Shown: one piece after another, positions 1 through 64,000 of the stretch
How the letters are laid out: every line of letters begins with the position of its first letter
Numbering within the stretch: position 1 is the first letter of the stretch
NCBI RefSeq assembly: GCF_900890425.1
Contig: NZ_CAAHFG010000005.1
Coordinates: 62,001-126,000, forward strand
Source of the DNA: Pontiella desulfatans
Lineage (GTDB): Bacteria; Verrucomicrobiota; Kiritimatiellia; Kiritimatiellales; Pontiellaceae
Direction: 5' to 3'
Length of the DNA: 64,000 nt
Translations under genes and position numbers: made by a program
Notes under the pieces: generated by a model
Told to the model about the DNA's origin: nothing
Seen by the model: only the letters and a program-made list of their open reading frames with translations
The model's database searches: none

Positions 1-497
1 ACGTTGACCGGACGTTCGCCGCTGTCGAAATGTTGCTCTTCCGGCAGCACGAGGTAAGGCCCTTTCTCAATTTCAATGTAGGCCAGCGAGGTTTGACCTT
101 CGGCTGCAGTAATGTGGACTTCACCCTTAGGCTGCGTCCAGAACGAGCCAGGCGGCATCCACATTTCGGCCGCATCGGGATCATCATTGTGAATCACGCC
201 CTGAATCACGACGCCGCGGTAGGAAACGTTGTGGATATGCGGGGGCGACTCAAAATTGCTCGGCGGCTTCAGCAGAAAACCGGTCGGCTCGGTGCCGTTG
301 CGATCACCCCACAGCGTTCCCGCCTTTGGCGCGAGATCACCGCGCTTGGGGTTGAGATGGGTATATTCAACATCGTCCGCCTGGATCACGTTTATATTCC
401 CGTTCCCGGCCATATCCGACGATATGGTTGTGCAACCCGCCACCAGGGAGCTGGCCGCGAGAAGCAGTACTATTGATATCGTATTCTTGGGATTCAT
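1..497 (-). CDS. Cupin-fold (DUF4437-like) lipoprotein, C-terminus outside window
   Basis: The reading frame opens at ATG 497 behind AGGAG and runs off the left edge, so about 165 residues are visible. The N-terminus is a lipoprotein signal: MNPKNTIS, a hydrophobic stretch and the lipobox VAGC (Cys about residue 22). The body looks like a cupin beta-barrel, with PPHIHN, a glycine-rich turn, [15 protein letters not shown] and a later YIEIEKGPY strand, as in DUF4437/ChrR-type cupins. It is the last visible gene of the minus-strand oxidoreductase set downstream of a TetR repressor. The family assignment comes from reading motifs; the substrate is unknown. Confidence 0.72.
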
Positions 498-611
498 TTT
501 TTTTCTCCTGTGGCTGTTTAAATATTTTTGGAGTGCGCCGGGAAATGAAATGCCACGGCGCTTTCCGAAAGCGGTGTCGCCCGTTGGTTGCCACCGCACT
601 CCAGAATTTAA

Positions 612-902
612 CTATCCGATTTGGGTCAGTGTGTTCACAGTAAACTCTTCGGTTGCGTCTTCCGTTGCGGCCATGAAGGCCTGGAAGTGTGCCGAATCAA
701 CATGTTTCTGCAGCAGCTCCGGGGATTCCCAGTTTTCGTAAACCACAAAAAGCATCGGCGCTTCATTGTCCTGGTGCAGATGATAGTTGATGCAGCCCTC
801 GTCTACGGCGTTGGTTATTTGAGCCAGCTTCAGCAGTTCGCTTTTCATGAGATCCACGCTGTCGGCATTCGCTTTGATTGTTGCAACGATGGTCAGTGCC
901 AT
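612..902 (-). CDS. Antibiotic-biosynthesis monooxygenase (ABM/YgiN-like) family protein
   Basis: A 96-residue protein with the ferredoxin-like dimeric alpha-beta barrel pattern of the ABM family: MALTIVATIKANADSV, EGCINYHLHQD, FVVYENWES and a terminal helix with HVDSAHFQAF. Members such as YgiN act on quinols or serve as small cofactor-free monooxygenases. The start has an AGGAG a few bases upstream. It sits between a nitroreductase and a cupin lipoprotein, which fits a quinone or electrophile detoxification group under the TetR repressor at 2.5-3.1 kb. The exact substrate cannot be read from the sequence. Confidence 0.88.
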   Translation of the reverse strand: MALTIVATIKANADSVDLMKSELLKLAQITNAVDEGCINYHLHQDNEAPMLFVVYENWESPELLQKHVDSAHFQAFMAATEDATEEFTVNTLTQIG

Positions 903-929
903 TTCATTTTCTCCTTAGAATAATTGGTT

Positions 930-1478
930 CTAAACAAAGCGCAGGATTTCGTCGGCTTCCATGCGCGGGGTGGGTTTCGGGCTTTCGTCAGGCCAGCCAT
1001 AGACGATCAGGGCCGAAACCGTTTCGTCTTCGGGCAGGTTCAGGAGTTTCGGAATAGTGTCCTTGTCGATGACGCCAAAGATGGTGGTACCCACGCCTCT
1101 GGCATGTGCGGCCAGGCAGAAGGTCTGGCAAGCGATGCCGGCATCGAAGGATTCCCACGCTTCCGGGTTGGCAAACTCCATATCAAACTTTTCTGGATCC
1201 AGCCGTCCGCTTTTGCCGGTCACATGGCTGAGCACACAGACGCCCTTGGCGTTTTCCAGCGTCTTCATGTTGTAGGAAAATCCCTTTACCCCTTCGTGGG
1301 CAATTTTACTGATGACGTCGGGGCTATCGACCAGCGTGTAGCGCGCAATCTGGGTGTTCGCCCACGACGGCGCCCAGCGGGCAAGATCGATGATCTCCTT
1401 CATGGTGTTTCGATCGACCGCGCCTGCTTTGAATTTACGAACGCTGCGGCGTTCCTTGATCATTTCAATGGCATCCAT
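930..1478 (-). CDS. Nitroreductase family protein
   Basis: A 182-residue FMN-dependent nitroreductase-fold protein. The N-terminal ERRSVRKFKAG is the classical FMN phosphate/ribityl-binding start. WAPSWANTQIARY gives the central region and the GVGTTIFGVID segment precedes the C-terminal VSALIVYGWPDE strand. The family reduces nitro compounds, quinones or flavins with NAD(P)H. It starts 22 bases after the MDR reductase stop and is followed by the ABM gene on the same strand, so the three probably form an operon. The ATG at 1478 has AGAGGA upstream. Confidence 0.92.
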   Translation of the reverse strand: MDAIEMIKERRSVRKFKAGAVDRNTMKEIIDLARWAPSWANTQIARYTLVDSPDVISKIAHEGVKGFSYNMKTLENAKGVCVLSHVTGKSGRLDPEKFDMEFANPEAWESFDAGIACQTFCLAAHARGVGTTIFGVIDKDTIPKLLNLPEDETVSALIVYGWPDESPKPTPRMEADEILRFV

Positions 1479-1499
1479 TTTGAGTATTCCTCTGTTTGG

Positions 1500-2444
1500 T
1501 TATAGGGTGACGATGGCCTTGCCGACGGTGCGGCCGGATTCGATTTGCAGGTGGGCGTCTGCCAGCTGTTCAAACGGGAAGGTAACGGAAACATGCGGCT
1601 TGAGGATGCCTGCTTCGAGCATCCCTTTCAGCGTATTCATGTCGTCGCCATTCGAAGTAACCATGACAAACTCGAGGGCAACGTTGAGTTTATCGGCTTC
1701 GGCCTGCAGCTCTTCCGGGAAGGTATGCGTTGGCAGGGAAACAATCTTGCCGCCGGACTTAACGACCTTCAGGGAATCTTCCAGTACCTGTCCGCCCATG
1801 CCGTCGAGCACGAAGTCGATGTCGGCCAAGACCTCTTCAAACTTTTGTTCGCGGTAGTCGATGTGCTCATCGGCACCGAGTGCCATGCAGAACTCGCGGT
1901 TCTTCGCGGACGAGGTAGTGATCACGTGTGCGCCGATATTCTTGGCCATCTGGATCGCGAAATGGCCGACACCGCCGGAACCGGCATGGATCAGCACCCG
2001 GTCGCCCGCTTTCACCCGACCGGTTAATACCTGCAGGGCGGTCAAGGCGGCCAGCGTGGTTGCCGCGGCTTCTTCAAACGTTGTGCCTTCCGGAATCTGG
2101 GCGAGCTGGCTGGCGGGGGAGGCGACATATTCCGCATAGGCTTTTCCATGCCCTGGAAAATTCACCATCCCGAACACCTGGTCGCCGACCGCAAAGTCGG
2201 TGACATCCGCGCCGACTTCCGCCACGGTTCCGGAAATATCCCAGCCGAGGATAACCGGGCGCTCTTCGGTGCCGAGGATCATGTTGAGCACGGCTTCGTG
2301 CGGGCGGACTTTCACGTCGACCGGATTGATGCTGATGGCTTTGGTTTCAACCAGAACTTCATCGGCTTTGATGGCCGGTTTTTCGATTTCGCTCAGAACG
2401 AGGTTTTCAACACCCCCGGCTTCCTTCAACAGGTATGCTTTCAT
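1500..2444 (-). CDS. NADP-dependent MDR oxidoreductase, quinone-reductase-like
   Basis: A 314-residue zinc-independent medium-chain dehydrogenase/reductase. It has the GroES-like half (GGVENLVLSEIEKPAIKADE; VILGWDISGTVAEVG) and a Rossmann half with the quinone-oxidoreductase signature VLIHAGSGGVGHFAIQMAK at about residues 148-166. The catalytic-zinc cysteine/histidine set of alcohol dehydrogenases is absent, which supports a quinone or enone reductase role. It is the first gene after the TetR operator at 2490-2504 and is read away from tetR on the same strand. A TetR repressor controlling quinone/electrophile reductases is a known arrangement. Confidence 0.92.
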   Translation of the reverse strand: MKAYLLKEAGGVENLVLSEIEKPAIKADEVLVETKAISINPVDVKVRPHEAVLNMILGTEERPVILGWDISGTVAEVGADVTDFAVGDQVFGMVNFPGHGKAYAEYVASPASQLAQIPEGTTFEEAAATTLAALTALQVLTGRVKAGDRVLIHAGSGGVGHFAIQMAKNIGAHVITTSSAKNREFCMALGADEHIDYREQKFEEVLADIDFVLDGMGGQVLEDSLKVVKSGGKIVSLPTHTFPEELQAEADKLNVALEFVMVTSNGDDMNTLKGMLEAGILKPHVSVTFPFEQLADAHLQIESGRTVGKAIVTL

Positions 2445-2489
2445 TTCATGTTCTCCATTTGGTTTTAATTGTCTCTCGCCCGGTCGAAA

Positions 2490-2504
2490 TAGACCGGTCG
2501 TCTA
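2490..2504. promoter_or_regulatory. TetR operator, promoter-proximal copy
   Basis: TAGACCGGTCGTCTA lies 46 bases upstream of the MDR start. The TAGAC/GTCTA arms form an inverted repeat and GACCGGTC inside is a perfect palindrome. The same 15 bases recur at the tetR start (3139-3153). The site resembles operators of NemR-type TetR repressors as I recall them. Binding by the adjacent TetR protein is inferred from position and duplication. Confidence 0.75.
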
Positions 2505-2527
2505 GTGTGCGGTAAAAAAATAGATGG

Positions 2528-3136
2528 CTAGTTGGCCATGTTGCCGATCCTTGTTTTGATGTGCTCGACCGTCTGGCGAATTGGGGTGGCATTCCGGCTG
2601 ATGACGGATCGCTGGGCGGCCCCGGACCAATGATCCTGAATCAGCTGGGCTTCGGCTGCGGTATCGATGGCGCCGGGAAGTTTCTTTTCGGTAACCGCCT
2701 CATCGAGAACCTCCTGGTAGATATCGATCCATTGCAGGATTCCCCGAACAATCTCCGTGCGCATCCCTTCGCTGAGGTCGGAAACCTCCGAAGCCAGCTT
2801 AAGCGCCAGACAGGGGTATTTGCCGGGGTTGTTGGCAATGAAATCGACGCTGCCGTCCAGATAGTTAAACAACCGCACCAGCGGATCCGCCTCCATCTCG
2901 CTCGCAATCAGCAACGACCGTTTCAGCGCGCAGGCTTCCGCCATGTAATGTTTCAGCATCTCGACGCCAAACTGCTCCTTGGATTCGAAATAGTGGTAGA
3001 ACGATCCCTTCGGCACGTTGACGGCATCCAGGATCTGTTTCAGGCCGACCGAGTGGAAGCTCTTTTCCAGCATGATCTCTTCGGCGGCATCAAGAATGCG
3101 TTCTTTGGTCGTTTGTTCCTTCATTTCGCTGCACAT
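2528..3136 (-). CDS. TetR/AcrR-family transcriptional repressor
   Basis: A protein of about 202 residues with an N-terminal TetR HTH: TTKERILDAAEEIMLEKSFH, then VGLKQILDAVNVPKGSFYHYF, ending SKEQFG. The KGSFYHYF recognition helix is typical of the AcrR/YxaF/NemR side of the family. The rest is a helical ligand-binding domain. Starts at 3136 or 3124 are both possible and neither has a clear Shine-Dalgarno. An operator copy abuts the start, so autorepression is likely, and the second copy sits before the downstream reductase genes. The longer frame back to 3298 only shadows the neighbouring Nudix gene. Confidence 0.9.
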   Translation of the reverse strand: MCSEMKEQTTKERILDAAEEIMLEKSFHSVGLKQILDAVNVPKGSFYHYFESKEQFGVEMLKHYMAEACALKRSLLIASEMEADPLVRLFNYLDGSVDFIANNPGKYPCLALKLASEVSDLSEGMRTEIVRGILQWIDIYQEVLDEAVTEKKLPGAIDTAAEAQLIQDHWSGAAQRSVISRNATPIRQTVEHIKTRIGNMAN

Positions 3137-3138
3137 AT

Positions 3139-3153
3139 TAGACCGGTCGTCTA
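3139..3153. promoter_or_regulatory. TetR operator, autoregulatory copy
   Basis: An exact second copy of TAGACCGGTCGTCTA, ending three bases before the longer possible tetR start. It lies in the divergent tetR/Nudix gap, so it could also influence the Nudix gene. Confidence 0.75.
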
Positions 3154-3248
3154 CAAAGGCAAGCGAAAAATGAATCCTTCTGCTTTTTCCCTTGTGATAG
3201 CCTGGTTCATGGAATAAGCGGACGGGGCAAACCAAGAAGGAACACGCA

Positions 3249-3875
3249 ATGGATTCGGAAGCAAAACACGTCGAATGGGCGCGCAAGGTCAAGGCCATCG
3301 CGCAGATCGGCCTCGAGTATGCCGCCGATCCCTACGATCGCGAACGCTACACCGAACTCCGTGCTTTGGTCGCCGAAATGATGGCCGAAGCCTCGGATGT
3401 CCCTTTCAACCAATGGCTGGATTTATTCGAGGGCGAAACCGGCTATGCCACCCCCCGCGTCGATGTTCGCGGCGCGGTTTTCCGGGATGGGCAGGTACTG
3501 CTCTGCCGGGAACTCGATGATGGATTATGGAGCCTCCCGGGCGGATGGGCCGACGTCAACGACCCGCCCTCGGCCGCCGTCGAGCGCGAGCTGCGCGAGG
3601 AAACCGGCTACGAAGTCCGCTGCACCAAGCTCGCCGCCGTGCTCGACCGCGACCTGCACTACAACGAAGACAAGCGCCCGATCCACACCTACAAACTGAT
3701 GTTCCTCTGCGAAATCATCGGAGAGGCAGGGGGCTTGGATCACGACATTGCCGAAGCGCGCTTCTTCCCGGTTGGCGACCTGCCGCCGCTGTCCCGCGCC
3801 CGCACCCTGCCGGAACAAGTCGAGCTGATGGCCAAACACCACAAAAACCCGGAGCTCCCGACCGAATTCGACTAA
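3249..3875 (+). CDS. Nudix hydrolase with N-terminal NUDIX_N-type domain (YjhB-like)
   Basis: A 208-residue protein. Residues 1-60 are the helical N-terminal extension found in YjhB-like ADP-ribose/nucleoside-diphosphate hydrolases (HVEWARKVKAIAQIGLEYA). The Nudix fold follows, starting VDVRGAVFRDGQVLLCRE. The Nudix box is GGWADVND, a short spacer and RELREETGYE. The first glutamate of the consensus is aspartate here, while the metal-binding REXXEE core is intact. It hydrolyses a nucleoside diphosphate linked to another moiety; the substrate is unknown. AAGGA precedes the ATG. It is divergent from tetR and ends in a bidirectional hairpin. Confidence 0.93.
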   Translation: MDSEAKHVEWARKVKAIAQIGLEYAADPYDRERYTELRALVAEMMAEASDVPFNQWLDLFEGETGYATPRVDVRGAVFRDGQVLLCRELDDGLWSLPGGWADVNDPPSAAVERELREETGYEVRCTKLAAVLDRDLHYNEDKRPIHTYKLMFLCEIIGEAGGLDHDIAEARFFPVGDLPPLSRARTLPEQVELMAKHHKNPELPTEFD

Positions 3876-3887
3876 GCCCCGCTCCCA

Positions 3888-3933
3888 AAGCGTCGAATTA
3901 GAATTGACGGCCGTGAATTCTAATTAGACGCTT
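3888..3933. terminator. Bidirectional hairpin between convergent genes
   Basis: AAGCGTCGAATTAGAATT pairs with AATTCTAATTAGACGCTT (18 bp, one mismatch) across a 10-base loop, with T/A-rich ends on both strands. The stop codon of the minus-strand NFACT gene lies inside the right arm. Confidence 0.7.
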
Positions 3934-4312
3934 TTCCCGGGATGGCGGGGCGGACCTTGGTGGTTTTTTCGCGTTTGATGGTGACGGTTCCGGGCTTGGC
4001 GCCGCGTGGTTTTCCAACGTGCTTGGCTTCGGTGTATTTGACGGGGACGTTGCCGGCGGTGCGGGCCTTGGAGTGCCAGGCGGCAATGGCGGCGGCTTGT
4101 TTGATGGTGGCGTTGTCGGGTTTTTCGCCGTCGGGATGGCGCAGGATGACGTGGCTGCCGGGCATGCCGTGGACGTGGAACCAGAGGTCGTTGGCGCTGG
4201 CGACCCTGAGGCTGAGCAGGTCGTTGTCGGCGTCGGTTTTTCCGGCGAGCGCCTCGAAACCGCCGGGCAGTTCGTATTTCCAGAAATCGGGCTGTATTTC
4301 TTTTCCTCTCAT
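3920..4312 (-). CDS. Stand-alone NFACT RNA-binding (NFACT-R/DUF814) domain protein
   Basis: About 130 residues with the NFACT-R core of RqcH/Rqc2/FbpA-like proteins: NDLWFHVHGMPGSHVIL, then PDNATIKQAAAIAAWHSKAR, VKYTEAKHVGKPRGAKPGTV and a basic tail TIKREKTTKV. In full-length RqcH this domain binds tRNA during ribosome-associated quality control. The NFACT-N and coiled-coil parts are absent, so this is a single-domain relative and not a complete RqcH. The start ATG at 4312 has no obvious Shine-Dalgarno. The gene ends inside the hairpin shared with the Nudix gene. Confidence 0.85.
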   Translation of the reverse strand: MRGKEIQPDFWKYELPGGFEALAGKTDADNDLLSLRVASANDLWFHVHGMPGSHVILRHPDGEKPDNATIKQAAAIAAWHSKARTAGNVPVKYTEAKHVGKPRGAKPGTVTIKREKTTKVRPAIPGKASN

Positions 4313-4350
4313 GGGGAATATTGTTAACCACGAAAGGCGGGGAAACGAAG

Positions 4351-4746
4351 ATGAATCTATTCGCTTATGGAACTTTGATGTGGCCGGAGGTGCTGCAGGC
4401 GGTGATGGGGCGACGGCTCGAAGGGGAGCCGGCGACGCTCGAGGGCTACACGCGGTTGCGCGTGATTGGCCAGCACTATCCAGTGATTGTCGTTTCGTTG
4501 GATGATTCGGTTGCGGGGATTCTCTACCAAGGTTTGACGGCGGACGAGTTCGGGCGCCTGGACGCGTTCGAGGGGGAGGAATATGACCGGATCGGGGTCT
4601 GCCTTGGAGACGCCAAAGCCTTTGCCTATGTGCTTTCCGACGATTGTAGGCACATTGCCGCCCCGGAGCCTTGGCACCCGGAGCAATTAACCCCTGGGCA
4701 ACTGGCTTCCTTTTGCAGCGAGTACAAAGGCTGGAGCGAGGTTTGA
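4351..4746 (+). CDS. Gamma-glutamylcyclotransferase (GGCT/AIG2-like) family protein
   Basis: About 131 residues opening with the family hallmark MNLFAYGTLMWPEV, a beta strand followed by the YGTL substrate-binding loop. Later come GILYQGLTADEFGRLDAFEGEEYDR, where the glutamate of FEGEEY matches the catalytic acid region, and the short AFAYV strand. Members release 5-oxoproline from gamma-glutamyl amines. I chose ATG 4351 over the upstream in-frame ATG at 4321 because the fold begins there. It is convergent with the ACT-domain gene, leaving a 3-base gap. Confidence 0.88.
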   Translation: MNLFAYGTLMWPEVLQAVMGRRLEGEPATLEGYTRLRVIGQHYPVIVVSLDDSVAGILYQGLTADEFGRLDAFEGEEYDRIGVCLGDAKAFAYVLSDDCRHIAAPEPWHPEQLTPGQLASFCSEYKGWSEV

Positions 4747-4749
4747 CGC

Positions 4750-5154
4750 CTATTCGTTCAGCAGCACCAGCGCGCGCTCGTTGTTGCTGGTGGAGAGTAC
4801 GGCCAGGCAGATTTCATCCGATACCGGTGCGCTGGCGTATAGGTATTTAATGTTGATTCCTCCGTTGCCGATCTTGGTGCAAATGCTGGCCAGCATTCCG
4901 GGGGAGTGCTGCATCGGCACTTCGATCGAGTCGATTTCTTCGGGGGCATAGCTGTGGGCGCGCAGGGCATCGATGGCCCTGAGGTTGTCGTCGGTCACAA
5001 GGCGGACGACGCCTTTGTTCTCGTCTTCGACCCAGGCGGCGGCGGCGCGGATATTGACGCCCTTGTCGGCCACGATTTTCGTGAGCTGGGCGAGAATGCC
5101 GATATCGTTCAGCACGCGGACGGAGACTTCTTTGCATTGCCTTGCGGTGATCAT
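4750..5154 (-). CDS. Tandem ACT-domain protein
   Basis: 134 residues forming two ACT repeats: VSVRVLNDIGILAQLTKIVADKG and, after a short linker, VPMQHSPGMLASICTKIGNGGINIKYLYAS. ACT pairs bind amino acids or serve as small regulatory subunits; nothing else is fused here. AGGGAGGT lies 7 bases before ATG 5154, whereas the upstream GTG at 5163 overlaps that Shine-Dalgarno, so ATG is preferred. The ligand is unknown. Confidence 0.88.
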   Translation of the reverse strand: MITARQCKEVSVRVLNDIGILAQLTKIVADKGVNIRAAAAWVEDENKGVVRLVTDDNLRAIDALRAHSYAPEEIDSIEVPMQHSPGMLASICTKIGNGGINIKYLYASAPVSDEICLAVLSTSNNERALVLLNE

Positions 5155-5286
5155 CGAATCCACCTCCCTTCGCTCGTAAACTAATGGTGGCCCGGGGGAT
5201 TGTCGAGAGAGGAATCGACTCCCAAAATGGGTTGCAAGTGCTTCGATTGTCTGATTTTGTGTGAAGTCTGTATATTAAGGAGGAAT

Positions 5287-6626
5287 GTGAGCAAGGGCTT
5301 TAACAGGGAACGGGCAGGGAGATGGCTTGCGTGGTCATGCGCAATGGCCTTCCTTTGCTATGGAGTCTGCTCTAGCCTTGCGGAGGATATTTCGGCCGAC
5401 ACGGGCAAGTTGCGCTGGATGGGGCATTGGAAGGGGGAGGGCGGCCGGGAGCAAATGGTTCGCGAAGTGCTCGATGAATTCCGCTTCCTCCATCCTAAAC
5501 TGGATGTCGAGTTCCAGTTCGCAAGTGATGTTCTTCCGGAAAAGTCGCAGCTTTCCGCCGCGAACTGCATTGTGGAAATGATCCGTTCGGGAACGTTCGA
5601 CTGGGACGTGGTGTGGCTGGACCCGCTGATCTACAGCATGGTGGCCGACCAGCTGGACGATTGGGACTGGGGGCGCAAGCATCTGGTCGATTTTTGCGCG
5701 GTGCCCGGTTTCGGTAAGACCCAGAAAAATTTCCTGGTGGAGGGCAAGGATGCCCACCGGTACACGGCCGGGGTGTTCCCGGGGCCCTACATCGAAGGGT
5801 TTCTCTACACGGCCTGGTATAACCAATCCGTGGCCGACCGGCTGGGCCTCGACATCCGCGAAGAGGGCATGACGGAAAAGGATCTGCTGGGCTACGTCGA
5901 AAAGGTGCACGCCTACAACCAAACCGCGGCCGAACCCATTGCGGCGTTTCTCGACGTGGCGCGTTCCGGTTCGTTCCGCCGCCTCTACTATGGGCTTCTC
6001 TATTCCTGCCTCCCCGAGTGCGATTCCGAGGGCGAAGCGGATGGACCAACCATCGCAGAGGCCTATGCCCGTACGGATGCGTTTTTCGGCGAGCTGGGGC
6101 GCTACCAGCCCACCGAGGGCAATGCCGCTTCGGTGACCTGGCCGGATGCCGCTCGCTTCATGCTGGTCGAAAACCGCGCCCTGTTTTTCTTTGATGCCAC
6201 CTGGCGCTACAATGCATTCAAGACCGCATGTCCCGAAAGGATCGGGCAGCTGCGTTTGGCCCAAATGCCTGGATTCGGTGGCAACAGCCACGCGGTCGGC
6301 GGATACCTGACCACCTGGGCGGTCCTGAAGAATGCGCCGGGGCGCGATGCGGGCATCGAGCTGATGCGCCATTGGAGCCGCCCGCCGATCGCCCAGAAAT
6401 GGGTGCGCTACACCAAGTGCCCAACCGGGCTGAAGGGCGATTTGTACGACCCAACCTTTGGGCAGGACATCCACGCCGAATTCCAGCGGAGGCTCCGCCT
6501 GAAATGCAACAACCTCATGGCGGACCCTCCGGTCTTTTCCAGCAGGTTTGTCGAGCAATATCCCTCGATCGACCCCGAGCGCGCCGCAGTCGCCGTCCTT
6601 AAGTTGCGCGGCGACGAGGGGGGCGA

Positions 6627-6630
<4 letters not shown>
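5287..6630 (+). CDS. Extracellular solute-binding protein, probable sensor partner of the kinase
   Basis: About 447 residues. The GTG start at 5287 follows AAGGAGG and gives a good signal peptide (basic [12 protein letters not shown], a hydrophobic run, SSLA/EDIS). The mature part looks like a family-1 ABC solute-binding protein: [51 protein letters not shown] and [14 protein letters not shown]. No ABC permease or ATPase is nearby. The stop overlaps the start of a hybrid histidine kinase (ATGA), so it probably delivers a periplasmic ligand signal to that kinase and not to a transporter. An in-frame ATG at 5200 is not supported by a signal peptide. Confidence 0.85.
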
Positions 6631-8549
<1,919 letters not shown>

Positions 8550-8561
8550 CCCGTCCGCTGC

Positions 8562-8580
8562 TAGTAAATTCTACTAAAAA
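8562..8580. promoter_or_regulatory. TAGTA-N5-TACTA-AAAA inverted repeat upstream of small membrane gene
   Basis: TAGTAAATTCTACTA followed by AAAA lies 90 bases before the start at 8666. The same arrangement with a different 5-base centre recurs before the paralogue at 14799 (14668-14687). This suggests a shared regulator binding site. Confidence 0.5.
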
Positions 8581-8665
8581 TTTGAACCTTTTCTTGTGGC
8601 GCCTGTCGGTCTTGGTTCTGCAAACTGTTGCATCAAGTATGAGCCCGGGACGAAAAGGATAATCA

Positions 8666-8914
8666 ATGCACGGACACGGAAAAGTTCCCATGTTTAGAAT
8701 GAAGCCGAACAAAGGCACCCTCGCGATTGCCATCGTGGTTCTGTTGCTCGGGGTGCTCTTTTTCTTCGAGGGCCACCGCGATCCCGGCGACATCCCGGCC
8801 CATGAGCGGGCCAACCTCTTGCTGGCCATTTCCGTTGTCGTCTCCGGCCTGCTGTTCATCGTCTCCACCGGGCGCATGTGGTTCAAGCACCTGTGGCACG
8901 ACCGCTATCGTTGA
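8666..8914 (+). CDS. Small two-TM membrane protein (paralogue A)
   Basis: 82 residues with two hydrophobic spans at about 18-35 and 49-66 and a short linker rich in charged residues. The N-terminal MFRMKPNKG and the C-terminal LLFIVSTGRMWFKHLW match the other two small proteins (14799 and 18158), which carry MYRxKPN-like starts and LLIVAFARYRFTHLWK ends. The start has AAAAGGA 8 bases upstream. This copy ends at HDRYR and lacks the AAHSDKYK tail of the other two. The function is unknown; it follows a hybrid kinase gene. Confidence 0.8.
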   Translation: MHGHGKVPMFRMKPNKGTLAIAIVVLLLGVLFFFEGHRDPGDIPAHERANLLLAISVVVSGLLFIVSTGRMWFKHLWHDRYR

Positions 8915-8945
8915 GCTTGTGGCTCAGCGGAATGACGAACAGCAA

Positions 8946-8981
8946 AACACCCAATCCCGAATTGAATCGGCATTGGGTGTT
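8946..8981. terminator. Bidirectional terminator hairpin
   Basis: AACACCCAAT pairs perfectly with ATTGGGTGTT, with further inner pairing (CCGA/TCGG). It sits between the convergent small membrane gene and the DUF1080 gene. Confidence 0.7.
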
Positions 8982-9003
8982 TGGGTCTTTCGGGTCTTGA
9001 TTA

Positions 9004-9660
9004 TTATCCCGCCGGCATGGCCTTGATCCGGATGTTGCGGAACTCGATGTTCGCCCGTTCGGCCTGGAGGCAGATGGCGCCTTCCGAAACCGACATGTTC
9101 CAACCCTTGTTGACCAAGGTTCCGTTAACGAATACCTCGACGGTGTTGTCTTTGGCAACAATGCGCATCTGGTTCCATTCGCCCGAAGGCTTTTCGGCGC
9201 CGTCAACCAGGTTGAGCCTGCGGCGGCTGGGCTGGTTGTTCTTGCCCTTGGCAATCTGTTCCGGTTGCACCTCGATCGTCTCGCCAATCACCCAGAAATC
9301 GCCGGCGTTGTCCTTCATCAGCTGCACCTCCATCGATTTCGGCCAGACGCTCATGAGGCGGGGATCGGTGCAGTGGATCAGGCAACCGCTGTTGCCCCCG
9401 GTGTCCGGCCAGCGCCATTGGAATTCCAGTTCATAGTTCGAATAGCTTTTTTCGGTGCGCATCACGCCGTTGGGCTTGCCCTTGCCCATCACGACCACCG
9501 TGTCGTCCTTCACCGACCAGATGGTTTCCGGTGCGGCTTTGTCGAGGGTGTCGAACGTCCATCCGGTGAAATCCTTGCCATTGAAGAGGGGCGTCCACCC
9601 CTCCTCGGCGAAGGCCGCGGTCGCAACACCTAGCAGTAAAACAGTCAATAGCTTTTTCAT
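9004..9660 (-). CDS. Secreted DUF1080 (3-keto-disaccharide hydrolase-like) protein
   Basis: About 218 residues. The signal peptide MKKLLTVLLLGVATAAFA is followed by the concanavalin-like DUF1080 fold: GWTPLFNGKDFTGWTF, YELEFQWRWPDTGGNSG, then MEVQLMKDNAGDF and EWNQMRIVAKDNTVEVFVNG, ending in EFRNIRIK. This family is expanded in PVC bacteria and some members hydrolyse 3-keto-glycosides. ATG 9660 is preferred over 9666 because GGAG then sits 6 bases away. It follows a Gfo/Idh/MocA oxidoreductase by 13 bases, a pairing that fits oxidation to a 3-keto sugar and hydrolysis in the same pathway. Confidence 0.93.
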   Translation of the reverse strand: MKKLLTVLLLGVATAAFAEEGWTPLFNGKDFTGWTFDTLDKAAPETIWSVKDDTVVVMGKGKPNGVMRTEKSYSNYELEFQWRWPDTGGNSGCLIHCTDPRLMSVWPKSMEVQLMKDNAGDFWVIGETIEVQPEQIAKGKNNQPSRRRLNLVDGAEKPSGEWNQMRIVAKDNTVEVFVNGTLVNKGWNMSVSEGAICLQAERANIEFRNIRIKAMPAG

Positions 9661-9673
9661 GGTCATCTCCAGT

Positions 9674-10954
9674 TTAGCGTCTGCGGATCGGTTTTCCATC
9701 GCCCGGAACCGGTACGACGTTTTCCGGCGGAAGCTTGACCGCTCCCTTCTCGAAGTCCTCGGCGGCGATGCCGTGGGTGAAGGCGTACCACTCCGACTTC
9801 GGATTCAGGAACAGATCGCTCCACAGGATCTTCTGGCCGGTGTAGCAGGCGATGCGGCCCATGATGGCGGTTCCGGTGGCCTCGGCCACGATCTGCGCCT
9901 CGTTGAGCGGCTTGCCCGAGCGGACGCCGCGGATCATATCGATCATTTCCTGTTCGCCATCGTTGTCGGAATCAACCTGGGGTTCCGGAACGCTGATCGA
10001 GTCGTCGCCACTCAGCTTGCCGCCGCCCAGCACATAGCCCTTGGAGCCGCGCAGCTCCTCGCCGACGCGGTTGAAGCAACCCGAAACCTGGCGGCATTGG
10101 CTGTGGATATGCACGTTGTTGCCATAGTCGAGGTCGACGCTGAAGAAATCGAACGAGTTGCCGGACTCGCGGCGCGCGCGGCCGCCGAATCCGACGGCGG
10201 ATTTCGGGGTATGGCCGATGAACCAGTTGGCGACATCGAGGTTGTGCACGTGCTGTTCGACGATATGGTCGCCGCCCGTCTCGATCCAGTTGAGCCAGTT
10301 GCGCGCCAGGTAGTCCGCGTCCGAGTCGCCGGGCCTGCGCTCCTTGATCCACGGAACCGTGCCGTTCCAGCTGACGATGCCGCCGAGGATTTCGCCCACG
10401 GCGCCCGCTTCGACCAGCGCCTGGTTCTTGAGGTATTTCGCCGAATGGCGCCGCTGCATGCCGGCGGAGATCCCGAGGCCCTTGCCCTTGGCATATTCGC
10501 CCAGCTCCAGCACCTTGCGGCAACCCGGCGCGTCGACCGCGATCGGCTTTTCAATGAAAACATGCTTGCCGGCCTTGAGCATCGCTTCCAGATGCAGCGG
10601 GCGGAACAGCGGGGGGGTGACGAGCAAAACGAATTCCGCATCCGATGCGGCAACCTGGTGGTAGGCGTCGTAGCCCGCGAAGCAGCGGTCGGCCGGCACC
10701 TTGAAGTGTTTTCCATGCCCCAGCACGGCTTCTTCGAACGCATCGGCCAAGGCAACCACTTCGCTTTCCAGGCCGAGGGTTTTGCAGGCTTTCAGGAAAT
10801 TCCCGAGGTCGCCCTTGCCGCGGCCGCCGCAACCGACGAGCGCCACTTTCACCTTTTTGCCCGGTGCGGCGTTGGCCATGCCGGCCAGCCCGGCCACGGT
10901 TCCCGCAATTGCGGTGGTCTTCAGCGAATTCCTACGTGTGCAAACTTCCTTCAT
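9674..10954 (-). CDS. Gfo/Idh/MocA-family oxidoreductase with Tat-type signal
   Basis: About 426 residues. The N-terminus TRRNSLKTTAIAG followed by AGLAGMANA looks like a twin-arginine signal, so the enzyme is probably exported folded with NAD(P). The Rossmann start is KVKVALVGCGGRGKGDLG. GKHVFIEKPIAVD carries the family's EKP catalytic lysine and GGDHIVEQHVHNLDVANW the conserved histidine region. It probably oxidises a sugar or glycoside, and it precedes a DUF1080 gene on the same strand. ATG 10954 lies after GGAGTGGGAAAA; the GTG at 10963 overlaps that site. Confidence 0.93.
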   Translation of the reverse strand: MKEVCTRRNSLKTTAIAGTVAGLAGMANAAPGKKVKVALVGCGGRGKGDLGNFLKACKTLGLESEVVALADAFEEAVLGHGKHFKVPADRCFAGYDAYHQVAASDAEFVLLVTPPLFRPLHLEAMLKAGKHVFIEKPIAVDAPGCRKVLELGEYAKGKGLGISAGMQRRHSAKYLKNQALVEAGAVGEILGGIVSWNGTVPWIKERRPGDSDADYLARNWLNWIETGGDHIVEQHVHNLDVANWFIGHTPKSAVGFGGRARRESGNSFDFFSVDLDYGNNVHIHSQCRQVSGCFNRVGEELRGSKGYVLGGGKLSGDDSISVPEPQVDSDNDGEQEMIDMIRGVRSGKPLNEAQIVAEATGTAIMGRIACYTGQKILWSDLFLNPKSEWYAFTHGIAAEDFEKGAVKLPPENVVPVPGDGKPIRRR

Positions 10955-11068
10955 TTTTCCCACTCCTTGGTTAAATTCAGATTTCCCATTAGACGTTCAG
11001 CAATGACAATACTAGACAATAGGCTCGATCTTTGCCACTTGTTTGAGTCCAACAACCGGAGGCAGTCG

Positions 11069-11884
11069 ATGGGTAAAATGAAAAAGGGCGAAATGGATGA
11101 CTATCAACTGGCGCTGATCTCAAAATCGGTTTTCGATATCGGGCCGCGGACACGGACGATTATGCTGATGTTCGGCATTTTGGGGGTGACGCTTGCGCTG
11201 ATCCGGAGTCTGGTGAGCCATCGGGATGTTCCGCTCGATAAAATCATCCATTTTTCCGGCTACTTCATTCTTTCGGCCACCTTCGTGCTGGCGTTGAGGC
11301 CGCGCTATTTCATCCCCGGCCTGCTGGCCGTGATTGGCCTGGGGGTTGTGATTGAGTTTCTCCAGCGCCTCACCGGGCGCTCGTTCGACCCGCGCGACAT
11401 GATCGCCAACACCGTCGGCATTGCCTGCGGGAGCACGGCCGGCCTGGTGGCGCGCGGCATCTATGCCTTCATCAGCAGGGAAGTCGCCGCCCGCAAGGCG
11501 CACCAGCGCCTCCATAATTTCGCGAAAGGCGACACCCTCATCCGGGAAGGCGATCCCATCGAGGATATGTTCATCATCAAGCAAGGCCGCGTGCGCGCCC
11601 TGCGCAACATCAACGGGCGCGACACCGAGATTGCCACCCTGGGGGCCGGCGAGGTGCTCGGCATCCTTGGGGTGGTGGAGCACAAGCCGCAATATGCCAC
11701 CTTGCGCGCGCTCGAACCCACCGTCGTCTACCGAATGTCCATGGGCGAGCTGATGGAAAGCGCCGGTGGCGACGAGCTACCTGTTTCGCTCGTCCTGTCG
11801 GGATTGAGCTCCAAGGTGCGCGCCCTGGCCGACCAGCTCTCCCAGTCCGGCCGCTCCTTCAACGCGGATAGCACCATCGCGTAA
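11069..11884 (+). CDS. VanZ-like membrane domain fused to a cNMP-binding-fold domain
   Basis: About 271 residues starting at ATG 11069, six bases after GGAGG. Residues 20-125 hold four hydrophobic spans in the VanZ pattern, including LDKIIHFSGYFILS and RLTGRSFDPRDMIANTVG. Residues 150-250 form a cyclic-nucleotide-binding beta-roll (FAKGDTLIREGDPIEDMFII, then GRDTEIATLGAGEVLG). The phosphate-binding cassette usually reads FGE.(6-8).RxA; here it is LGILGVVEHKPQYATLRA, so true cNMP binding is doubtful. A larger overlapping frame upstream only shadows the minus-strand oxidoreductase genes. The role may be envelope-stress or ligand-gated membrane sensing. Confidence 0.85.
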   Translation: MGKMKKGEMDDYQLALISKSVFDIGPRTRTIMLMFGILGVTLALIRSLVSHRDVPLDKIIHFSGYFILSATFVLALRPRYFIPGLLAVIGLGVVIEFLQRLTGRSFDPRDMIANTVGIACGSTAGLVARGIYAFISREVAARKAHQRLHNFAKGDTLIREGDPIEDMFIIKQGRVRALRNINGRDTEIATLGAGEVLGILGVVEHKPQYATLRALEPTVVYRMSMGELMESAGGDELPVSLVLSGLSSKVRALADQLSQSGRSFNADSTIA

Positions 11885-11936
11885 AGAAACGTAATATAAG
11901 CTCGGAATCCGTGGCCATGTTGTTAACGTTTCGACG

Positions 11937-12521
11937 GTGAAGGCGATTGATCATTTCAAGCAGAACCGACCCGTGCATCTGGCCCGGCGGGATGTGTTTT
12001 TCGAACGCGCGGCCGAGTTGATCTCGGCCCAGCACAACGCGTTTCCCCCGGAAACCAAGATCGGTGACTACGAGGAGATCCTATTCCTGTTGCGGGTGGC
12101 CCGCCAGCATGCCCGGTTTTCCATCCGCGACACCGGTTCCAACGAAACCGACGAACAGTTTGGGCGCTTCATCAACCTGCTCGCGGGCAATGTGAAAGCC
12201 GTGCTTTCCATGATGAACCTGAAGCACACGGTGGAGAGCGATACCTCGTTTTTTACGTTCCTCGGGGCCAACCAGGCATCCGTTGCATTGCAGGCCGAGG
12301 AATACCAGCGCCGCGCCAACGACATTGTCCGTTCGATCCACAACACCCTCAAGCTGGCCGAAGGCCCCTACGAGCAGTTGAAGGTGGACAATGCCGCCGC
12401 TTCATCGGAGGAAGAGCTGCTGCGCTATGAAAAGGCGCACAAGCACTTCCACGAGCAAGTCAAGGAAGGGAAGCACCGCTACAAGATTGCCCCCAGTTCC
12501 CGCAAGATTGCGCACTTTTAA
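11937..12521 (+). CDS. Hypothetical helical protein
   Basis: About 194 residues from a GTG at 11937 (no clear Shine-Dalgarno). It is mostly helical and charged: DVFFERAAELISAQHN, EEILFLLRVARQHARF, EQFGRFINLLAGNVKAVLSMM and a lysine/histidine-rich tail (EKAHKHFHEQVKEGKHRYK). I do not recognise the family. No signal or membrane span is visible. It ends 26 bases before the convergent mutL end. Confidence 0.65.
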   Translation: MKAIDHFKQNRPVHLARRDVFFERAAELISAQHNAFPPETKIGDYEEILFLLRVARQHARFSIRDTGSNETDEQFGRFINLLAGNVKAVLSMMNLKHTVESDTSFFTFLGANQASVALQAEEYQRRANDIVRSIHNTLKLAEGPYEQLKVDNAAASSEEELLRYEKAHKHFHEQVKEGKHRYKIAPSSRKIAHF

Positions 12522-12547
12522 AAAAGTGGAGTGCGGCGCTCCAAAAA

Positions 12548-14428
12548 CTAATCGCGGCTAAACTTTCGGTTGAGTTCGGCGAAGCTGGTGTAGATGAGGG
12601 TGGGGCGGCCGCGCGGCGAGGTGTAGGGCATTTCCGTTTTGGCCAGGTCGGCCACGAGCTTTTCGATCTCCCGGTCGGAAAGCTGGTCTTTCGTGCGCAC
12701 CGCGGTCTGGCAGGCGGCCTGGGCAATCTGTTCCCGCACCAGTTCGTGCGCTCCGCGCTTCTTTCCGGCTTTTTCGATTTCGCGGACGATTTCCACCAGC
12801 AGGGTCTCCGCCGGCTCGTTCTGCACATAGACCGGCAGGGCATCCACAATGAAGGTGTCGCCGCCGAATTCCGAAACCCCGAACCCGAGTTCCTGAAGCA
12901 CATCGATATGCTTGCGCACCACCAGCGCATCGGACGGTAGCAAGTCCATGGTTTCCGGGGCAAGCAGCCCCTGTTTCGGCACCTCGTGGCGGTGCGCGGC
13001 CCGCATGAATTTTTCGAAGAGCACCCGTTCGTGCGCAGCGCGCGGCTCCATCAGCACATAGCCATCCTCGGTTTCGAGCACCACATAGTTCCCGCCCAGC
13101 TGCCCCACGATCCGGCACCAGCCCCACGGGCTCGCCGAAGGCGAGGCCGTGGCGTGATCCGTGATCCGTGATCCGTGATCTTCCTTTGCGGGCACCGTTG
13201 TTTCACTCCCGGAAGAGGACGCGACCGAGGGAGGACGCGTTTCTTCCTTCGGTGTTCCTTGTTCCATGTTCGATATTCTAGATTCTGCCAGTTCGGGACG
13301 AACGAGGATGTCGTCCATCTGCTTCTGGGTCTCGAACCGGGGCCGCACCGGCTTGGGCGGGGGTAGCGTGATGCGCTCCTCGTCCGACGGGGTGGTTGGA
13401 GGTTCGGCGTTCAACGGCCGCAGTTCCTCTCCCTGGAATGTCAGCGCCTTGTTGAGGGCGGCCACGATGGCGTCGCGCAACTGGTTTGGTTTGCGGAAGC
13501 GGACTTCCTTCTTGGTCGGGTGGACATTGACGTCCACGAGCGAAGGTTCCATTTCGATGAAGAGGAAGACGGCGGGATAGCGGCCTTTGGTAATGAGCGA
13601 ATGGTAGGCCTCGTTGAGCGCGTGGTAGACGACCGGCGCGGCGGCGGGGCGGCCGTTCACGAAGATATATTGATCCTGCCGATCCTTCCGACCGGTTTGC
13701 GGCAGGCCGGCATAGCCGGTAATCGTGTATTCTTCGTCCGCATGATCGATCGGCAGCAGCTGTTCGAAAAAGCCGTGGTTGTAGAGTTCGCTGATGCGGT
13801 CTTCCATTTTGCCGGCCATCGGCAGGTTGTGCACCATGCGTTCGTCCACCTTCAGGCTCATGCCGATGTCGGGGTGGGCGAGGGCGTGCACCAGGAAGAG
13901 CTGGCGGATGTGCGCTAGCTCGGTCTGTTCCGCGCGCAGGAATTTTCGTCGGGCGGGCACGTTGAAAAAGAGGTTGCGGATCTCGATGCGCGTGCCGACC
14001 GGGGAGCCAATATCCTCGCAGCCCAGGAATTTCCCGCCCGCAATCTGGATCTCGGTTCCGGCCAGATCCTCTTCCGGACGCGTGATTAAGGTGAAGCGCG
14101 ATACCGACGAAATGGCCGCCAAGGCCTCGCCGCGGAACCCGAGCGTGTGGATGTTCTCGATATCGGCCTCCGACCGGATCTTGCTAGTGGCGTGGCGCTC
14201 GATGCTCAGCAGCGCCTGGTCGCGGTTCATTCCGCAGCCGTTGTCGGTGATGGAGATTAGTTGCCGCCCGCCGCGGATGACTTCCACATCCACCTGGGTG
14301 GCGCCCGCGTCCAGCGAATTCTCGAACAGCTCCTTCATCACGGAGGCCGGGCGTTCGACCACCTCGCCAGCGGCAATCTTGTTGATCACCTGGTCGGGCA
14401 GCATCTGGATAACGGGTTTTTCGCGCAT
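12548..14428 (-). CDS. mutL: DNA mismatch repair protein MutL
   Basis: About 626 residues. The N-terminal GHKL ATPase has KELFENSLDAGAT, DNGCGM, TLGFRGEALAAISSV and GTRIEIRNLFFNVPARRKFL. A disordered linker at about 340-450 separates it from the dimerisation domain. In the C-domain the usual DQHAxxE endonuclease motif reads EPRAAHE and the CPHGRP motif reads SPRGRP, so the nuclease site looks degenerate; ACQTAV retains the ACR-like region. The linker carries a 7-bp tandem repeat at 13154-13180. ATG 14428 (MREKPVIQML) is chosen because the conserved fold starts there. No mutS is in the window. Confidence 0.95.
   Translation of the reverse strand: MREKPVIQMLPDQVINKIAAGEVVERPASVMKELFENSLDAGATQVDVEVIRGGRQLISITDNGCGMNRDQALLSIERHATSKIRSEADIENIHTLGFRGEALAAISSVSRFTLITRPEEDLAGTEIQIAGGKFLGCEDIGSPVGTRIEIRNLFFNVPARRKFLRAEQTELAHIRQLFLVHALAHPDIGMSLKVDERMVHNLPMAGKMEDRISELYNHGFFEQLLPIDHADEEYTITGYAGLPQTGRKDRQDQYIFVNGRPAAAPVVYHALNEAYHSLITKGRYPAVFLFIEMEPSLVDVNVHPTKKEVRFRKPNQLRDAIVAALNKALTFQGEELRPLNAEPPTTPSDEERITLPPPKPVRPRFETQKQMDDILVRPELAESRISNMEQGTPKEETRPPSVASSSGSETTVPAKEDHGSRITDHATASPSASPWGWCRIVGQLGGNYVVLETEDGYVLMEPRAAHERVLFEKFMRAAHRHEVPKQGLLAPETMDLLPSDALVVRKHIDVLQELGFGVSEFGGDTFIVDALPVYVQNEPAETLLVEIVREIEKAGKKRGAHELVREQIAQAACQTAVRTKDQLSDREIEKLVADLAKTEMPYTSPRGRPTLIYTSFAELNRKFSRD
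13154..13180. repeat. 7-bp tandem repeat (GTGATCC) inside mutL
   Basis: GTGATCC occurs three times in tandem, followed by GTGATC, in the mutL linker. The unit is not a multiple of three, so gain or loss of one copy would shift the mutL frame. The present copy number keeps the frame open. Confidence 0.85.
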
Positions 14429-14534
14429 CGGGGGAACATAGCAAAACGCCTCCCGCCAATGAAAGTTCCGCAACCCGGTTTTTGGCTGACAGGGGGATGG
14501 GCGGTCGCCGCTACGGCATGTGCCGTATTTACGC

Positions 14535-14601
14535 TCTTCCGGCCATCCATTCTAATCGGCCAATGTAGGGATTAAGTATGGCGAATGGTTGGCCGGGAAG
14601 A
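14535..14601. other. Long inverted repeat upstream of mutL
   Basis: TCTTCCGGCCATCCATTC (14535-14552) and GAATGGTTGGCCGGGAAGA (14583-14601) are inverted copies with one mismatch and one bulge. A smaller TTGAAAA/TTTTTTCAA stem follows at about 14603-14620. The region between the divergent mutL and the small membrane gene (14429-14798) holds no gene that I can see. Confidence 0.5.
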
Positions 14602-14667
14602 TTGAAAAGCTTTTTTCAAGGGGTTGTCGAACGTCTAAATGACAGCAACTTGCGTTATGCCAATAAG

Positions 14668-14687
14668 TAGTAAAAAATACTAAAAAA
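14668..14687. promoter_or_regulatory. TAGTA-N5-TACTA-AAAAA inverted repeat, second copy
   Basis: TAGTAAAAAATACTA plus an A tract lies 117 bases before the start at 14799. It matches the element at 8562-8580 in arms, spacing and trailing A-run, and both precede paralogous small membrane genes. Confidence 0.5.
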
Positions 14688-14798
14688 CGGCGAAGATTAA
14701 TATTTATAAGCCGGTTTCGGGAGGATATAAATCCAGTTGATCCATAAACCGAAGATATACAGGTAGAAAATGAAATCTCAACAGATAAGGACAATTTC

Positions 14799-15103
14799 AT
14801 GGCCGCGATGATGTACCGGCACCGGCCATCGCCGACGGCTCTGGTTTTGGCGCTTTGCATAATTCTAGTTGGATCGCTCTGCTCCTTTCCATGCGGCCAA
14901 GGCTGGCGGCCGGGGAGCTCGCGGTTTCCTCGATGATCCTGGTTGCCAGCATCACCTGCTTTGCCAGTGGGCTCTTATTGATCGTTGCCTTTGCGCGCTA
15001 TCGGTTCACCCATCTATGGAAAAGCACCGGTGCGGCGCATTCGGATAAATACAAGAACCAGCACAAGAAACGGGGCAACAAGGGGCGGAAACCGCGCCGC
15101 TAG
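14799..15103 (+). pseudogene. Small two-TM membrane protein (paralogue B) with frame disruption
   Basis: ATG 14799 follows AAGGA and encodes MMYRHRPSPTALVLALCIILVGSLCSF. The frame then runs into a stop near 14935. The -1 frame, from about 14888, continues as SMRPRLAAGELAVSS, then FASGLLLIVAFARYRFTHLWK and AAHSDKYKNQHKK. If the frames are joined there, the distance from MYR to RYRF is 62 residues, exactly as in paralogue C at 18158. This implies a one-base deletion, a sequencing error or a -1 recoding event. The tail is strongly basic (KKRGNKGRKPRR). A shorter product from ATG 14855 is possible but loses the first TM segment. Confidence 0.7.
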
Positions 15104-15217
15104 CGGCGGTCTTCGAAGCCGGGATTCGGGGCCGAGGCCGTTTTTTCGAAAAAAAATGTAAGAAAAACGATTAGGCAACGTACATTAGTTAACAAAGGAA
15201 GGGATGGAATAAACAAG

Positions 15218-15586
15218 ATGCGGTGCGGTCTTAGATACCTAATAGGATTGCTTGGCATGGCTGCCTTGTTGTTGGCCGGTTGTGGCGAAGGGGCGATTGA
15301 TGCCGTTAAAAATGAAAGCGCGGCCGACTCCCTGCCGCTGGATTTACAGAAGCTTCAGGGGGTTTGGAGCCAAGCTTCGACCAACGAATACAGCGTGTGC
15401 GAGGTCAATATCGATGGCTATACCGTGCGCTTGCGCCTCCAGGCACTAGGAGAGGAAACGATGCTGAAACGCAATGTGATGATCAGCGGAATCGATGATG
15501 AGCGCGATTTGCTGCTGCTGCATAATGGGCAGGCAGCCTGGAAATATGAACTGGTTCGGCAGGAGACGGGAGATCTCCTGATGTAA
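15218..15586 (+). CDS. Small lipoprotein, 3' end formed by the IS insertion
   Basis: 122 residues. The lipoprotein signal RYLIGLLGMAALLLAGC puts the lipobox Cys at about 22. The mature part LDLQKLQGVWSQASTNEYS resembles the beta-barrel domains (TIGR03067-like) common in PVC lipoproteins. Its last codons and TAA lie in the first bases of the IS21-family left end (TGTAAACG), so the native C-terminus is probably missing. It has a decent Shine-Dalgarno (AAGGAAGGG) and sits between two paralogous small membrane protein genes. Confidence 0.7.
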   Translation: MRCGLRYLIGLLGMAALLLAGCGEGAIDAVKNESAADSLPLDLQKLQGVWSQASTNEYSVCEVNIDGYTVRLRLQALGEETMLKRNVMISGIDDERDLLLLHNGQAAWKYELVRQETGDLLM

Positions 15587-15675
15587 ACGCCGGTTGAAAA
15601 GTGCACCGGGCGGCGGCCCAAAAGTGTAACACTTTTTCGTTAATTACCCCGCTTCCTTGCGGGTGTCAATTGCTC

Positions 15676-16458
15676 CTACGGTTTCTTTGTTTTCTGCCGC
15701 TGTCCCCGGCGGCGCAATGAGTCCTGCAACCTGAAGCTTTCACCATTGGCCTCGAGGATATGGACCCGGTGGGTCAGGCGGTCGAGCAAGGCTCCGGTAA
15801 GCCGCTGGGAGCCCAGCACCTCCGTCCATGATTCGAAGGGCAGGTTCGTGGTCACCACGAGGCTGGTGCGTTCGTAGGCCCGGCTGACGACTTCGAAAAG
15901 CAGTTCAGCCCCCAGCTTGGAGAACGGAACGTAGCCGAGTTCATCGAGAACGAGCAGGTCGGAGCGCTCGAGTTGCTTGAAGAACCGGTCAAGCTGCCTT
16001 TCCTCCCGGCGTTCGAGCAACTGCGTGACCAGGGCGGTGACGCCGAAGAACCGCACCTTGAAGCCCATCTGGCAGGCGGCGAACGCCAAGGCGGTGGCGA
16101 GGTGGGTTTTTCCGGTTCCGCTGTTGCCGATCAGCAATACGTTCTCCCGCTCCTTGATAAACTCGCCGTGGGCAAGCTCCCGCACTAGCGGCTGGTTGAT
16201 CGATGGCTGCTCCTCGAACCGGAAGCTATCGAGGGTTTTCACGACGGGGAAACGGGCGGACTTGAGCCGGCGTTCGGCGGCCCGTTGTTCCCGGTCATGA
16301 ATCTCCTGTTCGATGAGCCGCAGCAGGTAGGTCGAGTAGTCGGCCCCTTCGGCCTGGCAGACCGAGGCCATCTTGCGGTGCTCCCGCAGGATACTCGGCA
16401 GCTTGAGCGTTTTGAGGTAGTGCTCCAGCAGTACGTGTGACGAGGTCTGTGCACTCAT
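15676..16458 (-). CDS. istB: IS21-family helper ATPase IstB
   Basis: About 260 residues from ATG 16458. The AAA+ core has Walker A LLIGNSGTGKTHLATAL at about residue 108, Walker B SDLLVLDELGYVPF at about 170 and sensor VVTTNLPFESW. The N-terminal helical region LLEHYLKTLKLPSILREH is typical of IstB. It assembles on target DNA and activates the IstA transposase. Its start overlaps the istA stop (ATGA), as usual in IS21 elements. A longer upstream frame is a shadow of istA. Confidence 0.95.
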   Translation of the reverse strand: MSAQTSSHVLLEHYLKTLKLPSILREHRKMASVCQAEGADYSTYLLRLIEQEIHDREQRAAERRLKSARFPVVKTLDSFRFEEQPSINQPLVRELAHGEFIKERENVLLIGNSGTGKTHLATALAFAACQMGFKVRFFGVTALVTQLLERREERQLDRFFKQLERSDLLVLDELGYVPFSKLGAELLFEVVSRAYERTSLVVTTNLPFESWTEVLGSQRLTGALLDRLTHRVHILEANGESFRLQDSLRRRGQRQKTKKP

Positions 16459-17945
16459 GCGCCCACCTCCTGTCCGAGCAGGCGATTGTAATCGGCCACA
16501 TCTGCGCTGGCGACCTGCACGTGGCGTAGATGCTCGTGTCCATCCAGGTTGAACCGGGTGCATCGCCATTCCGGCCGGGGAATGAGGAACTGGGCAATGG
16601 CGTCTCGGGAGGAGGCCCCGCAACGCAGCCCCTGCTCAACGGCCCGGGCCAGTTCCTTGGGTGAATGCTTTTCGAGCAGACGCAGCACCTTGATGTACTC
16701 CCGGGTTCCTTCGCCATCGAGATCGGCCTCCAGCCTGCTGCGCAGATCCCGAAAGCAGGATGGCAGTTTCCAGTCTTCCAATGGCCGGGCGTGGTCGAGC
16801 CCGCCGGGCTTGCGTTCGAGCAGTGCGAGATAGTGCACGGGGTTGAAATGGACGCCGGCCTTGCCCCACAACCGGGGATGTTCGGCGATGCATTCATCGC
16901 CCCGGCAGACCACAATCCGGTCGATATAGCCCTTGACCACCGTTTCGTAGTGGGCGTAGCGCACGGGCACCGAATAATCGTTGCCGTCGAAACGCACGAG
17001 CGACAAGGAGCTGGCGGTGCAGGTTCGCACCCGGCAGGACTCGAACGGCACGACCGGCAGATCAATAAAACGGCCACGCTCATCGGCCAGCAACTGCCCC
17101 TTCGTTCCGTCCTTGCCCCGCAGTTTACGCCCAAGCTCCTCCCGGCAACGCTCTTCAAGCATGCGGTTGAGCTCATCAAAGCTACGAACCTCCGGCACCG
17201 GAACCATGAAGTTGGAACGAGTATAGCGCACCATCGATTCGACCACGCCCTTTTCGTTACCTCGGGCCACGTTGCAGAAGTGTTCCTTGAACAGATAGTG
17301 GCTCTGGAGCTGGAGGAACCCGTCGGTGAGCTTGCGTTGGTGGCGCTTCATCACCTTGGCCACCATCACCCGCTCGTTGTCGTAGCTGATACGGCAGGGT
17401 ACGCCATCGAAAAAGGTGAAGGCCCTCACATGCCCATCCCAGAAAACCTCCGTGCAGATCTTTTCGTAGGCCTGCACATAAACCGCATCCGAATACGGCA
17501 GGCTCATCACAAAAAATGCGACCTTCCGAAGCTGGCCGTTTATTTTAGCGAGGGCATAGCCGAAATCCATCTGCGCCTCGCCGGGCCGATGAGCCAGCGG
17601 AATGTAGACATCCTTCAACCGCACCCGGGCGTTGCGCACGGCATCTTTTACCTGCGTATACCCGCCGGTGTATCCTTCCTCTTTCAAGCGATCAAAAATC
17701 CGCTTGGCTGTATGCCGTTGCTTCTTCGGTAACTCCCGGTCCTGCCGGAGAATCTCTTCGATCCGGCCGAGAAACGGCCCGATCATGGGCTTCGACCTCG
17801 GCTGGGTCATCCGGTATCCAGGAGGCTTAGGATGCGCCAGAATCTTCTCCAGCGTCCTGGTATGAATCCTGTACTCGGCCTTAACCTGTCGTTTGCTGAC
17901 GCCTTCAACAAGCACCTTTCGTCTGATGTCGATCCACCATTGCAT
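16455..17945 (-). CDS. istA: IS21-family transposase IstA
   Basis: About 496 residues. An N-terminal HTH region (IRRKVLVEGVSKRQVKAEY) is followed by the DDE integrase core with PGEAQMDFGYA (first Asp), RISYDNERVMV (second Asp) and, further on, NEKGVVESMVRYTR, which holds the catalytic Glu. ATG 17945 has AAGGAG 11 bases upstream; the GTG at 17957 is too close to it. No frameshift is seen, so the element may still be active. Confidence 0.95.
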   Translation of the reverse strand: MQWWIDIRRKVLVEGVSKRQVKAEYRIHTRTLEKILAHPKPPGYRMTQPRSKPMIGPFLGRIEEILRQDRELPKKQRHTAKRIFDRLKEEGYTGGYTQVKDAVRNARVRLKDVYIPLAHRPGEAQMDFGYALAKINGQLRKVAFFVMSLPYSDAVYVQAYEKICTEVFWDGHVRAFTFFDGVPCRISYDNERVMVAKVMKRHQRKLTDGFLQLQSHYLFKEHFCNVARGNEKGVVESMVRYTRSNFMVPVPEVRSFDELNRMLEERCREELGRKLRGKDGTKGQLLADERGRFIDLPVVPFESCRVRTCTASSLSLVRFDGNDYSVPVRYAHYETVVKGYIDRIVVCRGDECIAEHPRLWGKAGVHFNPVHYLALLERKPGGLDHARPLEDWKLPSCFRDLRSRLEADLDGEGTREYIKVLRLLEKHSPKELARAVEQGLRCGASSRDAIAQFLIPRPEWRCTRFNLDGHEHLRHVQVASADVADYNRLLGQEVGA

Positions 17946-18157
17946 GTCTATGTACACTCCTTTACCTCCCGGTTCCGAAACGGTTAGGCAACCACGTTGC
18001 CCGATCCGTCCGGAAATCCGGAAGTTTTAGTTGGAGTGTTACACTTTTAGACCGCCCCGCCGCCCGGTGCACTTTTCAACCGGCGTTTACATATCGTTCA
18101 TTGTTGCTTCAGTAGCTATCTGGAAAGATATGGTTTAATCGGTTCGGAGATGGCGCA

Positions 18158-18463
18158 ATGGGTTCATATATGTATAGGCAAAAACCAAATTTGGTGGCCT
18201 TGGTGGCGGCGTTGGTCAGCTTGGTTGGCGGCATTCTTACGATCTGTATGCTGCAGGCGCGGGATGGCGCAGGGATTGCCAGTCCAACGCCGGTGGGATT
18301 CCTCGCCTGCATAACGCTGGTGCTGACGGGGACTTTCCTGATTATCGCCTTTGCGCGCTACCGGTTCACCCACCTATGGAAGAGGGGCGAAGCCGCCCAT
18401 TCGGACAAATACAAGAGCCAGCACAAGAAACACCACCACCATCACCGACATTCGCACCGCTAG
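18158..18463 (+). CDS. Small two-TM membrane protein (paralogue C) with basic/His tail
   Basis: 101 residues. ATG 18158 has GGAG 8 bases upstream. TM spans lie at about 12-34 and 46-65. It shares MYRxKPN, LLIxAFARYRFTHLWK and AAHSDKYKxQHKK with paralogue B and the HLW core with paralogue A. The C-terminus is a histidine/lysine-rich tail (KKHHHHHRHSHR) that could bind metal or nucleic acid. The IS21 element ends 67 bases upstream, so its original promoter may have been displaced. Confidence 0.8.
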   Translation: MGSYMYRQKPNLVALVAALVSLVGGILTICMLQARDGAGIASPTPVGFLACITLVLTGTFLIIAFARYRFTHLWKRGEAAHSDKYKSQHKKHHHHHRHSHR

Positions 18464-18484
18464 GGCAACCGGCGGAGTCCTCGC

Positions 18485-19090
18485 TTATTCAAAGCAGTCG
18501 GTGATGACAACCTCATCCAACGGAAGCCTGTCCTTGGGAGGGTCGGGCTCGCCGATGGCCTTGCCGATGGCAACGGCCATGCAGATGGCATGGTCGCTGG
18601 GTAGGTTGATCAGGTCTCCGACTAAATCGTAGTCGAATCCGTCCATGGGGCAGGAATCGTAGCCCATGGACTTTGCGGCAAGCATGAGCGTTTGTGCGGC
18701 GATGCCGCAGGAGCGCATGGCTTCGTCGCGTTGAACCTGGTCGAGGCCGCTGTAGTATTGCTCGATGGCGGGGACGATGAATTCCTGCACCGGTTCCGGG
18801 GCGGATCGCCAATAACGGATCGGTTCCTTTTCCCAGGCTTTCAGGTCGGCGCAGAGAATAATCAGCACCGCCGCTTCGGTGACCTGGCTCTGATCCCACG
18901 CGGCATTCTTGATCTGTTCACGCAGTTCCATGTCCTGCACGAGCACAAAGCGCCAGTTCTGCAAGTTGAAGGCGGTCGGCGAGTGCAAGGTTAGCGAAAG
19001 GAGTTTGTCGGTCTCCTTCTTCGTCATTTTGTGGTCGGGATCGAAGTGCCGTACGGAACGACGATTCTGGATGGCAGCCGGGACATTCAT
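18485..19090 (-). CDS. Nitroreductase family protein
   Basis: 201 residues: VPAAIQNRRSVRHFDPDHK (FMN-binding start), HSPTAFNLQNWRFVLVQD and a C-terminal GDLINLPSDHAICMAVAIGK. It is closest to the YodC/NfnB-like FMN reductases. It differs in sequence from the nitroreductase at 930-1478. The neighbours suggest no pathway; it is divergent from serS. Confidence 0.93.
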   Translation of the reverse strand: MNVPAAIQNRRSVRHFDPDHKMTKKETDKLLSLTLHSPTAFNLQNWRFVLVQDMELREQIKNAAWDQSQVTEAAVLIILCADLKAWEKEPIRYWRSAPEPVQEFIVPAIEQYYSGLDQVQRDEAMRSCGIAAQTLMLAAKSMGYDSCPMDGFDYDLVGDLINLPSDHAICMAVAIGKAIGEPDPPKDRLPLDEVVITDCFE

Positions 19091-19195
19091 GACTCTTTAC
19101 CTCGTATTTGCGCTAGAGCATACGTGATCGGGCCAGGGGTGTTAAGTTTTAAGTATTAGGTTTTCGAGATCGATCGGGGGGCGTGTGGTGCACGA

Positions 19196-19217
19196 CGGGG
19201 AAATTCCCCGCCTTTTT
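19196..19217. terminator. Terminator-like hairpin in the serS leader
   Basis: CGGGGA/TCCCCG with a 3-base loop and the tail CCTTTTTC lies about 65 bases before serS. It could be an attenuator or a simple terminator of upstream transcription. No T-box features were recognised. Confidence 0.45.
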
Positions 19218-19280
19218 CATTTCCAAACCTTGGACGATTAGGCGAATAATACCGACTTTTCCAATCCATAGGGGTGTAAC

Positions 19281-20546
19281 ATGCTGGATATTCGATTTGT
19301 ACGTGAAAATGCCGATGCGGTGAAGACCGCCATGAAAAACCGCAACGCGGATGTGGACATCGATGCCGTCATTGCGCTCGACGACCGCCGCCGCGCCATT
19401 GTGGCCGAGGTCGATGAGCTCAAGGCCGAGCGCAACCGCATCTCCAAAAGCATTGGCCTGATGATCAAGGAAGGCAAGGACCCCGAGGAAATCAAGGCGG
19501 AGGTTCGCGCAATGGGCGACCGGATTTCCGCCTTGGACGAAGAACAGCGCGAAGTCGAATCCAAGCTCCGCGAAGGTCTGCTCTATATTCCCAACCTGCC
19601 TTCGGCCACCACGCCCGTCGGACTGACCGAGAACGACAACCCCGTCATCCGCTCCTGGGGCGAAAAGGTGGAACTCGGTTTCGAACCCAAGGCGCACTGG
19701 GATCTCGGTGCCGAACTCGGTTTGTTCGATCTCGAACGCGGGGCCAAGCTCTCCGGTTCCGGCTTTCCGCTGTTCACCGGCAAGGGGGCCAAGCTGGAAC
19801 GTGCCCTCATCCAGTTCATGCTCGACCTGCACACCGAGGAGCATGGCTACATTGAAGTGGCGCCGCCGTTCATGTGCAATGCGCAGACCATGACCGGCAC
19901 CGGCCAGCTGCCCAAGTTTGCCGAAGACATGTATGCCATTCCGCTCGACGGCCTCTACCCGATCCCGACCGCCGAGGTTCCCGTGACCAATATGTATGCC
20001 AACGAGATCGTGGACAAGGAACTGCCGATCTGCCACACGGCCTACACCCCCTGCTTCCGCCGCGAGGCCGGTTCCGCCGGCAAGGATACCCGCGGCCTGC
20101 TGCGCGTGCACCAGTTCGACAAGGTGGAGATGGTCAAGTTCACCACCCCCGAAACCTCGGAAGAAGAACACGAAAAGCTGACGCTCGACGCCGAGAAGGT
20201 GCTTCAGTTGCTCGGACTGCACTACCGCGTCATTGAACTCTGCACCGGCGACCTCGGCTTCAGCGCCGCCAAGTGCTACGACATCGAGCTGTGGGCGCCT
20301 GCGCAGGACAAGTGGCTGGAGGTTTCCTCCTGCTCCAATTTCCACGACTACCAGGCGCGCCGCGCCAACATCCGCTACCGCAACGAAGACGGCAAGCCGG
20401 CCTTCGTCCACACCATCAACGGTTCCGGTGTTGCCCTGCCGCGTTTGGTGATTGCCATCATGGAAAACTACCAGAACGAAGATGGCAGCATCGACCTTCC
20501 CGAAGTGCTCTGGCCCTACATGGGCGGGCTGCAAAAGCTCGCCTAG
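19281..20546 (+). CDS. serS: Serine--tRNA ligase
   Basis: 421 residues, the normal length. The N-terminal coiled-coil tRNA-binding arm (DDRRRAIVAEVDELKAERNR through LDEEQREVESKLREG) precedes the class II catalytic core. Motif 2 is FRREAGSAGKDTRG and motif 3 begins NGSGVALPRLVIAIMENYQ. It charges tRNA-Ser and tRNA-Sec in the cytoplasm. AGGGGTGTAAC precedes the ATG. It is a single gene, convergent with the hybrid kinase operon. Confidence 0.98.
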   Translation: MLDIRFVRENADAVKTAMKNRNADVDIDAVIALDDRRRAIVAEVDELKAERNRISKSIGLMIKEGKDPEEIKAEVRAMGDRISALDEEQREVESKLREGLLYIPNLPSATTPVGLTENDNPVIRSWGEKVELGFEPKAHWDLGAELGLFDLERGAKLSGSGFPLFTGKGAKLERALIQFMLDLHTEEHGYIEVAPPFMCNAQTMTGTGQLPKFAEDMYAIPLDGLYPIPTAEVPVTNMYANEIVDKELPICHTAYTPCFRREAGSAGKDTRGLLRVHQFDKVEMVKFTTPETSEEEHEKLTLDAEKVLQLLGLHYRVIELCTGDLGFSAAKCYDIELWAPAQDKWLEVSSCSNFHDYQARRANIRYRNEDGKPAFVHTINGSGVALPRLVIAIMENYQNEDGSIDLPEVLWPYMGGLQKLA

Positions 20547-20583
20547 GGGTTGGTGAAGGATGGTCGTTTTTTGAGCGGTGCTG

Positions 20584-23109
<2,526 letters not shown>

Positions 23110-23113
23110 GGGG

Positions 23114-24004
23114 TCAGTCGGCCTTGTCGATGTTGTAGCGCTGAGGCCGGTTCACCTGCTGGAGCAACTCGTTGACTTCCGCCTTGAGTTCGATGATGCG
23201 GTTTTCCCTGCCGGCGGTCACGGCGTTGAATCGTTCGAGGTCGTGGATGGCATCCTGGAGTTCGCTTTCGCGTTCCTTGCGCCCCTCGACATCCTGTTTG
23301 AGCTGGGAGTTCAGGACTGCGAGTTCCTTGGATGCCCGCAGCTGGGCCTGGTTATACAACAGCACCAGGGGGACGGCCATGAGCAGCAGGAACAGGCCGG
23401 AGGCCGCCTTCCGAATGGCTTGCTCGCGCAACATGCTGTTCGCATGGTCCACCTTGCGTGCAACCATGTAGGCAATTCCGGTTCCGTTGGTGGTTCCCTT
23501 GTAGAACGCCGCGATCCGCAGCCGGCCGTAGCGGGAGTGGTCGGTCGTCAGCAAGGTGAGCCCGTGTTCGTCCGAGGCGGTTGCGAGGTCGAGCACCAGC
23601 TCGCGGATGTTGTGAGGCACGGCATCGACGGCCTTGGTGGCGTCGAGTCCCGGTTCCTTATCCGCAGTGCCGGCAATCAACGAATAGGAGCCCGGGCTTT
23701 TCCGGACCACCGCGCCGACCACGTTGAAGCCGCCGTTGTTTGCGAAACGGCCCAGTTGTTTCTGGAGGGCCCGGTAGGCGGCGGAGTCAGGGCTTCCGAC
23801 CAGTTCCAGGCTCTGCGTATAATCGTTGCCGAGGATTTCCCGAATGGCAAAGGCCCCGTTGGCCAGGTTTTCATCGATGTCCCGGAGCAGCGTTTCCCGG
23901 TTTTCGACATACGACCATGTGGAGAATGCAACCACTCCGGCCACATAGGCCGTGGCGGAAAACGCAAACCGCTTCAGGCGGCGCTTGACCGGCTTTTCAT
24001 TCAT
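23114..24004 (-). CDS. Membrane sensor protein: periplasmic domain, two TM spans and coiled coil, no kinase
   Basis: 296 residues. TM1 is at about 12-30, a periplasmic domain covers about 31-190 (ENRETLLRDIDENLANGAFAI opening, CHASE-like in layout), TM2 is at about 200-222 and a cytoplasmic coiled coil follows. The C-terminus LERFNAVTAGRENRIIELKAE and NxPQRY match the end of the next upstream gene (MERFNQLMRGRERRTLELKAE). It overlaps that gene's stop by 4 bases and is followed 4 bases later by the hybrid kinase, so it probably docks to the kinase through the coiled coils. I know no exact family. Confidence 0.8.
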   Translation of the reverse strand: MNEKPVKRRLKRFAFSATAYVAGVVAFSTWSYVENRETLLRDIDENLANGAFAIREILGNDYTQSLELVGSPDSAAYRALQKQLGRFANNGGFNVVGAVVRKSPGSYSLIAGTADKEPGLDATKAVDAVPHNIRELVLDLATASDEHGLTLLTTDHSRYGRLRIAAFYKGTTNGTGIAYMVARKVDHANSMLREQAIRKAASGLFLLLMAVPLVLLYNQAQLRASKELAVLNSQLKQDVEGRKERESELQDAIHDLERFNAVTAGRENRIIELKAEVNELLQQVNRPQRYNIDKAD

Positions 24005-25530
24005 GAAAGGTCATCCGTGGTTGTCCTGTATTTCTGGGGTTCGCCCAGCTCCTTGAGCAGTTTGTTGATCTCGGCCTTCAGCTCAAGCGTGCGGCGTTCG
24101 CGTCCCCGCATCAGTTGGTTGAATCGTTCCATGTCCTCCAGGGTCCGTTTCAGGCGTTCCTCGGCCCGGTTTTGTTCGGTGACATCGCGCCAGACGCCCA
24201 GGATGCCGACGGCGCGTCCGTTTTCATTGCGCAACGGAATCTTGCTGATTTCGCGCCATCCGATGCTTCCATCGGCGCGCGTGTGCGATTGGGTATAGTT
24301 GAACAGCGGCTGGTTGTTGACAATCACGTCTTGGTCGCGGCTGACGATCTGCGGGGCGAGTGCGGGGTCGAACAGGTCGTACGGGGTTTTGCCCACCACG
24401 TCTTCGAGGGATTCAAGGCCGCATTCCCGGGTGAAGGTCTTGTTGCAGCCCAGGTAGACCGAATCCTTGTCTTTCCAGAAGACCGACATGGGAATGGTGT
24501 CCATGATCAATTGGAGCATTTGCTGCGATTCGCGCAAGGCGCTTTCCGTACGCTGGCGGTTGGCGATGTCGCGCGCGACCCCGAAGATGGCTTTCTTGTT
24601 TTTCCAGGAGCCTTGGAAAATATTCATTTCAACCGGGATGGTGCCGTTGCTTTTCATTTTCAACGGCAGGCCGCAGGTGGTGGCCTGTTCGGTCTGCATG
24701 CGGGCAATCACCTGGTAGATCTCGACCCGGGATTCTTCGGGGTAGAGTTCGAAGATGCTCATGTCGCCGAGCTCCCTGCTGGAATAACCCAGGCGCTTCA
24801 CGACGGAGGGGTTGGTGTGGATGAGCGTGCCGTTCATGTCGCACACCACCAGGAAATCGTCGATCGTTTCGAACAGGTTCTGGAAGTTGCGGTTTTCCTC
24901 CACCAAGGCGTCTTCGGTGTTCTTGTTGGTGGAGACGTCCTGCATGAAGCCATCCCAAACGAGCATGCCTTGGTCCATGTGCGGGACTGCGCTGACATAG
25001 AGCCATTTCAATTTGCCCGTGATGTCCAGCACGCGGAGCTCGAAATCCACAGGCTCCATGTTTTCCTTGCCCAGGAGGAAGGCGCGCTTCAGCAGGGAGA
25101 CATCTTCCTCGTAGACATGGTCGTAGGCAATCCGGGCATCCTGCAGCACGTGGTCGCGGTCGAACCCCAGCGCCCGTTCGTAGCCCTTGCTGAGGTAGGT
25201 GAACCTGAACGTCCCTTCCGGCGTTTGCACCAGTTGGAAGATGGTAACATTGGGCAGGTTGTCGCCCATCAGGCGGATGTGGCGTTCGCTTTTTTCCAGC
25301 GCCAGCGACTTTCGTTCCAATGAAACGCGCATCTGCCGCAACCGAATCAACACCCCCATGAGCAACAAGACGGTGGAGGCGAGCAGGGCAATAATCACCG
25401 TGTCGGATTTCAGATAGCTCAAGTCCCCGAGGTAGTCCGAAAGCGTTCCCGCCCGGGCAGTCGCAACCATGCCTGCGGCAAGGGCCATGGAACGCGCGGC
25501 TTTTAGGATGGTGGTTCGTTGTCTGGGCAT
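24001..25530 (-). CDS. Membrane-anchored triple-PAS sensor protein without kinase domain
   Basis: About 509 residues from ATG 25530 (a TTG at 25554 is less likely). A signal-like hydrophobic stretch at about 8-26 is followed by a TM span at about 45-65. Three PAS domains then run from about 75 to 455: FTYLSKGYERALGFDRD; ETIDDFLVVCDMNGTLIHTNP; MDTIPMSVFWKDKDSVYLGCN, with the PAC end VGILGVWRDVTEQNRAEE. The end is the coiled-coil signature ERFNQLMRGRERR. No catalytic output domain is present. It starts the operon leading to the second sensor and the hybrid kinase. Confidence 0.85.
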   Translation of the reverse strand: MPRQRTTILKAARSMALAAGMVATARAGTLSDYLGDLSYLKSDTVIIALLASTVLLLMGVLIRLRQMRVSLERKSLALEKSERHIRLMGDNLPNVTIFQLVQTPEGTFRFTYLSKGYERALGFDRDHVLQDARIAYDHVYEEDVSLLKRAFLLGKENMEPVDFELRVLDITGKLKWLYVSAVPHMDQGMLVWDGFMQDVSTNKNTEDALVEENRNFQNLFETIDDFLVVCDMNGTLIHTNPSVVKRLGYSSRELGDMSIFELYPEESRVEIYQVIARMQTEQATTCGLPLKMKSNGTIPVEMNIFQGSWKNKKAIFGVARDIANRQRTESALRESQQMLQLIMDTIPMSVFWKDKDSVYLGCNKTFTRECGLESLEDVVGKTPYDLFDPALAPQIVSRDQDVIVNNQPLFNYTQSHTRADGSIGWREISKIPLRNENGRAVGILGVWRDVTEQNRAEERLKRTLEDMERFNQLMRGRERRTLELKAEINKLLKELGEPQKYRTTTDDLS

Positions 25531-25583
25531 CAAAAGTTCCAAGTTACAAAACAAAGCGAAAATAAGCTAATCCGATGCCTAAA

Positions 25584-26153
25584 TCAAAAGGAAATGAGTG
25601 TCTCGTGGAGTTCGCACAGGGGAAGCCCGACCACATTGGTGTACGATCCGTTGATTGCGCGCACCATATGCGCCGCCCCGCCCTGGATCGCATAGGCCCC
25701 CGCCTTGTCCATTGGGCAGCCCGTGGCAATGTAGGCCTTGATCTCGCAAGGTTCCAGTTCCCGGAAAAAAACCTCGGTCGCAACGGAAAAGAGCTCCGTG
25801 CGTTCATCCCGTTTCACGCAGACGCCTGTAACCACTTCGTGCGCTTTTCCCGAAAGGCCGGAAAGCATTTCGAACGCATGGGCATCGTCCTCCGGTTTTC
25901 CCAGAATCCTTCCTTCGTGAACCACGATCGTGTCGGCGGCAACGAGTACCGTGCCGGCGGGCGCGGCGATGGCGCCGGCCTTCTCGGCAGCCAACCGTTC
26001 CGCGAACGCGCGCGGAGGCTCCCCGGCCCTGGCGGTTTCATCGATCCGTGGAACCTCGACGGAAAATTCGACCCCCAGGGAGGACAGAAGTTCGCGGCGG
26101 CGCGGCGACGCGCTGGCCAGCACCAGGGTTTCTAGGTTTGGATAATTCTGCAT
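25584..26153 (-). CDS. Maf-family nucleoside triphosphate pyrophosphatase
   Basis: 189 residues with the Maf signature near the start (LVLASASPRRRELLSSLG), the catalytic VLVAADTIVVHEGRILGKP and the conserved KAGAYAIQGGAAHMV. The family hydrolyses dTTP/UTP and modified nucleotides to monophosphates, and is tied to house-cleaning and septum control. ATG 26153 is chosen because the fold begins within 10 residues; longer frames shadow the divergent gene. Confidence 0.95.
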   Translation of the reverse strand: MQNYPNLETLVLASASPRRRELLSSLGVEFSVEVPRIDETARAGEPPRAFAERLAAEKAGAIAAPAGTVLVAADTIVVHEGRILGKPEDDAHAFEMLSGLSGKAHEVVTGVCVKRDERTELFSVATEVFFRELEPCEIKAYIATGCPMDKAGAYAIQGGAAHMVRAINGSYTNVVGLPLCELHETLISF

Positions 26154-26216
26154 CCGGAAACAATATGTTGGAAAGCGGACTATTAAAAGTCCGATCTGCA
26201 TGGCATAACTCCCACC

Positions 26217-27434
26217 ATGAACGTGGTGGATATTCTGTTGGGCGGTGTGCCGTTCGGCCGTAACAATGTTGGCGACGAGGCCATCCTCGAGTGCGTCGTG
26301 GGCATTTTCCGCGAGATATGCCCGCAGGGCCGCATCACCGTCAGCACCGACAACCCTGCAGAAACCGAGGCCCGCCTCGGCGTGCAAACCGTTCCGCTGT
26401 TCGGTTTCAAGCCCCCCTTCAGCCAGCAACAGATGGAGGACTGCATCACCAAGGCCGATGTGTTTGTCTGGGCGGGCGCCACCGGCCTTTCCGACTATCC
26501 CGAAATCCCGCTCGGCATGCTGGAGATTGCCCATCGCGTTGGAACCAAGACCGTGGTTTGGGGCGTCGGCATGAACGACAAACTCAACCCCTACATCTAC
26601 AGCATTCTGCCCGGAAAGCGCCGGGCCCTGCTCTCGATGCTCTCCTGGCTAACCCTTAAACGCATCGACTTTGTCGCGCGGCGCGAGAAGGAGGCCGAAG
26701 ACCGGGCCCGGGCAAAAATCGCCGCGGAGCTCAACCGGTGCGACCTTGTGGTCTTGCGCGATCCCGAAACCCTCGCCGCCGTCCACGCCTGCGGCGATGT
26801 CCCCCGGGCCATCGTCGGGGCCGACTCCGCCGAACTGCTCACGCCCGCCGACTGGAACGGCATCACTCTCACGCGCGAAGCGCGGCAGGTGCTTGAATCC
26901 AATGCCCGAAAAATCGGCCTGTGCATCTCCGCCCAGCGCCAGCTCGTGCACGAAAAGGAACTCATCGACTTTCTCGATCGCCTGGCCGACCGCGACTACC
27001 GCATCATCTTCCTGCCCATGAACCACTCCACCGACGCTCCGCTCATGGAAAACCTGCGCGAACGGATGAGGAACCATCGCCACTCCGCAGTGGTCGGCGG
27101 GCGGCGCACCCCCCGCGAAATCCTGGCCATCGCCGGCAAGCTCGATCTCGTCATCAGCAGCCGCCTGCACCTGCTCATCCTCGCCTCGGTGCTCCATGTT
27201 CCGATCATTGGCATCAGCCGCGGAAGCAAGGTGGATAATTTCCTCATGCCATTCGGCCACACCTCCGCCGGCAGCGTCGACGAATGCAATTTCGACCATA
27301 TGCAAAGCGAACTCGACCGTCTCATCGACAGCCGCGAAGAGTTCGAGGAAGTCAGCACCGCCGTGCACGAAATGCTCCTCCAGCGCCTCGATGAAGCCAA
27401 GCAGAAGCTGGCCGGCCTGCTAGCGAGTTGCTAG
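26217..27434 (+). CDS. Polysaccharide pyruvyl transferase family protein
   Basis: 405 residues. N-terminal GGVPFGRNNVGDEAILECVV is the family opening (the N-x-GD motif). GADVFVWAG-type and VVWGVGMND segments follow, and the C-terminal half has GLCISAQRQLVHEKEL, VISSRLHLLILASVLHVPIIGIS and an SKVDNFL loop, as in CsaB/WcaK-like proteins. The family adds pyruvate ketals to surface polysaccharides, but many members are uncharacterised glycosyltransferase-fold proteins. Its last 15 bases overlap the convergent oxidoreductase gene. Confidence 0.9.
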   Translation: MNVVDILLGGVPFGRNNVGDEAILECVVGIFREICPQGRITVSTDNPAETEARLGVQTVPLFGFKPPFSQQQMEDCITKADVFVWAGATGLSDYPEIPLGMLEIAHRVGTKTVVWGVGMNDKLNPYIYSILPGKRRALLSMLSWLTLKRIDFVARREKEAEDRARAKIAAELNRCDLVVLRDPETLAAVHACGDVPRAIVGADSAELLTPADWNGITLTREARQVLESNARKIGLCISAQRQLVHEKELIDFLDRLADRDYRIIFLPMNHSTDAPLMENLRERMRNHRHSAVVGGRRTPREILAIAGKLDLVISSRLHLLILASVLHVPIIGISRGSKVDNFLMPFGHTSAGSVDECNFDHMQSELDRLIDSREEFEEVSTAVHEMLLQRLDEAKQKLAGLLASC

Positions 27435-28784
27435 GTGCTGCGCAACCTCTTCGGCCGTGGTGTCCGGGGTCAGCATCTCTTTCATATCCAAACGAGCCTG
27501 CACGGCCTTGCGCACCGGCTTCATCAAGTTCAGCTTGCCGATCAGCAGGCAACCCACGAAACGACCATCGCGGAACATGAACATCCGGTAACCGCCGTCG
27601 GCATGGTCCTCGATCATGCGGTAGCTTCCGTCGGTGGCCTTCACAACACCAATGCTCAGCATCGGTTTGCCCAGCACCTTGAGCATGTGCGAGCGCGGGA
27701 TCCCTCCGAACTCGGTCGGAACCCCGGCGGCATTCATGCCCGCAATCTTTCCCATATACATCGCCGGCGCCCAGGAACCGTAGCGGACGCCATCGTGTTC
27801 GGCCACATCGCCGGCGGCAAAGATATCCGGATTCGTTGTGCTTAGGAAATTGTCTACCAATACGCCCTTCTTAACCGTGAGTCCCGCCTCCTCCAGCAGC
27901 GTCGAGTTGGCACGGTCGCCGGCGGTCACCACCACCACCTCGGCGGGAACGAGCTGGCCGCGCTTCAGGTGCACACCCGTAACGTGGCCATCGCCAATGA
28001 TGCAGTCCGCAATCGCATTCGTCACCACCTCGATGTTCAATGTCTTCAGGTGTTCACCCAAAACATCGCTGCCCTCCGGATTCAGCTGCATCGGCATCAG
28101 GTAGTCGAAGGCCTCCAGCACCGTCACCTTGGCCTCCTGCTTCGCCAGCGCACCCGCCGTTTCCAGCCCGAGGATGCCGCCGCCGATGCACACCACGTTG
28201 GTGCCCGGTTTCACCGCCGCAAGAATCCGGCGGACATCCTCCACCGTCCGGACCGTGAAAACATTCGAAAGATCAATGCCCGGCACCGGCGGGACAAAAG
28301 GCTGGGAACCGGTCGCGACGATCAGCTTGTCGAACTGCATCATCCGCCCATCGTCAAGCTGGACCGACTTTTCAGCAAGGATCAGCCGCTCCGCTGAAAT
28401 TCCCCTATGCCAATCAATCCTGTTTTTCGAATACCACTCCTCCGAATGCAGCGGCAGGTTTTTCTCCATAAACTCCCCCGCCAGCAGACGCGTCAGGTTC
28501 AGGCGAAGATACGGGAGCTCCCGCTCCTTCGAAATCAAGGCAATCTCAGCCTGCGGGGCATGCTCGCGGATCGCCTCCGCCGCCGATACCCCCGCAATGC
28601 CTCCGCCTAGAATCACAAACCGATCCCGCCCCGCATCACGCCGCTCCGGCCGAACCGCAACCTCGATCTGCTTGAAATCCTCCGCCTTCGCATCGCAGAT
28701 CGGGCAAGCACCCGGGGCCTCTTCGCCATAGTGGATGTAGCCGCAGATCGAGCAGCGCCATGTTTTTTCCGTATTCTTTTGCAT
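27420..28784 (-). CDS. Rubredoxin-domain FAD-dependent NAD(P)H oxidoreductase
   Basis: About 454 residues. The N-terminal iron site is a rubredoxin/rubrerythrin-type zinc ribbon: CSIC and CPIC flanking GYIHYGEEAPGA. The rest is a class I pyridine-nucleotide-disulphide-type reductase: FAD motif RFVILGGGIAGVSAAEA, NAD motif VVCIGGGILGLETAGAL and the second FAD contact NPDIFAAGDVAEHD. It resembles NADH:rubredoxin oxidoreductases or nitrite-reductase-like flavoproteins and probably acts in electron transfer or oxygen/ROS detoxification. The start at 28784 has AAGGAA upstream; the longer frame to 29051 overlaps the tRNA and is rejected. Confidence 0.9.
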   Translation of the reverse strand: MQKNTEKTWRCSICGYIHYGEEAPGACPICDAKAEDFKQIEVAVRPERRDAGRDRFVILGGGIAGVSAAEAIREHAPQAEIALISKERELPYLRLNLTRLLAGEFMEKNLPLHSEEWYSKNRIDWHRGISAERLILAEKSVQLDDGRMMQFDKLIVATGSQPFVPPVPGIDLSNVFTVRTVEDVRRILAAVKPGTNVVCIGGGILGLETAGALAKQEAKVTVLEAFDYLMPMQLNPEGSDVLGEHLKTLNIEVVTNAIADCIIGDGHVTGVHLKRGQLVPAEVVVVTAGDRANSTLLEEAGLTVKKGVLVDNFLSTTNPDIFAAGDVAEHDGVRYGSWAPAMYMGKIAGMNAAGVPTEFGGIPRSHMLKVLGKPMLSIGVVKATDGSYRMIEDHADGGYRMFMFRDGRFVGCLLIGKLNLMKPVRKAVQARLDMKEMLTPDTTAEEVAQHLATR

Positions 28785-28899
28785 GCCATTTCCTTGTGGG
28801 TGAAAGCAATCGAAGCAGTACCATTTCGGTCGGGAACGGAAAGCAAAAACATTCACCAATTCACTTCGCATGGCCGAAATAAATACTCGCTCACGGGGA

Positions 28900-28927
28900 T
28901 TGACTCCCGCCGCAATATTCGCATAAT
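28900..28927 (+). promoter_or_regulatory. Candidate sigma-70-type promoter of the tRNA gene
   Basis: TTGACT, a 16-base spacer and CATAAT lie about 50 bases upstream of the tRNA. The hexamers are close to consensus. Confidence 0.5.
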
Positions 28928-28975
28928 TCGCCCTTCCTTTTTCCAGCAAGAGGTATTCTGTTGGCAGGGAACTCC

Positions 28976-29050
28976 GCCGGCGTAGCTCAGTGGCAGAGCA
29001 ACGGATTTGTAATCCGTTGGTCGTCAGTTCGACTCTGACCGCCGGCTCCA
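28976..29050 (+). tRNA. tRNA-Thr (anticodon UGU)
   Basis: A cloverleaf can be drawn by hand. The acceptor GCCGGCG pairs with CGCCGGC, the D stem is GCTC/GAGC, and the anticodon stem ACGGA/TCCGT encloses loop TTTGTAA (anticodon TGT). The T arm has GTTCGAC, the discriminator is T and CCA is encoded. A plasmid-like island starts immediately downstream, so the 3' end of this gene is the likely attachment site. Confidence 0.97.
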
Positions 29051-29054
29051 CTCT

Positions 29055-29095
29055 AAAGGCCTCGTAATTAATAAGTTACGAGGCCTTTCTTTTTG
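29055..29095 (+). terminator. Terminator after tRNA-Thr
   Basis: AAAGGCCTCGTAA pairs perfectly with TTACGAGGCCTTT (13 bp, 8-base loop) and is followed by CTTTTTG. Confidence 0.9.
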
Positions 29096-29300
29096 TCTGA
29101 ATGAGGGGCCAGTTAGTGCAGTAGCGGCATTAAATGCAACCAAAAGTCGGTAGTGCGTTGCATCTCAGGTTGCATTGGGCATTTCCTCATGAAGAAGTAT
29201 AAAAAACCTCAGACGGCTCTCATGATGCGCTTTTCGCAGTTAAAGCAATCTTCTATAGTATACGATTCTTTTTGATCAATTTAGTAGGTGAGGTTGTTAG

Positions 29301-30356
29301 ATGAGTAAAGAATTTGAAAATACATTACTGATTGGGTCTGTATTCCAGGGTATCCAAACAAGTGCCCATCAAATAAACGAGGATTTAAACTCATTGCTGA
29401 ATGAGAGGACCATTCATGGATACGATCTGGTAGTATGTGCTTTGGGCGAGAAGTTCTGTACATATTATGATCTGGAGTCATTAGCTAAAGAATACGGCGC
29501 TGATGATTATTGGGCTCATTACATTGATCATGTTGATGATCATGGAGCGGCAATTGAATATCTGAACAAAAGAGGACCTGATACCGTCGTTAAAGAACTT
29601 CTGGCCGAGAAAGAAAGCAGGGATAGTGTTGAATCGACTCTACCTGGTGATGTCGAGTATTGGGCTCTGCACGAGCTTCAACAGTTGATCGCAGAAATGT
29701 CAACTGGCATCAAACTGGTATTCTTTTTCCCCAATGCACCACTTCATAAAGCCATGTCTTGGCTGGCACTTGATGTTGCCAAAGCCGATTTTCCCACCAA
29801 TCAACGCCAAAGCATTGATCCAGACTCTGGTATGTGTCTAATGAAATATCCATGGAGCGAATGGTGCAAAGACAGCAAGCTGTCGTTCCAAATACCTGAT
29901 ATACCTATACACTCCATTCGTGATGTATTATTGACTCCAGGCGAAAAGGATGGGCGACCAGAAATTGGTAATTGGTGGGGCGCGATAGAGTCATCTCTAA
30001 ATATTGAGATCGACTTGCGGGTTGTGGCTACCTCTGTCTTAAACCACCCAAGGGTCATCCATCTTTCAACTCGCTCTGGAGGAGAATGCATACTAGCGCC
30101 TTTACCTGATCCAGATGATCTACCGCTTGTCTTAGAACATCTGCAATATGGTCGATATATGACTGGTTCATCCCAAAAGAAAGCAGAAATTAAAAAGACC
30201 CATCAAGAATGGTTTTACGAAGCTTTCGACGCGATCACAGTTGATCCGAATTATGAGGGGTGGTCAGATCGCAGGATCATCGAGGAAGTAATAATGAAGC
30301 AGAATGAAGCCAAATACGTCTATGAAACGTATAATAGGTATTTAAAGGAACGATAG
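29301..30356 (+). CDS. Hypothetical protein at the island's tRNA-proximal end
   Basis: 351 residues, monocistronic, with its own terminator downstream and A+T-rich codons unlike the left chromosome. The sequence looks soluble: ENTLLIGSVFQGIQTSAHQ at the start, YYDLESLAKEYGADDYWAHYI, GIKLVFFFPNAPLHKAMSW and a helical C-terminus. I recognise no domain. The position beside the attachment site and the isolated transcription unit are typical of cargo genes such as defence functions, but nothing in the sequence proves this. Confidence 0.7.
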   Translation: MSKEFENTLLIGSVFQGIQTSAHQINEDLNSLLNERTIHGYDLVVCALGEKFCTYYDLESLAKEYGADDYWAHYIDHVDDHGAAIEYLNKRGPDTVVKELLAEKESRDSVESTLPGDVEYWALHELQQLIAEMSTGIKLVFFFPNAPLHKAMSWLALDVAKADFPTNQRQSIDPDSGMCLMKYPWSEWCKDSKLSFQIPDIPIHSIRDVLLTPGEKDGRPEIGNWWGAIESSLNIEIDLRVVATSVLNHPRVIHLSTRSGGECILAPLPDPDDLPLVLEHLQYGRYMTGSSQKKAEIKKTHQEWFYEAFDAITVDPNYEGWSDRRIIEEVIMKQNEAKYVYETYNRYLKER

Positions 30357-30388
30357 CGTTAATTTTGTGACATACCCTGAATTATCAT

Positions 30389-30416
30389 ACCTGCCACACT
30401 GTGGCAGGTTTTTTTG
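30389..30416 (+). terminator. Rho-independent terminator
   Basis: ACCTGCCAC pairs with GTGGCAGGT across a 3-base loop and is followed by seven T. It terminates the hypothetical cargo gene. Confidence 0.9.
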
Positions 30417-30501
30417 TATCCATCGATATATAAGCTGGTTGAGCAATGTGTGGTTGATAAATTTTGTGGTATCACACGACGCCTATCATTCCTAACGCCC
30501 T

Positions 30502-30564
30502 AATCACCTCCATCGCCACCGATTCCGCATGACGCGGGTTCGGGAAAACAGATTGGAGGTGATT
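30502..30564 (+). promoter_or_regulatory. Possible Shine-Dalgarno-sequestering helix
   Basis: AATCACCTCCA (30502-30512) is an exact 11-bp complement of TGGAGGTGATT (30554-30564), the ribosome-binding site of the HTH gene at 30568. Pairing would hide the site. The upstream arm also copies the anti-Shine-Dalgarno of 16S rRNA. Confidence 0.55.
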
Positions 30565-30567
30565 TTT

Positions 30568-30768
30568 ATGAGTAAGGTTAGTGCTCCAGATCCGTGCTAC
30601 TTCAAGACGAGTGCTGCTGCCGATTATATGGGAATTTCCCGTCGGTATTTATGCGAGCTAGTCTCGCAGGGTCGTATTCGCCATTCGCGTGTTGGCCGTC
30701 GGACATTGCTATTCAGCAAAGACGACCTGGACGACTTCTTTGAAAGGCATGTCGTTGCAAGTATTTAA
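30568..30768 (+). CDS. Excisionase/MerR-like helix-turn-helix protein
   Basis: 66 residues. YFKTSAAADYMGISRRYLCEL, VSQGRIRHSRVGRR and LLFSKDDLDDFFERH match the winged helix-turn-helix 'excisionase family' fold (HTH_17). Such proteins direct recombination or regulate plasmid and phage genes. ATG 30568 has a strong GGAGGTGA that is complementary to an upstream segment. The in-frame ATG at 30529 lies before that site and is not supported. Confidence 0.88.
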   Translation: MSKVSAPDPCYFKTSAAADYMGISRRYLCELVSQGRIRHSRVGRRTLLFSKDDLDDFFERHVVASI

Positions 30769-30826
30769 CAATCATATGTGTAAAATTTCAAACCCGTAAG
30801 GGAAAAATAATATAATAAGGAAGATA

Positions 30827-31543
30827 ATGAAAAAAATTGTAAATAAAGTGCTGGATCAGGAATCCGCAATAGAATTCACCGCCAAATTAGCAGCTCCATT
30901 TTGGGCCTCCCATCAAGGGTACCTATTATGGGTTCAAAAGCTGTTCTGGTCAACCCTTGCCGACGGCATGAACATTGTTCAGATGAGCCAGGGTAATCTC
31001 CAGGAGGTCATTGAGCTCGCAACCGTTTTTTTTGAAAAGGAGAGCGGAGATGATTACATTGATGTCATTAGGGAGCTAAGAACAGTTTCGGATAAGAGGA
31101 CTATTTGTTCCATTCTGAAGGAGCGGGATGAGAAGCTAAGGTTGGCTATAACGTATTTCGCACTGCTGTACTGCGACAAAGAAAAGCTGCCAAAGGAGCC
31201 GGAGGAAGATGCGGCTAATTACCACGGGGTTTTTGACCAAATCATCAAGATCTCTGAAAGCTTGTACCGTGATGCCATAAGAACTCCTCTCCTAGGGGGG
31301 AAGCACAAGCCCAAAGAGCTGTTTACTTTGAGTGCTTCCACATTTCGTTCTGGTTTGGTTCAGCTTGATGCCAAGGTCAAAAACTATCGAGGAACTGAAA
31401 AATCGCTATATCTGCCTATGGTCGGGGATCGTGATTCTATATTGACCCGGTTTGATGAAGCCGTGTCAGAGTTTCGATTCCAGCTGGCGAATTCTATCGG
31501 TGCTCCTGAAGAGTTCAAAGCACTAGAGCTACAGGAGGGCTGA
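30827..31543 (+). CDS. Hypothetical protein upstream of the primase gene
   Basis: 238 residues, probably helical and soluble: QGYLLWVQKLFWSTLADGMNI, LQEVIELATVFFEKES, RLAITYFALLYCDKEKLP and a C-terminal ESLYRDAIRTPLLGGKH region. No known domain was recognised. It follows an A+T-rich leader with AAGGAAG before the ATG and ends 2 bases before the primase gene, so it is probably co-transcribed with the replication genes. Confidence 0.72.
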   Translation: MKKIVNKVLDQESAIEFTAKLAAPFWASHQGYLLWVQKLFWSTLADGMNIVQMSQGNLQEVIELATVFFEKESGDDYIDVIRELRTVSDKRTICSILKERDEKLRLAITYFALLYCDKEKLPKEPEEDAANYHGVFDQIIKISESLYRDAIRTPLLGGKHKPKELFTLSASTFRSGLVQLDAKVKNYRGTEKSLYLPMVGDRDSILTRFDEAVSEFRFQLANSIGAPEEFKALELQEG

Positions 31544-31545
31544 TC

Positions 31546-32241
31546 GTGATGGATAATACGAATGGTACCGATGCCGGAAAGACCACATTGCACGGGGGCG
31601 TAGCCCCCAATGCTTATGATGGCATTACAGATCCTGTTTATGGCAGCGCTTCACGCCAGTTAAAAGGTATGGCACTCCGGTGGAGTCAGTCACTTATCCC
31701 GCAGGTTCTTCGCGATAAACCGAACTGGACGGTGTTTGAGCTGACGTGGAATGCGCAGAAGGGCAAGTACGATAAAGTGCCTGCCAAATGGAAAGGGCGT
31801 GCTAAATGCGGTGATCCTTCAACCTGGAGGACTTGGGATGACATTTTGTACATGTGCAGTGTGAAGACCGAGAAGTGGAATCCCGAATATGATGAGCAGA
31901 TGGTGGATGGCGTAAAGAAATCTTTTGCTCCTGCTTACGCTCTGTCTGAAGACGACGGGATCTTCTGCATCGACCTCGATCACATTTATGATGCCTACGG
32001 GCAGTGTGATCCAATCGCTGCGGTGCTTCTTGATAAATTCAAGGGTACGTACTGCGAACAGTCCAAATCGGGGGACGGAGCCCATATCTTCGGGTATGGA
32101 AAGCCCGAGCTCAACGGCAACGTCACTGTGGAGATCGAAGGTGAACGGCTGGACATCGAGGTCTATTCAAAAGACCGCTTCATCTGCATGACAGGTATTG
32201 GCATTGACTCCTCTAAAGTAAAGGAGGCCTCAAATGACTAA
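31546..32241 (+). CDS. PrimPol-like (archaeo-eukaryotic primase superfamily) protein
   Basis: 231 residues with the features of phage/plasmid primase-polymerases. WTVFELTWNAQKGKYDKVPAKW and DPSTWRTWDDI lead to the metal motif GIFCIDLDHIYDA (DxD, about residues 143-145). CEQSKSGDGAHIFGYG carries the SxH-type motif and LDIEVYSKDRFICMTG the third acidic motif. It would prime island DNA synthesis. Its GTG start has AGGAGG upstream, and its end overlaps the next gene by 8 bases, which encodes the PriCT and helicase parts, so the two probably work as one primase-helicase. Confidence 0.85.
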   Translation: MMDNTNGTDAGKTTLHGGVAPNAYDGITDPVYGSASRQLKGMALRWSQSLIPQVLRDKPNWTVFELTWNAQKGKYDKVPAKWKGRAKCGDPSTWRTWDDILYMCSVKTEKWNPEYDEQMVDGVKKSFAPAYALSEDDGIFCIDLDHIYDAYGQCDPIAAVLLDKFKGTYCEQSKSGDGAHIFGYGKPELNGNVTVEIEGERLDIEVYSKDRFICMTGIGIDSSKVKEASND

Positions 32242-34237
32242 TACACTTATTGGGTGTGATGCACCTCTCATGTGGCTTGAATCTTCAGAGGTTAAACCAT
32301 CTCGCCAAAAGGCACCTTCTGTTGAGCTGCCGGATCCTGTACTGCCCCCTGCGGCGAACCAGAGTCTGACTGTTCCCGCTCTCGATCATGAAGACGTCCC
32401 GGTGATTGTGGATATGCTTCAGGCTATCCCCGCCACAGACGAAGATCCCTGGTGGAGGGTAACCAAGTATCTGGTTTATCTGGGTATTAAGCTGTTCGAT
32501 GACCCCTACGCCTTCTCTGAACTGTGGGATGAATGGTCGAAGTCAGACATGAGCAACTACGATGTCGACAAGAACCTTGAGAAATGGGGCCGTTTTGAGG
32601 AAGAGGCTCTGGCTGAAGGCGAGTTCGAATTCGATCCGCTGGAAGGACTGATGGGTATTGCCCGGGATCATGGCTGGGTAGCGCAACTGGTCGATGACCG
32701 TCCTATGCTCATTGTCAGTTCCCAAGTCTCTTCCCGGCAGGTTCAGGATGCTGCTGAGATTGTCGGTGCGCAGTGTGCCGCATCCGGAAAAATCTACCGC
32801 CGAGGCCGTGTTGTGGATGAAGTGTGCTTCACCGGCAGTCGGTATGAGCTGTATCCGGTCACGCAGACACGTTCGGTGTCCCTGTTTGAAGAGCTCTGTG
32901 CTCCTCATACCGAGAAAGCCGGAAAGGATGGTGAAGCCGTATTGGTTCCATGCAAGGTCTCTACGTCACTGGCATCCAGTCTCCTGTCGTGTCCGGCCAT
33001 GTTCAATCAGCTGGAAGAGCTGAAGGTTGTGCTCAACTGTTCGGTGCTTGCAACTGATGTAAACGGTAAACTCATCGAAGTTCATAGCGGGCAGTATACA
33101 GGAGGCATCCTGGCAGGCGGCCTGCCCGTTGACATGCCGTCGTCATTGACGGAGGCGCGGGAGCGGATCGATTTTCTGCTGGCGGATTACAAATTCGAGA
33201 CCAAGGGCGACAAAGCACGCGCAGTTGCCTCGATCCTGGAAGGTGGGTTTGTGTTCGGTGGACTGCTTGGTGGCCGGACTGTCATGGCAATTACAGAGGC
33301 AGATCTTCCTGGTGCCGGAAAATCTTACCGCAACGATATCACTGCGGCCGTCTACAATGAGGACCTCGCTGTTATCGCTCAGAAGGGATCGGGTATTGGT
33401 GGTGCTGAAGAGGCGCTGGACACGGCGCTTGTTGACGGCTCGCGGATGATAAGCTTGGATAATACCCGCGGTAAAATCGATAGCCAGCGCCTGGAGTCGC
33501 TGTTGACAAGTGACCGGTATGCCGCGCGGCCAGCGTACAGCAGGACTACACAGGTAGATCCGAGTAGAGCCCTCATAATGATGACGTCCAACCGAGCGGA
33601 GCTCACACCCGACCTCCTGCGTCGTTCGTCCATCGTGAAGATCCTGAAGCGTGATGACTATGTCTTCCGGGAATTCCCTGAAGGCGACCTGGTTCAGCAT
33701 GTGCGGGCCAACTACCAATACTACCTTGGTGCGGTGTACTACGTCATTAAGGAGTGGGATCGTCGGGGGCGTCCCTGTCCCAAGGACACCCGGCATTCAT
33801 TTAGGCGTTGGGCCGGTGTTCTAGGCTACTGTGTAAAGGACATCCTCGGTTATGCCGACATGCTGGCCGACTACGATAAGGTAGAGCGCCGCATGGACTC
33901 CAAGGAGTTGACTTGGCTGCGCAATGTGCTGGGGAAGCTCGTTCCTGTTCTGGATCCACAGACAAAGTATACGACCAGTCAGCTGATCGATGAACTGCTG
34001 GAGGTCGAGCCGGAGCTGATCCCGGGGTACAGCGGCGACTGTGATCCTGAGGTGTGCCGGGATACCCGGGAAAAGCTCAATCGAGCCATGGGACGCAGAC
34101 TGAAGAAGGCCATGGACAAAGAGCTTGAGGTTCGCGTAGACGGCCTGAGATTCGTTCAGAGCGAGGTTTTGGTGCCAAGGCGAGACGGAAAGGGTAACCG
34201 CGCGCAAAAGGCGTTCCAGCTAACCAAGCTGAGCTAA
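32234..34237 (+). CDS. PriCT-2/AAA+ replicative helicase-like protein
   Basis: 667 residues. At about 50-110 is a primase C-terminal (PriCT-2-like) region, VPVIVDMLQAIPATDEDPWWRV through ELWDEWSK. The AAA+ ATPase at about 350-480 has EADLPGAGKSYRND (P-loop lacking the first consensus glycine), SRMISLDNTRG (Walker B), ALIMMTSNRAELTPDLLRRS (sensor 1 and arginine finger). The C-terminal region is winged-helix-like. It is probably the replicative helicase of the island, coupled to the PrimPol gene by overlap. Confidence 0.82.
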   Translation: MTNTLIGCDAPLMWLESSEVKPSRQKAPSVELPDPVLPPAANQSLTVPALDHEDVPVIVDMLQAIPATDEDPWWRVTKYLVYLGIKLFDDPYAFSELWDEWSKSDMSNYDVDKNLEKWGRFEEEALAEGEFEFDPLEGLMGIARDHGWVAQLVDDRPMLIVSSQVSSRQVQDAAEIVGAQCAASGKIYRRGRVVDEVCFTGSRYELYPVTQTRSVSLFEELCAPHTEKAGKDGEAVLVPCKVSTSLASSLLSCPAMFNQLEELKVVLNCSVLATDVNGKLIEVHSGQYTGGILAGGLPVDMPSSLTEARERIDFLLADYKFETKGDKARAVASILEGGFVFGGLLGGRTVMAITEADLPGAGKSYRNDITAAVYNEDLAVIAQKGSGIGGAEEALDTALVDGSRMISLDNTRGKIDSQRLESLLTSDRYAARPAYSRTTQVDPSRALIMMTSNRAELTPDLLRRSSIVKILKRDDYVFREFPEGDLVQHVRANYQYYLGAVYYVIKEWDRRGRPCPKDTRHSFRRWAGVLGYCVKDILGYADMLADYDKVERRMDSKELTWLRNVLGKLVPVLDPQTKYTTSQLIDELLEVEPELIPGYSGDCDPEVCRDTREKLNRAMGRRLKKAMDKELEVRVDGLRFVQSEVLVPRRDGKGNRAQKAFQLTKLS

Positions 34238-34244
34238 ATCAACC

Positions 34245-34277
34245 GGCGGGTGCACACCGCGGTGGTGTGCACCCGCC
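34245..34277 (+). other. Perfect 14-bp hairpin without T-tract
   Basis: GGCGGGTGCACACC pairs exactly with GGTGTGCACCCGCC across GCGGT. It lies 8 bases after the helicase stop. No T-run follows, so it may stabilise mRNA ends or bind a protein. Confidence 0.7.
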
Positions 34278-34308
34278 ATCCACTTATTAATATTGAAGGA
34301 GATTTAAC

Positions 34309-34869
34309 ATGTATGAACACAAGCAAGTTGTAATTGAACACGGAGAATGGAGTGCAAATATCGATGAACATATTGCCGAACTCATCCTCGAAATGTGGAA
34401 GGCCGACATCTACACCCTGTTGTCGTGTGAGAACAACAATAACGGTAAGGACAACGGCGATGTCGTGTGGATTATGATGCCGCAGTATGAGGTGTCTGAT
34501 TTTCTGAATTGTCTGTTGGCAGGTCGGGAAAGGGACGAGTTCTATTTTCGTGTAATGGGCTATCCGGAATTCGGTGATCAATGGAGGTTCAGTGTGCTGG
34601 CCGATGACCTAAGTGAGTTCTACGACGAGAAGGAGGATGTCGTCGATTTCAATGGACCGCCGGACATTCACCTGTCAATGAGCGTTCGCTTCCCCATCTG
34701 GGACTATGCCGAGGTTCTATCGCGTATGAAGGCATATAATGCGAATGCCGGTAGGCTCGCTCCGCTGCTGCCGATGCCTGAACCACAAAGGCTTCAGGGT
34801 GCCACTGACGCAGAGGTAGCCCCTGTGTCCGCGATGTTGGATGTGCAGGAGGTATGTCATGTCGGATAA
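34309..34869 (+). CDS. Hypothetical protein
   Basis: 186 residues, acidic: VIEHGEWSANIDEHIAELILEMW, IYTLLSCENNNNGKDNGDVVWI, FRVMGYPEFGDQWRF and a low-complexity end (LLPMPEPQRLQGATDAEVAPV). ATG 34309 follows GAAGGAGA. No domain was recognised. It overlaps the next small gene by 11 bases. Part of the island replication operon, presumably accessory. Confidence 0.7.
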   Translation: MYEHKQVVIEHGEWSANIDEHIAELILEMWKADIYTLLSCENNNNGKDNGDVVWIMMPQYEVSDFLNCLLAGRERDEFYFRVMGYPEFGDQWRFSVLADDLSEFYDEKEDVVDFNGPPDIHLSMSVRFPIWDYAEVLSRMKAYNANAGRLAPLLPMPEPQRLQGATDAEVAPVSAMLDVQEVCHVG

Positions 34870-35191
34870 CAACACGATGATTACAGAGGTGTTTGAAGAG
34901 CTTACGGCCGAGAAAGAAATTTATCAGGCCATTTTGGATAAATGGAAGAGCATGATGCGTGATCTCATCTGTCTTTCCAAATCTTCCAAGAGTAAGGAGG
35001 AGCGTGACTTTTACCACCAGTCGGTTATCGAATCCTTGCAGTGCCTCTTAGATCCCGGTGAAGGGGATGACTTGTACGACCTCGTAGTCGGAGATTACTT
35101 CGGACAAGGCTTCAGGCAGCGCCCGTACCCCGTCACGGTATTTGAGTTGCTAAATAAGATGATTCAGGAGCTGGATATAATGCAGCTGTAA
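34859..35191 (+). CDS. Hypothetical protein
   Basis: About 110 residues from ATG 34859, which has a strong CAGGAGGT 5-8 bases upstream. Helical and charged (ITEVFEELTAEKEIYQAILDKW; SKSSKSKEERDFYHQSVIES). It is translationally coupled to the preceding gene. The function is unknown. Confidence 0.7.
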   Translation: MSDNNTMITEVFEELTAEKEIYQAILDKWKSMMRDLICLSKSSKSKEERDFYHQSVIESLQCLLDPGEGDDLYDLVVGDYFGQGFRQRPYPVTVFELLNKMIQELDIMQL

Positions 35192-35275
35192 ATGCCCATC
35201 GCTGGAAGCTAAACAGAGGGGTGATGGTGTTGGCACCGCCATCATCCCCCTCGTGCCCCCCGGAATCTGGAGCCT

Positions 35276-35646
35276 TATCCCCGCCATCTCCCTCCATGCC
35301 CTCCATGACTTAACCTCATAAATATTGTTTTGGTTAACCCCCACAACCCCGTCGTGTATAGCATCTCAGTCTCTTGGGTAAGTGGATTCTAACCAAACTT
35401 TTGATGGAGGGATTGGAGGGAGATGGGGGGAACCTTCTATTTTTTGGAGGGATAATGGCGGGGGTATAGCGGGAGATAATAAAGGTTTAAAAGTTATAGC
35501 AATACTCACGTACAAGAGGCTGATTACTCGTTTTGGGGCCGCCACTCAGACCTCACGAGTCAGGTGCCCATGCTCCCCCTCCGTAATTCCCCTCTGTTAC
35601 TGGCGTTTCCCCTCACAATCCCGCCGTTTCCCTCCATCCCCGCCAT
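35276..35646. repeat. Cluster of direct and inverted repeats, candidate origin or regulatory zone
   Basis: CCCTCCAT occurs at 35290, 35299 and 35630 and inverted at 35404; near-copies TTGGAGGG lie at 35413 and 35444. CCCCGCCAT occurs at 35279 and 35638 and inverted at 35455. An A+T-rich stretch with TTAACC and GGTTAACC lies between them at 35308-35340. The cluster falls in the gene-free segment 35192-35809 just after the replication genes. An iteron-type origin is inferred. Confidence 0.5.
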
Positions 35647-35764
35647 ATCCATTGCCACATAAGCCTAAAAGGGTATGAGTTGGCCATGCCAAAGGTTAAA
35701 ACAGCTCGAAAAGTGGGAATAAATAATAGATGGGAGGCGGTTGGTTATACAACTGCCCCGACAG

Positions 35765-35793
35765 GCCCTCTGGTTGATGCCAGGGGGCTTTTT
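35765..35793 (+). terminator. Terminator or leader attenuator
   Basis: GCCCTCTGG pairs with CCAGGGGGC (one G-U) over a 6-base loop, followed by TTTTT. It lies 29 bases before the next gene, so it could attenuate it. Confidence 0.7.
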
Positions 35794-35821
35794 AATGTGA
35801 AATTAACCTATGGAGGTAAGT

Positions 35822-36268
35822 GTGATTAAGTTGAATGCTAGCTACTCAAAGAAGGTGCCTGCCGAGCAGGAGTACAGTTCGAAATCGTTCATGGCCTGTG
35901 TGGAAGTAGAGCTGCCAACCGGAGCTTCGGCCCGTGAACTGCAGGATAAAATTCATGACACGTTTGAATTGGTGAAGCAGTCCGTTGAGTCTGAAATCAG
36001 TGGGCAGACGGGCCAGCGGTCATCTGGGCGTGAAGAGCGGCCTCAGGGCCGCCAGCAGCGTCCACGTCAACATCAGCCGGACGGAAAGGCTTCTAACAAA
36101 CAGATTTCCTATCTGTTGGACCTCGCCAAGTCCAGGGGCGTCATGCCCCGGGATCTCGACGCTGATATCCGTCAACGCTATGCGTATGCCGAGACGGTGT
36201 ACGATCTTAGCCGGGCTGATTGCAGCTTCATGATCGACCATGTGCAACGTCAGAAGGCCGCGGCGTAG
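35822..36268 (+). CDS. Hypothetical island protein with Arg/Gln-rich linker
   Basis: About 148 residues. A beta-rich N-terminal domain (IKLNASYSKKVPAEQEYSSKS; FMACVEVELPTGASARELQDK) is joined by an Arg/Gln-rich linker (SSGREERPQGRQQRPRQ) to a C-terminal KASNKQISYLLDLAKSRGVMP segment seen in plasmid and phage proteins. GGAGGT overlaps the upstream ATG at 35810, so the GTG at 35822 is a better start, but both are possible. A nucleic-acid-binding accessory role is inferred from the basic linker and the following nuclease gene. Confidence 0.7.
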   Translation: MIKLNASYSKKVPAEQEYSSKSFMACVEVELPTGASARELQDKIHDTFELVKQSVESEISGQTGQRSSGREERPQGRQQRPRQHQPDGKASNKQISYLLDLAKSRGVMPRDLDADIRQRYAYAETVYDLSRADCSFMIDHVQRQKAAA

Positions 36269-36291
36269 TTGTCCACCCCAAAACCTAAACC

Positions 36292-36326
36292 AACCCCGTC
36301 GTATCACTGTGATGCGGCGGGGTTTC
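36292..36326 (+). terminator. Hairpin between two island genes
   Basis: AACCCCG/CGGGGTT with further imperfect pairing inside is followed by TCTTTA. A partial terminator is likely. Confidence 0.55.
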
Positions 36327-36346
36327 TTTATGAAAGGAATAATGCA

Positions 36347-37171
36347 ATGAAATTATCGGAATTACGTAAGCGGCCGCACTGGAGCTACAGCTCGCTGAAC
36401 CAGTTGATCAACATCTGTTCACTGGCCTGGAAGTTCCAGAAGGTCGATAAACTGAAACCATCACATACATCAGTGAACCTGGTGGCCGGCAGTGTTTATC
36501 ACCGCACCCTTGAGCAGGTTTATCTCGCACGTAAGAACGGACTGCCCCTCACGATAGATGAGGTGCTGGAGTTGTATACGGAGGACTGGCGTCGATCATC
36601 GAAGGAAGAACTCATTAAATATAAGAAGCTGGATGCCGCAGGCGTCGAAGAACAGGGCCGTGGTCTGGTTAAAGTCGCCTGGGATAATATCGACAATTCA
36701 GAGCGTATTGTAGCCGTTGAGTCGCCGTTCATCGTGCCCATTGAGCATGAGGGAAAGTTCATGTCCAAGCCGTTCATTGGGGCGTGGGACCTGGTCGTTG
36801 AAAAGGACGGGGACATAACCGTGGTGGACCAGAAAACATCGGCCACCCGTTGGAATCCAGCGAAGGCCCATGCATCGATGCAGGGCATAGCGTATTCAAT
36901 GTCGTACAACTTGACTCACGGCATAAACCCTGGTCTGAGGTTCGATATCGCGGTTAAGAACAAAACCCCGGTATTCGAGTCCCATGAAACGGCTCGCACT
37001 CCGGATGACTGGCGGCGGCTGTGCAAGTTGGTGGCTGTGGCGGAAGACATCGTGAAAAATGAAATCTTCTACCCGAATCATGATTCCTTCGCATGCGCTG
37101 ACTGTGGATTCAAAACGGCTTGCAGAGAGTGGAGCTGTGAGAGGCCACTTTCGGACGATCTAGCTGCTTAA
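36347..37171 (+). CDS. RecB/Cas4-like PD-(D/E)XK nuclease
   Basis: About 274 residues. YSSLNQLINICSLAWKFQK is the RecB/Cas4-type opening. The catalytic core is FIGAWDLVVEKDGDITVVDQKTS, with the metal-binding Asp in GAWD and DxK in VDQKT, and the QxxxY-like helix is AHASMQGIAYSMSYN. The C-terminal cysteines CADCGFKTAC and EWSC, with an upstream cysteine, suggest an Fe-S cluster as in Cas4/AddB. Start at ATG 36347 after AAAGGAA. Plasmids and phages use such nucleases for recombination. A decayed copy of its 3' end follows at 37487. Confidence 0.88.
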   Translation: MKLSELRKRPHWSYSSLNQLINICSLAWKFQKVDKLKPSHTSVNLVAGSVYHRTLEQVYLARKNGLPLTIDEVLELYTEDWRRSSKEELIKYKKLDAAGVEEQGRGLVKVAWDNIDNSERIVAVESPFIVPIEHEGKFMSKPFIGAWDLVVEKDGDITVVDQKTSATRWNPAKAHASMQGIAYSMSYNLTHGINPGLRFDIAVKNKTPVFESHETARTPDDWRRLCKLVAVAEDIVKNEIFYPNHDSFACADCGFKTACREWSCERPLSDDLAA

Positions 37172-37225
37172 TAACTTATGCATTCGCAATAAGTTTTTAG
37201 TGGCTTCTTTCGCTGAAGTCGGTGT

Positions 37226-37306
37226 GTAGGTACCGGTATATGGGGGAGATTTCGTGTTCAGAAATACCGCGAACCGGGGTGTAGGCGGCGGCTACACCCC
37301 GGTTAA
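37226..37306 (+). ncRNA. Candidate structured RNA, copy 1
   Basis: Two consecutive hairpins: CGGTAT/ATACCG, then AACCGGGGTGTAG/CTACACCCCGGTT (13 bp perfect, 7-base loop). The strand is inferred from the neighbours. See the diverged copy at 37661, in which the second stem has a different sequence but still pairs. Confidence 0.55.
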
Positions 37307-37486
37307 ATTTGCAAAAACCCCTGTAAAAGCGCGAAAACTACGTTTTTGACGTCCCTTTTCAGTGTCCTTTAACCGCAATTTCCGAATTTGCCGTTAGCCG
37401 CCGACTTCTGCCCGCAAGTCGATCTGCAAGTGCTCAGCAGCCCTTTTCATTCCTCTCTACTGCTTTCAATAAATACAGAGAAAGGA

Positions 37487-37597
37487 ATGAAATGTTTACC
37501 CCAATCATCAGTCCTTCGCCTGCGCCGATTTCGGGGTAAAGCGGCCTGTAGAGAGTGGAGCTGTGAGAGGCCACTTTCGAATGGTCTAACTGCTTAA
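37487..37597 (+). pseudogene. Decayed copy of the nuclease 3' end
   Basis: CAGAGAAAGGAATGAA is followed directly by a sequence matching the last ~100 bases of the nuclease gene (e.g. GAGAGTGGAGCTGTGAGAGG identical). Stop codons interrupt the frame (TAA after 15 codons, TAG later). It is part of the tandem duplication and not a functional gene. Confidence 0.75.
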
Positions 37598-37660
37598 AAA
37601 CTTATTTTTTAAAAATAAGATTATAAGCAGTTACCGTTCAAGTGGTGCTGAACTATGGTC

Positions 37661-37740
37661 GTAGGTACCGGTATATGGGGGAGATTTCATGTTCAGAAAT
37701 ACCGTGAACCGGGTTGCAGATTGCATTTGCAACCCGGTTC
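37661..37740 (+). ncRNA. Candidate structured RNA, copy 2
   Basis: The same leader GTAGGTACCGGTATATGGGG and CGGTAT/ATACCG stem as copy 1, then GAACCGGGTTGCA/TGCAACCCGGTTC (13 bp perfect, 9-base loop). The stem bases changed on both sides together relative to copy 1. Confidence 0.55.
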
Positions 37741-37938
37741 TTGTGCGTAAACCTTAGTAAAAACGCATAAATCACAATTCCAGCCCTCCGATTGGAAGTG
37801 TATTCACCGCACTTCATAATTTCCAGCGCGCGGCCCGTTTTCGACAGCAATGCGATCTGCGAGCCGTCTGACTTACTTCTATACCGCCTTCATTTCTTTA
37901 CCAACCGCTTTCAATAAACACAGAGAAAGGAATGAACG

Positions 37939-38367
37939 ATGGTACTTACATTACAAACAGAATTAGCCGTTCGGGAAACAACCGAGTACGGACCGAAGTT
38001 AATAAAGCCTGACGACGTCGCCGAATACCTCCGGGACATGAAACTCATGACGCAGGAGGCTTTCGTTGTTATCGGATTGAATGCCAAGAACTGCGTTATC
38101 AATAAGCACCTGGTCAGCATCGGTACGGTCAGCTCGACCTTGGTTCATCCTCGCGAGTGCTTCAAGCCCGTGCTGCTGGACTGTGCGTCATCCGTGATAT
38201 TGGCACATAACCATCCGTCTGGAGATCCAACACCATCGGCGGAGGATATCAAGATAACCCGGCAACTGGTGTCAGCAGGTGAGGTTCTCGGGATCCGAGT
38301 TTTGGATCACGTCATCCTGGGGTCTGACCACCTGAGCCTCAAGGAAGCAGGCTTGGTCAAGTTCTGA
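37939..38367 (+). CDS. RadC-like JAB-domain protein
   Basis: 142 residues. The JAB/MPN metallo-core is LAHNHPSGDPTPSAEDIKIT, with the HxHPS-x-D zinc motif. MTQEAFVVIGLNAKNCVINK and VSIGTVSSTLVHPRE complete the family. It lacks the N-terminal HhH part of chromosomal RadC, as usual for plasmid and phage versions. AAAGGAATGAACG precedes the ATG at 37939 and is supplied by unit 2 of the duplication. The function is unresolved; often linked to anti-restriction gene sets. Confidence 0.95.
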   Translation: MVLTLQTELAVRETTEYGPKLIKPDDVAEYLRDMKLMTQEAFVVIGLNAKNCVINKHLVSIGTVSSTLVHPRECFKPVLLDCASSVILAHNHPSGDPTPSAEDIKITRQLVSAGEVLGIRVLDHVILGSDHLSLKEAGLVKF

Positions 38368-38404
38368 GCCGGTTTTGGAACACTGTGCCAAACAATAAAG
38401 GCAT

Positions 38405-38528
38405 CGGAGCCGCATCCTTCACCGGGTGCGGCTCCGGTGCGTTGCCCTTTTCACAATTGCACCGCCAAGCGTCACCACCGGGTGACACGAAGACGCCGGA
38501 GGCCGTCCCCGTTGGAGGGGCGGCCTCC
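38405..38528 (+). other. Three successive hairpins before ardC
   Basis: CGGAGCCGCA/TGCGGCTCCG (38405-38436), GTCACC/GGTGAC (38471-38486) and GGAGGCCG/CGGCCTCC with an inner CCCC/GGGG (38498-38528). The last ends in CTTCATTTTAAC and could terminate radC or control ardC. Confidence 0.6.
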
Positions 38529-38562
38529 TTCATTTTAACTAAACCCAGAAAGGAGACATGCC

Positions 38563-39183
38563 ATGAGTGCATATCAAAAGATTAATGAAATGATCACCGC
38601 CCGACTCATAGAGCGGGTGGAAGCAAGCAGCGGTGAGTTACCGTGGAAGAAACCGTGGACATCATTCTCGTTGATGCCCCGGAACCTCATCTCAAAGAAG
38701 CCGTATCGCGGTGTAAATGTGTTTTTGTTGCACATGTTGGGGTACGCCAGCCCGTACTTCCTGAGTTTTAAGCAGGTTACGGCATTGGGGGGAGCTGTCC
38801 GCAAGGGTGAAAAATCCTGCCCAGTCGTGTTCTGGCGCTTTGTGGATTCGAAGGAGGATGATTCCGAGGCGAAAGGCTATGCGATGTTGAGGTACTACCG
38901 CGTGTTCAACGTTGAGCAATGTGATGGGCTACCGGAGAGTAAGGTGCCCGTGGTTGAAATACCAAAACGGGAACATACGCCGTTGGAGATCGCGGAGCAG
39001 TTGGTGGCTTCGATGCCCGACTGTCCGGTAATCAAACACGGCTGCAGGCAGGCATCGTATTCCCCGGCATTGGACCGAGTCGCTATGCCTGATCCGGAAG
39101 TATTCCATTCGGGGGAGTCGTACTATGCTGCGCTATTCCATGAGCTGGCGCATTATGCCGACACTGGGATTATGCCGAATTGA
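38563..39183 (+). pseudogene. ardC: ardC antirestriction gene, 5' part (interrupted)
   Basis: Residues 1-197 are the ArdC/DUF1738 family: N-terminal ssDNA-binding region (YQKINEMITARLIERVEASSG, PWKKPWTSF, YRGVNVFLLHMLGYASPYF, VFWRF, YRVFNVEQCDGLP) and the start of the zinc-metallopeptidase motif YYAALFHELAH. After HELAH the frame enters the inserted element and stops 9 residues later. The rest of the motif and C-domain lie at 42606-42911. The joined protein would be about 297 residues, the normal ArdC length. ATG 38563 follows AAAGGAG. Confidence 0.93.
39147..39177. repeat. RIT left inverted repeat
   Basis: 31 bp beginning GGCGCATTATGCCGACACTG. A subterminal partner (TTATGCCGAATtgAGTTTC versus the reverse complement of 39209-39235) forms a further imperfect hairpin inside the left end. 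Confidence 0.88.
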
Positions 39184-39309
39184 GTTTCAATGGAATTGAT
39201 TGCCGGGTGAATTCGAGAAACTGATTCGGCATAACATTGCAAGAATCGATCTTGCAAGATGTTGTGTTTTGTTTCCGATTTGCTCCTTAACAACGATAAG
39301 GAGCAACAA

Positions 39310-40557
39310 ATGAATACGCATCAACAAACAACGAATGAAGCCCATGTAACCGCCCGCGAACTGTTCGGGGAGCACGTGTCCTCCTTCCGGCAATATCTTG
39401 TCGGCCACAACTATGTGACCAATACTGTCCAGCAATACATGCGGTGCGTGGGGGCTCTTGCGGCGACCATGAAAGCAGACGGAATCGCCGTCGGGGAGTT
39501 GAACGAGGCATTGGTTCTGGATCTTGTGGACAGGCAGGGATGGCCCGAAGGACGTCACTACTACGCCGTCACGATCGCAAAGCGCTTTGTTCGCTTCCTG
39601 CATGACCGGGGAGTGGGACAGCTTCCACCTCCCCCGACGGAGAAGGAAATCGCAAGAAAGGAACTGCGTAAGGAATACGAATCCTACCTGCGCCGACAAC
39701 GCGGATTGAGTGAAAGTACGATCTTTGGTTGCTGGCACCAGGCAAACCGTTTTCTTGAATACCGCTTCGGTGAAGAGGCTGGAGACCTTTCAAAAATCAC
39801 GGCGACCGACATCATTGACTTCCTCCAGCATGTAACCGGCAGAAAACCGCCGGTACGGAATAAGACGGTTTCCACTCACCTGAGGAGCTTCTTTCGCTTC
39901 CTGTTCCAGACCAAGCGAAACGGGGCCAACCTCGCCAAGGGCATTCCAAGCGTGGCCCAGTGCTACGGGAAACGGTTGCCCGTGCATCTGACTTCCGAAC
40001 AAACCGAAGTCCTGGTCGATGCGGTTCGTGGCAATAAACCTACGAGTCGACGGAACCATGCGATGGTGCTGCTGCTCGCCCGGCTCGGGTTGCGTCCACA
40101 GGAGGTGATCCGTATTCAAGTCGATGATATCGACTGGAGGGCCGGTGAGATCGTCATCAGGGGCAAGGGCGGTCGGCATGACCGGCTTCCCCTTCCGACC
40201 GACGTGGGCGAAGCCATTGTGGAGTACATCCGGAACGACCGGGTCACGGAGTCGAGAACGCTCTTCGTGTCGAACCACGCGCCGCACAAGCCATTCAAAA
40301 ACGCCGAGGTACTGAATACGGTTCTTGTGAAAGCGTTCGCGAAAAGCGGACTGACGCCGCCAATACCGTATACCTGTACGCACATACTGCGGCATAGCCT
40401 GGCGACCAACCTCGTGCGGCAGGGCGCATCACTCGACGAGGTCAGCAACCTGCTTCGCCACCGGAGCCAGACAACAACCATGCTCTATGCGCGGATGGAT
40501 GTGGACGGCCTGCGATCAATCGCCTTGCCTTGGCCCGGAGAAGGAGGTGCCCAATGA
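39310..40557 (+). CDS. RIT tyrosine recombinase A
   Basis: About 415 residues. The N-terminal SAM-like core-binding domain has an extension of about 100 residues. Catalytic residues are in LLARLGLRPQEVIRI (Arg I), IRGKGGRHDRLP (Lys), HILRHSLATNLV (HxxR), LLRHRSQTTTMLYARMD (His and Tyr). ATG 39310 has AAGGAG; the upstream in-frame ATG lies in the left-end repeats. It overlaps the second gene by ATGA. Confidence 0.93.
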   Translation: MNTHQQTTNEAHVTARELFGEHVSSFRQYLVGHNYVTNTVQQYMRCVGALAATMKADGIAVGELNEALVLDLVDRQGWPEGRHYYAVTIAKRFVRFLHDRGVGQLPPPPTEKEIARKELRKEYESYLRRQRGLSESTIFGCWHQANRFLEYRFGEEAGDLSKITATDIIDFLQHVTGRKPPVRNKTVSTHLRSFFRFLFQTKRNGANLAKGIPSVAQCYGKRLPVHLTSEQTEVLVDAVRGNKPTSRRNHAMVLLLARLGLRPQEVIRIQVDDIDWRAGEIVIRGKGGRHDRLPLPTDVGEAIVEYIRNDRVTESRTLFVSNHAPHKPFKNAEVLNTVLVKAFAKSGLTPPIPYTCTHILRHSLATNLVRQGASLDEVSNLLRHRSQTTTMLYARMDVDGLRSIALPWPGEGGAQ

Positions 40558-41501
40558 AAACCTTGAATAGAGAGCTTGAGCGCTACCTGTCCATCCGGCG
40601 AGGCCTTGGGTATAAACTGAATACGGATGAACGAATCCTTCGCAGGTTCATCGAGTTCATGGAGCAGGAAGAAGCGGCGCACATCAGCACCGGCTGTTTC
40701 CTTCGCTGGAAGGAGGCATTCGGGCATGCAAACACGCAAACCTGGTCGAGACGACTGACAGTGGTCAGAATCTTCGCCCAGTGGATGCACGGCATCGACC
40801 CCCGCCACGAAGTGCCGCCGCAATCACTGATACCCGGCCATGTCCGCCGCTCCCGGCCTTACATCTACAGCGAAGAGGAAATCAAGATGATCGTTGAAGC
40901 CGCAGCGGAGCTTCCTTCCCGCAACGGCATCCGTCCGCTGACCTACTCGACGTTCTTCGGACTCATCGCCGTTACCGGCATGAGAATCAGCGAAGCCGTT
41001 TCGCTCAATGTTGCCGATGTCGATCTCGAGAATGGAGTCGTTGCCGTACGAAAAGGAAAGCTGGGCAAGGAACGCTTGCTGCCGGTCTCTACGGATACAG
41101 CGGAACGGCTGGTTGCCTATGCCGTCGAAAGGGATCGGCTAAACGAATCGACACCCTCGGCATTCTTTATCTCGGATCATGGGGAACGGCTGGACGCCTG
41201 CGCCGCCCGCTACAACTTCGCCATCGTATGTCAGCGTGTCGGGCTGCGACCGGTTCAGAAGTTTTTCCGGCACGGGCGCGGGCCGCGCATCCATGACCTG
41301 CGGCATACTTTCGCCGTCCGCACGATGCTCAACTGGTACCGGGATGGAAAGGATCCGGCCCAGGAAATGATCAAGCTCGTCACCTACCTCGGGCATGAAA
41401 AGCCCGCACACACCTACTGGTACATCGAGGCGGCTCCTGAACTGCTAGAACTGGCGTCCCGCCGTGCGGAAGAATCCGCAGCAAGGGAGGTGGAATCATG
41501 A
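40554..41501 (+). CDS. RIT tyrosine recombinase B
   Basis: About 315 residues. An SAM-like N-domain (LERYLSIRRGLGYKLNTDERI) is followed by the catalytic domain with AVTGMRISEAVSLNV (Arg), VRKGKLGKERLLP (Lys), IHDLRHTFAVRTM (HxxR), YLGHEKPAHTYWYIEA (His and Tyr). All catalytic residues are present. The start overlaps gene A by ATGA and the end overlaps gene C likewise. Confidence 0.93.
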   Translation: MKTLNRELERYLSIRRGLGYKLNTDERILRRFIEFMEQEEAAHISTGCFLRWKEAFGHANTQTWSRRLTVVRIFAQWMHGIDPRHEVPPQSLIPGHVRRSRPYIYSEEEIKMIVEAAAELPSRNGIRPLTYSTFFGLIAVTGMRISEAVSLNVADVDLENGVVAVRKGKLGKERLLPVSTDTAERLVAYAVERDRLNESTPSAFFISDHGERLDACAARYNFAIVCQRVGLRPVQKFFRHGRGPRIHDLRHTFAVRTMLNWYRDGKDPAQEMIKLVTYLGHEKPAHTYWYIEAAPELLELASRRAEESAAREVES

Positions 41502-42493
41502 ACGCGCTGACACTACCCGCTCTGGTTCAACTGTTCTTCACCGACCGGCTCACCATCCAGATAAACGCAAGTCCCAATACGATCGCCAGCTACCGGGATA
41601 CCTTCCGCCTGCTGTTGCGCTTTGCCGGGGAACAACACGGCAAGGTGCCGACGAAACTCCGGGTCGAAGATCTGGATACCGAACTGGTGGGCGACTTCCT
41701 CGCCTATGTTGAGAACAAGCGCCGCAACTGCGCCCGCAGCCGCAATGCCCGGTTGGCCGCCATCCGGTCCTTCTTCAAATTCGTGGCCATGACCGAACCG
41801 GCATACCTGCTCCAATGCCAGCGAATACTGTCCATGCCCAGCAAGCGCCATGAGCAACGTACAGTGGAGTTTTTGGACCGCCGGGAAATGGATGCGCTGC
41901 TGTCTGCGCCGGACCGGTCCACATGGATCGGGCAACGCGATCATGCCATCCTGACACTGGCACTGCAAACCGGACTTCGAGCATCGGAGCTAATCAACCT
42001 ATGCCAATGCGATCTCATTGCCGGAACTGGTGCGCATGTCCAGTGTATGGGTAAAGGTCGAAAACAGCGCCTCACGCCTCTCAGGAAAGAAACCCTTTTG
42101 GTCATGAAGAACTGGCTTCGGCGGTATGGCGGAACTGAAGACGGGCCGCTCTTTCCAACCATCAGGGGAGGGAAACTCAGTCGAGACGCCCTGGAACATC
42201 TTGTGCGAAAGCATACGCTCACGGCTTCGAAAACCTGCCCCTCGCTGGCGACCAAGCGGGTGAGTCCGCATGTGCTTCGGCACAGCACCGCCATGGAGTT
42301 GCTGCACCACGGGGTGGATCAAACCGTTATCTCGCTATGGCTTGGCCATGAATCCGTTGAAACAACGAGAATCTACCTGCACGCCGATCTGCACCTTAAG
42401 GAAAAGGCGTTGGAAAAAGTGATGGCAACGGCCTCGAAACCAGGGCGGTATCTCCCCGCTGACAAGCTACTCGCCTTCCTCGAAGGCCTATAA
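41498..42493 (+). CDS. RIT tyrosine recombinase C
   Basis: 331 residues, XerC-like. ASPNTIASYRDTFRLLLRFA is the SAM-like domain. Catalytic motifs are ALQTGLRASELINL (Arg), CMGKGRKQRLTPL (Lys), SPHVLRHSTAMELL (HxxR), WLGHESVETTRIYLHAD (His and Tyr). It ends just before the structured right end of the element. Confidence 0.93.
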   Translation: MNALTLPALVQLFFTDRLTIQINASPNTIASYRDTFRLLLRFAGEQHGKVPTKLRVEDLDTELVGDFLAYVENKRRNCARSRNARLAAIRSFFKFVAMTEPAYLLQCQRILSMPSKRHEQRTVEFLDRREMDALLSAPDRSTWIGQRDHAILTLALQTGLRASELINLCQCDLIAGTGAHVQCMGKGRKQRLTPLRKETLLVMKNWLRRYGGTEDGPLFPTIRGGKLSRDALEHLVRKHTLTASKTCPSLATKRVSPHVLRHSTAMELLHHGVDQTVISLWLGHESVETTRIYLHADLHLKEKALEKVMATASKPGRYLPADKLLAFLEGL

Positions 42494-42550
42494 TTATGCC
42501 TAATGGCCGTACCGAACACCCTTTGACTGCAAGGGTGAAATCATTCGGTA

Positions 42551-42609
42551 CGGCATAATCCCAGTGTCGGCATAATGCGCCTTATGCCGATATCGGCATA
42601 AGGCGCATT
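42551..42609. repeat. RIT right end: inverted repeat and 36-bp perfect palindrome
   Basis: 42551-42581 is the inverted copy of the left end. 42574-42609 is a perfect palindrome (AATGCGCC, TTATGCCGATATCGGCATAA, GGCGCATT) whose last 8 bases are the second GGCGCATT. An extra nested stem (GCCGTACCGA/TCGGTACGGC) lies just inside, at about 42508-42554. Confidence 0.88.
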
Positions 42610-42911
42610 CTACCGGTCATGAATCCCGGGTTGGGCGTAAAGAGATTATGACGCCGACGACGTTTGGAAGTCATGCGTATTCCCGCGAAGAATTAGCCGC
42701 GGAGATGACCGCTGCCTTCCTATGCGGGTATGCAGGGACCCTGATGTCTACCGAAGCCAATCAGGCTAGTTATTTGCGTGGGTGGTTGGAAAAGCTGAAG
42801 AGTGATCCGGCCATGCTCATCAGGGCGGGTAGTGATGCACAGAAGGCGTTCGATTTCATTATGGATGCCAAGGCTGCAGAACAGTCAACCGAGATGAAGG
42901 AGGCCGCGTAG
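42606..42911 (+). pseudogene. ardC: ardC, 3' part (interrupted)
   Basis: The frame from CAT 42606 continues the metallopeptidase motif as HSTGHESRVGRKEIM, then AYSREELAAEMTAAFLCGYAG, YLRGWLEKLKSDP and ends at TAG 42911. This is the ArdC C-domain; the second catalytic Glu of the zincin site is in REELAAEM. A stand-alone product from ATG 42648 would lack the zinc motif. Its stop overlaps the next gene's GTG start. Confidence 0.9.
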
Positions 42912-43105
42912 TGAGTTACCGAGAGCAGTTATTAGCAGATGCCCATGCGGCCATTGCTGAGTTCCCCAGCCGTAAGAGTGAGATTGTTGATCTATTCACT
43001 TTGGCGGTTTCAGAAATTGAAAGTGGTGAAAGCGAAGCCAACGAGTACGAGTTATTCGTTGGCTCCGTTGAGGCCATACGTAAGGAATCAATACCAGGAG
43101 AATAA
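42911..43105 (+). CDS. Small hypothetical protein
   Basis: 64 residues from GTG 42911, which overlaps the ardC stop (TAGTG), so translation was coupled to ardC before the insertion. Helical and acidic: YREQLLADAHAAIAEFPSRKS, IVDLFTLAVSEIESGESEANE. No known family. It is followed by the plasmid-related gene after two bases. Confidence 0.6.
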   Translation: MSYREQLLADAHAAIAEFPSRKSEIVDLFTLAVSEIESGESEANEYELFVGSVEAIRKESIPGE

Positions 43106-43107
43106 CA

Positions 43108-43422
43108 ATGAGTGAAAGTAATGTGTTAGACGGCCGAGCCTTGAAAAAGGTTCGGCTTTTTGCGTTGGGGCGGTTGGTGGCGACACCGGGCGCGTTGGCG
43201 GCGTTGGAAGAAAATGGCAAAGGCTGCACCGAATACCTTGAGCGACATGTTCGCGGTGAATGGGGTGACCTCTGCGATGAAGACAAGCTGGCAAATGATG
43301 AAGCAGTAGCGGCCGGGTTGAGAATTCTCTCAGCCTATCGGCTGCCGGACGGTGAACGGCTGTGGGCCATAACTGAAGCGGATCGGTCGGTAACGACGAT
43401 ATTGCTTCCAGCTGAGTATTAA
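43108..43422 (+). CDS. 'Plasmid-related' conserved protein
   Basis: 104 residues. LGRLVATPGALAALEENG, YLERHVRGEWGDL and ILSAYRLPDGERLWAITEADRS followed by TTILLPAEY form a compact conserved family commonly found on plasmids and integrated elements near ardC and radC. The function is unknown. It supports a plasmid origin of the island. ATG 43108 follows AGGAG. Confidence 0.85.
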   Translation: MSESNVLDGRALKKVRLFALGRLVATPGALAALEENGKGCTEYLERHVRGEWGDLCDEDKLANDEAVAAGLRILSAYRLPDGERLWAITEADRSVTTILLPAEY

Positions 43423-43434
43423 AGGAGATCGAAA

Positions 43435-44490
43435 ATGTACGATGAATATGATGAGTACGAAGAAGATTATCCGTCTCAACGCCGAGGCACCATGCGACGA
43501 CGCTTTTCCCTCCAATGGAAATGGCCCATGTTGGCTTTGTTGGTGTTGGTGCTGCTCTCACTGCGTTTTTGCAGTGGAGGTCGTCAGGAGCCAAATACGG
43601 AGCTTCCGCGCAAGCAAACGGTTCGTGTGGTATCCATGAGTGAGATCGATCTTCGTGTCAGGGCCGCCGCAGTTTCCGCAAGGGATAAAGCTGCTCGTCA
43701 TGCAGAAGAATCGGTCCGGCATTGGGTTGACGGCCTGCGTCGTCGCAATGTCGAATTCTGTGACTGGTATTTCAGTTACCTTACAGCCAACTCGCTTGAG
43801 TTACGTGCGCTGGGATACCACCTGGCAGATACGGTACTTGTTGAAGCCATTGCCGGACAACAACCGACAGCGGCTGAGCGTCTGGAGGATGTGGTGAGTG
43901 AGGCGTATGCCGCACGGGTTCTTCATCCTTCAAGTGCACAGCTTAAAGTTGAGAGCATTTGCCGCGTGAGCGTGGAGGTTTACCTCCAGTCCCTGAGTCA
44001 GCAGTTATCAGGGCTGGAAGCGGAATTCGAGATTGCGCAGGCCGATTGGCCGCAGTACCTCGAAGGGCTGTCGAGATTAACACTGTCCATTGAAAATGGA
44101 AGACAGGTGCCTGTCGTGACAAAGGCGGTGATGGCCGGCAGCGGTATTGCCGTGGCCAAGGCTGTAAAGGTCGGAAGCGGGCAACTCCGGAGTCTGGTGG
44201 TTAAGGCCGGTGGTGATAGGCTGTTGACCGGAGGCGCACGTGTTGGCGGTAAGTTTGTAAAAGGTGCTGGTTGGTGGCTGGCCATCGGCCTGACTGCGGC
44301 TGATCTCATTGACCACAGGCACACCGTCAGCGTTAACCGCCCGGTGCTTGAGCGCAGCCTGAACGAATATCTCGATGAGTTGGTCCAGTTAACTCTGTAT
44401 GACTCGCAAACAGGTATCGTGCCTGTTATCGACGGTGTTCAGCGCGATGTTCTCAGCCGGATCGAAACTGAAGACAAAAGCGAGAGGTAA
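43435..44490 (+). CDS. Membrane-anchored hypothetical protein
   Basis: 351 residues. An acidic, Tyr/Glu-rich N-terminus (MYDEYDEYEEDYPSQRRG) is followed by a TM span at about 31-46 and a large, probably extracytoplasmic, helical domain. Near 225-295 a glycine/alanine-rich stretch (AVMAGSGIAVAKAVKVGSGQ; GWWLAIGLTAADLID) could form one or two further membrane segments. No recognised domain. Being the only membrane protein of the island, it may concern transfer or surface exclusion, but nothing proves this. Confidence 0.68.
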   Translation: MYDEYDEYEEDYPSQRRGTMRRRFSLQWKWPMLALLVLVLLSLRFCSGGRQEPNTELPRKQTVRVVSMSEIDLRVRAAAVSARDKAARHAEESVRHWVDGLRRRNVEFCDWYFSYLTANSLELRALGYHLADTVLVEAIAGQQPTAAERLEDVVSEAYAARVLHPSSAQLKVESICRVSVEVYLQSLSQQLSGLEAEFEIAQADWPQYLEGLSRLTLSIENGRQVPVVTKAVMAGSGIAVAKAVKVGSGQLRSLVVKAGGDRLLTGGARVGGKFVKGAGWWLAIGLTAADLIDHRHTVSVNRPVLERSLNEYLDELVQLTLYDSQTGIVPVIDGVQRDVLSRIETEDKSER

Positions 44491-44494
44491 TAAA

Positions 44495-45151
44495 GTGAAA
44501 GCAATAGAACTGAAAAATGGAGATCGGGGTGATCCCGATTTCCACCGCATGCGCTCTTTGCTTGCGTGTGTCGGAAAAGACAAAATGCGTCCAGAACTCC
44601 ATTATATCCTCGTTGAAAAGACGAAGGGCGGTGTTTATGCCGTTGGATGTGATGGCCTGCGACTGCGCCGTGATCTGTTCAGGATCAAGGCGGAGCCAGG
44701 TCTGTATGAGATCGAGGTAAACAACGCCCGGGAGATCCGGCTCGTGTTTAGTCCGATAAAAGTCCGCTATCCCGACTACCGCAAGGTCATCCCCAACCTG
44801 GAGCCTGAATCCACATACAGTGTCGTAGGCAAAAGCCCTCGGTTCGCCATGTGGATCGGGGCGGCTTTGGGGTGCTATGTGGATCCAAAGCTCATGCCGC
44901 TTGATGCCGATGAATTCGGAGAGGTATTCGTTCAGAAAAAGGATGGGTATATTATGCCTCTGACATTTCGGAATGATCTTTCGCTGGTTGTGGTTATGCC
45001 AATGAAGCTGGACGGAAAAATCAGTGAGCAACTGCAAAGTATGCAGCTTGGCCGTCTGCGCCATTTGCGGAAAATGAAAGTAGTAAAACAACAATCCAAG
45101 AAAGAGTCCGCCCCTTGGTGGACAGCGCTGGTCAAGCGCAAGGCGGCCTAG
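44495..45151 (+). CDS. Sliding-clamp (DnaN)-like island protein
   Basis: About 218 residues from GTG 44495 (GAGAGG 7 bases upstream). GGVYAVGCDGLRLRRDLFRIK, PGLYEIEV and YPDYRKVIPNLEP recall the beta-clamp domains of DNA polymerase III beta and phage clamp-like proteins, where the VxTDGxRL strand and FPDYxxVIP motif are typical. It is shorter than DnaN (about 366 residues), so perhaps one to two clamp domains. A replication role is inferred. The basic C-terminus KMKVVKQQSKKESAPW might bind DNA or partners. The upstream in-frame ATG at 44399 overlaps the previous gene. Confidence 0.65.
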   Translation: MKAIELKNGDRGDPDFHRMRSLLACVGKDKMRPELHYILVEKTKGGVYAVGCDGLRLRRDLFRIKAEPGLYEIEVNNAREIRLVFSPIKVRYPDYRKVIPNLEPESTYSVVGKSPRFAMWIGAALGCYVDPKLMPLDADEFGEVFVQKKDGYIMPLTFRNDLSLVVVMPMKLDGKISEQLQSMQLGRLRHLRKMKVVKQQSKKESAPWWTALVKRKAA

Positions 45152-45160
45152 GCCGCCTGA

Positions 45161-45198
45161 GAGAGAGCGGTGCCATTATCCGCTCTCTTCTTTTTTGC
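45161..45198 (+). terminator. Rho-independent terminator at the island's right side
   Basis: AGAGAGCGG pairs with CCGCTCTCT (9 bp, 9-base loop) and is followed by TCTTTTTTG. It closes the island gene string. Confidence 0.88.
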
Positions 45199-45512
45199 TT
45201 CATGGATCGTTACTGGGAGTGTTGACGGTGCAAGTTTAATCCACTCAGGCCGACCACTTAACTCCTTTGCAAATGAAAAGTTTGCATTTCGATCTGCTTA
45301 TTTAATTCAACTGCTATTTTGGCAGTCAGGGATCGCCATCGCCCCCGTATTTGATGAAGAGCCGAGCCTAATAACATTATGAATACGGGCCCCCATGCCC
45401 GGAATGGGTTTCATATTTAGGGTGTACTGGATAAGGATCGTTTCTCTAGGGGACTCCCTCACGCACGATCACAGTCCAGAGCCACTAACTCCCTTATCCC
45501 ACTGATCCCTGA

Positions 45513-45704
45513 CAAGAAAGCGACCTCCACGGCGCTAGGGTCGAACTGGAGGATGTCAGCCAGCAGCTGAAGTATGCATCACGGCTAGCCCCTCATGTAG
45601 AAGAAGGCGGTCGCTATCGTAAATCCGGAATCTCCATTTGGGGGCGGTTGCTTCGGGCTATCATTAAATGGAACAGGAAGTGTGGTCAGGTCGTCAAAAG
45701 GTAG
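45513..45704 (+). pseudogene. ORF remnant without start codon
   Basis: The stretch 45199-45977 has no intact gene. One frame of 63 codons between a TGA and a TAG reads QESDLHGARVELEDVSQQLK and SGISIWGRLLRAIIKWNRK, with no plausible start. It looks like the decayed end of a gene; the family was not recognised. Confidence 0.35.
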
Positions 45705-45977
45705 GGATGTAAATTTCTATTGAGGATCGGGCTGAGGATTATATGTGCCTTCGGCTTCATTCCAGGATCGGGACTGCGCTCTGATGGCGATTAATTTTCC
45801 AAATGATACCTATCGCGATGACCGGGTATTAACCCTCTCAAGTCGGGCTTATCCCCAATACGGTAGATAGCGGCATTGAAAGGAAAGGCTATATTTTAAT
45901 CCTTATACACGGCGTAGGTGTTGGGCTATGTCGGTATATCATTATACATAAAAGACTTAGGGTTAAAGTAGCTGTAG

Positions 45978-47939
45978 ATGAATAGAGCGGTAATAGAAAG
46001 CAGATATTTGAAGCGGGAACTGGTGTTCGATGCCGGGTCGATGCGCTCAATGGCATTTTATGCCGGAACGGGCAATGAACCGCTCGCGGATATCTCGGTT
46101 GCGGATGAAGCGACGGTCACGATTGACGGGATCGAATATGTGCTGGGCAGCACGGGCTGTTCTGCAGAAACCGTAAAGACTCCGAGGGGTCAGCAACTGA
46201 TCATTACCTGCGGTGAACAACCTGAACTTTCCGGTGTGGTCGTGAAACTGGTGTACGAGGCCTTTGACGATGTTCCGGCGCTGACTAAGCATATCAATGT
46301 GGAAAACGAAGGTCCGCGGGAGATATGCATCAACGGCATACAAGTCGAACGCATCAAACCGTTGATCGGAAAAAGTCATAAACTGTTGCTGGAGGACGAT
46401 TATGTCCGTGACGCGCTTACGGTGGATGGAAAACGAGTTTACAGCCCCTGGATCGAAAAACATCGCCGGTATATCGATGCCTTTCTGAATCCCGGTGAAG
46501 AGGCATACTGCTTTGCCTATCCGGTGGATATGGATTGGGAGCTGAGGGCCGGCGAACGTTTTGAGTCATTTAAGGTGTATGAGTTTGTTGTGCCGAATAC
46601 GGAAGAGGCGGGCCTGGCGGTCCGCAAGGCGACCCGCGCGCTTTTCCCGTGGACTTGTGACCGTGCGCTGGGCTGCAGCCTGGCGCCGGCGTCGAAGGTT
46701 GAGGAATATTATGTGGGCATTGACCGGGTTGCTGAAGCCGGCTTTGAATATGTCCATCTGAATCACGGCTGGATCAAGGGCGTGATGACGTCGCCCCTGT
46801 TTACCAATTACAGCGATTATGCGCTGCGCCCGGAGCTGTTTCAAAATGGGTGGGATGATATCCGCAAGCTGTCGGACTACGCGCACGCGAAAGGATTGCA
46901 GATTTCATTTTATTCTATCTATGTCAACACCTGGATGGAAGAGGGGGCGAATACCCCTAAAGCCTATACGGACCATGACTGGGAACTGATCTGGGCGGAT
47001 GACGACGACAGCAGTCGTTGGGGTACTACGTTGGATCCCGCAGCGGGCTGGGGCGAGGTGGTGAACCGGAAGCTGTCGGAGGCGATTGATAAGGGCGGTT
47101 TTGATGCCTACCATCTGGATGGCCCTTACTATGGCGATATTTCTGTGGCTGAAAACCGTTCCGTGAAACCCGGCGGACCGAATCAGATGCTGGCGTGGGA
47201 ATATCAGAAGACTTTCTACGAAAGGATGAAAGCGTCGGGTATTCATGGCGAGGCGGCCCAGGGATTCCAGGCATTTGCCCATGGCATGAGCCGAATTACG
47301 ACGACCGGTTATGAAGAGGGCGATTTCGGTGATAAACCGATCCAGCAGCAGATTCTGGCGAACCGCAAAGCCGCTTATGATTTTACGAAGCTATACCGGC
47401 CTGAGCAGGCCACAACAGTCCTTCCGATCGTTGCCTGGAGTCCGGATGAGGATGCGCCGGATCTGCTGGTACCGATGGAAGAACATGCAGATGAATACAA
47501 CGCCTACCTAGCCAATGTATATGGCTACGGATTTGAGGGAAAACCTTTTTGCAAAGTGCCCTTTGAAGGGCCGAAGAGCAAGGCGGTCGTGCAGCGCTGG
47601 CTGACCTTCTGGAAAGATCATTCCGAGTATTTTAAACAAGGGTATCTGCTCCATCTCAAGAAACCTGACGGGGAGCATCTTGATGCGGTCATGCATCTGC
47701 TCGATACCGGGCGGGAAGAAAAGGCCCTAGTCGTAGTGTATAACCCGGCAGAGCTGGAGTTGTCCGGCGGGATCAATCTTTCGGTCCCCGGATTTGAGGG
47801 GCGCGAAAAGACCTGGGGCTATAAGGCGGAATCCGGCGCGACCGGGACTGTGGAGGGGGACTGTCTTCCGGTCTCTGTACCCCCGTCTGACGCAACCTGG
47901 TACGAACTGTGGGAATTAAAAGAACAAGGGGACATCTGA
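45978..47939 (+). CDS. GH36-like (clan GH-D type) glycoside hydrolase
   Basis: 653 residues without a visible signal peptide. An N-terminal beta-sandwich (MRSMAFYAGTGNEPLADIS, VKLVYEAFDDVPALTKHINV) precedes a TIM barrel from about 220 to 560. FDAYHLDGPYYGD (Asp about 380) is a candidate nucleophile and EGDFGD lies in a later strand. A C-terminal beta-domain follows (EKALVVVYNPAELELSGGI). The layout fits GH36/GH31-type alpha-galactosidase-like enzymes. It is followed two bases later by the symporter, so imported oligosaccharides are probably cleaved inside the cell. The exact CAZy family is uncertain. Confidence 0.75.
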   Translation: MNRAVIESRYLKRELVFDAGSMRSMAFYAGTGNEPLADISVADEATVTIDGIEYVLGSTGCSAETVKTPRGQQLIITCGEQPELSGVVVKLVYEAFDDVPALTKHINVENEGPREICINGIQVERIKPLIGKSHKLLLEDDYVRDALTVDGKRVYSPWIEKHRRYIDAFLNPGEEAYCFAYPVDMDWELRAGERFESFKVYEFVVPNTEEAGLAVRKATRALFPWTCDRALGCSLAPASKVEEYYVGIDRVAEAGFEYVHLNHGWIKGVMTSPLFTNYSDYALRPELFQNGWDDIRKLSDYAHAKGLQISFYSIYVNTWMEEGANTPKAYTDHDWELIWADDDDSSRWGTTLDPAAGWGEVVNRKLSEAIDKGGFDAYHLDGPYYGDISVAENRSVKPGGPNQMLAWEYQKTFYERMKASGIHGEAAQGFQAFAHGMSRITTTGYEEGDFGDKPIQQQILANRKAAYDFTKLYRPEQATTVLPIVAWSPDEDAPDLLVPMEEHADEYNAYLANVYGYGFEGKPFCKVPFEGPKSKAVVQRWLTFWKDHSEYFKQGYLLHLKKPDGEHLDAVMHLLDTGREEKALVVVYNPAELELSGGINLSVPGFEGREKTWGYKAESGATGTVEGDCLPVSVPPSDATWYELWELKEQGDI

Positions 47940-47940
47940 A

Positions 47941-49767
47941 ATGTCGTTTGGTAACCTCCACCTGATCGATTGGATCGTGGTAATCATCTATTTTGTGGTC
48001 TGTATTATTGTTGGCCTGTTGTTTGTCAAAAAAGCCAGCGGCAGTACCGATGACTACTTTCTTGCCGGCCGGAAGCTTCCTTGGTGGATAGCCGGGACAT
48101 CTATTGTCGCCACCATGTTTGCCGCGGATACTCCGCTTTTTCATACTGGAAACGTGAGACAATTCGGTCTGGATGCAGGCTGGCTGTTCTTTATACCCGG
48201 ATTTGGTGTGGTGATGGCTGCGGTGCTGTTTGCGCGGTTGTGGCGCCGGGCGAGGGTAGTGACCGAAGTTGAACTCTTAGAGATGCGGTATTCAGGCAAG
48301 GCCGCCACGGTTTTCCGGGGATTTAACGCGGTATACGGCGGGGTCTTCAAGGCGGCCGTAACGCTGGGCTGGGTTACGCTTGCCATGGGCGTTATTCTCG
48401 AATCACTGTTCGGTATAGATCGATATATCGGCACCATGATCTTCATGGGCATTGTTTTGGTTTATTCCATCAGCTCCGGTCTTTGGGGGGTGGTTGCCAC
48501 GGACTTCATTCAGTACATCGTTGCTACATTCGGCACCATCTATCTTGCTTTTGCCGCGGTCAAGGAGTGCGGAGGCCTGGTCGCCATGCGGGAACAGCTG
48601 ATGGCTGTTCCTGATTGGAGTGGAAGTGCCATGCGCGTCATTCCCGATCCCTCTGCCTGGAATCCGAATTTCAGCTGGATGCTGATTATTGGCTGGCTGT
48701 TGATCTACAGTATTGAGCTGTCCACCTCCGGCGGCTTTATGGGGCAGCGCATCTATGCATCGAAGGATGAGAAGAATGCATCGCATTCGCTCCTGTGGTT
48801 CGGCTTCTGCTACTACGTACTGAACGGTTGGCCGTGGATCGTGACGGGGCTGGCTTCCATCATTATTCTCGGTGCCACCAACGAAGCCGCCGGACTAGAA
48901 AACTATGATGGCACCTATCCGGCGATGATTGTTAAACTGATGCCGGTCGGTATGCTGGGCATTATGGGCGCGGCAATGATTGCCGCCTTCATGTCCACTA
49001 TTTCCACGATTTTGAACTGGGGTTCATCGCTGATGGTGAACGATTTCTATCGCCGATTTGTCGTGAAAGGCAAGAGCAAGCATCATTATGTCTGGGCATC
49101 GCGGGCTTTCTCATTGGGACTCGCCGTATTCGGGGTCTGGTTTGCCTTCCAGTTCGACAGCATCACGCAGATTCTTCTGCGCATGCCGCTGTACCTGATC
49201 GGCGGTGTGTTGGTCTTTGTTTTCCGCTGGCTCTGGTCCCGTACCAACATATGGTCCGAGATTGCCGCCATGGTCGGTTCCATTGTTGTCGCGCTCTTTA
49301 TTGATTTTATTCTGGTGCCGAAACTGCACATCTGGGAGCCGAACGAGGCGATTCCCGACCATAACTGGTTTGTTTACTTCGGCCATAAAATGGTGCTGGT
49401 TCTGGTGGCCACGACCGTCATCTGGGTCATTACCACCTTGCTGACCAAGCCGGTGGATGATGAGACGCTGAAGAAATTTTATAAACACACTGTCCCGCCG
49501 GGGCCGGGCTGGAAGCGCATCCGGAAGCTCTGTGGAGAGGAAACACCGCAGCCTTCGCCGTTGAGTAAAATCCTGCTGGCCTGGCTGTCGGGGGTTGTCG
49601 GTCTCTTTGTCCTGTTGTTTGCAATCGGATACCTGGTCGCATGCCAATGGGTGATGAGCGGGGTGCTGCTGGCTGTGTCCGCAGCCGGGTTTATAGCCTA
49701 CTTCAAGCTGTACAGCACCTTAACGCACTACGATGACCTTGATCAGCAGGACTACGACGTAAGCTGA
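47941..49767 (+). CDS. Sodium:solute symporter (SSS) family transporter
   Basis: 608 residues with about 13-14 hydrophobic spans. Start IDWIVVIIYFVVCIIVGLLF, then SGSTDDYFLAGRKLPWWIAG and GTSIVATMFAADTPL, the conserved SSS core. A large late hydrophilic loop GPGWKRIRKLCGEETPQP precedes the last spans. It imports a sugar or related solute with sodium. ATG 47941 comes right after the hydrolase stop; the two likely form an operon. The ABC/TonB alternative is absent, as is common in Kiritimatiellota and Planctomycetota loci. Confidence 0.93.
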   Translation: MSFGNLHLIDWIVVIIYFVVCIIVGLLFVKKASGSTDDYFLAGRKLPWWIAGTSIVATMFAADTPLFHTGNVRQFGLDAGWLFFIPGFGVVMAAVLFARLWRRARVVTEVELLEMRYSGKAATVFRGFNAVYGGVFKAAVTLGWVTLAMGVILESLFGIDRYIGTMIFMGIVLVYSISSGLWGVVATDFIQYIVATFGTIYLAFAAVKECGGLVAMREQLMAVPDWSGSAMRVIPDPSAWNPNFSWMLIIGWLLIYSIELSTSGGFMGQRIYASKDEKNASHSLLWFGFCYYVLNGWPWIVTGLASIIILGATNEAAGLENYDGTYPAMIVKLMPVGMLGIMGAAMIAAFMSTISTILNWGSSLMVNDFYRRFVVKGKSKHHYVWASRAFSLGLAVFGVWFAFQFDSITQILLRMPLYLIGGVLVFVFRWLWSRTNIWSEIAAMVGSIVVALFIDFILVPKLHIWEPNEAIPDHNWFVYFGHKMVLVLVATTVIWVITTLLTKPVDDETLKKFYKHTVPPGPGWKRIRKLCGEETPQPSPLSKILLAWLSGVVGLFVLLFAIGYLVACQWVMSGVLLAVSAAGFIAYFKLYSTLTHYDDLDQQDYDVS

Positions 49768-49839
49768 GATCATAATTTAGGAGTCCGGCGCGGGTCGGAC
49801 GAATGGAAAATATAGTTAACCAAAAATCGAGAGATAGAT

Positions 49840-51798
49840 ATGAATATAAAAAAAACAGACGGTAAACTGGAGGTCAATGGCGACTGCTACACCTTGACGT
49901 ATGATGCGGAGCGTCCGCTGCATGTAAACATTATGTACTCTAACGGCATCGGTGCTGAATTCTTCGTGGCGTCCGGTTGTGACCGCGATGACGGAATCGA
50001 TGAGCTGATCGAATTGAGCGCGCCGACGATCGATGAGTCCGGCGAAACTGCGGTGTTGCAGTTTGTCGGGAAAACCACCCTGTGGGATAAAGTGGAATAC
50101 AGCTTTGAGCTGGGTACAGAACAGATTGTTTACGGCTACAAAGTCTACGGGCAGGGCAAACTCGAAAACGTTCGCTACTTTGAAGGCTTCCTCAAAGACG
50201 ATCCCGCGCGCGAAAAATATTTTTATCCTTACTTCTGCGGCCCGGGCCGTCATCTGGCCTACCATCGCCCGGTCAAGGATTTCATGACATCATCAACCCC
50301 CAACTTCGATGTGCTTTATACGTTTTGTGTGACCTCCGCTGACAAGCGCGTGTTCGGCTTCTACGAAGATGCAAGCATTCGTGTAGATGGGGATCGCCAT
50401 TACTTCGGCGGAGACTGGCTCGCAACCCCGGCTCCATTCCTCTTCATGATGGGAAATAAGGAACAGAAGAACTGGGTCACACTCGGCCTTGCTGTGAAAA
50501 CCGGCGAAGCCGGCTTCATGGGCTATCACTATCGTGGTGGCGAAGGGTTTGGTCTTGAGCTCGATTATTATGGCTACACCGAAGTGAACGGGGAGTGGGA
50601 AAGTCCCAAAATCCTGATGATGGAAGCCGGTAAGAACGTTTATGATGCCCTTGATGACCACACGGCATTTTTGGCTGAAAACGGATGCATGGCGAAGAAA
50701 GATCGCAGCGAAACTCCGACCTGGTGGAAAAAGCCGATCTTCGGCGGGTGGGGCGAGCAGGTCTATCACTCAAACCGCTGGGATAACTATTTGAGTGGTG
50801 ATCATGATGACTGGGCAAAAGACAACTGTGATAGGTTCTGCACGCAGGCGGCCTACGAAGAAATGCTCACGACCTTGGAGTCGAAAGGCATTGATCCGAC
50901 CATCCTCATCATTGATAACCGTTGGTTCCTGAACGAGTCACATCTCGAAGTCGATACGGAACTGTGGCCGGACCTCAAGGGCTTTATTGCCGATCAGCAT
51001 GCGAAGGACCGCAAGGTCATCCTGTGGGTATCTCCATGGAGCTACTGCAAGTCGGCAAAAGGCTCAGCGCTTCCGGTCGAGGAAAGCATGATGGTTCATG
51101 AAGATGAACTTTATTCGCTCGAGTTGGATACAGATGTCTTCTACAAAGCATGCAAGCGTGATGTCAAAAAGGTGACTCGCTATCATCCGCTGCCGGAACC
51201 GACCCTTACCGATCCCAACTGGAAGTATGTTGCTGACCCGCAAAACCCGGCATACATTAAACGCATTAAAGACCGCATCAAGTATCTGCTGTCTGAGGAC
51301 GGGCTGAATGCGGACGGGTTTGAGTTTGACTACACCCATTTCATTCCGCGTTTCCGGGCAACGAAGCCGGTTGGGTGTGAGCATGAGGTCAAGTGGGGCA
51401 ACGAGGCGCTTCATAACATGATCGAGCTTTATTATTATGGTGCGAAGGAAGCGAAGGAAGATGCATTGGTTATCTCGCATACCTTTAATCCATATTTCAA
51501 CGATGTGATCGACATGCTGCGCCTGCAGGATATCTACACGGATATGAAAAGCATTGTTCCGCAGATGGATCATCGTGCAAAGATTGCTCAGAAGGTTGCG
51601 CCTGCGTGTGAGATTCATACCGATCAGCATCCGATGCCGAGTTTAGAAGCGTGGGAAGAATATGCTCAGTACCAACCGGGAATCGGGAATCCGTGCCTCT
51701 ACTATGTTACTGGTATGGAAACGACCAAGGAAAAGATCACGGATGAGCAGTGGAAACTGCTGGGCGACGTCTGGAAGAAATACAACGACTCCCTGTAA
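49840..51798 (+). CDS. TIM-barrel glycoside hydrolase, clan GH-D/GH31-like
   Basis: 652 residues, no signal peptide. A beta-rich N-terminal half (EFFVASGCDRDDGIDELIELS; GPGRHLAYHRPVKDFMTSS) precedes a barrel: PIFGGWGEQVYHSNRW, IDPTILIIDNRWF, KVILWVSPWSYCKS and NADGFEFDYTHFIPRFR, whose Asp (about 496) is the candidate nucleophile. The end EYAQYQPGIGNPCLYYVTG completes the barrel. It resembles alpha-glycosidases of GH31/GH36 in topology, but the family assignment is tentative. Cytoplasmic, next to the symporter gene. Confidence 0.72.
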   Translation: MNIKKTDGKLEVNGDCYTLTYDAERPLHVNIMYSNGIGAEFFVASGCDRDDGIDELIELSAPTIDESGETAVLQFVGKTTLWDKVEYSFELGTEQIVYGYKVYGQGKLENVRYFEGFLKDDPAREKYFYPYFCGPGRHLAYHRPVKDFMTSSTPNFDVLYTFCVTSADKRVFGFYEDASIRVDGDRHYFGGDWLATPAPFLFMMGNKEQKNWVTLGLAVKTGEAGFMGYHYRGGEGFGLELDYYGYTEVNGEWESPKILMMEAGKNVYDALDDHTAFLAENGCMAKKDRSETPTWWKKPIFGGWGEQVYHSNRWDNYLSGDHDDWAKDNCDRFCTQAAYEEMLTTLESKGIDPTILIIDNRWFLNESHLEVDTELWPDLKGFIADQHAKDRKVILWVSPWSYCKSAKGSALPVEESMMVHEDELYSLELDTDVFYKACKRDVKKVTRYHPLPEPTLTDPNWKYVADPQNPAYIKRIKDRIKYLLSEDGLNADGFEFDYTHFIPRFRATKPVGCEHEVKWGNEALHNMIELYYYGAKEAKEDALVISHTFNPYFNDVIDMLRLQDIYTDMKSIVPQMDHRAKIAQKVAPACEIHTDQHPMPSLEAWEEYAQYQPGIGNPCLYYVTGMETTKEKITDEQWKLLGDVWKKYNDSL

Positions 51799-51827
51799 GG
51801 GTTGAGAGCGGCAAAAAGGTGAAGAAT

Positions 51828-54689
51828 ATGAGAAAAGTGATTAAATGGTTTGTGCTGCTTCTTGTTGCCCAGAACCTTTTTGCCGCTCCTGCGGTGCTGG
51901 AGGCGGGACGGTTTAAGCTGCGCTTCGCCGCAGACGGGAAGCCGGCATCGTTTGCGTTGCCGGATGGAACGGAACTGCTGAATGTAGGCGATCCCGGGCG
52001 GGGTTTTTATCTAAAGAATGCCAGTAAAGCAGTCATCGATCTGCCGGTGGTCTGGGTTCGGGATTCGAATCAACTGATCGTTGAATCCGAGAACCGCACC
52101 CAGCAGATCATCTTCGATCTGACGGAAGGCGATCAGTATGTGGGGTTGCAGATCAGGCAACTGAAAGGGATTCCGAAGTCCAGCGCGCTGACGCTGCACT
52201 TTGAGATGAATGCAGGCGGGAATGTGAAAGCACTCGCGCTCGACTTCATGACCCCGCACCTAGATCATCTGAAGGGTCGGATTCAGGTGGATTGGCCCTT
52301 CCTCTATCACCGCTATAAGGACGATCCGCTCGGCGGGTTTGCGCTCTACTGTCCAACGGATAAAACGGATGAAGACGATACCTTGCTGCATATGTGGGGT
52401 GAATTGGACCTTCCGCATCCGGCGGTGAATGGCGAGTGGGATTACGCGGCCGCCAAAAAGTGGATGAAACAATGGCTGGCGGAGTTTTCGGATCAAAGCC
52501 GCATGATGTTCGAAGCCGAGTCGCTGGAGGACCTGTATGAGGGCTCCAAATACGCCGAGGCCGCCGGGCTGAAGGGGATCTACCTGATGCCGTGGGTATG
52601 GCGCGGATCCTATTGGCCGACCGATATGACGAATGACGGGATTAATCTGGATGTATTCCCTGACGGCCGGAAGGATGTGGCGGAATTTTCTGCCTACCTG
52701 AAGGAAAGGGGCATGCGGCTGCTCTTTCATTATGTCAGCGGCGGAATCGGCTATAATGACCCCGTCTATATCGGCACCAAACCGGACCGCCGCTTGGCGA
52801 GCTGGGGCGGCGGGAAACTTGTGGGGCAGATTGATGCTGCCCAGACCACTATCCAGTTTCGGCCGGATAACGGAGTGGAGCTGCCGTACCGGATTCCCCG
52901 CGCCAATGTGCACAATTTTAATGGGCTGCCCCCGGCGATGCATTTTTTCCACAACTTCCAGATGATGCGTATCGGGGACGAGATCATTAAAGTCGGCTCC
53001 TTCGAGAATACGGATCAGGAAGTCTGGACGCTGAAGAACTGCGAGCGCGGGAAATTCACGACCCAGGCTGCTGCTCATGTTGAAGGGACTGATGCTTCCG
53101 GGCTGATCGATACCTATGACCAGAATTTCCTGCCGGACAATAATTCGACGCTGCTCGATGAAATTGCCGGTAATTTTGCCGGTCTGCTGAATGAATGCGG
53201 TGTGATGAACACCGAGTATGACGGCGGTGAGATCCATTGTTATGAAGGGCCGTCGAAATCGATCGGCTGGGGCTATAACAAATTTGCATGCAAGGTATAT
53301 ACCCAACTGGATCATCCGGTCATGGCAGACAGCAGCGCGGAACGCCCGCCGGAATGTAATTTTGAGTATAAGTTCAATGCCGTGAAAAAGCTGGTGGGGC
53401 CGATTAAAGGCCATCAATACTATGTGGCGTTGATGCCGGAGCATCCGTCGCGACCGGCCACGACCATGCTGGACGCGAACTTCCAGCTTAGTCAGGTTGC
53501 GGCCACCCGCAGCGCCTGCTTCGGGATTAAGACACAGGATCGTGGCGTAAGAATTTCAGATCTCAAGGCGCACGGCCTCGCTGCCGATATCTGCAAGCTG
53601 GTTGCGCAGTGGAAAAAGGCCAGTGACCTTATGACGGATGAACAGCGTCAGGCCATCCTCAGGAAAGGCGTTCGCTGGAACGACAATATCTGGCTGGGAG
53701 ACCGGCATACCGAAGATGACCTGGTGCAGGTTCTGAAAGAAGAGGACCATGCTTTCCTCATTGTTCCGGTTAAGGTGCTGACGCGGAACAATGAACGCGA
53801 TGTCAAATGGTGTGTCGGCCAGGAGCACGGCAGCATCGCTCCCAAGCAGTTTATCAGGCCGGGCGATGAACTGAAACTGCATAACCCCAATGACGAACAG
53901 GAGATGAAGTTTGTCCTGCGCGTGCTTTGGGAAACGGATTATGAGGATGAAGCCAATGTGGCTTTGGCGCCGGCCGCAACGAACCTGCAGGATCTGAATG
54001 ATACTCAGGCGTCGGATGAGGGTAACGCATTGCGCCTGAAATACCGGAATGACCGGGCGGAAGCGGTCTGGAACGGAGATAAACTTCCGGAGTGGGAGCA
54101 GACGGTCGATCTCAGCGCCAACCGCGCCATGGGCCTGTGGGTTGAGGGGGATGGTTCCGGCGCGTTGCTGCTGGTTCAGCTTCCTAAACGCGATTATGTG
54201 ATTCCCGTTGATTTCAAAGGACGGCGCTACATCGAGATTCCCCATGGGCAGGCCGCCTGGGCGGAAGGATTGTGGGGGTGGCGTATGGCCACCTGGAAGC
54301 ATGCGGATTACAATAATATTCATAAACTGAACATCGGCTTCGGCAAGGTTCCGGCATCAACGCATGCAGATATTTCTGTTGAGGGAATCAAAGCCCTGCG
54401 CGAAAAGGATGCTGAACTCGTTAACCCGGTTATTACCTGTGGAAAAGGCCGGATCAGAATCATGGGTACGATTGCAACCGGTCAGTATCTCGACTACAAG
54501 GGCGGCGATACCGCCACGGTCTACGACCGGAACTGGAATAAAGTGGAAGAGCTGAACGTACAAAAACAAAACTATTCCTGCGGGAACGGTCCCGTAACGG
54601 TTTCGGTTTCCGCCGACAATGCCGCGCGCCCATGGATGGAGATTCAGTGCACGACCGAAGGCAGCCTCATCCGGGTTCCAAAAAAATAG
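51828..54689 (+). CDS. Large secreted glycoside-hydrolase-like protein
   Basis: About 953 residues. The signal peptide [19 protein letters not shown] is cut before APAVLEAG. A beta-sandwich at about 30-190 is followed by a TIM-barrel-like middle: [56 protein letters not shown] (Asp about 465, Glu about 468) and [19 protein letters not shown]. Beta domains end the protein. I do not recognise a CAZy family. It is probably exported and acts on the intact polysaccharide. ATG 51828 is chosen for the signal peptide. Confidence 0.7.
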
Positions 54690-54732
54690 TTTTGAACGGA
54701 TTGATACATCAACATTCGGGAAAGGGACCACT

Positions 54733-56568
54733 ATGGCGGGAACCTGTTTGATGAGGATGGTCGTTGTGGCAGGTTTAATTACCGCAGTGGCTTATTCGGA
54801 GGGCAAACCACAGGCGACGAATGTGAGGTCGCCCAATGTGGTTATCGTGATTACCGATGACCAGGGCTATGGCGACCTGGCGTGTCATGGAAATCCGTAC
54901 ATCAGTACTCCCCATCTTGACCGGCTGGCCGGACAAAGTGTCCGGCTGGATAATTACCATGTCGACACCACGTGTGCACCGACCCGGGCGGCTCTGCTGA
55001 CCGGTCGGCACTCCAATCGCGTCGGGGTTTGGCATACCATTCAGGGCCGCAATATGATTCGCCGTCGTGAAATCACCATGGCGGATATTTTTGCGGACAA
55101 TGGCTATGCGACCGGCCTGTTTGGAAAGTGGCACCTTGGGGATGTTTATCCCTATCGCCCGGAAGACAACGGTTTTCAGCACTGCGTCTACCATCCGGCC
55201 GGTGGGGTCGGGCAGGCGCCGGACTACTGGGGTAACGATTACTTCGACGATACCTACATCAAAAACGGAACGTTTACGCGGTTCGAAGGGTTCTGCACCG
55301 ATGTCTGGTTTGAAGAAGGCATTGAATTTATCGAGGCCAACGCCAAAGCCGATACACCGTTTCTGGCCTATATTGCACCCAACGCACCGCATGGCCCGTT
55401 TTACTGCCCGAAGGAATATGCCGACCGGTATACTGGAAAACCCGGTGTGCCGCAGGCTGAGTTCTACGGTATGATTACACACATCGATGACAACATGGCG
55501 CGGCTTTTCCAGACATTGGAAACCTGCGGTGTTGCCGATAATACCATCCTCATTTTTACGACGGATAACGGCACGGCCGCCGGAACATGGAATGATGGAG
55601 GATTCAATGCCGGCATGCGCGGAACCAAAGGCTCGCAGTATGACGGTGGACACCGTGTTCCCTTTTTCCTGCGCTGGCCCGACGGCGGCCTCAGCACGGA
55701 ACAACGCATTTCAGATCTTACTGCCCATCTAGACATCCTGCCGACGCTGATCGATCTGTGCGGATTGACCGCTCCGGAAATTCAGTTTGATGGATTCAGT
55801 CTTCACGACCTTCTTTATAACGATGGAAACAACAGGCAGGAGCGTTCCATTGTGGTGGAAACACAACGGGTAGTGGATCCCGTCAAGTGGCGCAGTTGCA
55901 GCGTCATGACCGAGGACTGGCGGCTGATTGACGGCAAAGAACTCTATGACATGAGAACCGATCCCGGCCAGCAAACTGATGTCAGCGGGGATCATCCTGA
56001 AGTTGTTCAACGTCTGCGCGGAGAATATGAACAATTCTGGACCGATGTTTCGAAGGACCACGATCTGACCAGTTACATGCTGATCGGCTCCGATGAGTCT
56101 CCGGTTGTTACGTTGTCATCGCATGACTGGCTGGTTGAAGATGTCGCCTGGAATCAACCGCATGTACTGCAGGGTCGCTGTGCCAAGCCGGCGTATTGGG
56201 CCATAGAGATCGACCATGACGGTATCTATGAATTTTCGCTGCGGCGTTGGCCGGTTGAAGCTGATAAGGCCATTAATGATCCCAACGGCGGAAAAGGGTT
56301 TTCTTTTGATACGGCCCGTTTGTCCATAGGTGCTTTCAACGAGTCGAAATCGATTCCGGAAGGGGCGAAAGAGATCACCTTTCGGGTGCCGCTTAAGAAG
56401 GGTGTTGCGAAACTGGCGCCGCTGTTTTCCGGCGGAGGCGAGCAGGTCGCTCCGTATTATGTGTATGTGACGCACAACCCTGTTTCCGGCTGGAAGACCC
56501 CGCAGGGCATGGGAATCCCGGTGTATGATCCGGCTTATGGCCGGAGCCCCCCGCAGTTGAAAGATTAA
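54733..56568 (+). CDS. Formylglycine-dependent sulfatase (S1 family), secreted
   Basis: About 611 residues. The signal-like N-terminus [17 protein letters not shown] is followed by the sulfatase start [19 protein letters not shown]. The Cys-type active-site motif is [12 protein letters not shown] (Cys81, converted to formylglycine). Further metal and sulfate residues are in [22 protein letters not shown] and [16 protein letters not shown]-terminal extra domain spans about 430-611. It removes sulfate esters from a polysaccharide. No formylglycine-generating enzyme is in the window. The start ATG 54733 follows AAAGGGACC. Confidence 0.95.
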
Positions 56569-56627
56569 CGAGTAGCGCAGGGTAGATGCGGACCACCAAT
56601 GTGCCGATTTCGGCCCTACTGCGCCGC

Positions 56628-56646
56628 CTACCTCAAACTGTGGATG
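56628..56646 (+). promoter_or_regulatory. CTACC-AAACTGTGGAT motif, copy 1
   Basis: CTACCTCAAACTGTGGATG lies 76 bases before the fucosidase ATG. Close copies lie at 61104 and 62546. Confidence 0.55.
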
Positions 56647-56721
56647 TGCAGCTTAGAGCGGTGCGGTAGTATTTCACCATAATTTTAGCAGTATATTTGT
56701 ATTTGGAGAGGGTATCAGAAG

Positions 56722-58110
56722 ATGTGTAAGCGCGTGATGGGATTATTAGCGACTGTCGGAGTACTGTTGGGTTCGGCTTGTGCTGAGAGCAGTAAGATGG
56801 ACTGGTGGCAGCAGGATAAATTCGGGATGTTTATTCACTGGGGACCCTCCAGTGTAGCTGGGGTGGAGATCAGCTGGGCGCGTGAAAGCCACCCCTTTGA
56901 TCATCTGGGCGAATTGAATAATGTGCCGGATGAGGTCTACGATGCACTTCATAAAGAATTTAACCCTGTTGAATTTGATGCTGACGAAATTGTGCGTACG
57001 GCTAAAGAAGCGGGGATGAAATACCTGGTTTTTACCGCCAAGCATCATGACGGCTTTTCCATGTGGCCGACAGAATTGTCTGGTTACAACATTATGAACA
57101 CGCCTTATAAGCGCGATATTTGCAGGGAATTTGCAGCGGCCTGTCGTAAATATGGCTTGAAGCTAGGTTGGTATTATTCCACTCGGGACTGGTACCATCC
57201 GGATTACCTGGTCGATGACAACAGCAAGTATAACGATTTTTACCATGGGCAAATCCGTGAACTGCTGACGAACTACGGCGAGGTTTCTGTGCTTTGGTTT
57301 GATCATGTGGCCGGTGCCTGGAATGATTACCGCTTCAAGGAGCTGTTCGACATGATTTATGAGCTTCAGCCCGGAATTATTGTCAATGATCGCGCAGCCA
57401 AGTTTGTGCACGGGCATCTGGCCGGAACACCGGACCCGGAACTCGTTGAGTTGACTAAAGGTGATTTTCATACGCCGGAAGGTAAGGTCGGTGTTTTTCA
57501 TAAAGATTTCCCCTGGGAAACCTGTATGCCGATGTCCAAGGGGCCGGATGGGCATGGTGGCTGGTCCTACCGACCGGAAGCAATTACGGCGAGTTTTGAC
57601 AAATGTGCCGAGATGCTGGCGGCCTGTGTGACCGGCTGTGGCAACATGCTGCTGAACATCGGGCCGATGGCTGACGGCTCACTTCGTACGTCTGAATTCG
57701 AGAACCTCAAAGAATTCAAGCCCTGGATCGAAACGTATGGTGAAAGCATCTATGGAACTGAAGGTGGGCCCTTTATCAGTGGTCAGTGGGGCGGTTCCTG
57801 CATGAAAGACGATACGCTTTACCTACATATTTTCCGATGGGAGAATGGCACTCTGGAGCTTCCCGCTCTGCCGCGCACCGTTCTGACATGTGAAGAACTG
57901 GGTGGCGAGACCATTACTTTTCTGCAGTCCGATGATTCCCTCTCTCTTCGCATCAAAGACGGAAAAAAACGGAGCCTGCACAGCGTGGTTAAGTTGCAAT
58001 TGGAACCCGGGTTGGAGCTTGCTCTGATGCCCGTTGAGGGTCGCGCTCCGCGCAAGCAGCATGGATCGCTTGTCGATCCATTAGCCAGCAACAAGAAATC
58101 AGGTGAGTGA
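56722..58110 (+). CDS. Alpha-L-fucosidase (GH29), secreted
   Basis: 462 residues. The signal peptide KRVMGLLATVGVLLGSACA is followed by the GH29 core: WWQQDKFGMFIHWGPSSVAG, KYLVFTAKHHDGFSMWPT and LKLGWYYSTRDWYHPDY. The nucleophile loop VSVLWFDHVAGAW has Asp194, and GCGNMLLNIGPMADGSL comes later. A short C-terminal beta-domain follows. It releases terminal alpha-linked L-fucose. With the neighbouring sulfatase it points to a sulfated fucan or fucosylated glycan. It is probably transcribed from its own promoter carrying the CTACC motif. Confidence 0.95.
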   Translation: MCKRVMGLLATVGVLLGSACAESSKMDWWQQDKFGMFIHWGPSSVAGVEISWARESHPFDHLGELNNVPDEVYDALHKEFNPVEFDADEIVRTAKEAGMKYLVFTAKHHDGFSMWPTELSGYNIMNTPYKRDICREFAAACRKYGLKLGWYYSTRDWYHPDYLVDDNSKYNDFYHGQIRELLTNYGEVSVLWFDHVAGAWNDYRFKELFDMIYELQPGIIVNDRAAKFVHGHLAGTPDPELVELTKGDFHTPEGKVGVFHKDFPWETCMPMSKGPDGHGGWSYRPEAITASFDKCAEMLAACVTGCGNMLLNIGPMADGSLRTSEFENLKEFKPWIETYGESIYGTEGGPFISGQWGGSCMKDDTLYLHIFRWENGTLELPALPRTVLTCEELGGETITFLQSDDSLSLRIKDGKKRSLHSVVKLQLEPGLELALMPVEGRAPRKQHGSLVDPLASNKKSGE

Positions 58111-58350
58111 ATCTCCACGCTTTGGTGGTTTGGCTTACCTGATGAATGAACGCTGAGGGATTAAACACGGCCCCGCCCCTTTTATTCATGATGACTGGAG
58201 AACTTGGGGTAGATCTACACGAACCGACACTGGTTGCAGCCTAAAGATCCATCGTCGTCTGCATCGCATTCTGTTTAGTAATTCGAATCGTCACAGGGGG
58301 GTTCTTTTGTTTTCGATTCGATGGATAGGGGGGCGTGATTTTCCTGATAA

Positions 58351-59022
58351 CTATTCTTCAGGGTCCATTGGCAGGATGCCGGATTGGTACGCTTTGGAGA
58401 TGGCGGCGGGGGCATTGATGACGTTCAGTTTTTCATAAATGTTTCGGACATGGGTGGCCACGGTGCCGTAGGTGATGTCGAGTTTGTCGCCGATTTCTTT
58501 TTTAACAAACCCTTCACCCAGCAGGGTCAGGATTTCGAGTTCCCTCGGAGAAAGTTCCCGTTCCGGCCGCTCCTTGATGGGTTTGGCCTTCAGCGCTTTC
58601 ATGATGTGGGTGGCAACGCCGGCATCCAGCGGGGCGTCCCCGTCCATTACATCGCGAATCCCTTGTTTGATCTGCTTAATGGTGGATGACTTGAGGATAT
58701 ACCCTGAAGCACCCTGCCTGATGGCGGTAACGACATCAGCTTCTTTATCGGACTGGGTCAGGATGATGACTTTTGCATCGGGAATGGATCTTCTGAAAAA
58801 GGGGAGTGCCTCCAGGCCCGACATGGCCGGCAGGTTCAGGTCAAGGAGGACGATGTCCGGTTCAATCCGCAAATCCCGATCCTGCAGGCTGTTCAGGGCC
58901 ACCTCGGCGGCTCCGTATTTTCCGGTGAGTTCCATGCCGGCGGTTTTGTTAATGGCCATTTCAATGACTTCCCGGTAGTCGGGGTTGTCTTCCACCAGCA
59001 TGATACGCATTGCTCTTTTCAT
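58351..59022 (-). CDS. NarL/FixJ-family response regulator
   Basis: 223 residues. The receiver has MLVEDNPDYREVIEMA, phospho-Asp61 in IVLLDLNLPAMSG and the KxxT-type switch LTQSDKEADV. The C-terminal LuxR-type HTH is ELSPRELEILTLLGEGFVKKE, then TYGTVATHVRNIYEKL. It is transcribed one base after the sensor kinase stop. Likely targets are the flanking polysaccharide genes, perhaps through the CTACC-AAACTGTGGAT motif, one copy of which lies in the divergent kinase promoter region. Confidence 0.95.
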   Translation of the reverse strand: MKRAMRIMLVEDNPDYREVIEMAINKTAGMELTGKYGAAEVALNSLQDRDLRIEPDIVLLDLNLPAMSGLEALPFFRRSIPDAKVIILTQSDKEADVVTAIRQGASGYILKSSTIKQIKQGIRDVMDGDAPLDAGVATHIMKALKAKPIKERPERELSPRELEILTLLGEGFVKKEIGDKLDITYGTVATHVRNIYEKLNVINAPAAISKAYQSGILPMDPEE

Positions 59023-59023
59023 A

Positions 59024-61021
59024 CTAACCTCTGAACTTCTTAAGTTGAAAACGTCGAATGTGCAGGTTCAGGGTGATGCAAGATCCCCCTGCTGCGGGAT
59101 GTTCGACAGAAATTTGCGCTCCGAGCAGTTTGGCCCGGCGTTTTAGTGAAGAAGGTATATTAGCGCCATCGGGCTTCGTTATTCCTCGACCGTTGTCTTC
59201 AACCGACAATATTACGTGTGGCGGTTTGGCGATCAGACGGGTGTATACGTGGGTGGCATTTGCATGCTTGTGTGCATTCACCAGGCATTCTTTGTAAAAG
59301 AGAAACAGGTCATTCTGTTTACGGGGCGGAATATGGGCCAGGTATTCCTGTCCCTCGATGGATATTTCGTGATCCAGGTTAGCCAGAATACGGGTGGCGG
59401 CACGCTGCATATCGTTCTCGAGGCCCGTGAACAGCCCCTTGGCTTCCTGCATGTTGATGATATGCCGCACAGCTGAACCGGTGCGCTCCGTGACACTACG
59501 GATGCGTTGAAGAAAAAGTGTCAGATCTTCCGGTTCCTCGCGGGCTTCATCGGCCATATCACTCAGCAGGCCGATGGTGTGGAGGTTGGCGCCGAGTTCG
59601 TCGTGGAGATCGGCGGCAAACCGCTCTTTCAGTCTTGTCAACTGGTGCATGTGGATCATCCGTTCAACGAGGACGGCAATAATGATCCCGGCCACCAACA
59701 ATACTGCCAGCCAGCTCATGATACGAAGATGAGTTTTTTGACGCGCATACCGCCTGTTCAGTTCCTGAATGATTAATGGACGTTCGTTTTCCAGTTTATG
59801 ACGGCGGGCGAGTTCGTTCATCCACTGGCGGGTCGGCAGGATGTCTCCGTAAAGGTTCCGGCCATCGGTCAGTGTTCTGAAAGAACGCGTGGCATTACCC
59901 AGCTGGAAGCTGGCGCCCACCGGTTGGCCGAGCGCAACGTTACGGCCTTCGGAGAACAGTTCGACTTCCGCAAAGCCGATGCGGGAGCCTGATTCGGTAA
60001 GGCTCGTGTAGATATAGGGTTCAACGGCACTGAGCCGAATATACCTGCAGCTGGACGCCGGGAACCGGCGTGTGATGATGGGGCCGATGTCAAAAATGGA
60101 ACGCGTATGAAATTCTAACAGGATTCGGGGATCTGAAAAATCTTCCCGAGTAGAGCCCTCCAAGATGAGCCGGGTAGGAATACCGAAGTTGGATGGGGTG
60201 GACTGGGGAACCGTGTCGCTCAAATCGACTGCATGAAGATGGATACGGTTGACGGGATAGGTGTCGCCGAGATCAAAGGTCAAGGAAGGATGGTCGCCTA
60301 TGCCGGTACGACTTACCATCGCGATACTCTGCTCACCCGATGCCGCATCCATGAGGTAGGGGACGAAGCCGTCTACAAGATAGTTTTTGTGCCGTGCACT
60401 GCCTTCTTCCGCATCCGGATGGGGTGTATGAACGGTTTGGTGAAGCGCGACATTTTCCTCTCCGGAAAAAACCATGATTTCGGCCAGTTCCAGATCAAAA
60501 GCCCCGTCGAATGCGCGCGGCGAGAGACGGGTGGCTTCCAGGCGTATCCAGGATGCGGTTACGGAGCAGGGAATCAGCAGCGGGGCAATCCGCGGAAGGA
60601 TTTGATCGGCGCTACTGTATTCTGCAATCACGTTGGTGGTCTGGTCGGTTCCGGCGAGGATTCGAAACTTTTCGGGAAAACCATCGGCTTTGAAGCCCCT
60701 TTTGGTATCCCTCCAAATGACCGGCACCAATATGACCTGGTCAATCGGAGTTTCCCCCGCCAGATCAATCTGAACCCATTCCGGATTTTCTGCTGTATCA
60801 TGGCTGTAGGAACGATACCCGATAGAACCGATTCCCGTTCGCATACTGTAGTGTGCCAGCTGTTGCAGCTCTGTATCGATCTTGTAGAGTTTATCCTCAA
60901 GTTGAGTAAGCGATAATTCTTTGAAAATATGGCCAGGGGTATTGGCGAACGCCATCGTGATGAACACGGCGGCTGCCAGCAGGGTAAGGTACTTCTTTAA
61001 TCCTGGTTTTGATTTGCTCAT
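59024..61021 (-). CDS. Sensor histidine kinase with discoidin-like periplasmic domains (HisKA_3)
   Basis: 665 residues. TM1 or signal LKKYLTLLAAAVFITMAFA. The periplasmic region of about 400 residues holds two F5/8-type-C-like modules: NPEWVQIDLAGETPIDQVIL and HPSLTFDLGDTYPVNRIHLH each open one, and each ends in an AEIMVFSGEENVAL or AEVELFSEGRNVAL segment. TM2 is at about 435-455. HisKA_3 is LKERFAADLHDELGANLHTI (His about 475), then HATPase_c (SVEDNGRGI). It probably senses carbohydrate and phosphorylates the NarL-type regulator encoded next. Confidence 0.92.
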   Translation of the reverse strand: MSKSKPGLKKYLTLLAAAVFITMAFANTPGHIFKELSLTQLEDKLYKIDTELQQLAHYSMRTGIGSIGYRSYSHDTAENPEWVQIDLAGETPIDQVILVPVIWRDTKRGFKADGFPEKFRILAGTDQTTNVIAEYSSADQILPRIAPLLIPCSVTASWIRLEATRLSPRAFDGAFDLELAEIMVFSGEENVALHQTVHTPHPDAEEGSARHKNYLVDGFVPYLMDAASGEQSIAMVSRTGIGDHPSLTFDLGDTYPVNRIHLHAVDLSDTVPQSTPSNFGIPTRLILEGSTREDFSDPRILLEFHTRSIFDIGPIITRRFPASSCRYIRLSAVEPYIYTSLTESGSRIGFAEVELFSEGRNVALGQPVGASFQLGNATRSFRTLTDGRNLYGDILPTRQWMNELARRHKLENERPLIIQELNRRYARQKTHLRIMSWLAVLLVAGIIIAVLVERMIHMHQLTRLKERFAADLHDELGANLHTIGLLSDMADEAREEPEDLTLFLQRIRSVTERTGSAVRHIINMQEAKGLFTGLENDMQRAATRILANLDHEISIEGQEYLAHIPPRKQNDLFLFYKECLVNAHKHANATHVYTRLIAKPPHVILSVEDNGRGITKPDGANIPSSLKRRAKLLGAQISVEHPAAGGSCITLNLHIRRFQLKKFRG

Positions 61022-61103
61022 AGTTTTTGGGAATCTGTCCTACAGTGGCCGTTTGATCACGTTTGGTTTCAAGTACATTGGATGAAAATCGGTAAAATGT
61101 CAT

Positions 61104-61120
61104 CTACCAAACTGTGGATG
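61104..61120 (+). promoter_or_regulatory. CTACC-AAACTGTGGAT motif, copy 2 (divergent promoter region)
   Basis: CTACCAAACTGTGGATG lies between the kinase start (61021) and the plus-strand gene at 61222, followed by a GGTATAATG -10-like sequence near 61172. It could serve both promoters. Confidence 0.55.
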
Positions 61121-61221
61121 GGAATGTGGGGGTATTTAAGTAGCGTATAGGTACCTCGGGGAACAGGAATAGGTATAATGTGCGTTCTCCGGGGTGCCGA
61201 TAACTTCAAAAGGATGTATGG

Positions 61222-62529
61222 ATGAGCAAGGGAAAGACTTTTTTGACAAAACATGCCAAATCCAGTGCGGCGCTCGTCAGCCTGGGCATTCATGCCGTCT
61301 TGGTTATTGTGGCACTTTCCTTTGTCGCGGTTACCGTAATTACCAAGAGCGATAATAAATTTGAAGCTAAACCGGTCAAGCGGCCCAAAATGCAGCTGAA
61401 AAAACTGCAGGTGCCGGTGAATATTAAAAAGAAAAAGATGCAGAAGCCCAGGCTTCGGAAACGTATCGTCGTTCAGCCGAAAGTAGCCTCGATGCCGGAC
61501 ATCAAGATGCCGGAGATTACCGGGGTCAAAGGCGGAATGGGCTCCGCAGGTGCCGGTGGGCTGGGCGGGGCGGGAAGTCTTGGGTTCACTATGCCCGAGG
61601 TCGAACTGTTTGGCATTAAAGGTAAGGGGGAGAAAGTATTCATCATTCTGGATTCAACGCCATGGATGATGTACGACGAACTGGGCGGTATTCCGGCCTA
61701 CACCCTCATTAAAGAGGAGCTGGTGCGGATTCTGGGCGAATTAAAGCCGACTGTGCTGTTTAATGTCGCCGTATATGGACAGGGATCCGGCACACACGTT
61801 CTCTTTCCGGGGCTGGCTCCTGCAAATGCCGCAAATATCGCAAAGGTTGATGAATGGCTGAAGCCGCTCAATGCCGTGGCGGCCGGCGGTTATGGCACCC
61901 ACACGCTGGGAGCGGGGAGCGATAGGTTGGAAGAGAACCTTGCGGTCGAGCCGCTGGCGAACCTGAATCATTGGAGCGAACCATTGATGTATGCCATGAA
62001 ACACCGGGCGGACACCGTATTCCTGCTTTCGAACGGATGGGGTCATATTTTCACCGAAAAAGCCCCGGCCGAGGCCTGGAGTGCATCAAAAATGGCCAAA
62101 TACAAAGAAATTGAGAAAAAGGCTATGGAAAAGCTGGCCGAAGAAAACAAGGAACGGAAAGCGAATGGTCAGCCGGAGCGCGTGCTGGTTGGCGGATCGG
62201 TTATCAATACATATTTTCCGGGAACGGAACATCCTCCACAAGCCGAACTCTATTGGTATACACCCAAAGAAATTGCCCAGTCCTGTGTCAACCTGCGCAA
62301 GGTGAACAGCACCGATTTGCCGAAGAAAAGCGGGTTGAGTTCTCGAAACAGGAAGATACGTGATTTATTTGCATTTAACGTGATTCAGTTTGTTCCTGAG
62401 TCCGGGGGACAGGAGGAAGCCCGGTTCAAGGAGCTCAGCGGGATGCTCGACGGCGAATACCGTTCCCTGCCGGGTTTGAAAGCGATTGAGAGTTATTTGA
62501 AGACTGAATCCGGAAAATCCACAAAATAA
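61222..62529 (+). CDS. TM-anchored VWA-like extracytoplasmic protein
   Basis: 435 residues. One TM span at about 15-40 (AALVSLGIHAVLVIVALSFV) is followed by a basic, proline/lysine-rich stretch of about 60 residues (KRPKMQLKKLQVPVNIKKKK, TonB-like in composition) and a glycine-rich hinge (GVKGGMGSAGAGGLGGAGS). A VWA-like domain follows, KVFIILDSTPWMMYDELG, where the MIDAS motif DxSxS is DSTPW and therefore incomplete, plus VFLLSNGWGHIF and TDL segments. Similar single-TM VWA-like proteins accompany energy-transducing gene sets in this phylum. Its function here is unknown. Confidence 0.72.
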   Translation: MSKGKTFLTKHAKSSAALVSLGIHAVLVIVALSFVAVTVITKSDNKFEAKPVKRPKMQLKKLQVPVNIKKKKMQKPRLRKRIVVQPKVASMPDIKMPEITGVKGGMGSAGAGGLGGAGSLGFTMPEVELFGIKGKGEKVFIILDSTPWMMYDELGGIPAYTLIKEELVRILGELKPTVLFNVAVYGQGSGTHVLFPGLAPANAANIAKVDEWLKPLNAVAAGGYGTHTLGAGSDRLEENLAVEPLANLNHWSEPLMYAMKHRADTVFLLSNGWGHIFTEKAPAEAWSASKMAKYKEIEKKAMEKLAEENKERKANGQPERVLVGGSVINTYFPGTEHPPQAELYWYTPKEIAQSCVNLRKVNSTDLPKKSGLSSRNRKIRDLFAFNVIQFVPESGGQEEARFKELSGMLDGEYRSLPGLKAIESYLKTESGKSTK

Positions 62530-62545
62530 GAAATCTGTACGACCT

Positions 62546-62562
62546 CTACCGAACTGTGGATA
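62546..62562 (+). promoter_or_regulatory. CTACC-AAACTGTGGAT motif, copy 3
   Basis: CTACCGAACTGTGGATA lies 103 bases before the ATG of the secreted beta-helix protein, between two plus-strand genes. Confidence 0.55.
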
Positions 62563-62664
62563 CACACGCTCGTATTTTCCGTTACCTTAATGAGCGTCGT
62601 GAAATGGGCGGATTCAATTTTGTTTAGGATGAGATAGAAGAGCAATTTTTACAGGAGTTTTAGG

Positions 62665-64000
62665 ATGAAAATAAGATGGAAGGTCTATTTGGCCATTATG
62701 ATTTCAGTGTCCGCTGCGCACGCGGCAACCTGGGATGGCAGCGAATTAGACGGCTTATGGACGAATGAACTGAACTGGGCCGGAGACGCGTTGCCGACTG
62801 ACGGCGAAACAATTGATATTTCCACTGGGGATACGGTTTCCGGGGAGGGGCTTTCGGGCCAGGTTCTTCCGAATGGAAGCACGGTTAACCTGAGCGGGAA
62901 TTCCACCCTGACCCAGCCGGGCGGAGCTATCCGGATGAATGGATCCACCCTGAATGTGGCTTCCGGCTCGGGCCTGACCGGCAATGGGTTCTGGGATCTG
63001 TCTGGAGCGACCCTCAATTTTGAGGATGGGGCCATCGCGACCATGGCCGACTGGGAACAAAAGGGAAACAATACGTTCAAGTTTGAACTGAGCGCATCGG
63101 GATTTACAAAACTTGAGCCGGGTAATCTTCGACTGGGCGGCGGCGCCACCATGGCCAATGCTACGTATATTGCCGATTTGCAGAACTATTCGGGCGGAAC
63201 GGGAACCGTCACGCTGGTTGATTTCGCCAACGATTTTGCGGGAGTGACAGCAGAATCCTTTTCGGATTCAACCCGGTACGTTACGAATTCGGGGGTGTTT
63301 ACCAATTCGACCATCACGTTCGATGTGCTAAACGACGCGATCGTGTTGAATATTCTGGATGTGCTGCCGCCGGTGATTCCCCCGGTAACCTGGGATAATG
63401 AAAGTGGCGACGGTTCCTGGACGACAGCATCCAACTGGGATCCGGACGGTTTGCCGACCCTGGCTGACGATGTACTGGTCGGAACGGGTGGTGTGGTGAC
63501 CAACGGACGGAAAGAATTTGCCTTCCTGGAGATCAAAAACGGGGCCTCGGTTACCTTCAGCGAAAACCTGGAACCGGGAAATGTGATTTCCAATGCAGGA
63601 ACAGTCGATGTTGATGGCGTATGGCGCCTGCAGGGCAGCGAGGTTAACCTGGCCGGAACCGGCACTCTGGGAGCTAATTTGACCTTTCTCGATACCAGTG
63701 ACGGAACCCTCAATTTTGAGGATGGGGCCTCCTTTAATAATACCGGCATGGCGGTTGAGCTGAAGGCTTCCCCGACCTTTGGCTTTAAATTGTCGGAGAC
63801 CGGCTTTGCTACCGTGCAAGCTGGAGAACTTCTGAATGCTGGATCCGGCTCCACGACTACCACATGGGAAAACGTGACGTTTGAAATCGATGCAACGGAC
63901 TATGATCTTTCTAACGGAAAAACGCTGGTGCTGATGGACTTCACCAACGTGGCATGGAAAGGCTCCGACGAAATCTTTGATCCGACTGTAACGGTTGAAG
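62665..64000 (+). CDS. Secreted beta-helix/autotransporter-like repeat protein, 3' end outside window
   Basis: ATG 62665 follows ACAGGAG and the frame is open to the window edge (about 445 residues). Signal peptide WKVYLAIMISVSAAHA is followed by repeated modules. ATWDGSELDGLWTNELNWAG and VTWDNESGDGSWTTASNWDP each open a unit, and TLNFEDGA recurs (STLNVASGSG, ATLNFEDGAIA, GTLNFEDGASF). Such Trp-Asn/Gly-rich modules form right-handed beta-helices in autotransporter-type and PEP-CTERM proteins of PVC bacteria. It may bind or anchor polysaccharide at the surface. The C-terminal anchor cannot be seen. Confidence 0.8.
   Translation, partial: MKIRWKVYLAIMISVSAAHAATWDGSELDGLWTNELNWAGDALPTDGETIDISTGDTVSGEGLSGQVLPNGSTVNLSGNSTLTQPGGAIRMNGSTLNVASGSGLTGNGFWDLSGATLNFEDGAIATMADWEQKGNNTFKFELSASGFTKLEPGNLRLGGGATMANATYIADLQNYSGGTGTVTLVDFANDFAGVTAESFSDSTRYVTNSGVFTNSTITFDVLNDAIVLNILDVLPPVIPPVTWDNESGDGSWTTASNWDPDGLPTLADDVLVGTGGVVTNGRKEFAFLEIKNGASVTFSENLEPGNVISNAGTVDVDGVWRLQGSEVNLAGTGTLGANLTFLDTSDGTLNFEDGASFNNTGMAVELKASPTFGFKLSETGFATVQAGELLNAGSGSTTTTWENVTFEIDATDYDLSNGKTLVLMDFTNVAWKGSDEIFDPTVTVE

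Follow-up and report, generated by a model that had tools for sequence, protein, structure and literature searches.

The STAXI motif is a pseudoknot that is repeated two or three times and is found near antirestriction and integrase genes (PMC2864571). The element described here, which lies in a 64,000-nucleotide stretch of a Pontiella desulfatans contig (the window), resembles STAXI in being a structured element in tandem and in having a similar gene setting, the choice between RNA and DNA being undecided for both, but it differs in being built of plain hairpins that recur about 435 nt apart. Tandem units are present as in STAXI and no pseudoknot appeared, the folding tools used being unable to model pseudoknots, and the STAXI Rfam model gave no match in searches of the window. 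A further likeness is to the radC RNA motif (RF01754), also a candidate structured RNA, as radC here follows directly downstream. The presumed location of that motif is in the 5' UTRs of DNA-handling genes. However, it is listed as proteobacterial, unlike the present locus, and its covariance model, run with cmscan at the gathering score and at E<=5, found no match. Since membership failed for both of these Rfam families, we class the duplicated hairpin element as an orphan, a modest but genuine candidate of their general type.

Comparison with two other types of structure is also informative. The put RNA of HK022 is about 70 nt long and has two adjoining stem-loops, with internal non-canonical pairs and a triplex (PMC9378689); hairpins P1 and P2 of our element likewise form two stem-loops within 71 nt, a likeness of predicted shape only. 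Intrinsic terminators are resembled in that P2 is a GC-rich, perfect, intergenic hairpin, the difference being that no T-run follows either copy, so that P2 in neither case has the GC hairpin with trailing T-run of an intrinsic terminator. The first-pass annotation had made this point for both hairpins, and indeed the terminator scan left both unflagged.

Duplicated units and their predicted hairpins

The locus is situated in a mobile island and consists of a tandem pair of diverged units of 434 and 445 nt. The duplicated sequence comprises the 3'-terminal part of a PD-(D/E)XK nuclease gene, the intergenic stretch after it and the ribosome-binding block in front of radC. Along the + strand, the nuclease gene (PF12705) is followed by copy 1, by the nuclease fragment together with copy 2, and then by radC (PF04002) and ardC. 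The nuclease gene likely starts at 36347 within its frame, and its final codons share nucleotides with hairpins PA and PB. A tandem duplication had been proposed at 37057-37936 by the first-pass annotation, and we find its sequence, coordinates and repeat structure confirmed (units at 37058-37936 by pairwise alignment). The 20-nt leader shared by the copies occurs exactly twice in the window, the chance expectation being 0.

Coordinates of the duplicated units, their predicted hairpins and the flanking genes
Feature	Position	Strand	Description or basis
PD-(D/E)XK nuclease (Cas4/RecB-like) gene	36269..37171	+	Pfam PF12705, 4.5e-21; phage exonuclease PHROGs
Unit copy 1	37058..37491	+	Nuclease 3' end, hairpins, ribosome-binding block; pairwise alignment
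Unit copy 2	37492..37936	+	Nuclease part a fragment only; pairwise alignment
Hairpin PA copy 1	37125..37152	+	GAGAGTGG/CCACTTTC; within nuclease codons
Hairpin PA copy 2	37551..37578	+	Sequence identical to PA of copy 1
Hairpin PB copy 1	37162..37205	+	AT-rich, outer arms AGCTGCT/AGTGGCT; fold
Hairpin PB copy 2	37588..37632	+	Outer arms AACTGCTTA/TAAGCAGTT; fold, also detected as inverted repeat
Leader/P1/P2 element copy 1	37222-37309		
Leader/P1/P2 element copy 2	37657-37744		
Hairpin P1 copy 1	37234..37269	+	CGGTA/TACCG, G-rich bulge, inner TTTC/GAAA stem; nearly invariant sequence
Hairpin P1 copy 2	37669..37704	+	
Hairpin P2 copy 1	37272..37304	+	13 perfect pairs
Hairpin P2 copy 2	37707..37739	+	13 pairs, extending to 37706-37740
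Short radC-like gene (JAB domain)	37939..38367	+	Downstream of units; Pfam PF04002, 1.7e-41

The four hairpins differ in how they have changed between the copies. PB straddles the nuclease stop codon and folds in both, with one extra double change (AGC/GCT to AAC/GTT, by a hand count of the two folds); the minimum-energy fold of unit copy 2 alone pairs PA with other partners. None of the base pairs of P1 differ, and P2 follows P1 after 2 nt in each copy. The P2 stems, AACCGGGGTGTAG/CTACACCCCGGTT and AACCGGGTTGCAG/TTGCAACCCGGTT, are both completely paired: 2 of the 13 pairs are altered on both sides (G-C to U-A and U-A to C-G), one has changed on one side only (G-C to G-U) and none is broken. 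In the formal count, the double-sided changes are confined to P2. The earlier claim of differing 13-bp stems, each perfectly paired with itself, is thus confirmed by pairwise comparison; of the positions given for P2 the stems were correct, while the frame of copy 2 was off by one. We have also considered a third hairpin 3' of P2, for which consensus folding gave no support, the stretch downstream of P2 being without a consensus fold, and a short leader peptide in P1 (MGEISCSEIP...), for which the copies agree for ten codons at most.

Probable structural constraint and the search for relatives

We have analysed whether the pattern of change exceeds what an unconstrained hairpin would show. In a simulation, five random substitutions in a P2-like stem left full pairing intact with a probability of 0.0017. 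Consensus folding of the 90-column element surpassed column shuffles with z of -6.5 on the + strand and -6.2 on the - strand, and for the longer unit the values were -5.6 and -3.7, the advantage over shuffles for the whole unit being greater on the + strand, on which the G-U pairs also lie. Scores of this size (z about -6) make structural constraint likely. A pair-shuffling control, which with two sequences is almost powerless, gave equally good results in 119 of 500 shuffles. Conservation along the unit is uneven: leader plus P1 are identical at 44/46 positions (96%) and the PA block at 31/32 (97%), as against 23/33 in P2, 33/50 in PB, 93/144 (65%) downstream and 43/56 (77%) in the pseudo-coding nuclease fragment. 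The excess in P1 is pronounced with respect to the downstream stretch (Fisher p 1e-5), and with respect to the nuclease fragment the values are p 0.010 for P1 and 0.015 for PA. These conservation and folding tests compare a single pair of sequences from one duplication in one genome, so that the constraint is one seen within the locus and not across a family.

The conservation of P1 and PA above their flanks, the compensatory changes and the + strand G-U pairs are best explained by selection on a folded structure, and a constraint on the structure of the duplicated element is therefore likely as judged from the two copies. This sustains in part the earlier suggestion of selection on RNA or DNA structure, in that the signals of constraint are present; independent covariation did not emerge.

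The covariance search that the first-pass annotation had proposed returned no homologue. The model built from the two copies found nothing in the organism's own genome beyond the duplicated locus and nothing at E 0.01 outside it in 97 relatives, 346 genomes of the class and 388 of the phylum, sets which overlap; with filters off, it gave no convincing match in the sister islands. The lack of homologues accounts for the absence of independent covariation and leaves the comparison with homologues that have not kept the stem with nothing to compare. BLASTN of the 97 relatives, phages and plasmids gave noise only, the exact cores of the element are absent from the viral and genome contigs searched, and Rfam at gathering and relaxed thresholds gave no match to the element: it returned a tRNA, some microRNA-like matches to the AT-rich PB that are due to chance and, below threshold, a single sRNA hit across the terminators at 38395-38534. 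Being the sole locus in the genome, the element is also without the many dispersed copies of REP or MITE-type repeats. A few weak candidates were discarded: a match in L041 inside a pilin-like coding sequence and one in L043 antisense to a murD-like gene, both due to chance; matches in L097 to a hairpin beside a tRNA fragment and to a terminator; and a resemblance of the P1 core to sister island L032 (21/29 bases, hand count), inside the shuffle range.

The island and the slot before radC

Besides the radC of the window, the genome has six further short radC genes (E 1e-46 or better), several of the seven being preceded by the same nuclease in paralogous islands, which suggests repeated acquisition of one mobile-island family. 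The duplicated element is absent from sister islands that carry the same genes. Indeed, different islands occupy the slot between nuclease and radC with different hairpin elements: a single terminator-like hairpin in L034 and L036 and, in other genomes, in L028 and L026, and, in L024 and L082 of a neighbour genome, a long hairpin of another kind. L037, L038 and L097 (at 8600-9054) have in common a leader of about 400 nt before radC, with terminator-like hairpins; its identity is 84% between L038 and L097 and 56-58% between L037 and both, and no conserved fold is seen for L037 and L038 (z -1.0). As in L097 this leader comes after a different gene, it may move with radC. The slot is thus variable yet usually filled by something that folds, which weakly supports a leader role for the element of the window.

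A GC-rich hairpin with a T-run is found 18-38 nt before the start codons of many island genes. The scan for this pattern counted 1-4 per island in 7 of 8 island stretches, the G021 stretch being the exception with 0, and gave no case before genes in the 47.5 kb of chromosomal control sequence from the window. Examples lie at 35763-35790, 36292-36324 and 38498-38528, and also in L093, L094, L095, L077, L079 and L097; the first two fit the pattern and were missed by the start-site rule of the scan. Given the little room for a promoter after such hairpins, either transcription reads through them or they are not terminators in the cell.

Tyrosine recombinase genes at 39259-40557, 40530-41501 and 41498-42493 lie three in a row and form a Recombinases-In-Trio (RIT) element (39150-42600), inserted in ardC, whose C-terminal part resumes beyond it. 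It has perfect 28-bp inverted terminal repeats (GCATTATGCCGACACTGGGATTATGCCG) and a 36-bp palindrome at its right end, and its ends agree with the published description (PMC3414803). A tRNA-Thr gene (28976-29050) stands at the left edge of the island, and a matching tRNA-Thr 3' fragment (L097:6347-6374), near 161.3 kb of the same contig and about 70 kb away, stands where a second such island begins; the intervening DNA, with sulfatase and fucosidase genes, may be flanked by attachment-site repeats.

Possible origins and roles of the element

The explanation that we favour, tentatively and at a probability somewhat short of even, is that of a cis-acting element, structured and duplicated in tandem, within the nuclease-radC transcript and most likely working as RNA. 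We observe that the unit is duplicated, that hairpins are predicted in it, that stem changes compensate each other and that conservation is uneven; transcription, action as RNA and radC as the target are what we infer. The element would begin in the last codons of the nuclease, with PA, PB, P1 and P2 in each copy, and would act as RNA in the radC leader or in the tail of the nuclease message, where, through attenuation, processing or stability, it would determine the amount of transcript that extends into radC or persists there. The promoter scan gave no convincing candidate for the element itself, with one site against a higher number expected by chance, in keeping with transcription that continues from the nuclease gene. 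Against this explanation count the single duplication in one genome, the want of homologues, the sister islands that do without the element and the lack of a conserved fold in the leader of L037 and L038.

Paired changes can, however, arise in the absence of selection, as a template switch between the arms of an inverted repeat during replication copies changes from one arm to the other and so keeps the stem perfect, a documented origin of such stems and of paired changes (PMC8794818). The confinement of the double-sided changes to P2 in the formal count and the perfect hairpins with short loops favour mutational upkeep of this kind, but it leaves unexplained why leader, P1 and PA are 96-97% identical against 65% in the flanks, and how a G-C pair became G-U; we hold it to be unlikely. 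Rather improbable, too, is a role at the DNA level, with the hairpins serving in single-stranded DNA as a signal for the island's primase, for replication or for transfer. Tandem repeats are common at primase, replication and transfer sites, the island encodes primase/helicase-like proteins in addition to the ArdC and RadC genes, folding of the 90-column element scores about equally on both strands, and a repeated binding site could be present in the conserved block GTAGGTACCGGTATATGGGG; against this, sister islands with the same genes are without the element, words of that block are found nowhere else in the island, and the G-U pairs favour RNA.

The terminator-like hairpins of the islands bear on two additional readings. 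P2 could be a relic of one of them, its T-run gone, that today does no more than mark or protect the end of the nuclease mRNA, as such hairpins precede many island genes and no chromosomal control gene and occupy the same slot in L034, L036, L028 and L026; perfect pairing in both copies and an invariant P1 are unexpected for a relic, making this quite doubtful. Conversely, hairpins that may need read-through make an antitermination role of P1 and P2 thinkable, and a read-through signal could serve the many hairpins of the island, but that P1+P2, present in tandem, is a self-acting, put-like RNA in a Kiritimatiellota island is very improbable.

If the element is real, it would add a structured element not described before, from a phylum that has received little study. 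Captured after it had duplicated locally, it would offer in its two copies a natural experiment, on a small scale, that tells constrained bases and pairs from free ones.

What the first reader, a model, noticed from the sequence alone, without database searches (positions are those of the whole stretch)
45978..54689. Three large TIM-barrel-like hydrolases of uncertain family around one symporter
Genes at 45978, 49840 and 51828 have beta-sandwich plus barrel layouts and candidate nucleophile loops but match no CAZy family I can name with confidence. With the sulfatase and fucosidase they may form a new degradation pathway.
Basis: partly seen in the sequence, partly recalled or inferred. Interest (0 to 1): 0.6.

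Follow-up and report, generated by a model that had tools for sequence, protein, structure and literature searches.

The report
Gene cluster for sulfated fucose polysaccharides
A marine-type bacterium carries a compact set of enzymes that probably cut up a sulfated, fucose-containing seaweed-type polysaccharide; two of its three puzzling enzymes are distant cousins of known alpha-galactosidase-type families, and the third belongs to no curated protein family and carries a domain otherwise seen in phage tails.

Summary
The three genes are real and collinear with a symporter, a sulfatase and a fucosidase. They are not equally unknown. The gene at 49840 passes Pfam's GH31 cut-off. The gene at 45978 has no Pfam family but folds end to end like GH36 alpha-galactosidases (Z 25.7, 553 residues), with its Asp381 on the GH36 nucleophile; it lacks the GH36 KxD motif. 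The gene at 51828 matches no Pfam (above cut-off) or NCBIfam family. Its model is a beta-sandwich plus TIM barrel, remotely related to GH36/GH31, with a phage-tail-like domain inserted before strand 4 and a CBM11-like domain; Asp465 is kept in 55 of 55 relatives, the acid/base is unresolved. Relatives occur across Verrucomicrobiota, Planctomycetota and other MAGs, next to GH29 fucosidases in 10 of 35 loci (1.2 expected). One MAG has the same cluster (80% DNA identity over 10.6 kb) followed by L-fucose permease and isomerase genes. The sulfatase is nearest exo-4S-kappa-carrageenan sulfatase. Best reading: a utilisation locus for a fucose- and probably galactose-containing sulfated polysaccharide (galactofucan-like), a known kind of system with one probably new enzyme family. 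No activity was tested.

The parts
45978..47939 (+). Gene 1: GH36-like enzyme without signal peptide (judged by eye); sandwich, TIM barrel, C-terminal sandwich; Asp381 at the GH36 nucleophile place, Glu447 a candidate acid/base
   Evidence: No Pfam/NCBIfam family over cut-off; model pLDDT 75.7; VIA Z 25.7 over 553 residues to GH36 2xn0; hhalign to GH36 E 3.3e-8 with D381 on KxD Asp; D381, E447 invariant in 15 of 15 rows
47941..49767 (+). Sodium:solute symporter (SSF)
   Evidence: Pfam PF00474 129.6 bits; 94% identical in L085
49840..51798 (+). Gene 3: divergent GH31 enzyme, no signal peptide (by eye); Asp497 nucleophile
   Evidence: PF01055 28.6 bits, cut-off 23.5; profile to GH31 alpha-galactosidase 8j53 E 7.8e-16 with the DGxKxD motif aligned; D497 invariant in 18 of 18 rows
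51828..54689 (+). Gene 4: secreted (signal-peptide-like start, by eye) multidomain protein of a family without a curated model; putative glycoside hydrolase, Asp465 the likely nucleophile
   Evidence: No Pfam over cut-off, no NCBIfam; model pLDDT 86.2, pTM 0.87; fold relatives GH36/GH31; D465 in 55 of 55
52806..53117 (+). Domain of gene 4 (about residues 327-430) inserted between barrel strands 3 and 4; resembles a phage tail protein domain
   Evidence: PF23666 weak in 17 of 24 members, best E 1.1e-4; phrog_1101 tail protein in 6 of 24, best E 9.2e-7, falling in this stretch in the five of those members that were re-run; 84-104 aa present in 55 of 55
53946..54413 (+). CBM11-like domain of gene 4 (residues 707-862)
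   Evidence: VIA Z 12.0, 142 residues, 3.4 A to CBM11 6r31; region present in 45 of 55 relatives
54727..56568 (+). S1-type sulfatase with signal-peptide-like start
   Evidence: PF00884 189 bits; nearest solved sequence exo-4S-kappa-carrageenan sulfatase 6prm, E 5.3e-50
56722..58110 (+). GH29 alpha-L-fucosidase, signal-peptide-like start
   Evidence: PF01120 243 bits; nearest solved sequence alpha-L-fucosidase 6gn6 E 7e-63
58351..61021 (-). Response regulator (58351-59022) and histidine kinase with F5/8C-type sensor domain (59024-61021), likely regulators
   Evidence: Pfam HATPase_c over cut-off; F5/8C matches just under cut-off; similar kinase beside gene-4 relatives in L099, L180, L181 and beside the second own-genome set of relatives

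Best explanation
The block 45978-58110 is a polysaccharide utilisation locus for a sulfated heteropolymer of L-fucose and, probably, alpha-linked D-galactose (galactofucan-like). Outside the cytoplasm, gene 4 cuts the polymer (putative alpha-glycosidase, nucleophile Asp465, held on the substrate by its CBM11-like and tail-like domains), the sulfatase removes sulfate from galactose-type residues, and the GH29 enzyme removes alpha-L-fucose. The SSF symporter imports what is left, and the two enzymes without signal peptide, gene 1 (GH36-like) and gene 3 (GH31), finish the oligosaccharides inside. Shown: gene order and its conservation, domain make-up, family links, fucosidase association, fucose genes next to the sister cluster. 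Inferred: location of each protein, substrate, bond specificity, order of steps, and catalysis by gene 4.
For: Same cluster in L085 continues into FucP (520.7 bits, cut-off 280.4) and FucI (1044 bits, cut-off 850), with a lactaldehyde-reductase-like gene below its cut-off; L085 also has a Melibiase-family gene (30.6 bits, cut-off 27). GH29 within the flanks of 10 of 35 gene-4 relatives against 1.18 expected from each genome's own GH29 density, 0 of 200,000 simulated draws reaching 10. The other gene-4 paralogues of this genome (C1) lie among a GH29, a GH95 and a sulfatase. Sulfatase nearest to exo-4S-kappa-carrageenan enzymes; genes 1 and 3 nearest to alpha-galactosidases. Own genome has FucI and 55 GH29 matches. 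Size and GC fit Pontiella desulfatans F1 (8.6 Mbp, 56.0%), which grows on fucoidans, L-fucose and D-galactose (PMC7356697, passages).
Against: No activity data. 6 of 30 genomes with gene-4 relatives have no GH29 match, so the family is not tied to fucosidases everywhere. Against gene-1/gene-3 neighbourhoods as control (2 of 32 regions with GH29) the excess is only p=0.018, or 0.036 when six further gene-4 regions without GH29 are added. No acid/base found for gene 4; GH13 barrels tie with the GH36 galactosaminidase in VIA Z. FucP/FucI are not beside the cluster in this genome. Gene 1 lacks the GH36 KxD lysine and gene 3 has Glu for it, so alpha-galactose specificity is uncertain.
Confidence: 0.5

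Rival explanations
1. The substrate is a red-algal sulfated galactan (kappa-carrageenan or porphyran type); the GH29 enzyme acts on an L-galactose or rare fucose branch.
For: Sulfatase nearest exo-4S-kappa-carrageenan sulfatase; genes 1 and 3 nearest alpha-galactosidases; P. desulfatans F1 is reported to use kappa-carrageenan; GH29 contains exo-alpha-L-galactosidase 7lnp.
Against: FucP and FucI directly follow the sister cluster; GH29 is far nearer to fucosidase 6gn6 (7e-63) than to 7lnp (6.9e-27); neither the six cluster genes nor the proteins scanned from L010-L014 gave a Pfam carrageenase or agarase match (not every ORF was scanned).
Confidence: 0.2
2. Gene 4 is not an enzyme but a secreted binding or presenting protein: a barrel that has lost catalysis, carrying binding domains.
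For: No conserved acid after strand 6; strand 6 irregular in the model; the tail-like domain holds two of the three positions invariant in all 55 (E385, R407; only polar and aromatic residues of 200-650 were examined).
Against: Asp465 at the end of strand 4, the clan GH-D nucleophile place, is invariant in 55 of 55, and Glu513 (47 of 55) and Glu468 (44 of 55) remain as candidates.
Confidence: 0.15
3. The cluster degrades a fucosylated, sulfated glycan of animal or bacterial origin (mucin- or exopolysaccharide-like) rather than an algal polysaccharide.
For: Gene-4 relatives are mostly from MAGs whose record titles name lakes, bogs, fens or no sea source; FpGalactosaminidase, a blood-group A enzyme, is among the nearest folds of gene 4.
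Against: The likely host strain was isolated from fucoidan enrichments; diatoms also make sulfated fucose polymers (PMC8857213, abstract start and passages).
Confidence: 0.15

Closest known systems
PUL-like GH29/sulfatase loci of Verrucomicrobiota (PMC8857213)
   Same: Fucosidase, sulfatases, alpha-galactosidase-type GH31/GH36 enzymes and symporters clustered without SusCD
   Different: Gene 4, absent from Pfam and NCBIfam, and the trio of remote GH-D-type enzymes around one SSF symporter are not described in the passages read
GH36 alpha-galactosidases (2xn0, AgaSK 2yfn)
   Same: Gene 1 matches end to end in fold, nucleophile Asp aligned
   Different: About 10-15% identity, below Pfam GH36 cut-offs, no KxD lysine, Glu at the candidate acid/base
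GH31 alpha-galactosidases (8j50-8j53)
   Same: Gene 3 barrel and DGxKxD nucleophile motif align
   Different: Only about 125 profile positions align; Lys of the motif is Glu495 in the window
FpGalactosaminidase of Flavonifractor plautii (8x1b, 9awt)
   Same: Gene 4 N-terminal sandwich plus barrel superpose (413 residues, Z 12.7)
   Different: 11% identity; it aligns only to gene-4 residues 22-604, and gene 4 adds a tail-like insertion and a CBM11-like domain
Phage/GTA tail protein domain (PF23666, phrog_1101)
   Same: Insertion domain of gene 4 shares sequence motifs
   Different: Sits inside a secreted TIM-barrel protein of bacteria, not in a tail protein

Membership tests
GH31 (gene 3, 49840-51798) | Match to the GH31 barrel model over the curated cut-off | tested here: met
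   28.6 bits against 23.5; 13 of 18 relatives match at E 0.1
GH31 (gene 3, 49840-51798) | Nucleophile Asp at the end of strand 4 | tested here: met
   D497 invariant in 18 of 18, aligned with DGFKFDG of 8j53
GH31 (gene 3, 49840-51798) | Acid/base Asp and activity | not testable with these tools
   Alignment to solved enzymes ends before the acid/base; no assay
GH36 (gene 1, 45978-47939) | Match to Pfam GH36 models over cut-off | tested here: not met
   GH36N 13.8 bits against 27; no Melibiase match
GH36 (gene 1, 45978-47939) | Three-domain GH36 fold | tested here: met
   Z 25.7, 553 residues, 5.0 A to 2xn0
GH36 (gene 1, 45978-47939) | KxD nucleophile motif | tested here: not met
   Asp381 aligns with the KxD Asp, but the Lys is His (HLD); relatives vary
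Clan GH-D (gene 4, 51828-54689) | N-terminal sandwich plus TIM barrel of GH36/GH31 type | tested here: inconclusive
   Foldseek ranks GH31 and GH36 first among named families; VIA ties GH36 galactosaminidase with GH13 barrels; profile links E 9.8e-7 to gene 1's family, 0.0024 to GH36, 0.0095 to GH31
Clan GH-D (gene 4, 51828-54689) | Asp nucleophile after strand 4 and acid/base after strand 6 | tested here: inconclusive
   D465 55 of 55; no conserved acid after strand 6, E513 47 of 55 after strand 5
GH29 (56722-58110) | Alpha_L_fucos model over cut-off | tested here: met
   243.1 against 25.2 bits
S1 sulfatase (54727-56568) | Sulfatase model over cut-off and CxPxR maturation motif | tested here: met
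   189 against 25 bits; CAPTR in the translation, CAPSR in L085; motif rule recalled
PF23666 Rcc01698_C (insertion in gene 4) | Match over the curated cut-off | tested here: not met
   18.4 against 27 bits in the window protein; weak matches in 17 of 24 members

The most novel reading that the evidence does not exclude
Gene 4 founds a new glycoside hydrolase family at the edge of clan GH-D, spread over Verrucomicrobiota, Planctomycetota, Lentisphaerae and Hydrogenedentes, that opens sulfated fucose-containing polysaccharides and uses a domain shared with phage tail proteins, inserted next to the nucleophile strand of the barrel, to hold the chain.
Probability: 0.4. Interest if true: 0.65.

Novelty: new variant of a known kind. 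Interest (0 to 1): 0.42.

Why it matters
Fucose-containing sulfated polysaccharides are broken down slowly and are discussed as a store of carbon in the sea (PMC12786026, abstract start). [quoted passage not shown] A compact, conserved six-gene set with one enzyme family that lacks any curated model is a directly testable candidate for missing steps.

Tried and rejected
Ordinary family searches of gene 4 against Pfam, NCBIfam and the PDB by sequence gave nothing over cut-off. The Foldseek rows at the top for gene 4 (8a1a, 8a19) are 1345-residue constructs aligned at TM 0.2-0.3 and were not used. The viral fold library gave only scattered low-TM rows and does not by itself support a phage link of the insertion; that rests on sequence profiles. 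Profile comparisons of gene 4 with GH31, of gene 1 with GH31 and of gene 4 with GH36 were weak and are not claimed. The idea that the three enzymes are recent duplicates of each other is rejected: they share at most remote profile similarity. A strict fucosidase link of gene 4 was rejected because 6 of 30 genomes have no GH29. No paper describing the gene-4 family was seen in searches (listings with abstract starts; passages read in PMC7356697, PMC8857213, PMC6388578); subscription papers are not held, and the 2020 Lentimonas fucoidan paper known from memory could not be opened. dbCAN/CAZy models were not available, so absence from CAZy is not shown.

Rows dropped: one GH29 hit of 23 bits in L093 was left out of the count; regions L171, L172 and L175-L177 were taken as repeats of L098, L111, L113, L114 and L103 from contig lengths and left out of the second Fisher count; gene-4 relatives under 650 aa, over E 1e-15 or with a repeated 200-residue stretch were left out of the 55 (89 hits); of the 18 gene-3 regions, L165 showed no gene-3 ORF in the non-overlapping list but was kept in the control. 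Sulfatase neighbours were seen in 10 of 35 gene-4 loci, two of them at only 43 and 53 bits, but no background was computed.
Full report
Observation. The window is G000:C5:62001-126000 of an 8.66 Mb genome in six contigs. The three ORFs exist at the stated places. The order is gene 1 (45978-47939), SSF symporter (47941-49767), gene 3 (49840-51798), gene 4 (51828-54689), sulfatase (54727-56568), GH29 (56722-58110), all on the plus strand with gaps of 1 to 153 bases, then a response regulator and a histidine kinase on the minus strand. Genome size and GC (window 55.3%) fit Pontiella desulfatans F1 (8.6 Mbp, 56.0%; PMC7356697, passages); identity of the strain is not proven.

What the three proteins are. 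Gene 3 passes Pfam's GH31 barrel cut-off (28.6 against 23.5 bits); a profile of 18 sequences finds GH31 alpha-galactosidase 8j53 at E 7.8e-16, with the nucleophile motif aligned. Asp497 is invariant in 18 of 18. Gene 1 has no family over cut-off. A profile of 10 sequences finds GH36 2xn0 at 7.8e-6, and one of 15 finds 8k1a and 2xn0 at 7e-9. Its model (mean pLDDT 75.7, with low-confidence loops at 317-351, 386-400, 446-449 and 487-494) matches GH36 enzymes from end to end: Foldseek 1.7e-23, VIA Z 25.7, 553 residues, 5.0 A. GH27 and GH13 enzymes follow at Z 20-23, most of them over the barrel part only. Profile comparison with three GH36-type proteins gives E 3.3e-8 and puts Asp381 on the GH36 nucleophile. 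The lysine of KxD is missing. Glu447 is invariant in 15 of 15 and sits 66 residues downstream; GH36 entries in the listing are titled as D478A and D548N mutants, 70 apart. This is suggestive, but Glu447 lies in a low-confidence loop.

Gene 4 has no Pfam family over cut-off and no NCBIfam family. The model from 24 sequences is good (pLDDT 86.2, pTM 0.87): N-terminal sandwich (about 22-200), TIM barrel (about 208-616), C-terminal sandwich, CBM11-like domain (707-862, Z 12.0), final beta domain. Foldseek's first named families are GH31 and GH36. VIA gives FpGalactosaminidase Z 12.7 over 413 residues across sandwich and barrel, but GH13 barrels and rBAT reach 11.5-13.0. By sequence it links to FpGalactosaminidase (E 2.5e-4, 57 positions) and to gene 1's family (E 9.8e-7, 66 columns), and only weakly to GH36 or GH31. 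So it is a sandwich-barrel glycosidase relative probably near clan GH-D, not a shown member. In 55 aligned sequences Asp465, at the end of strand 4, is invariant; Glu468 is kept in 44 and Glu513 in 47. The acid/base is unresolved.

The inserted domain. Between barrel strands 3 and 4 lies a stretch of 84-104 residues in all 55 sequences. It matches Pfam PF23666 weakly in 17 of 24 members and PHROG 1101, tail protein, in 6 of 24, best E 9.2e-7; in the five of those members that were re-run the match falls in this stretch. Glu385 and Arg407 within it are invariant in 55 of 55. Relatedness to the tail domain is likely, its role unknown.

Distribution. Gene-4 relatives are in 20 of 288 genomes of the phylum, the own genome included (3 of the 7 other same-genus genomes), and in 35 named loci titled as Verrucomicrobia, Planctomycetota, Lentisphaerae, Hydrogenedentes and other MAGs. 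Genes 1 and 3 are in 9 and 19 of 288, own genome included, and in no other same-genus genome examined (7 in each; 10, gene 1 only), so the block looks acquired. Three tandem tyrosine recombinases lie 3.5 kb upstream.

Function. L085, a Verrucomicrobia MAG, has genes 1 to 5 in the same order at 80% DNA identity over 10,632 bases (proteins 76-94%), the GH29 gene before them, a Melibiase-family gene (30.6 bits, cut-off 27), and then L-fucose permease and L-fucose isomerase, both over NCBIfam cut-offs, with a lactaldehyde-reductase-like gene below its cut-off. GH29 genes lie within the flanks of 10 of 35 gene-4 loci; 1.18 were expected from each genome's GH29 density. Relatedness of loci and the general clustering of CAZymes inflate this; against 32 neighbourhoods of gene-1 and gene-3 relatives (2 with GH29) the p value is 0.018, or 0.036 with six more gene-4 regions that have none. 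Six of 30 genomes with gene-4 relatives lack GH29 altogether. In this genome the second set of gene-4 paralogues on C1 lies with GH29, GH95 and a sulfatase and beside one of the 13 copies of the window's type of histidine kinase; a similar kinase is beside gene-4 relatives in L099, L180 and L181. The sulfatase is nearest to exo-4S-kappa-carrageenan sulfatase, the GH29 to a fucosidase.

Together these point to a sulfated polymer of L-fucose with galactose-type residues. By eye, gene 4, the sulfatase and GH29 begin with signal peptides and genes 1 and 3 do not, which suggests cutting outside, import by the symporter, and completion inside; no predictor was run. Since L085 has its own fucose permease, the SSF symporter more likely carries something other than free fucose (inference).

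Comparison. Loci with GH29, sulfatases, GH2/GH31/GH36 enzymes and transporters without SusCD are described in Verrucomicrobiota (PMC8857213, passages), and strains F1 and F21 grow on fucoidan (PMC6388578 and PMC7356697, passages). The system is therefore of a known kind; gene 4 is the part that may be new. CAZy itself could not be searched.

Noticed in passing
window 39259-42493: Three tandem tyrosine recombinases (Phage_integrase over cut-off in all three), a trio like the RIT elements known from memory, upstream of the cluster; an ArdC-type anti-restriction gene is at 38563-39180.
   Followed up: partly
window 59024-61021 and G000 C1/C2: The F5/8C-sensor histidine kinase has 12 relatives in this genome (nine at 45-58% identity), both gene-4 clusters having one close by: a possible family of polysaccharide sensors.
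   Followed up: partly
G000 whole genome: 55 GH29 matches in one genome but only two Melibiase and three GH31 matches, one of the three being gene 3.
   Followed up: no
L014:14045-16564: A large protein with the middle domain of hydrazine synthase alpha (HZS_alpha, 115.5 bits) near the gene-4 paralogues on C1.
   Followed up: no
L047/L132 and L054: Gene-1 relatives interrupted by in-frame stops (TAG, TGA) in two genomes; sequencing error, pseudogene or recoding not examined.
   Followed up: no
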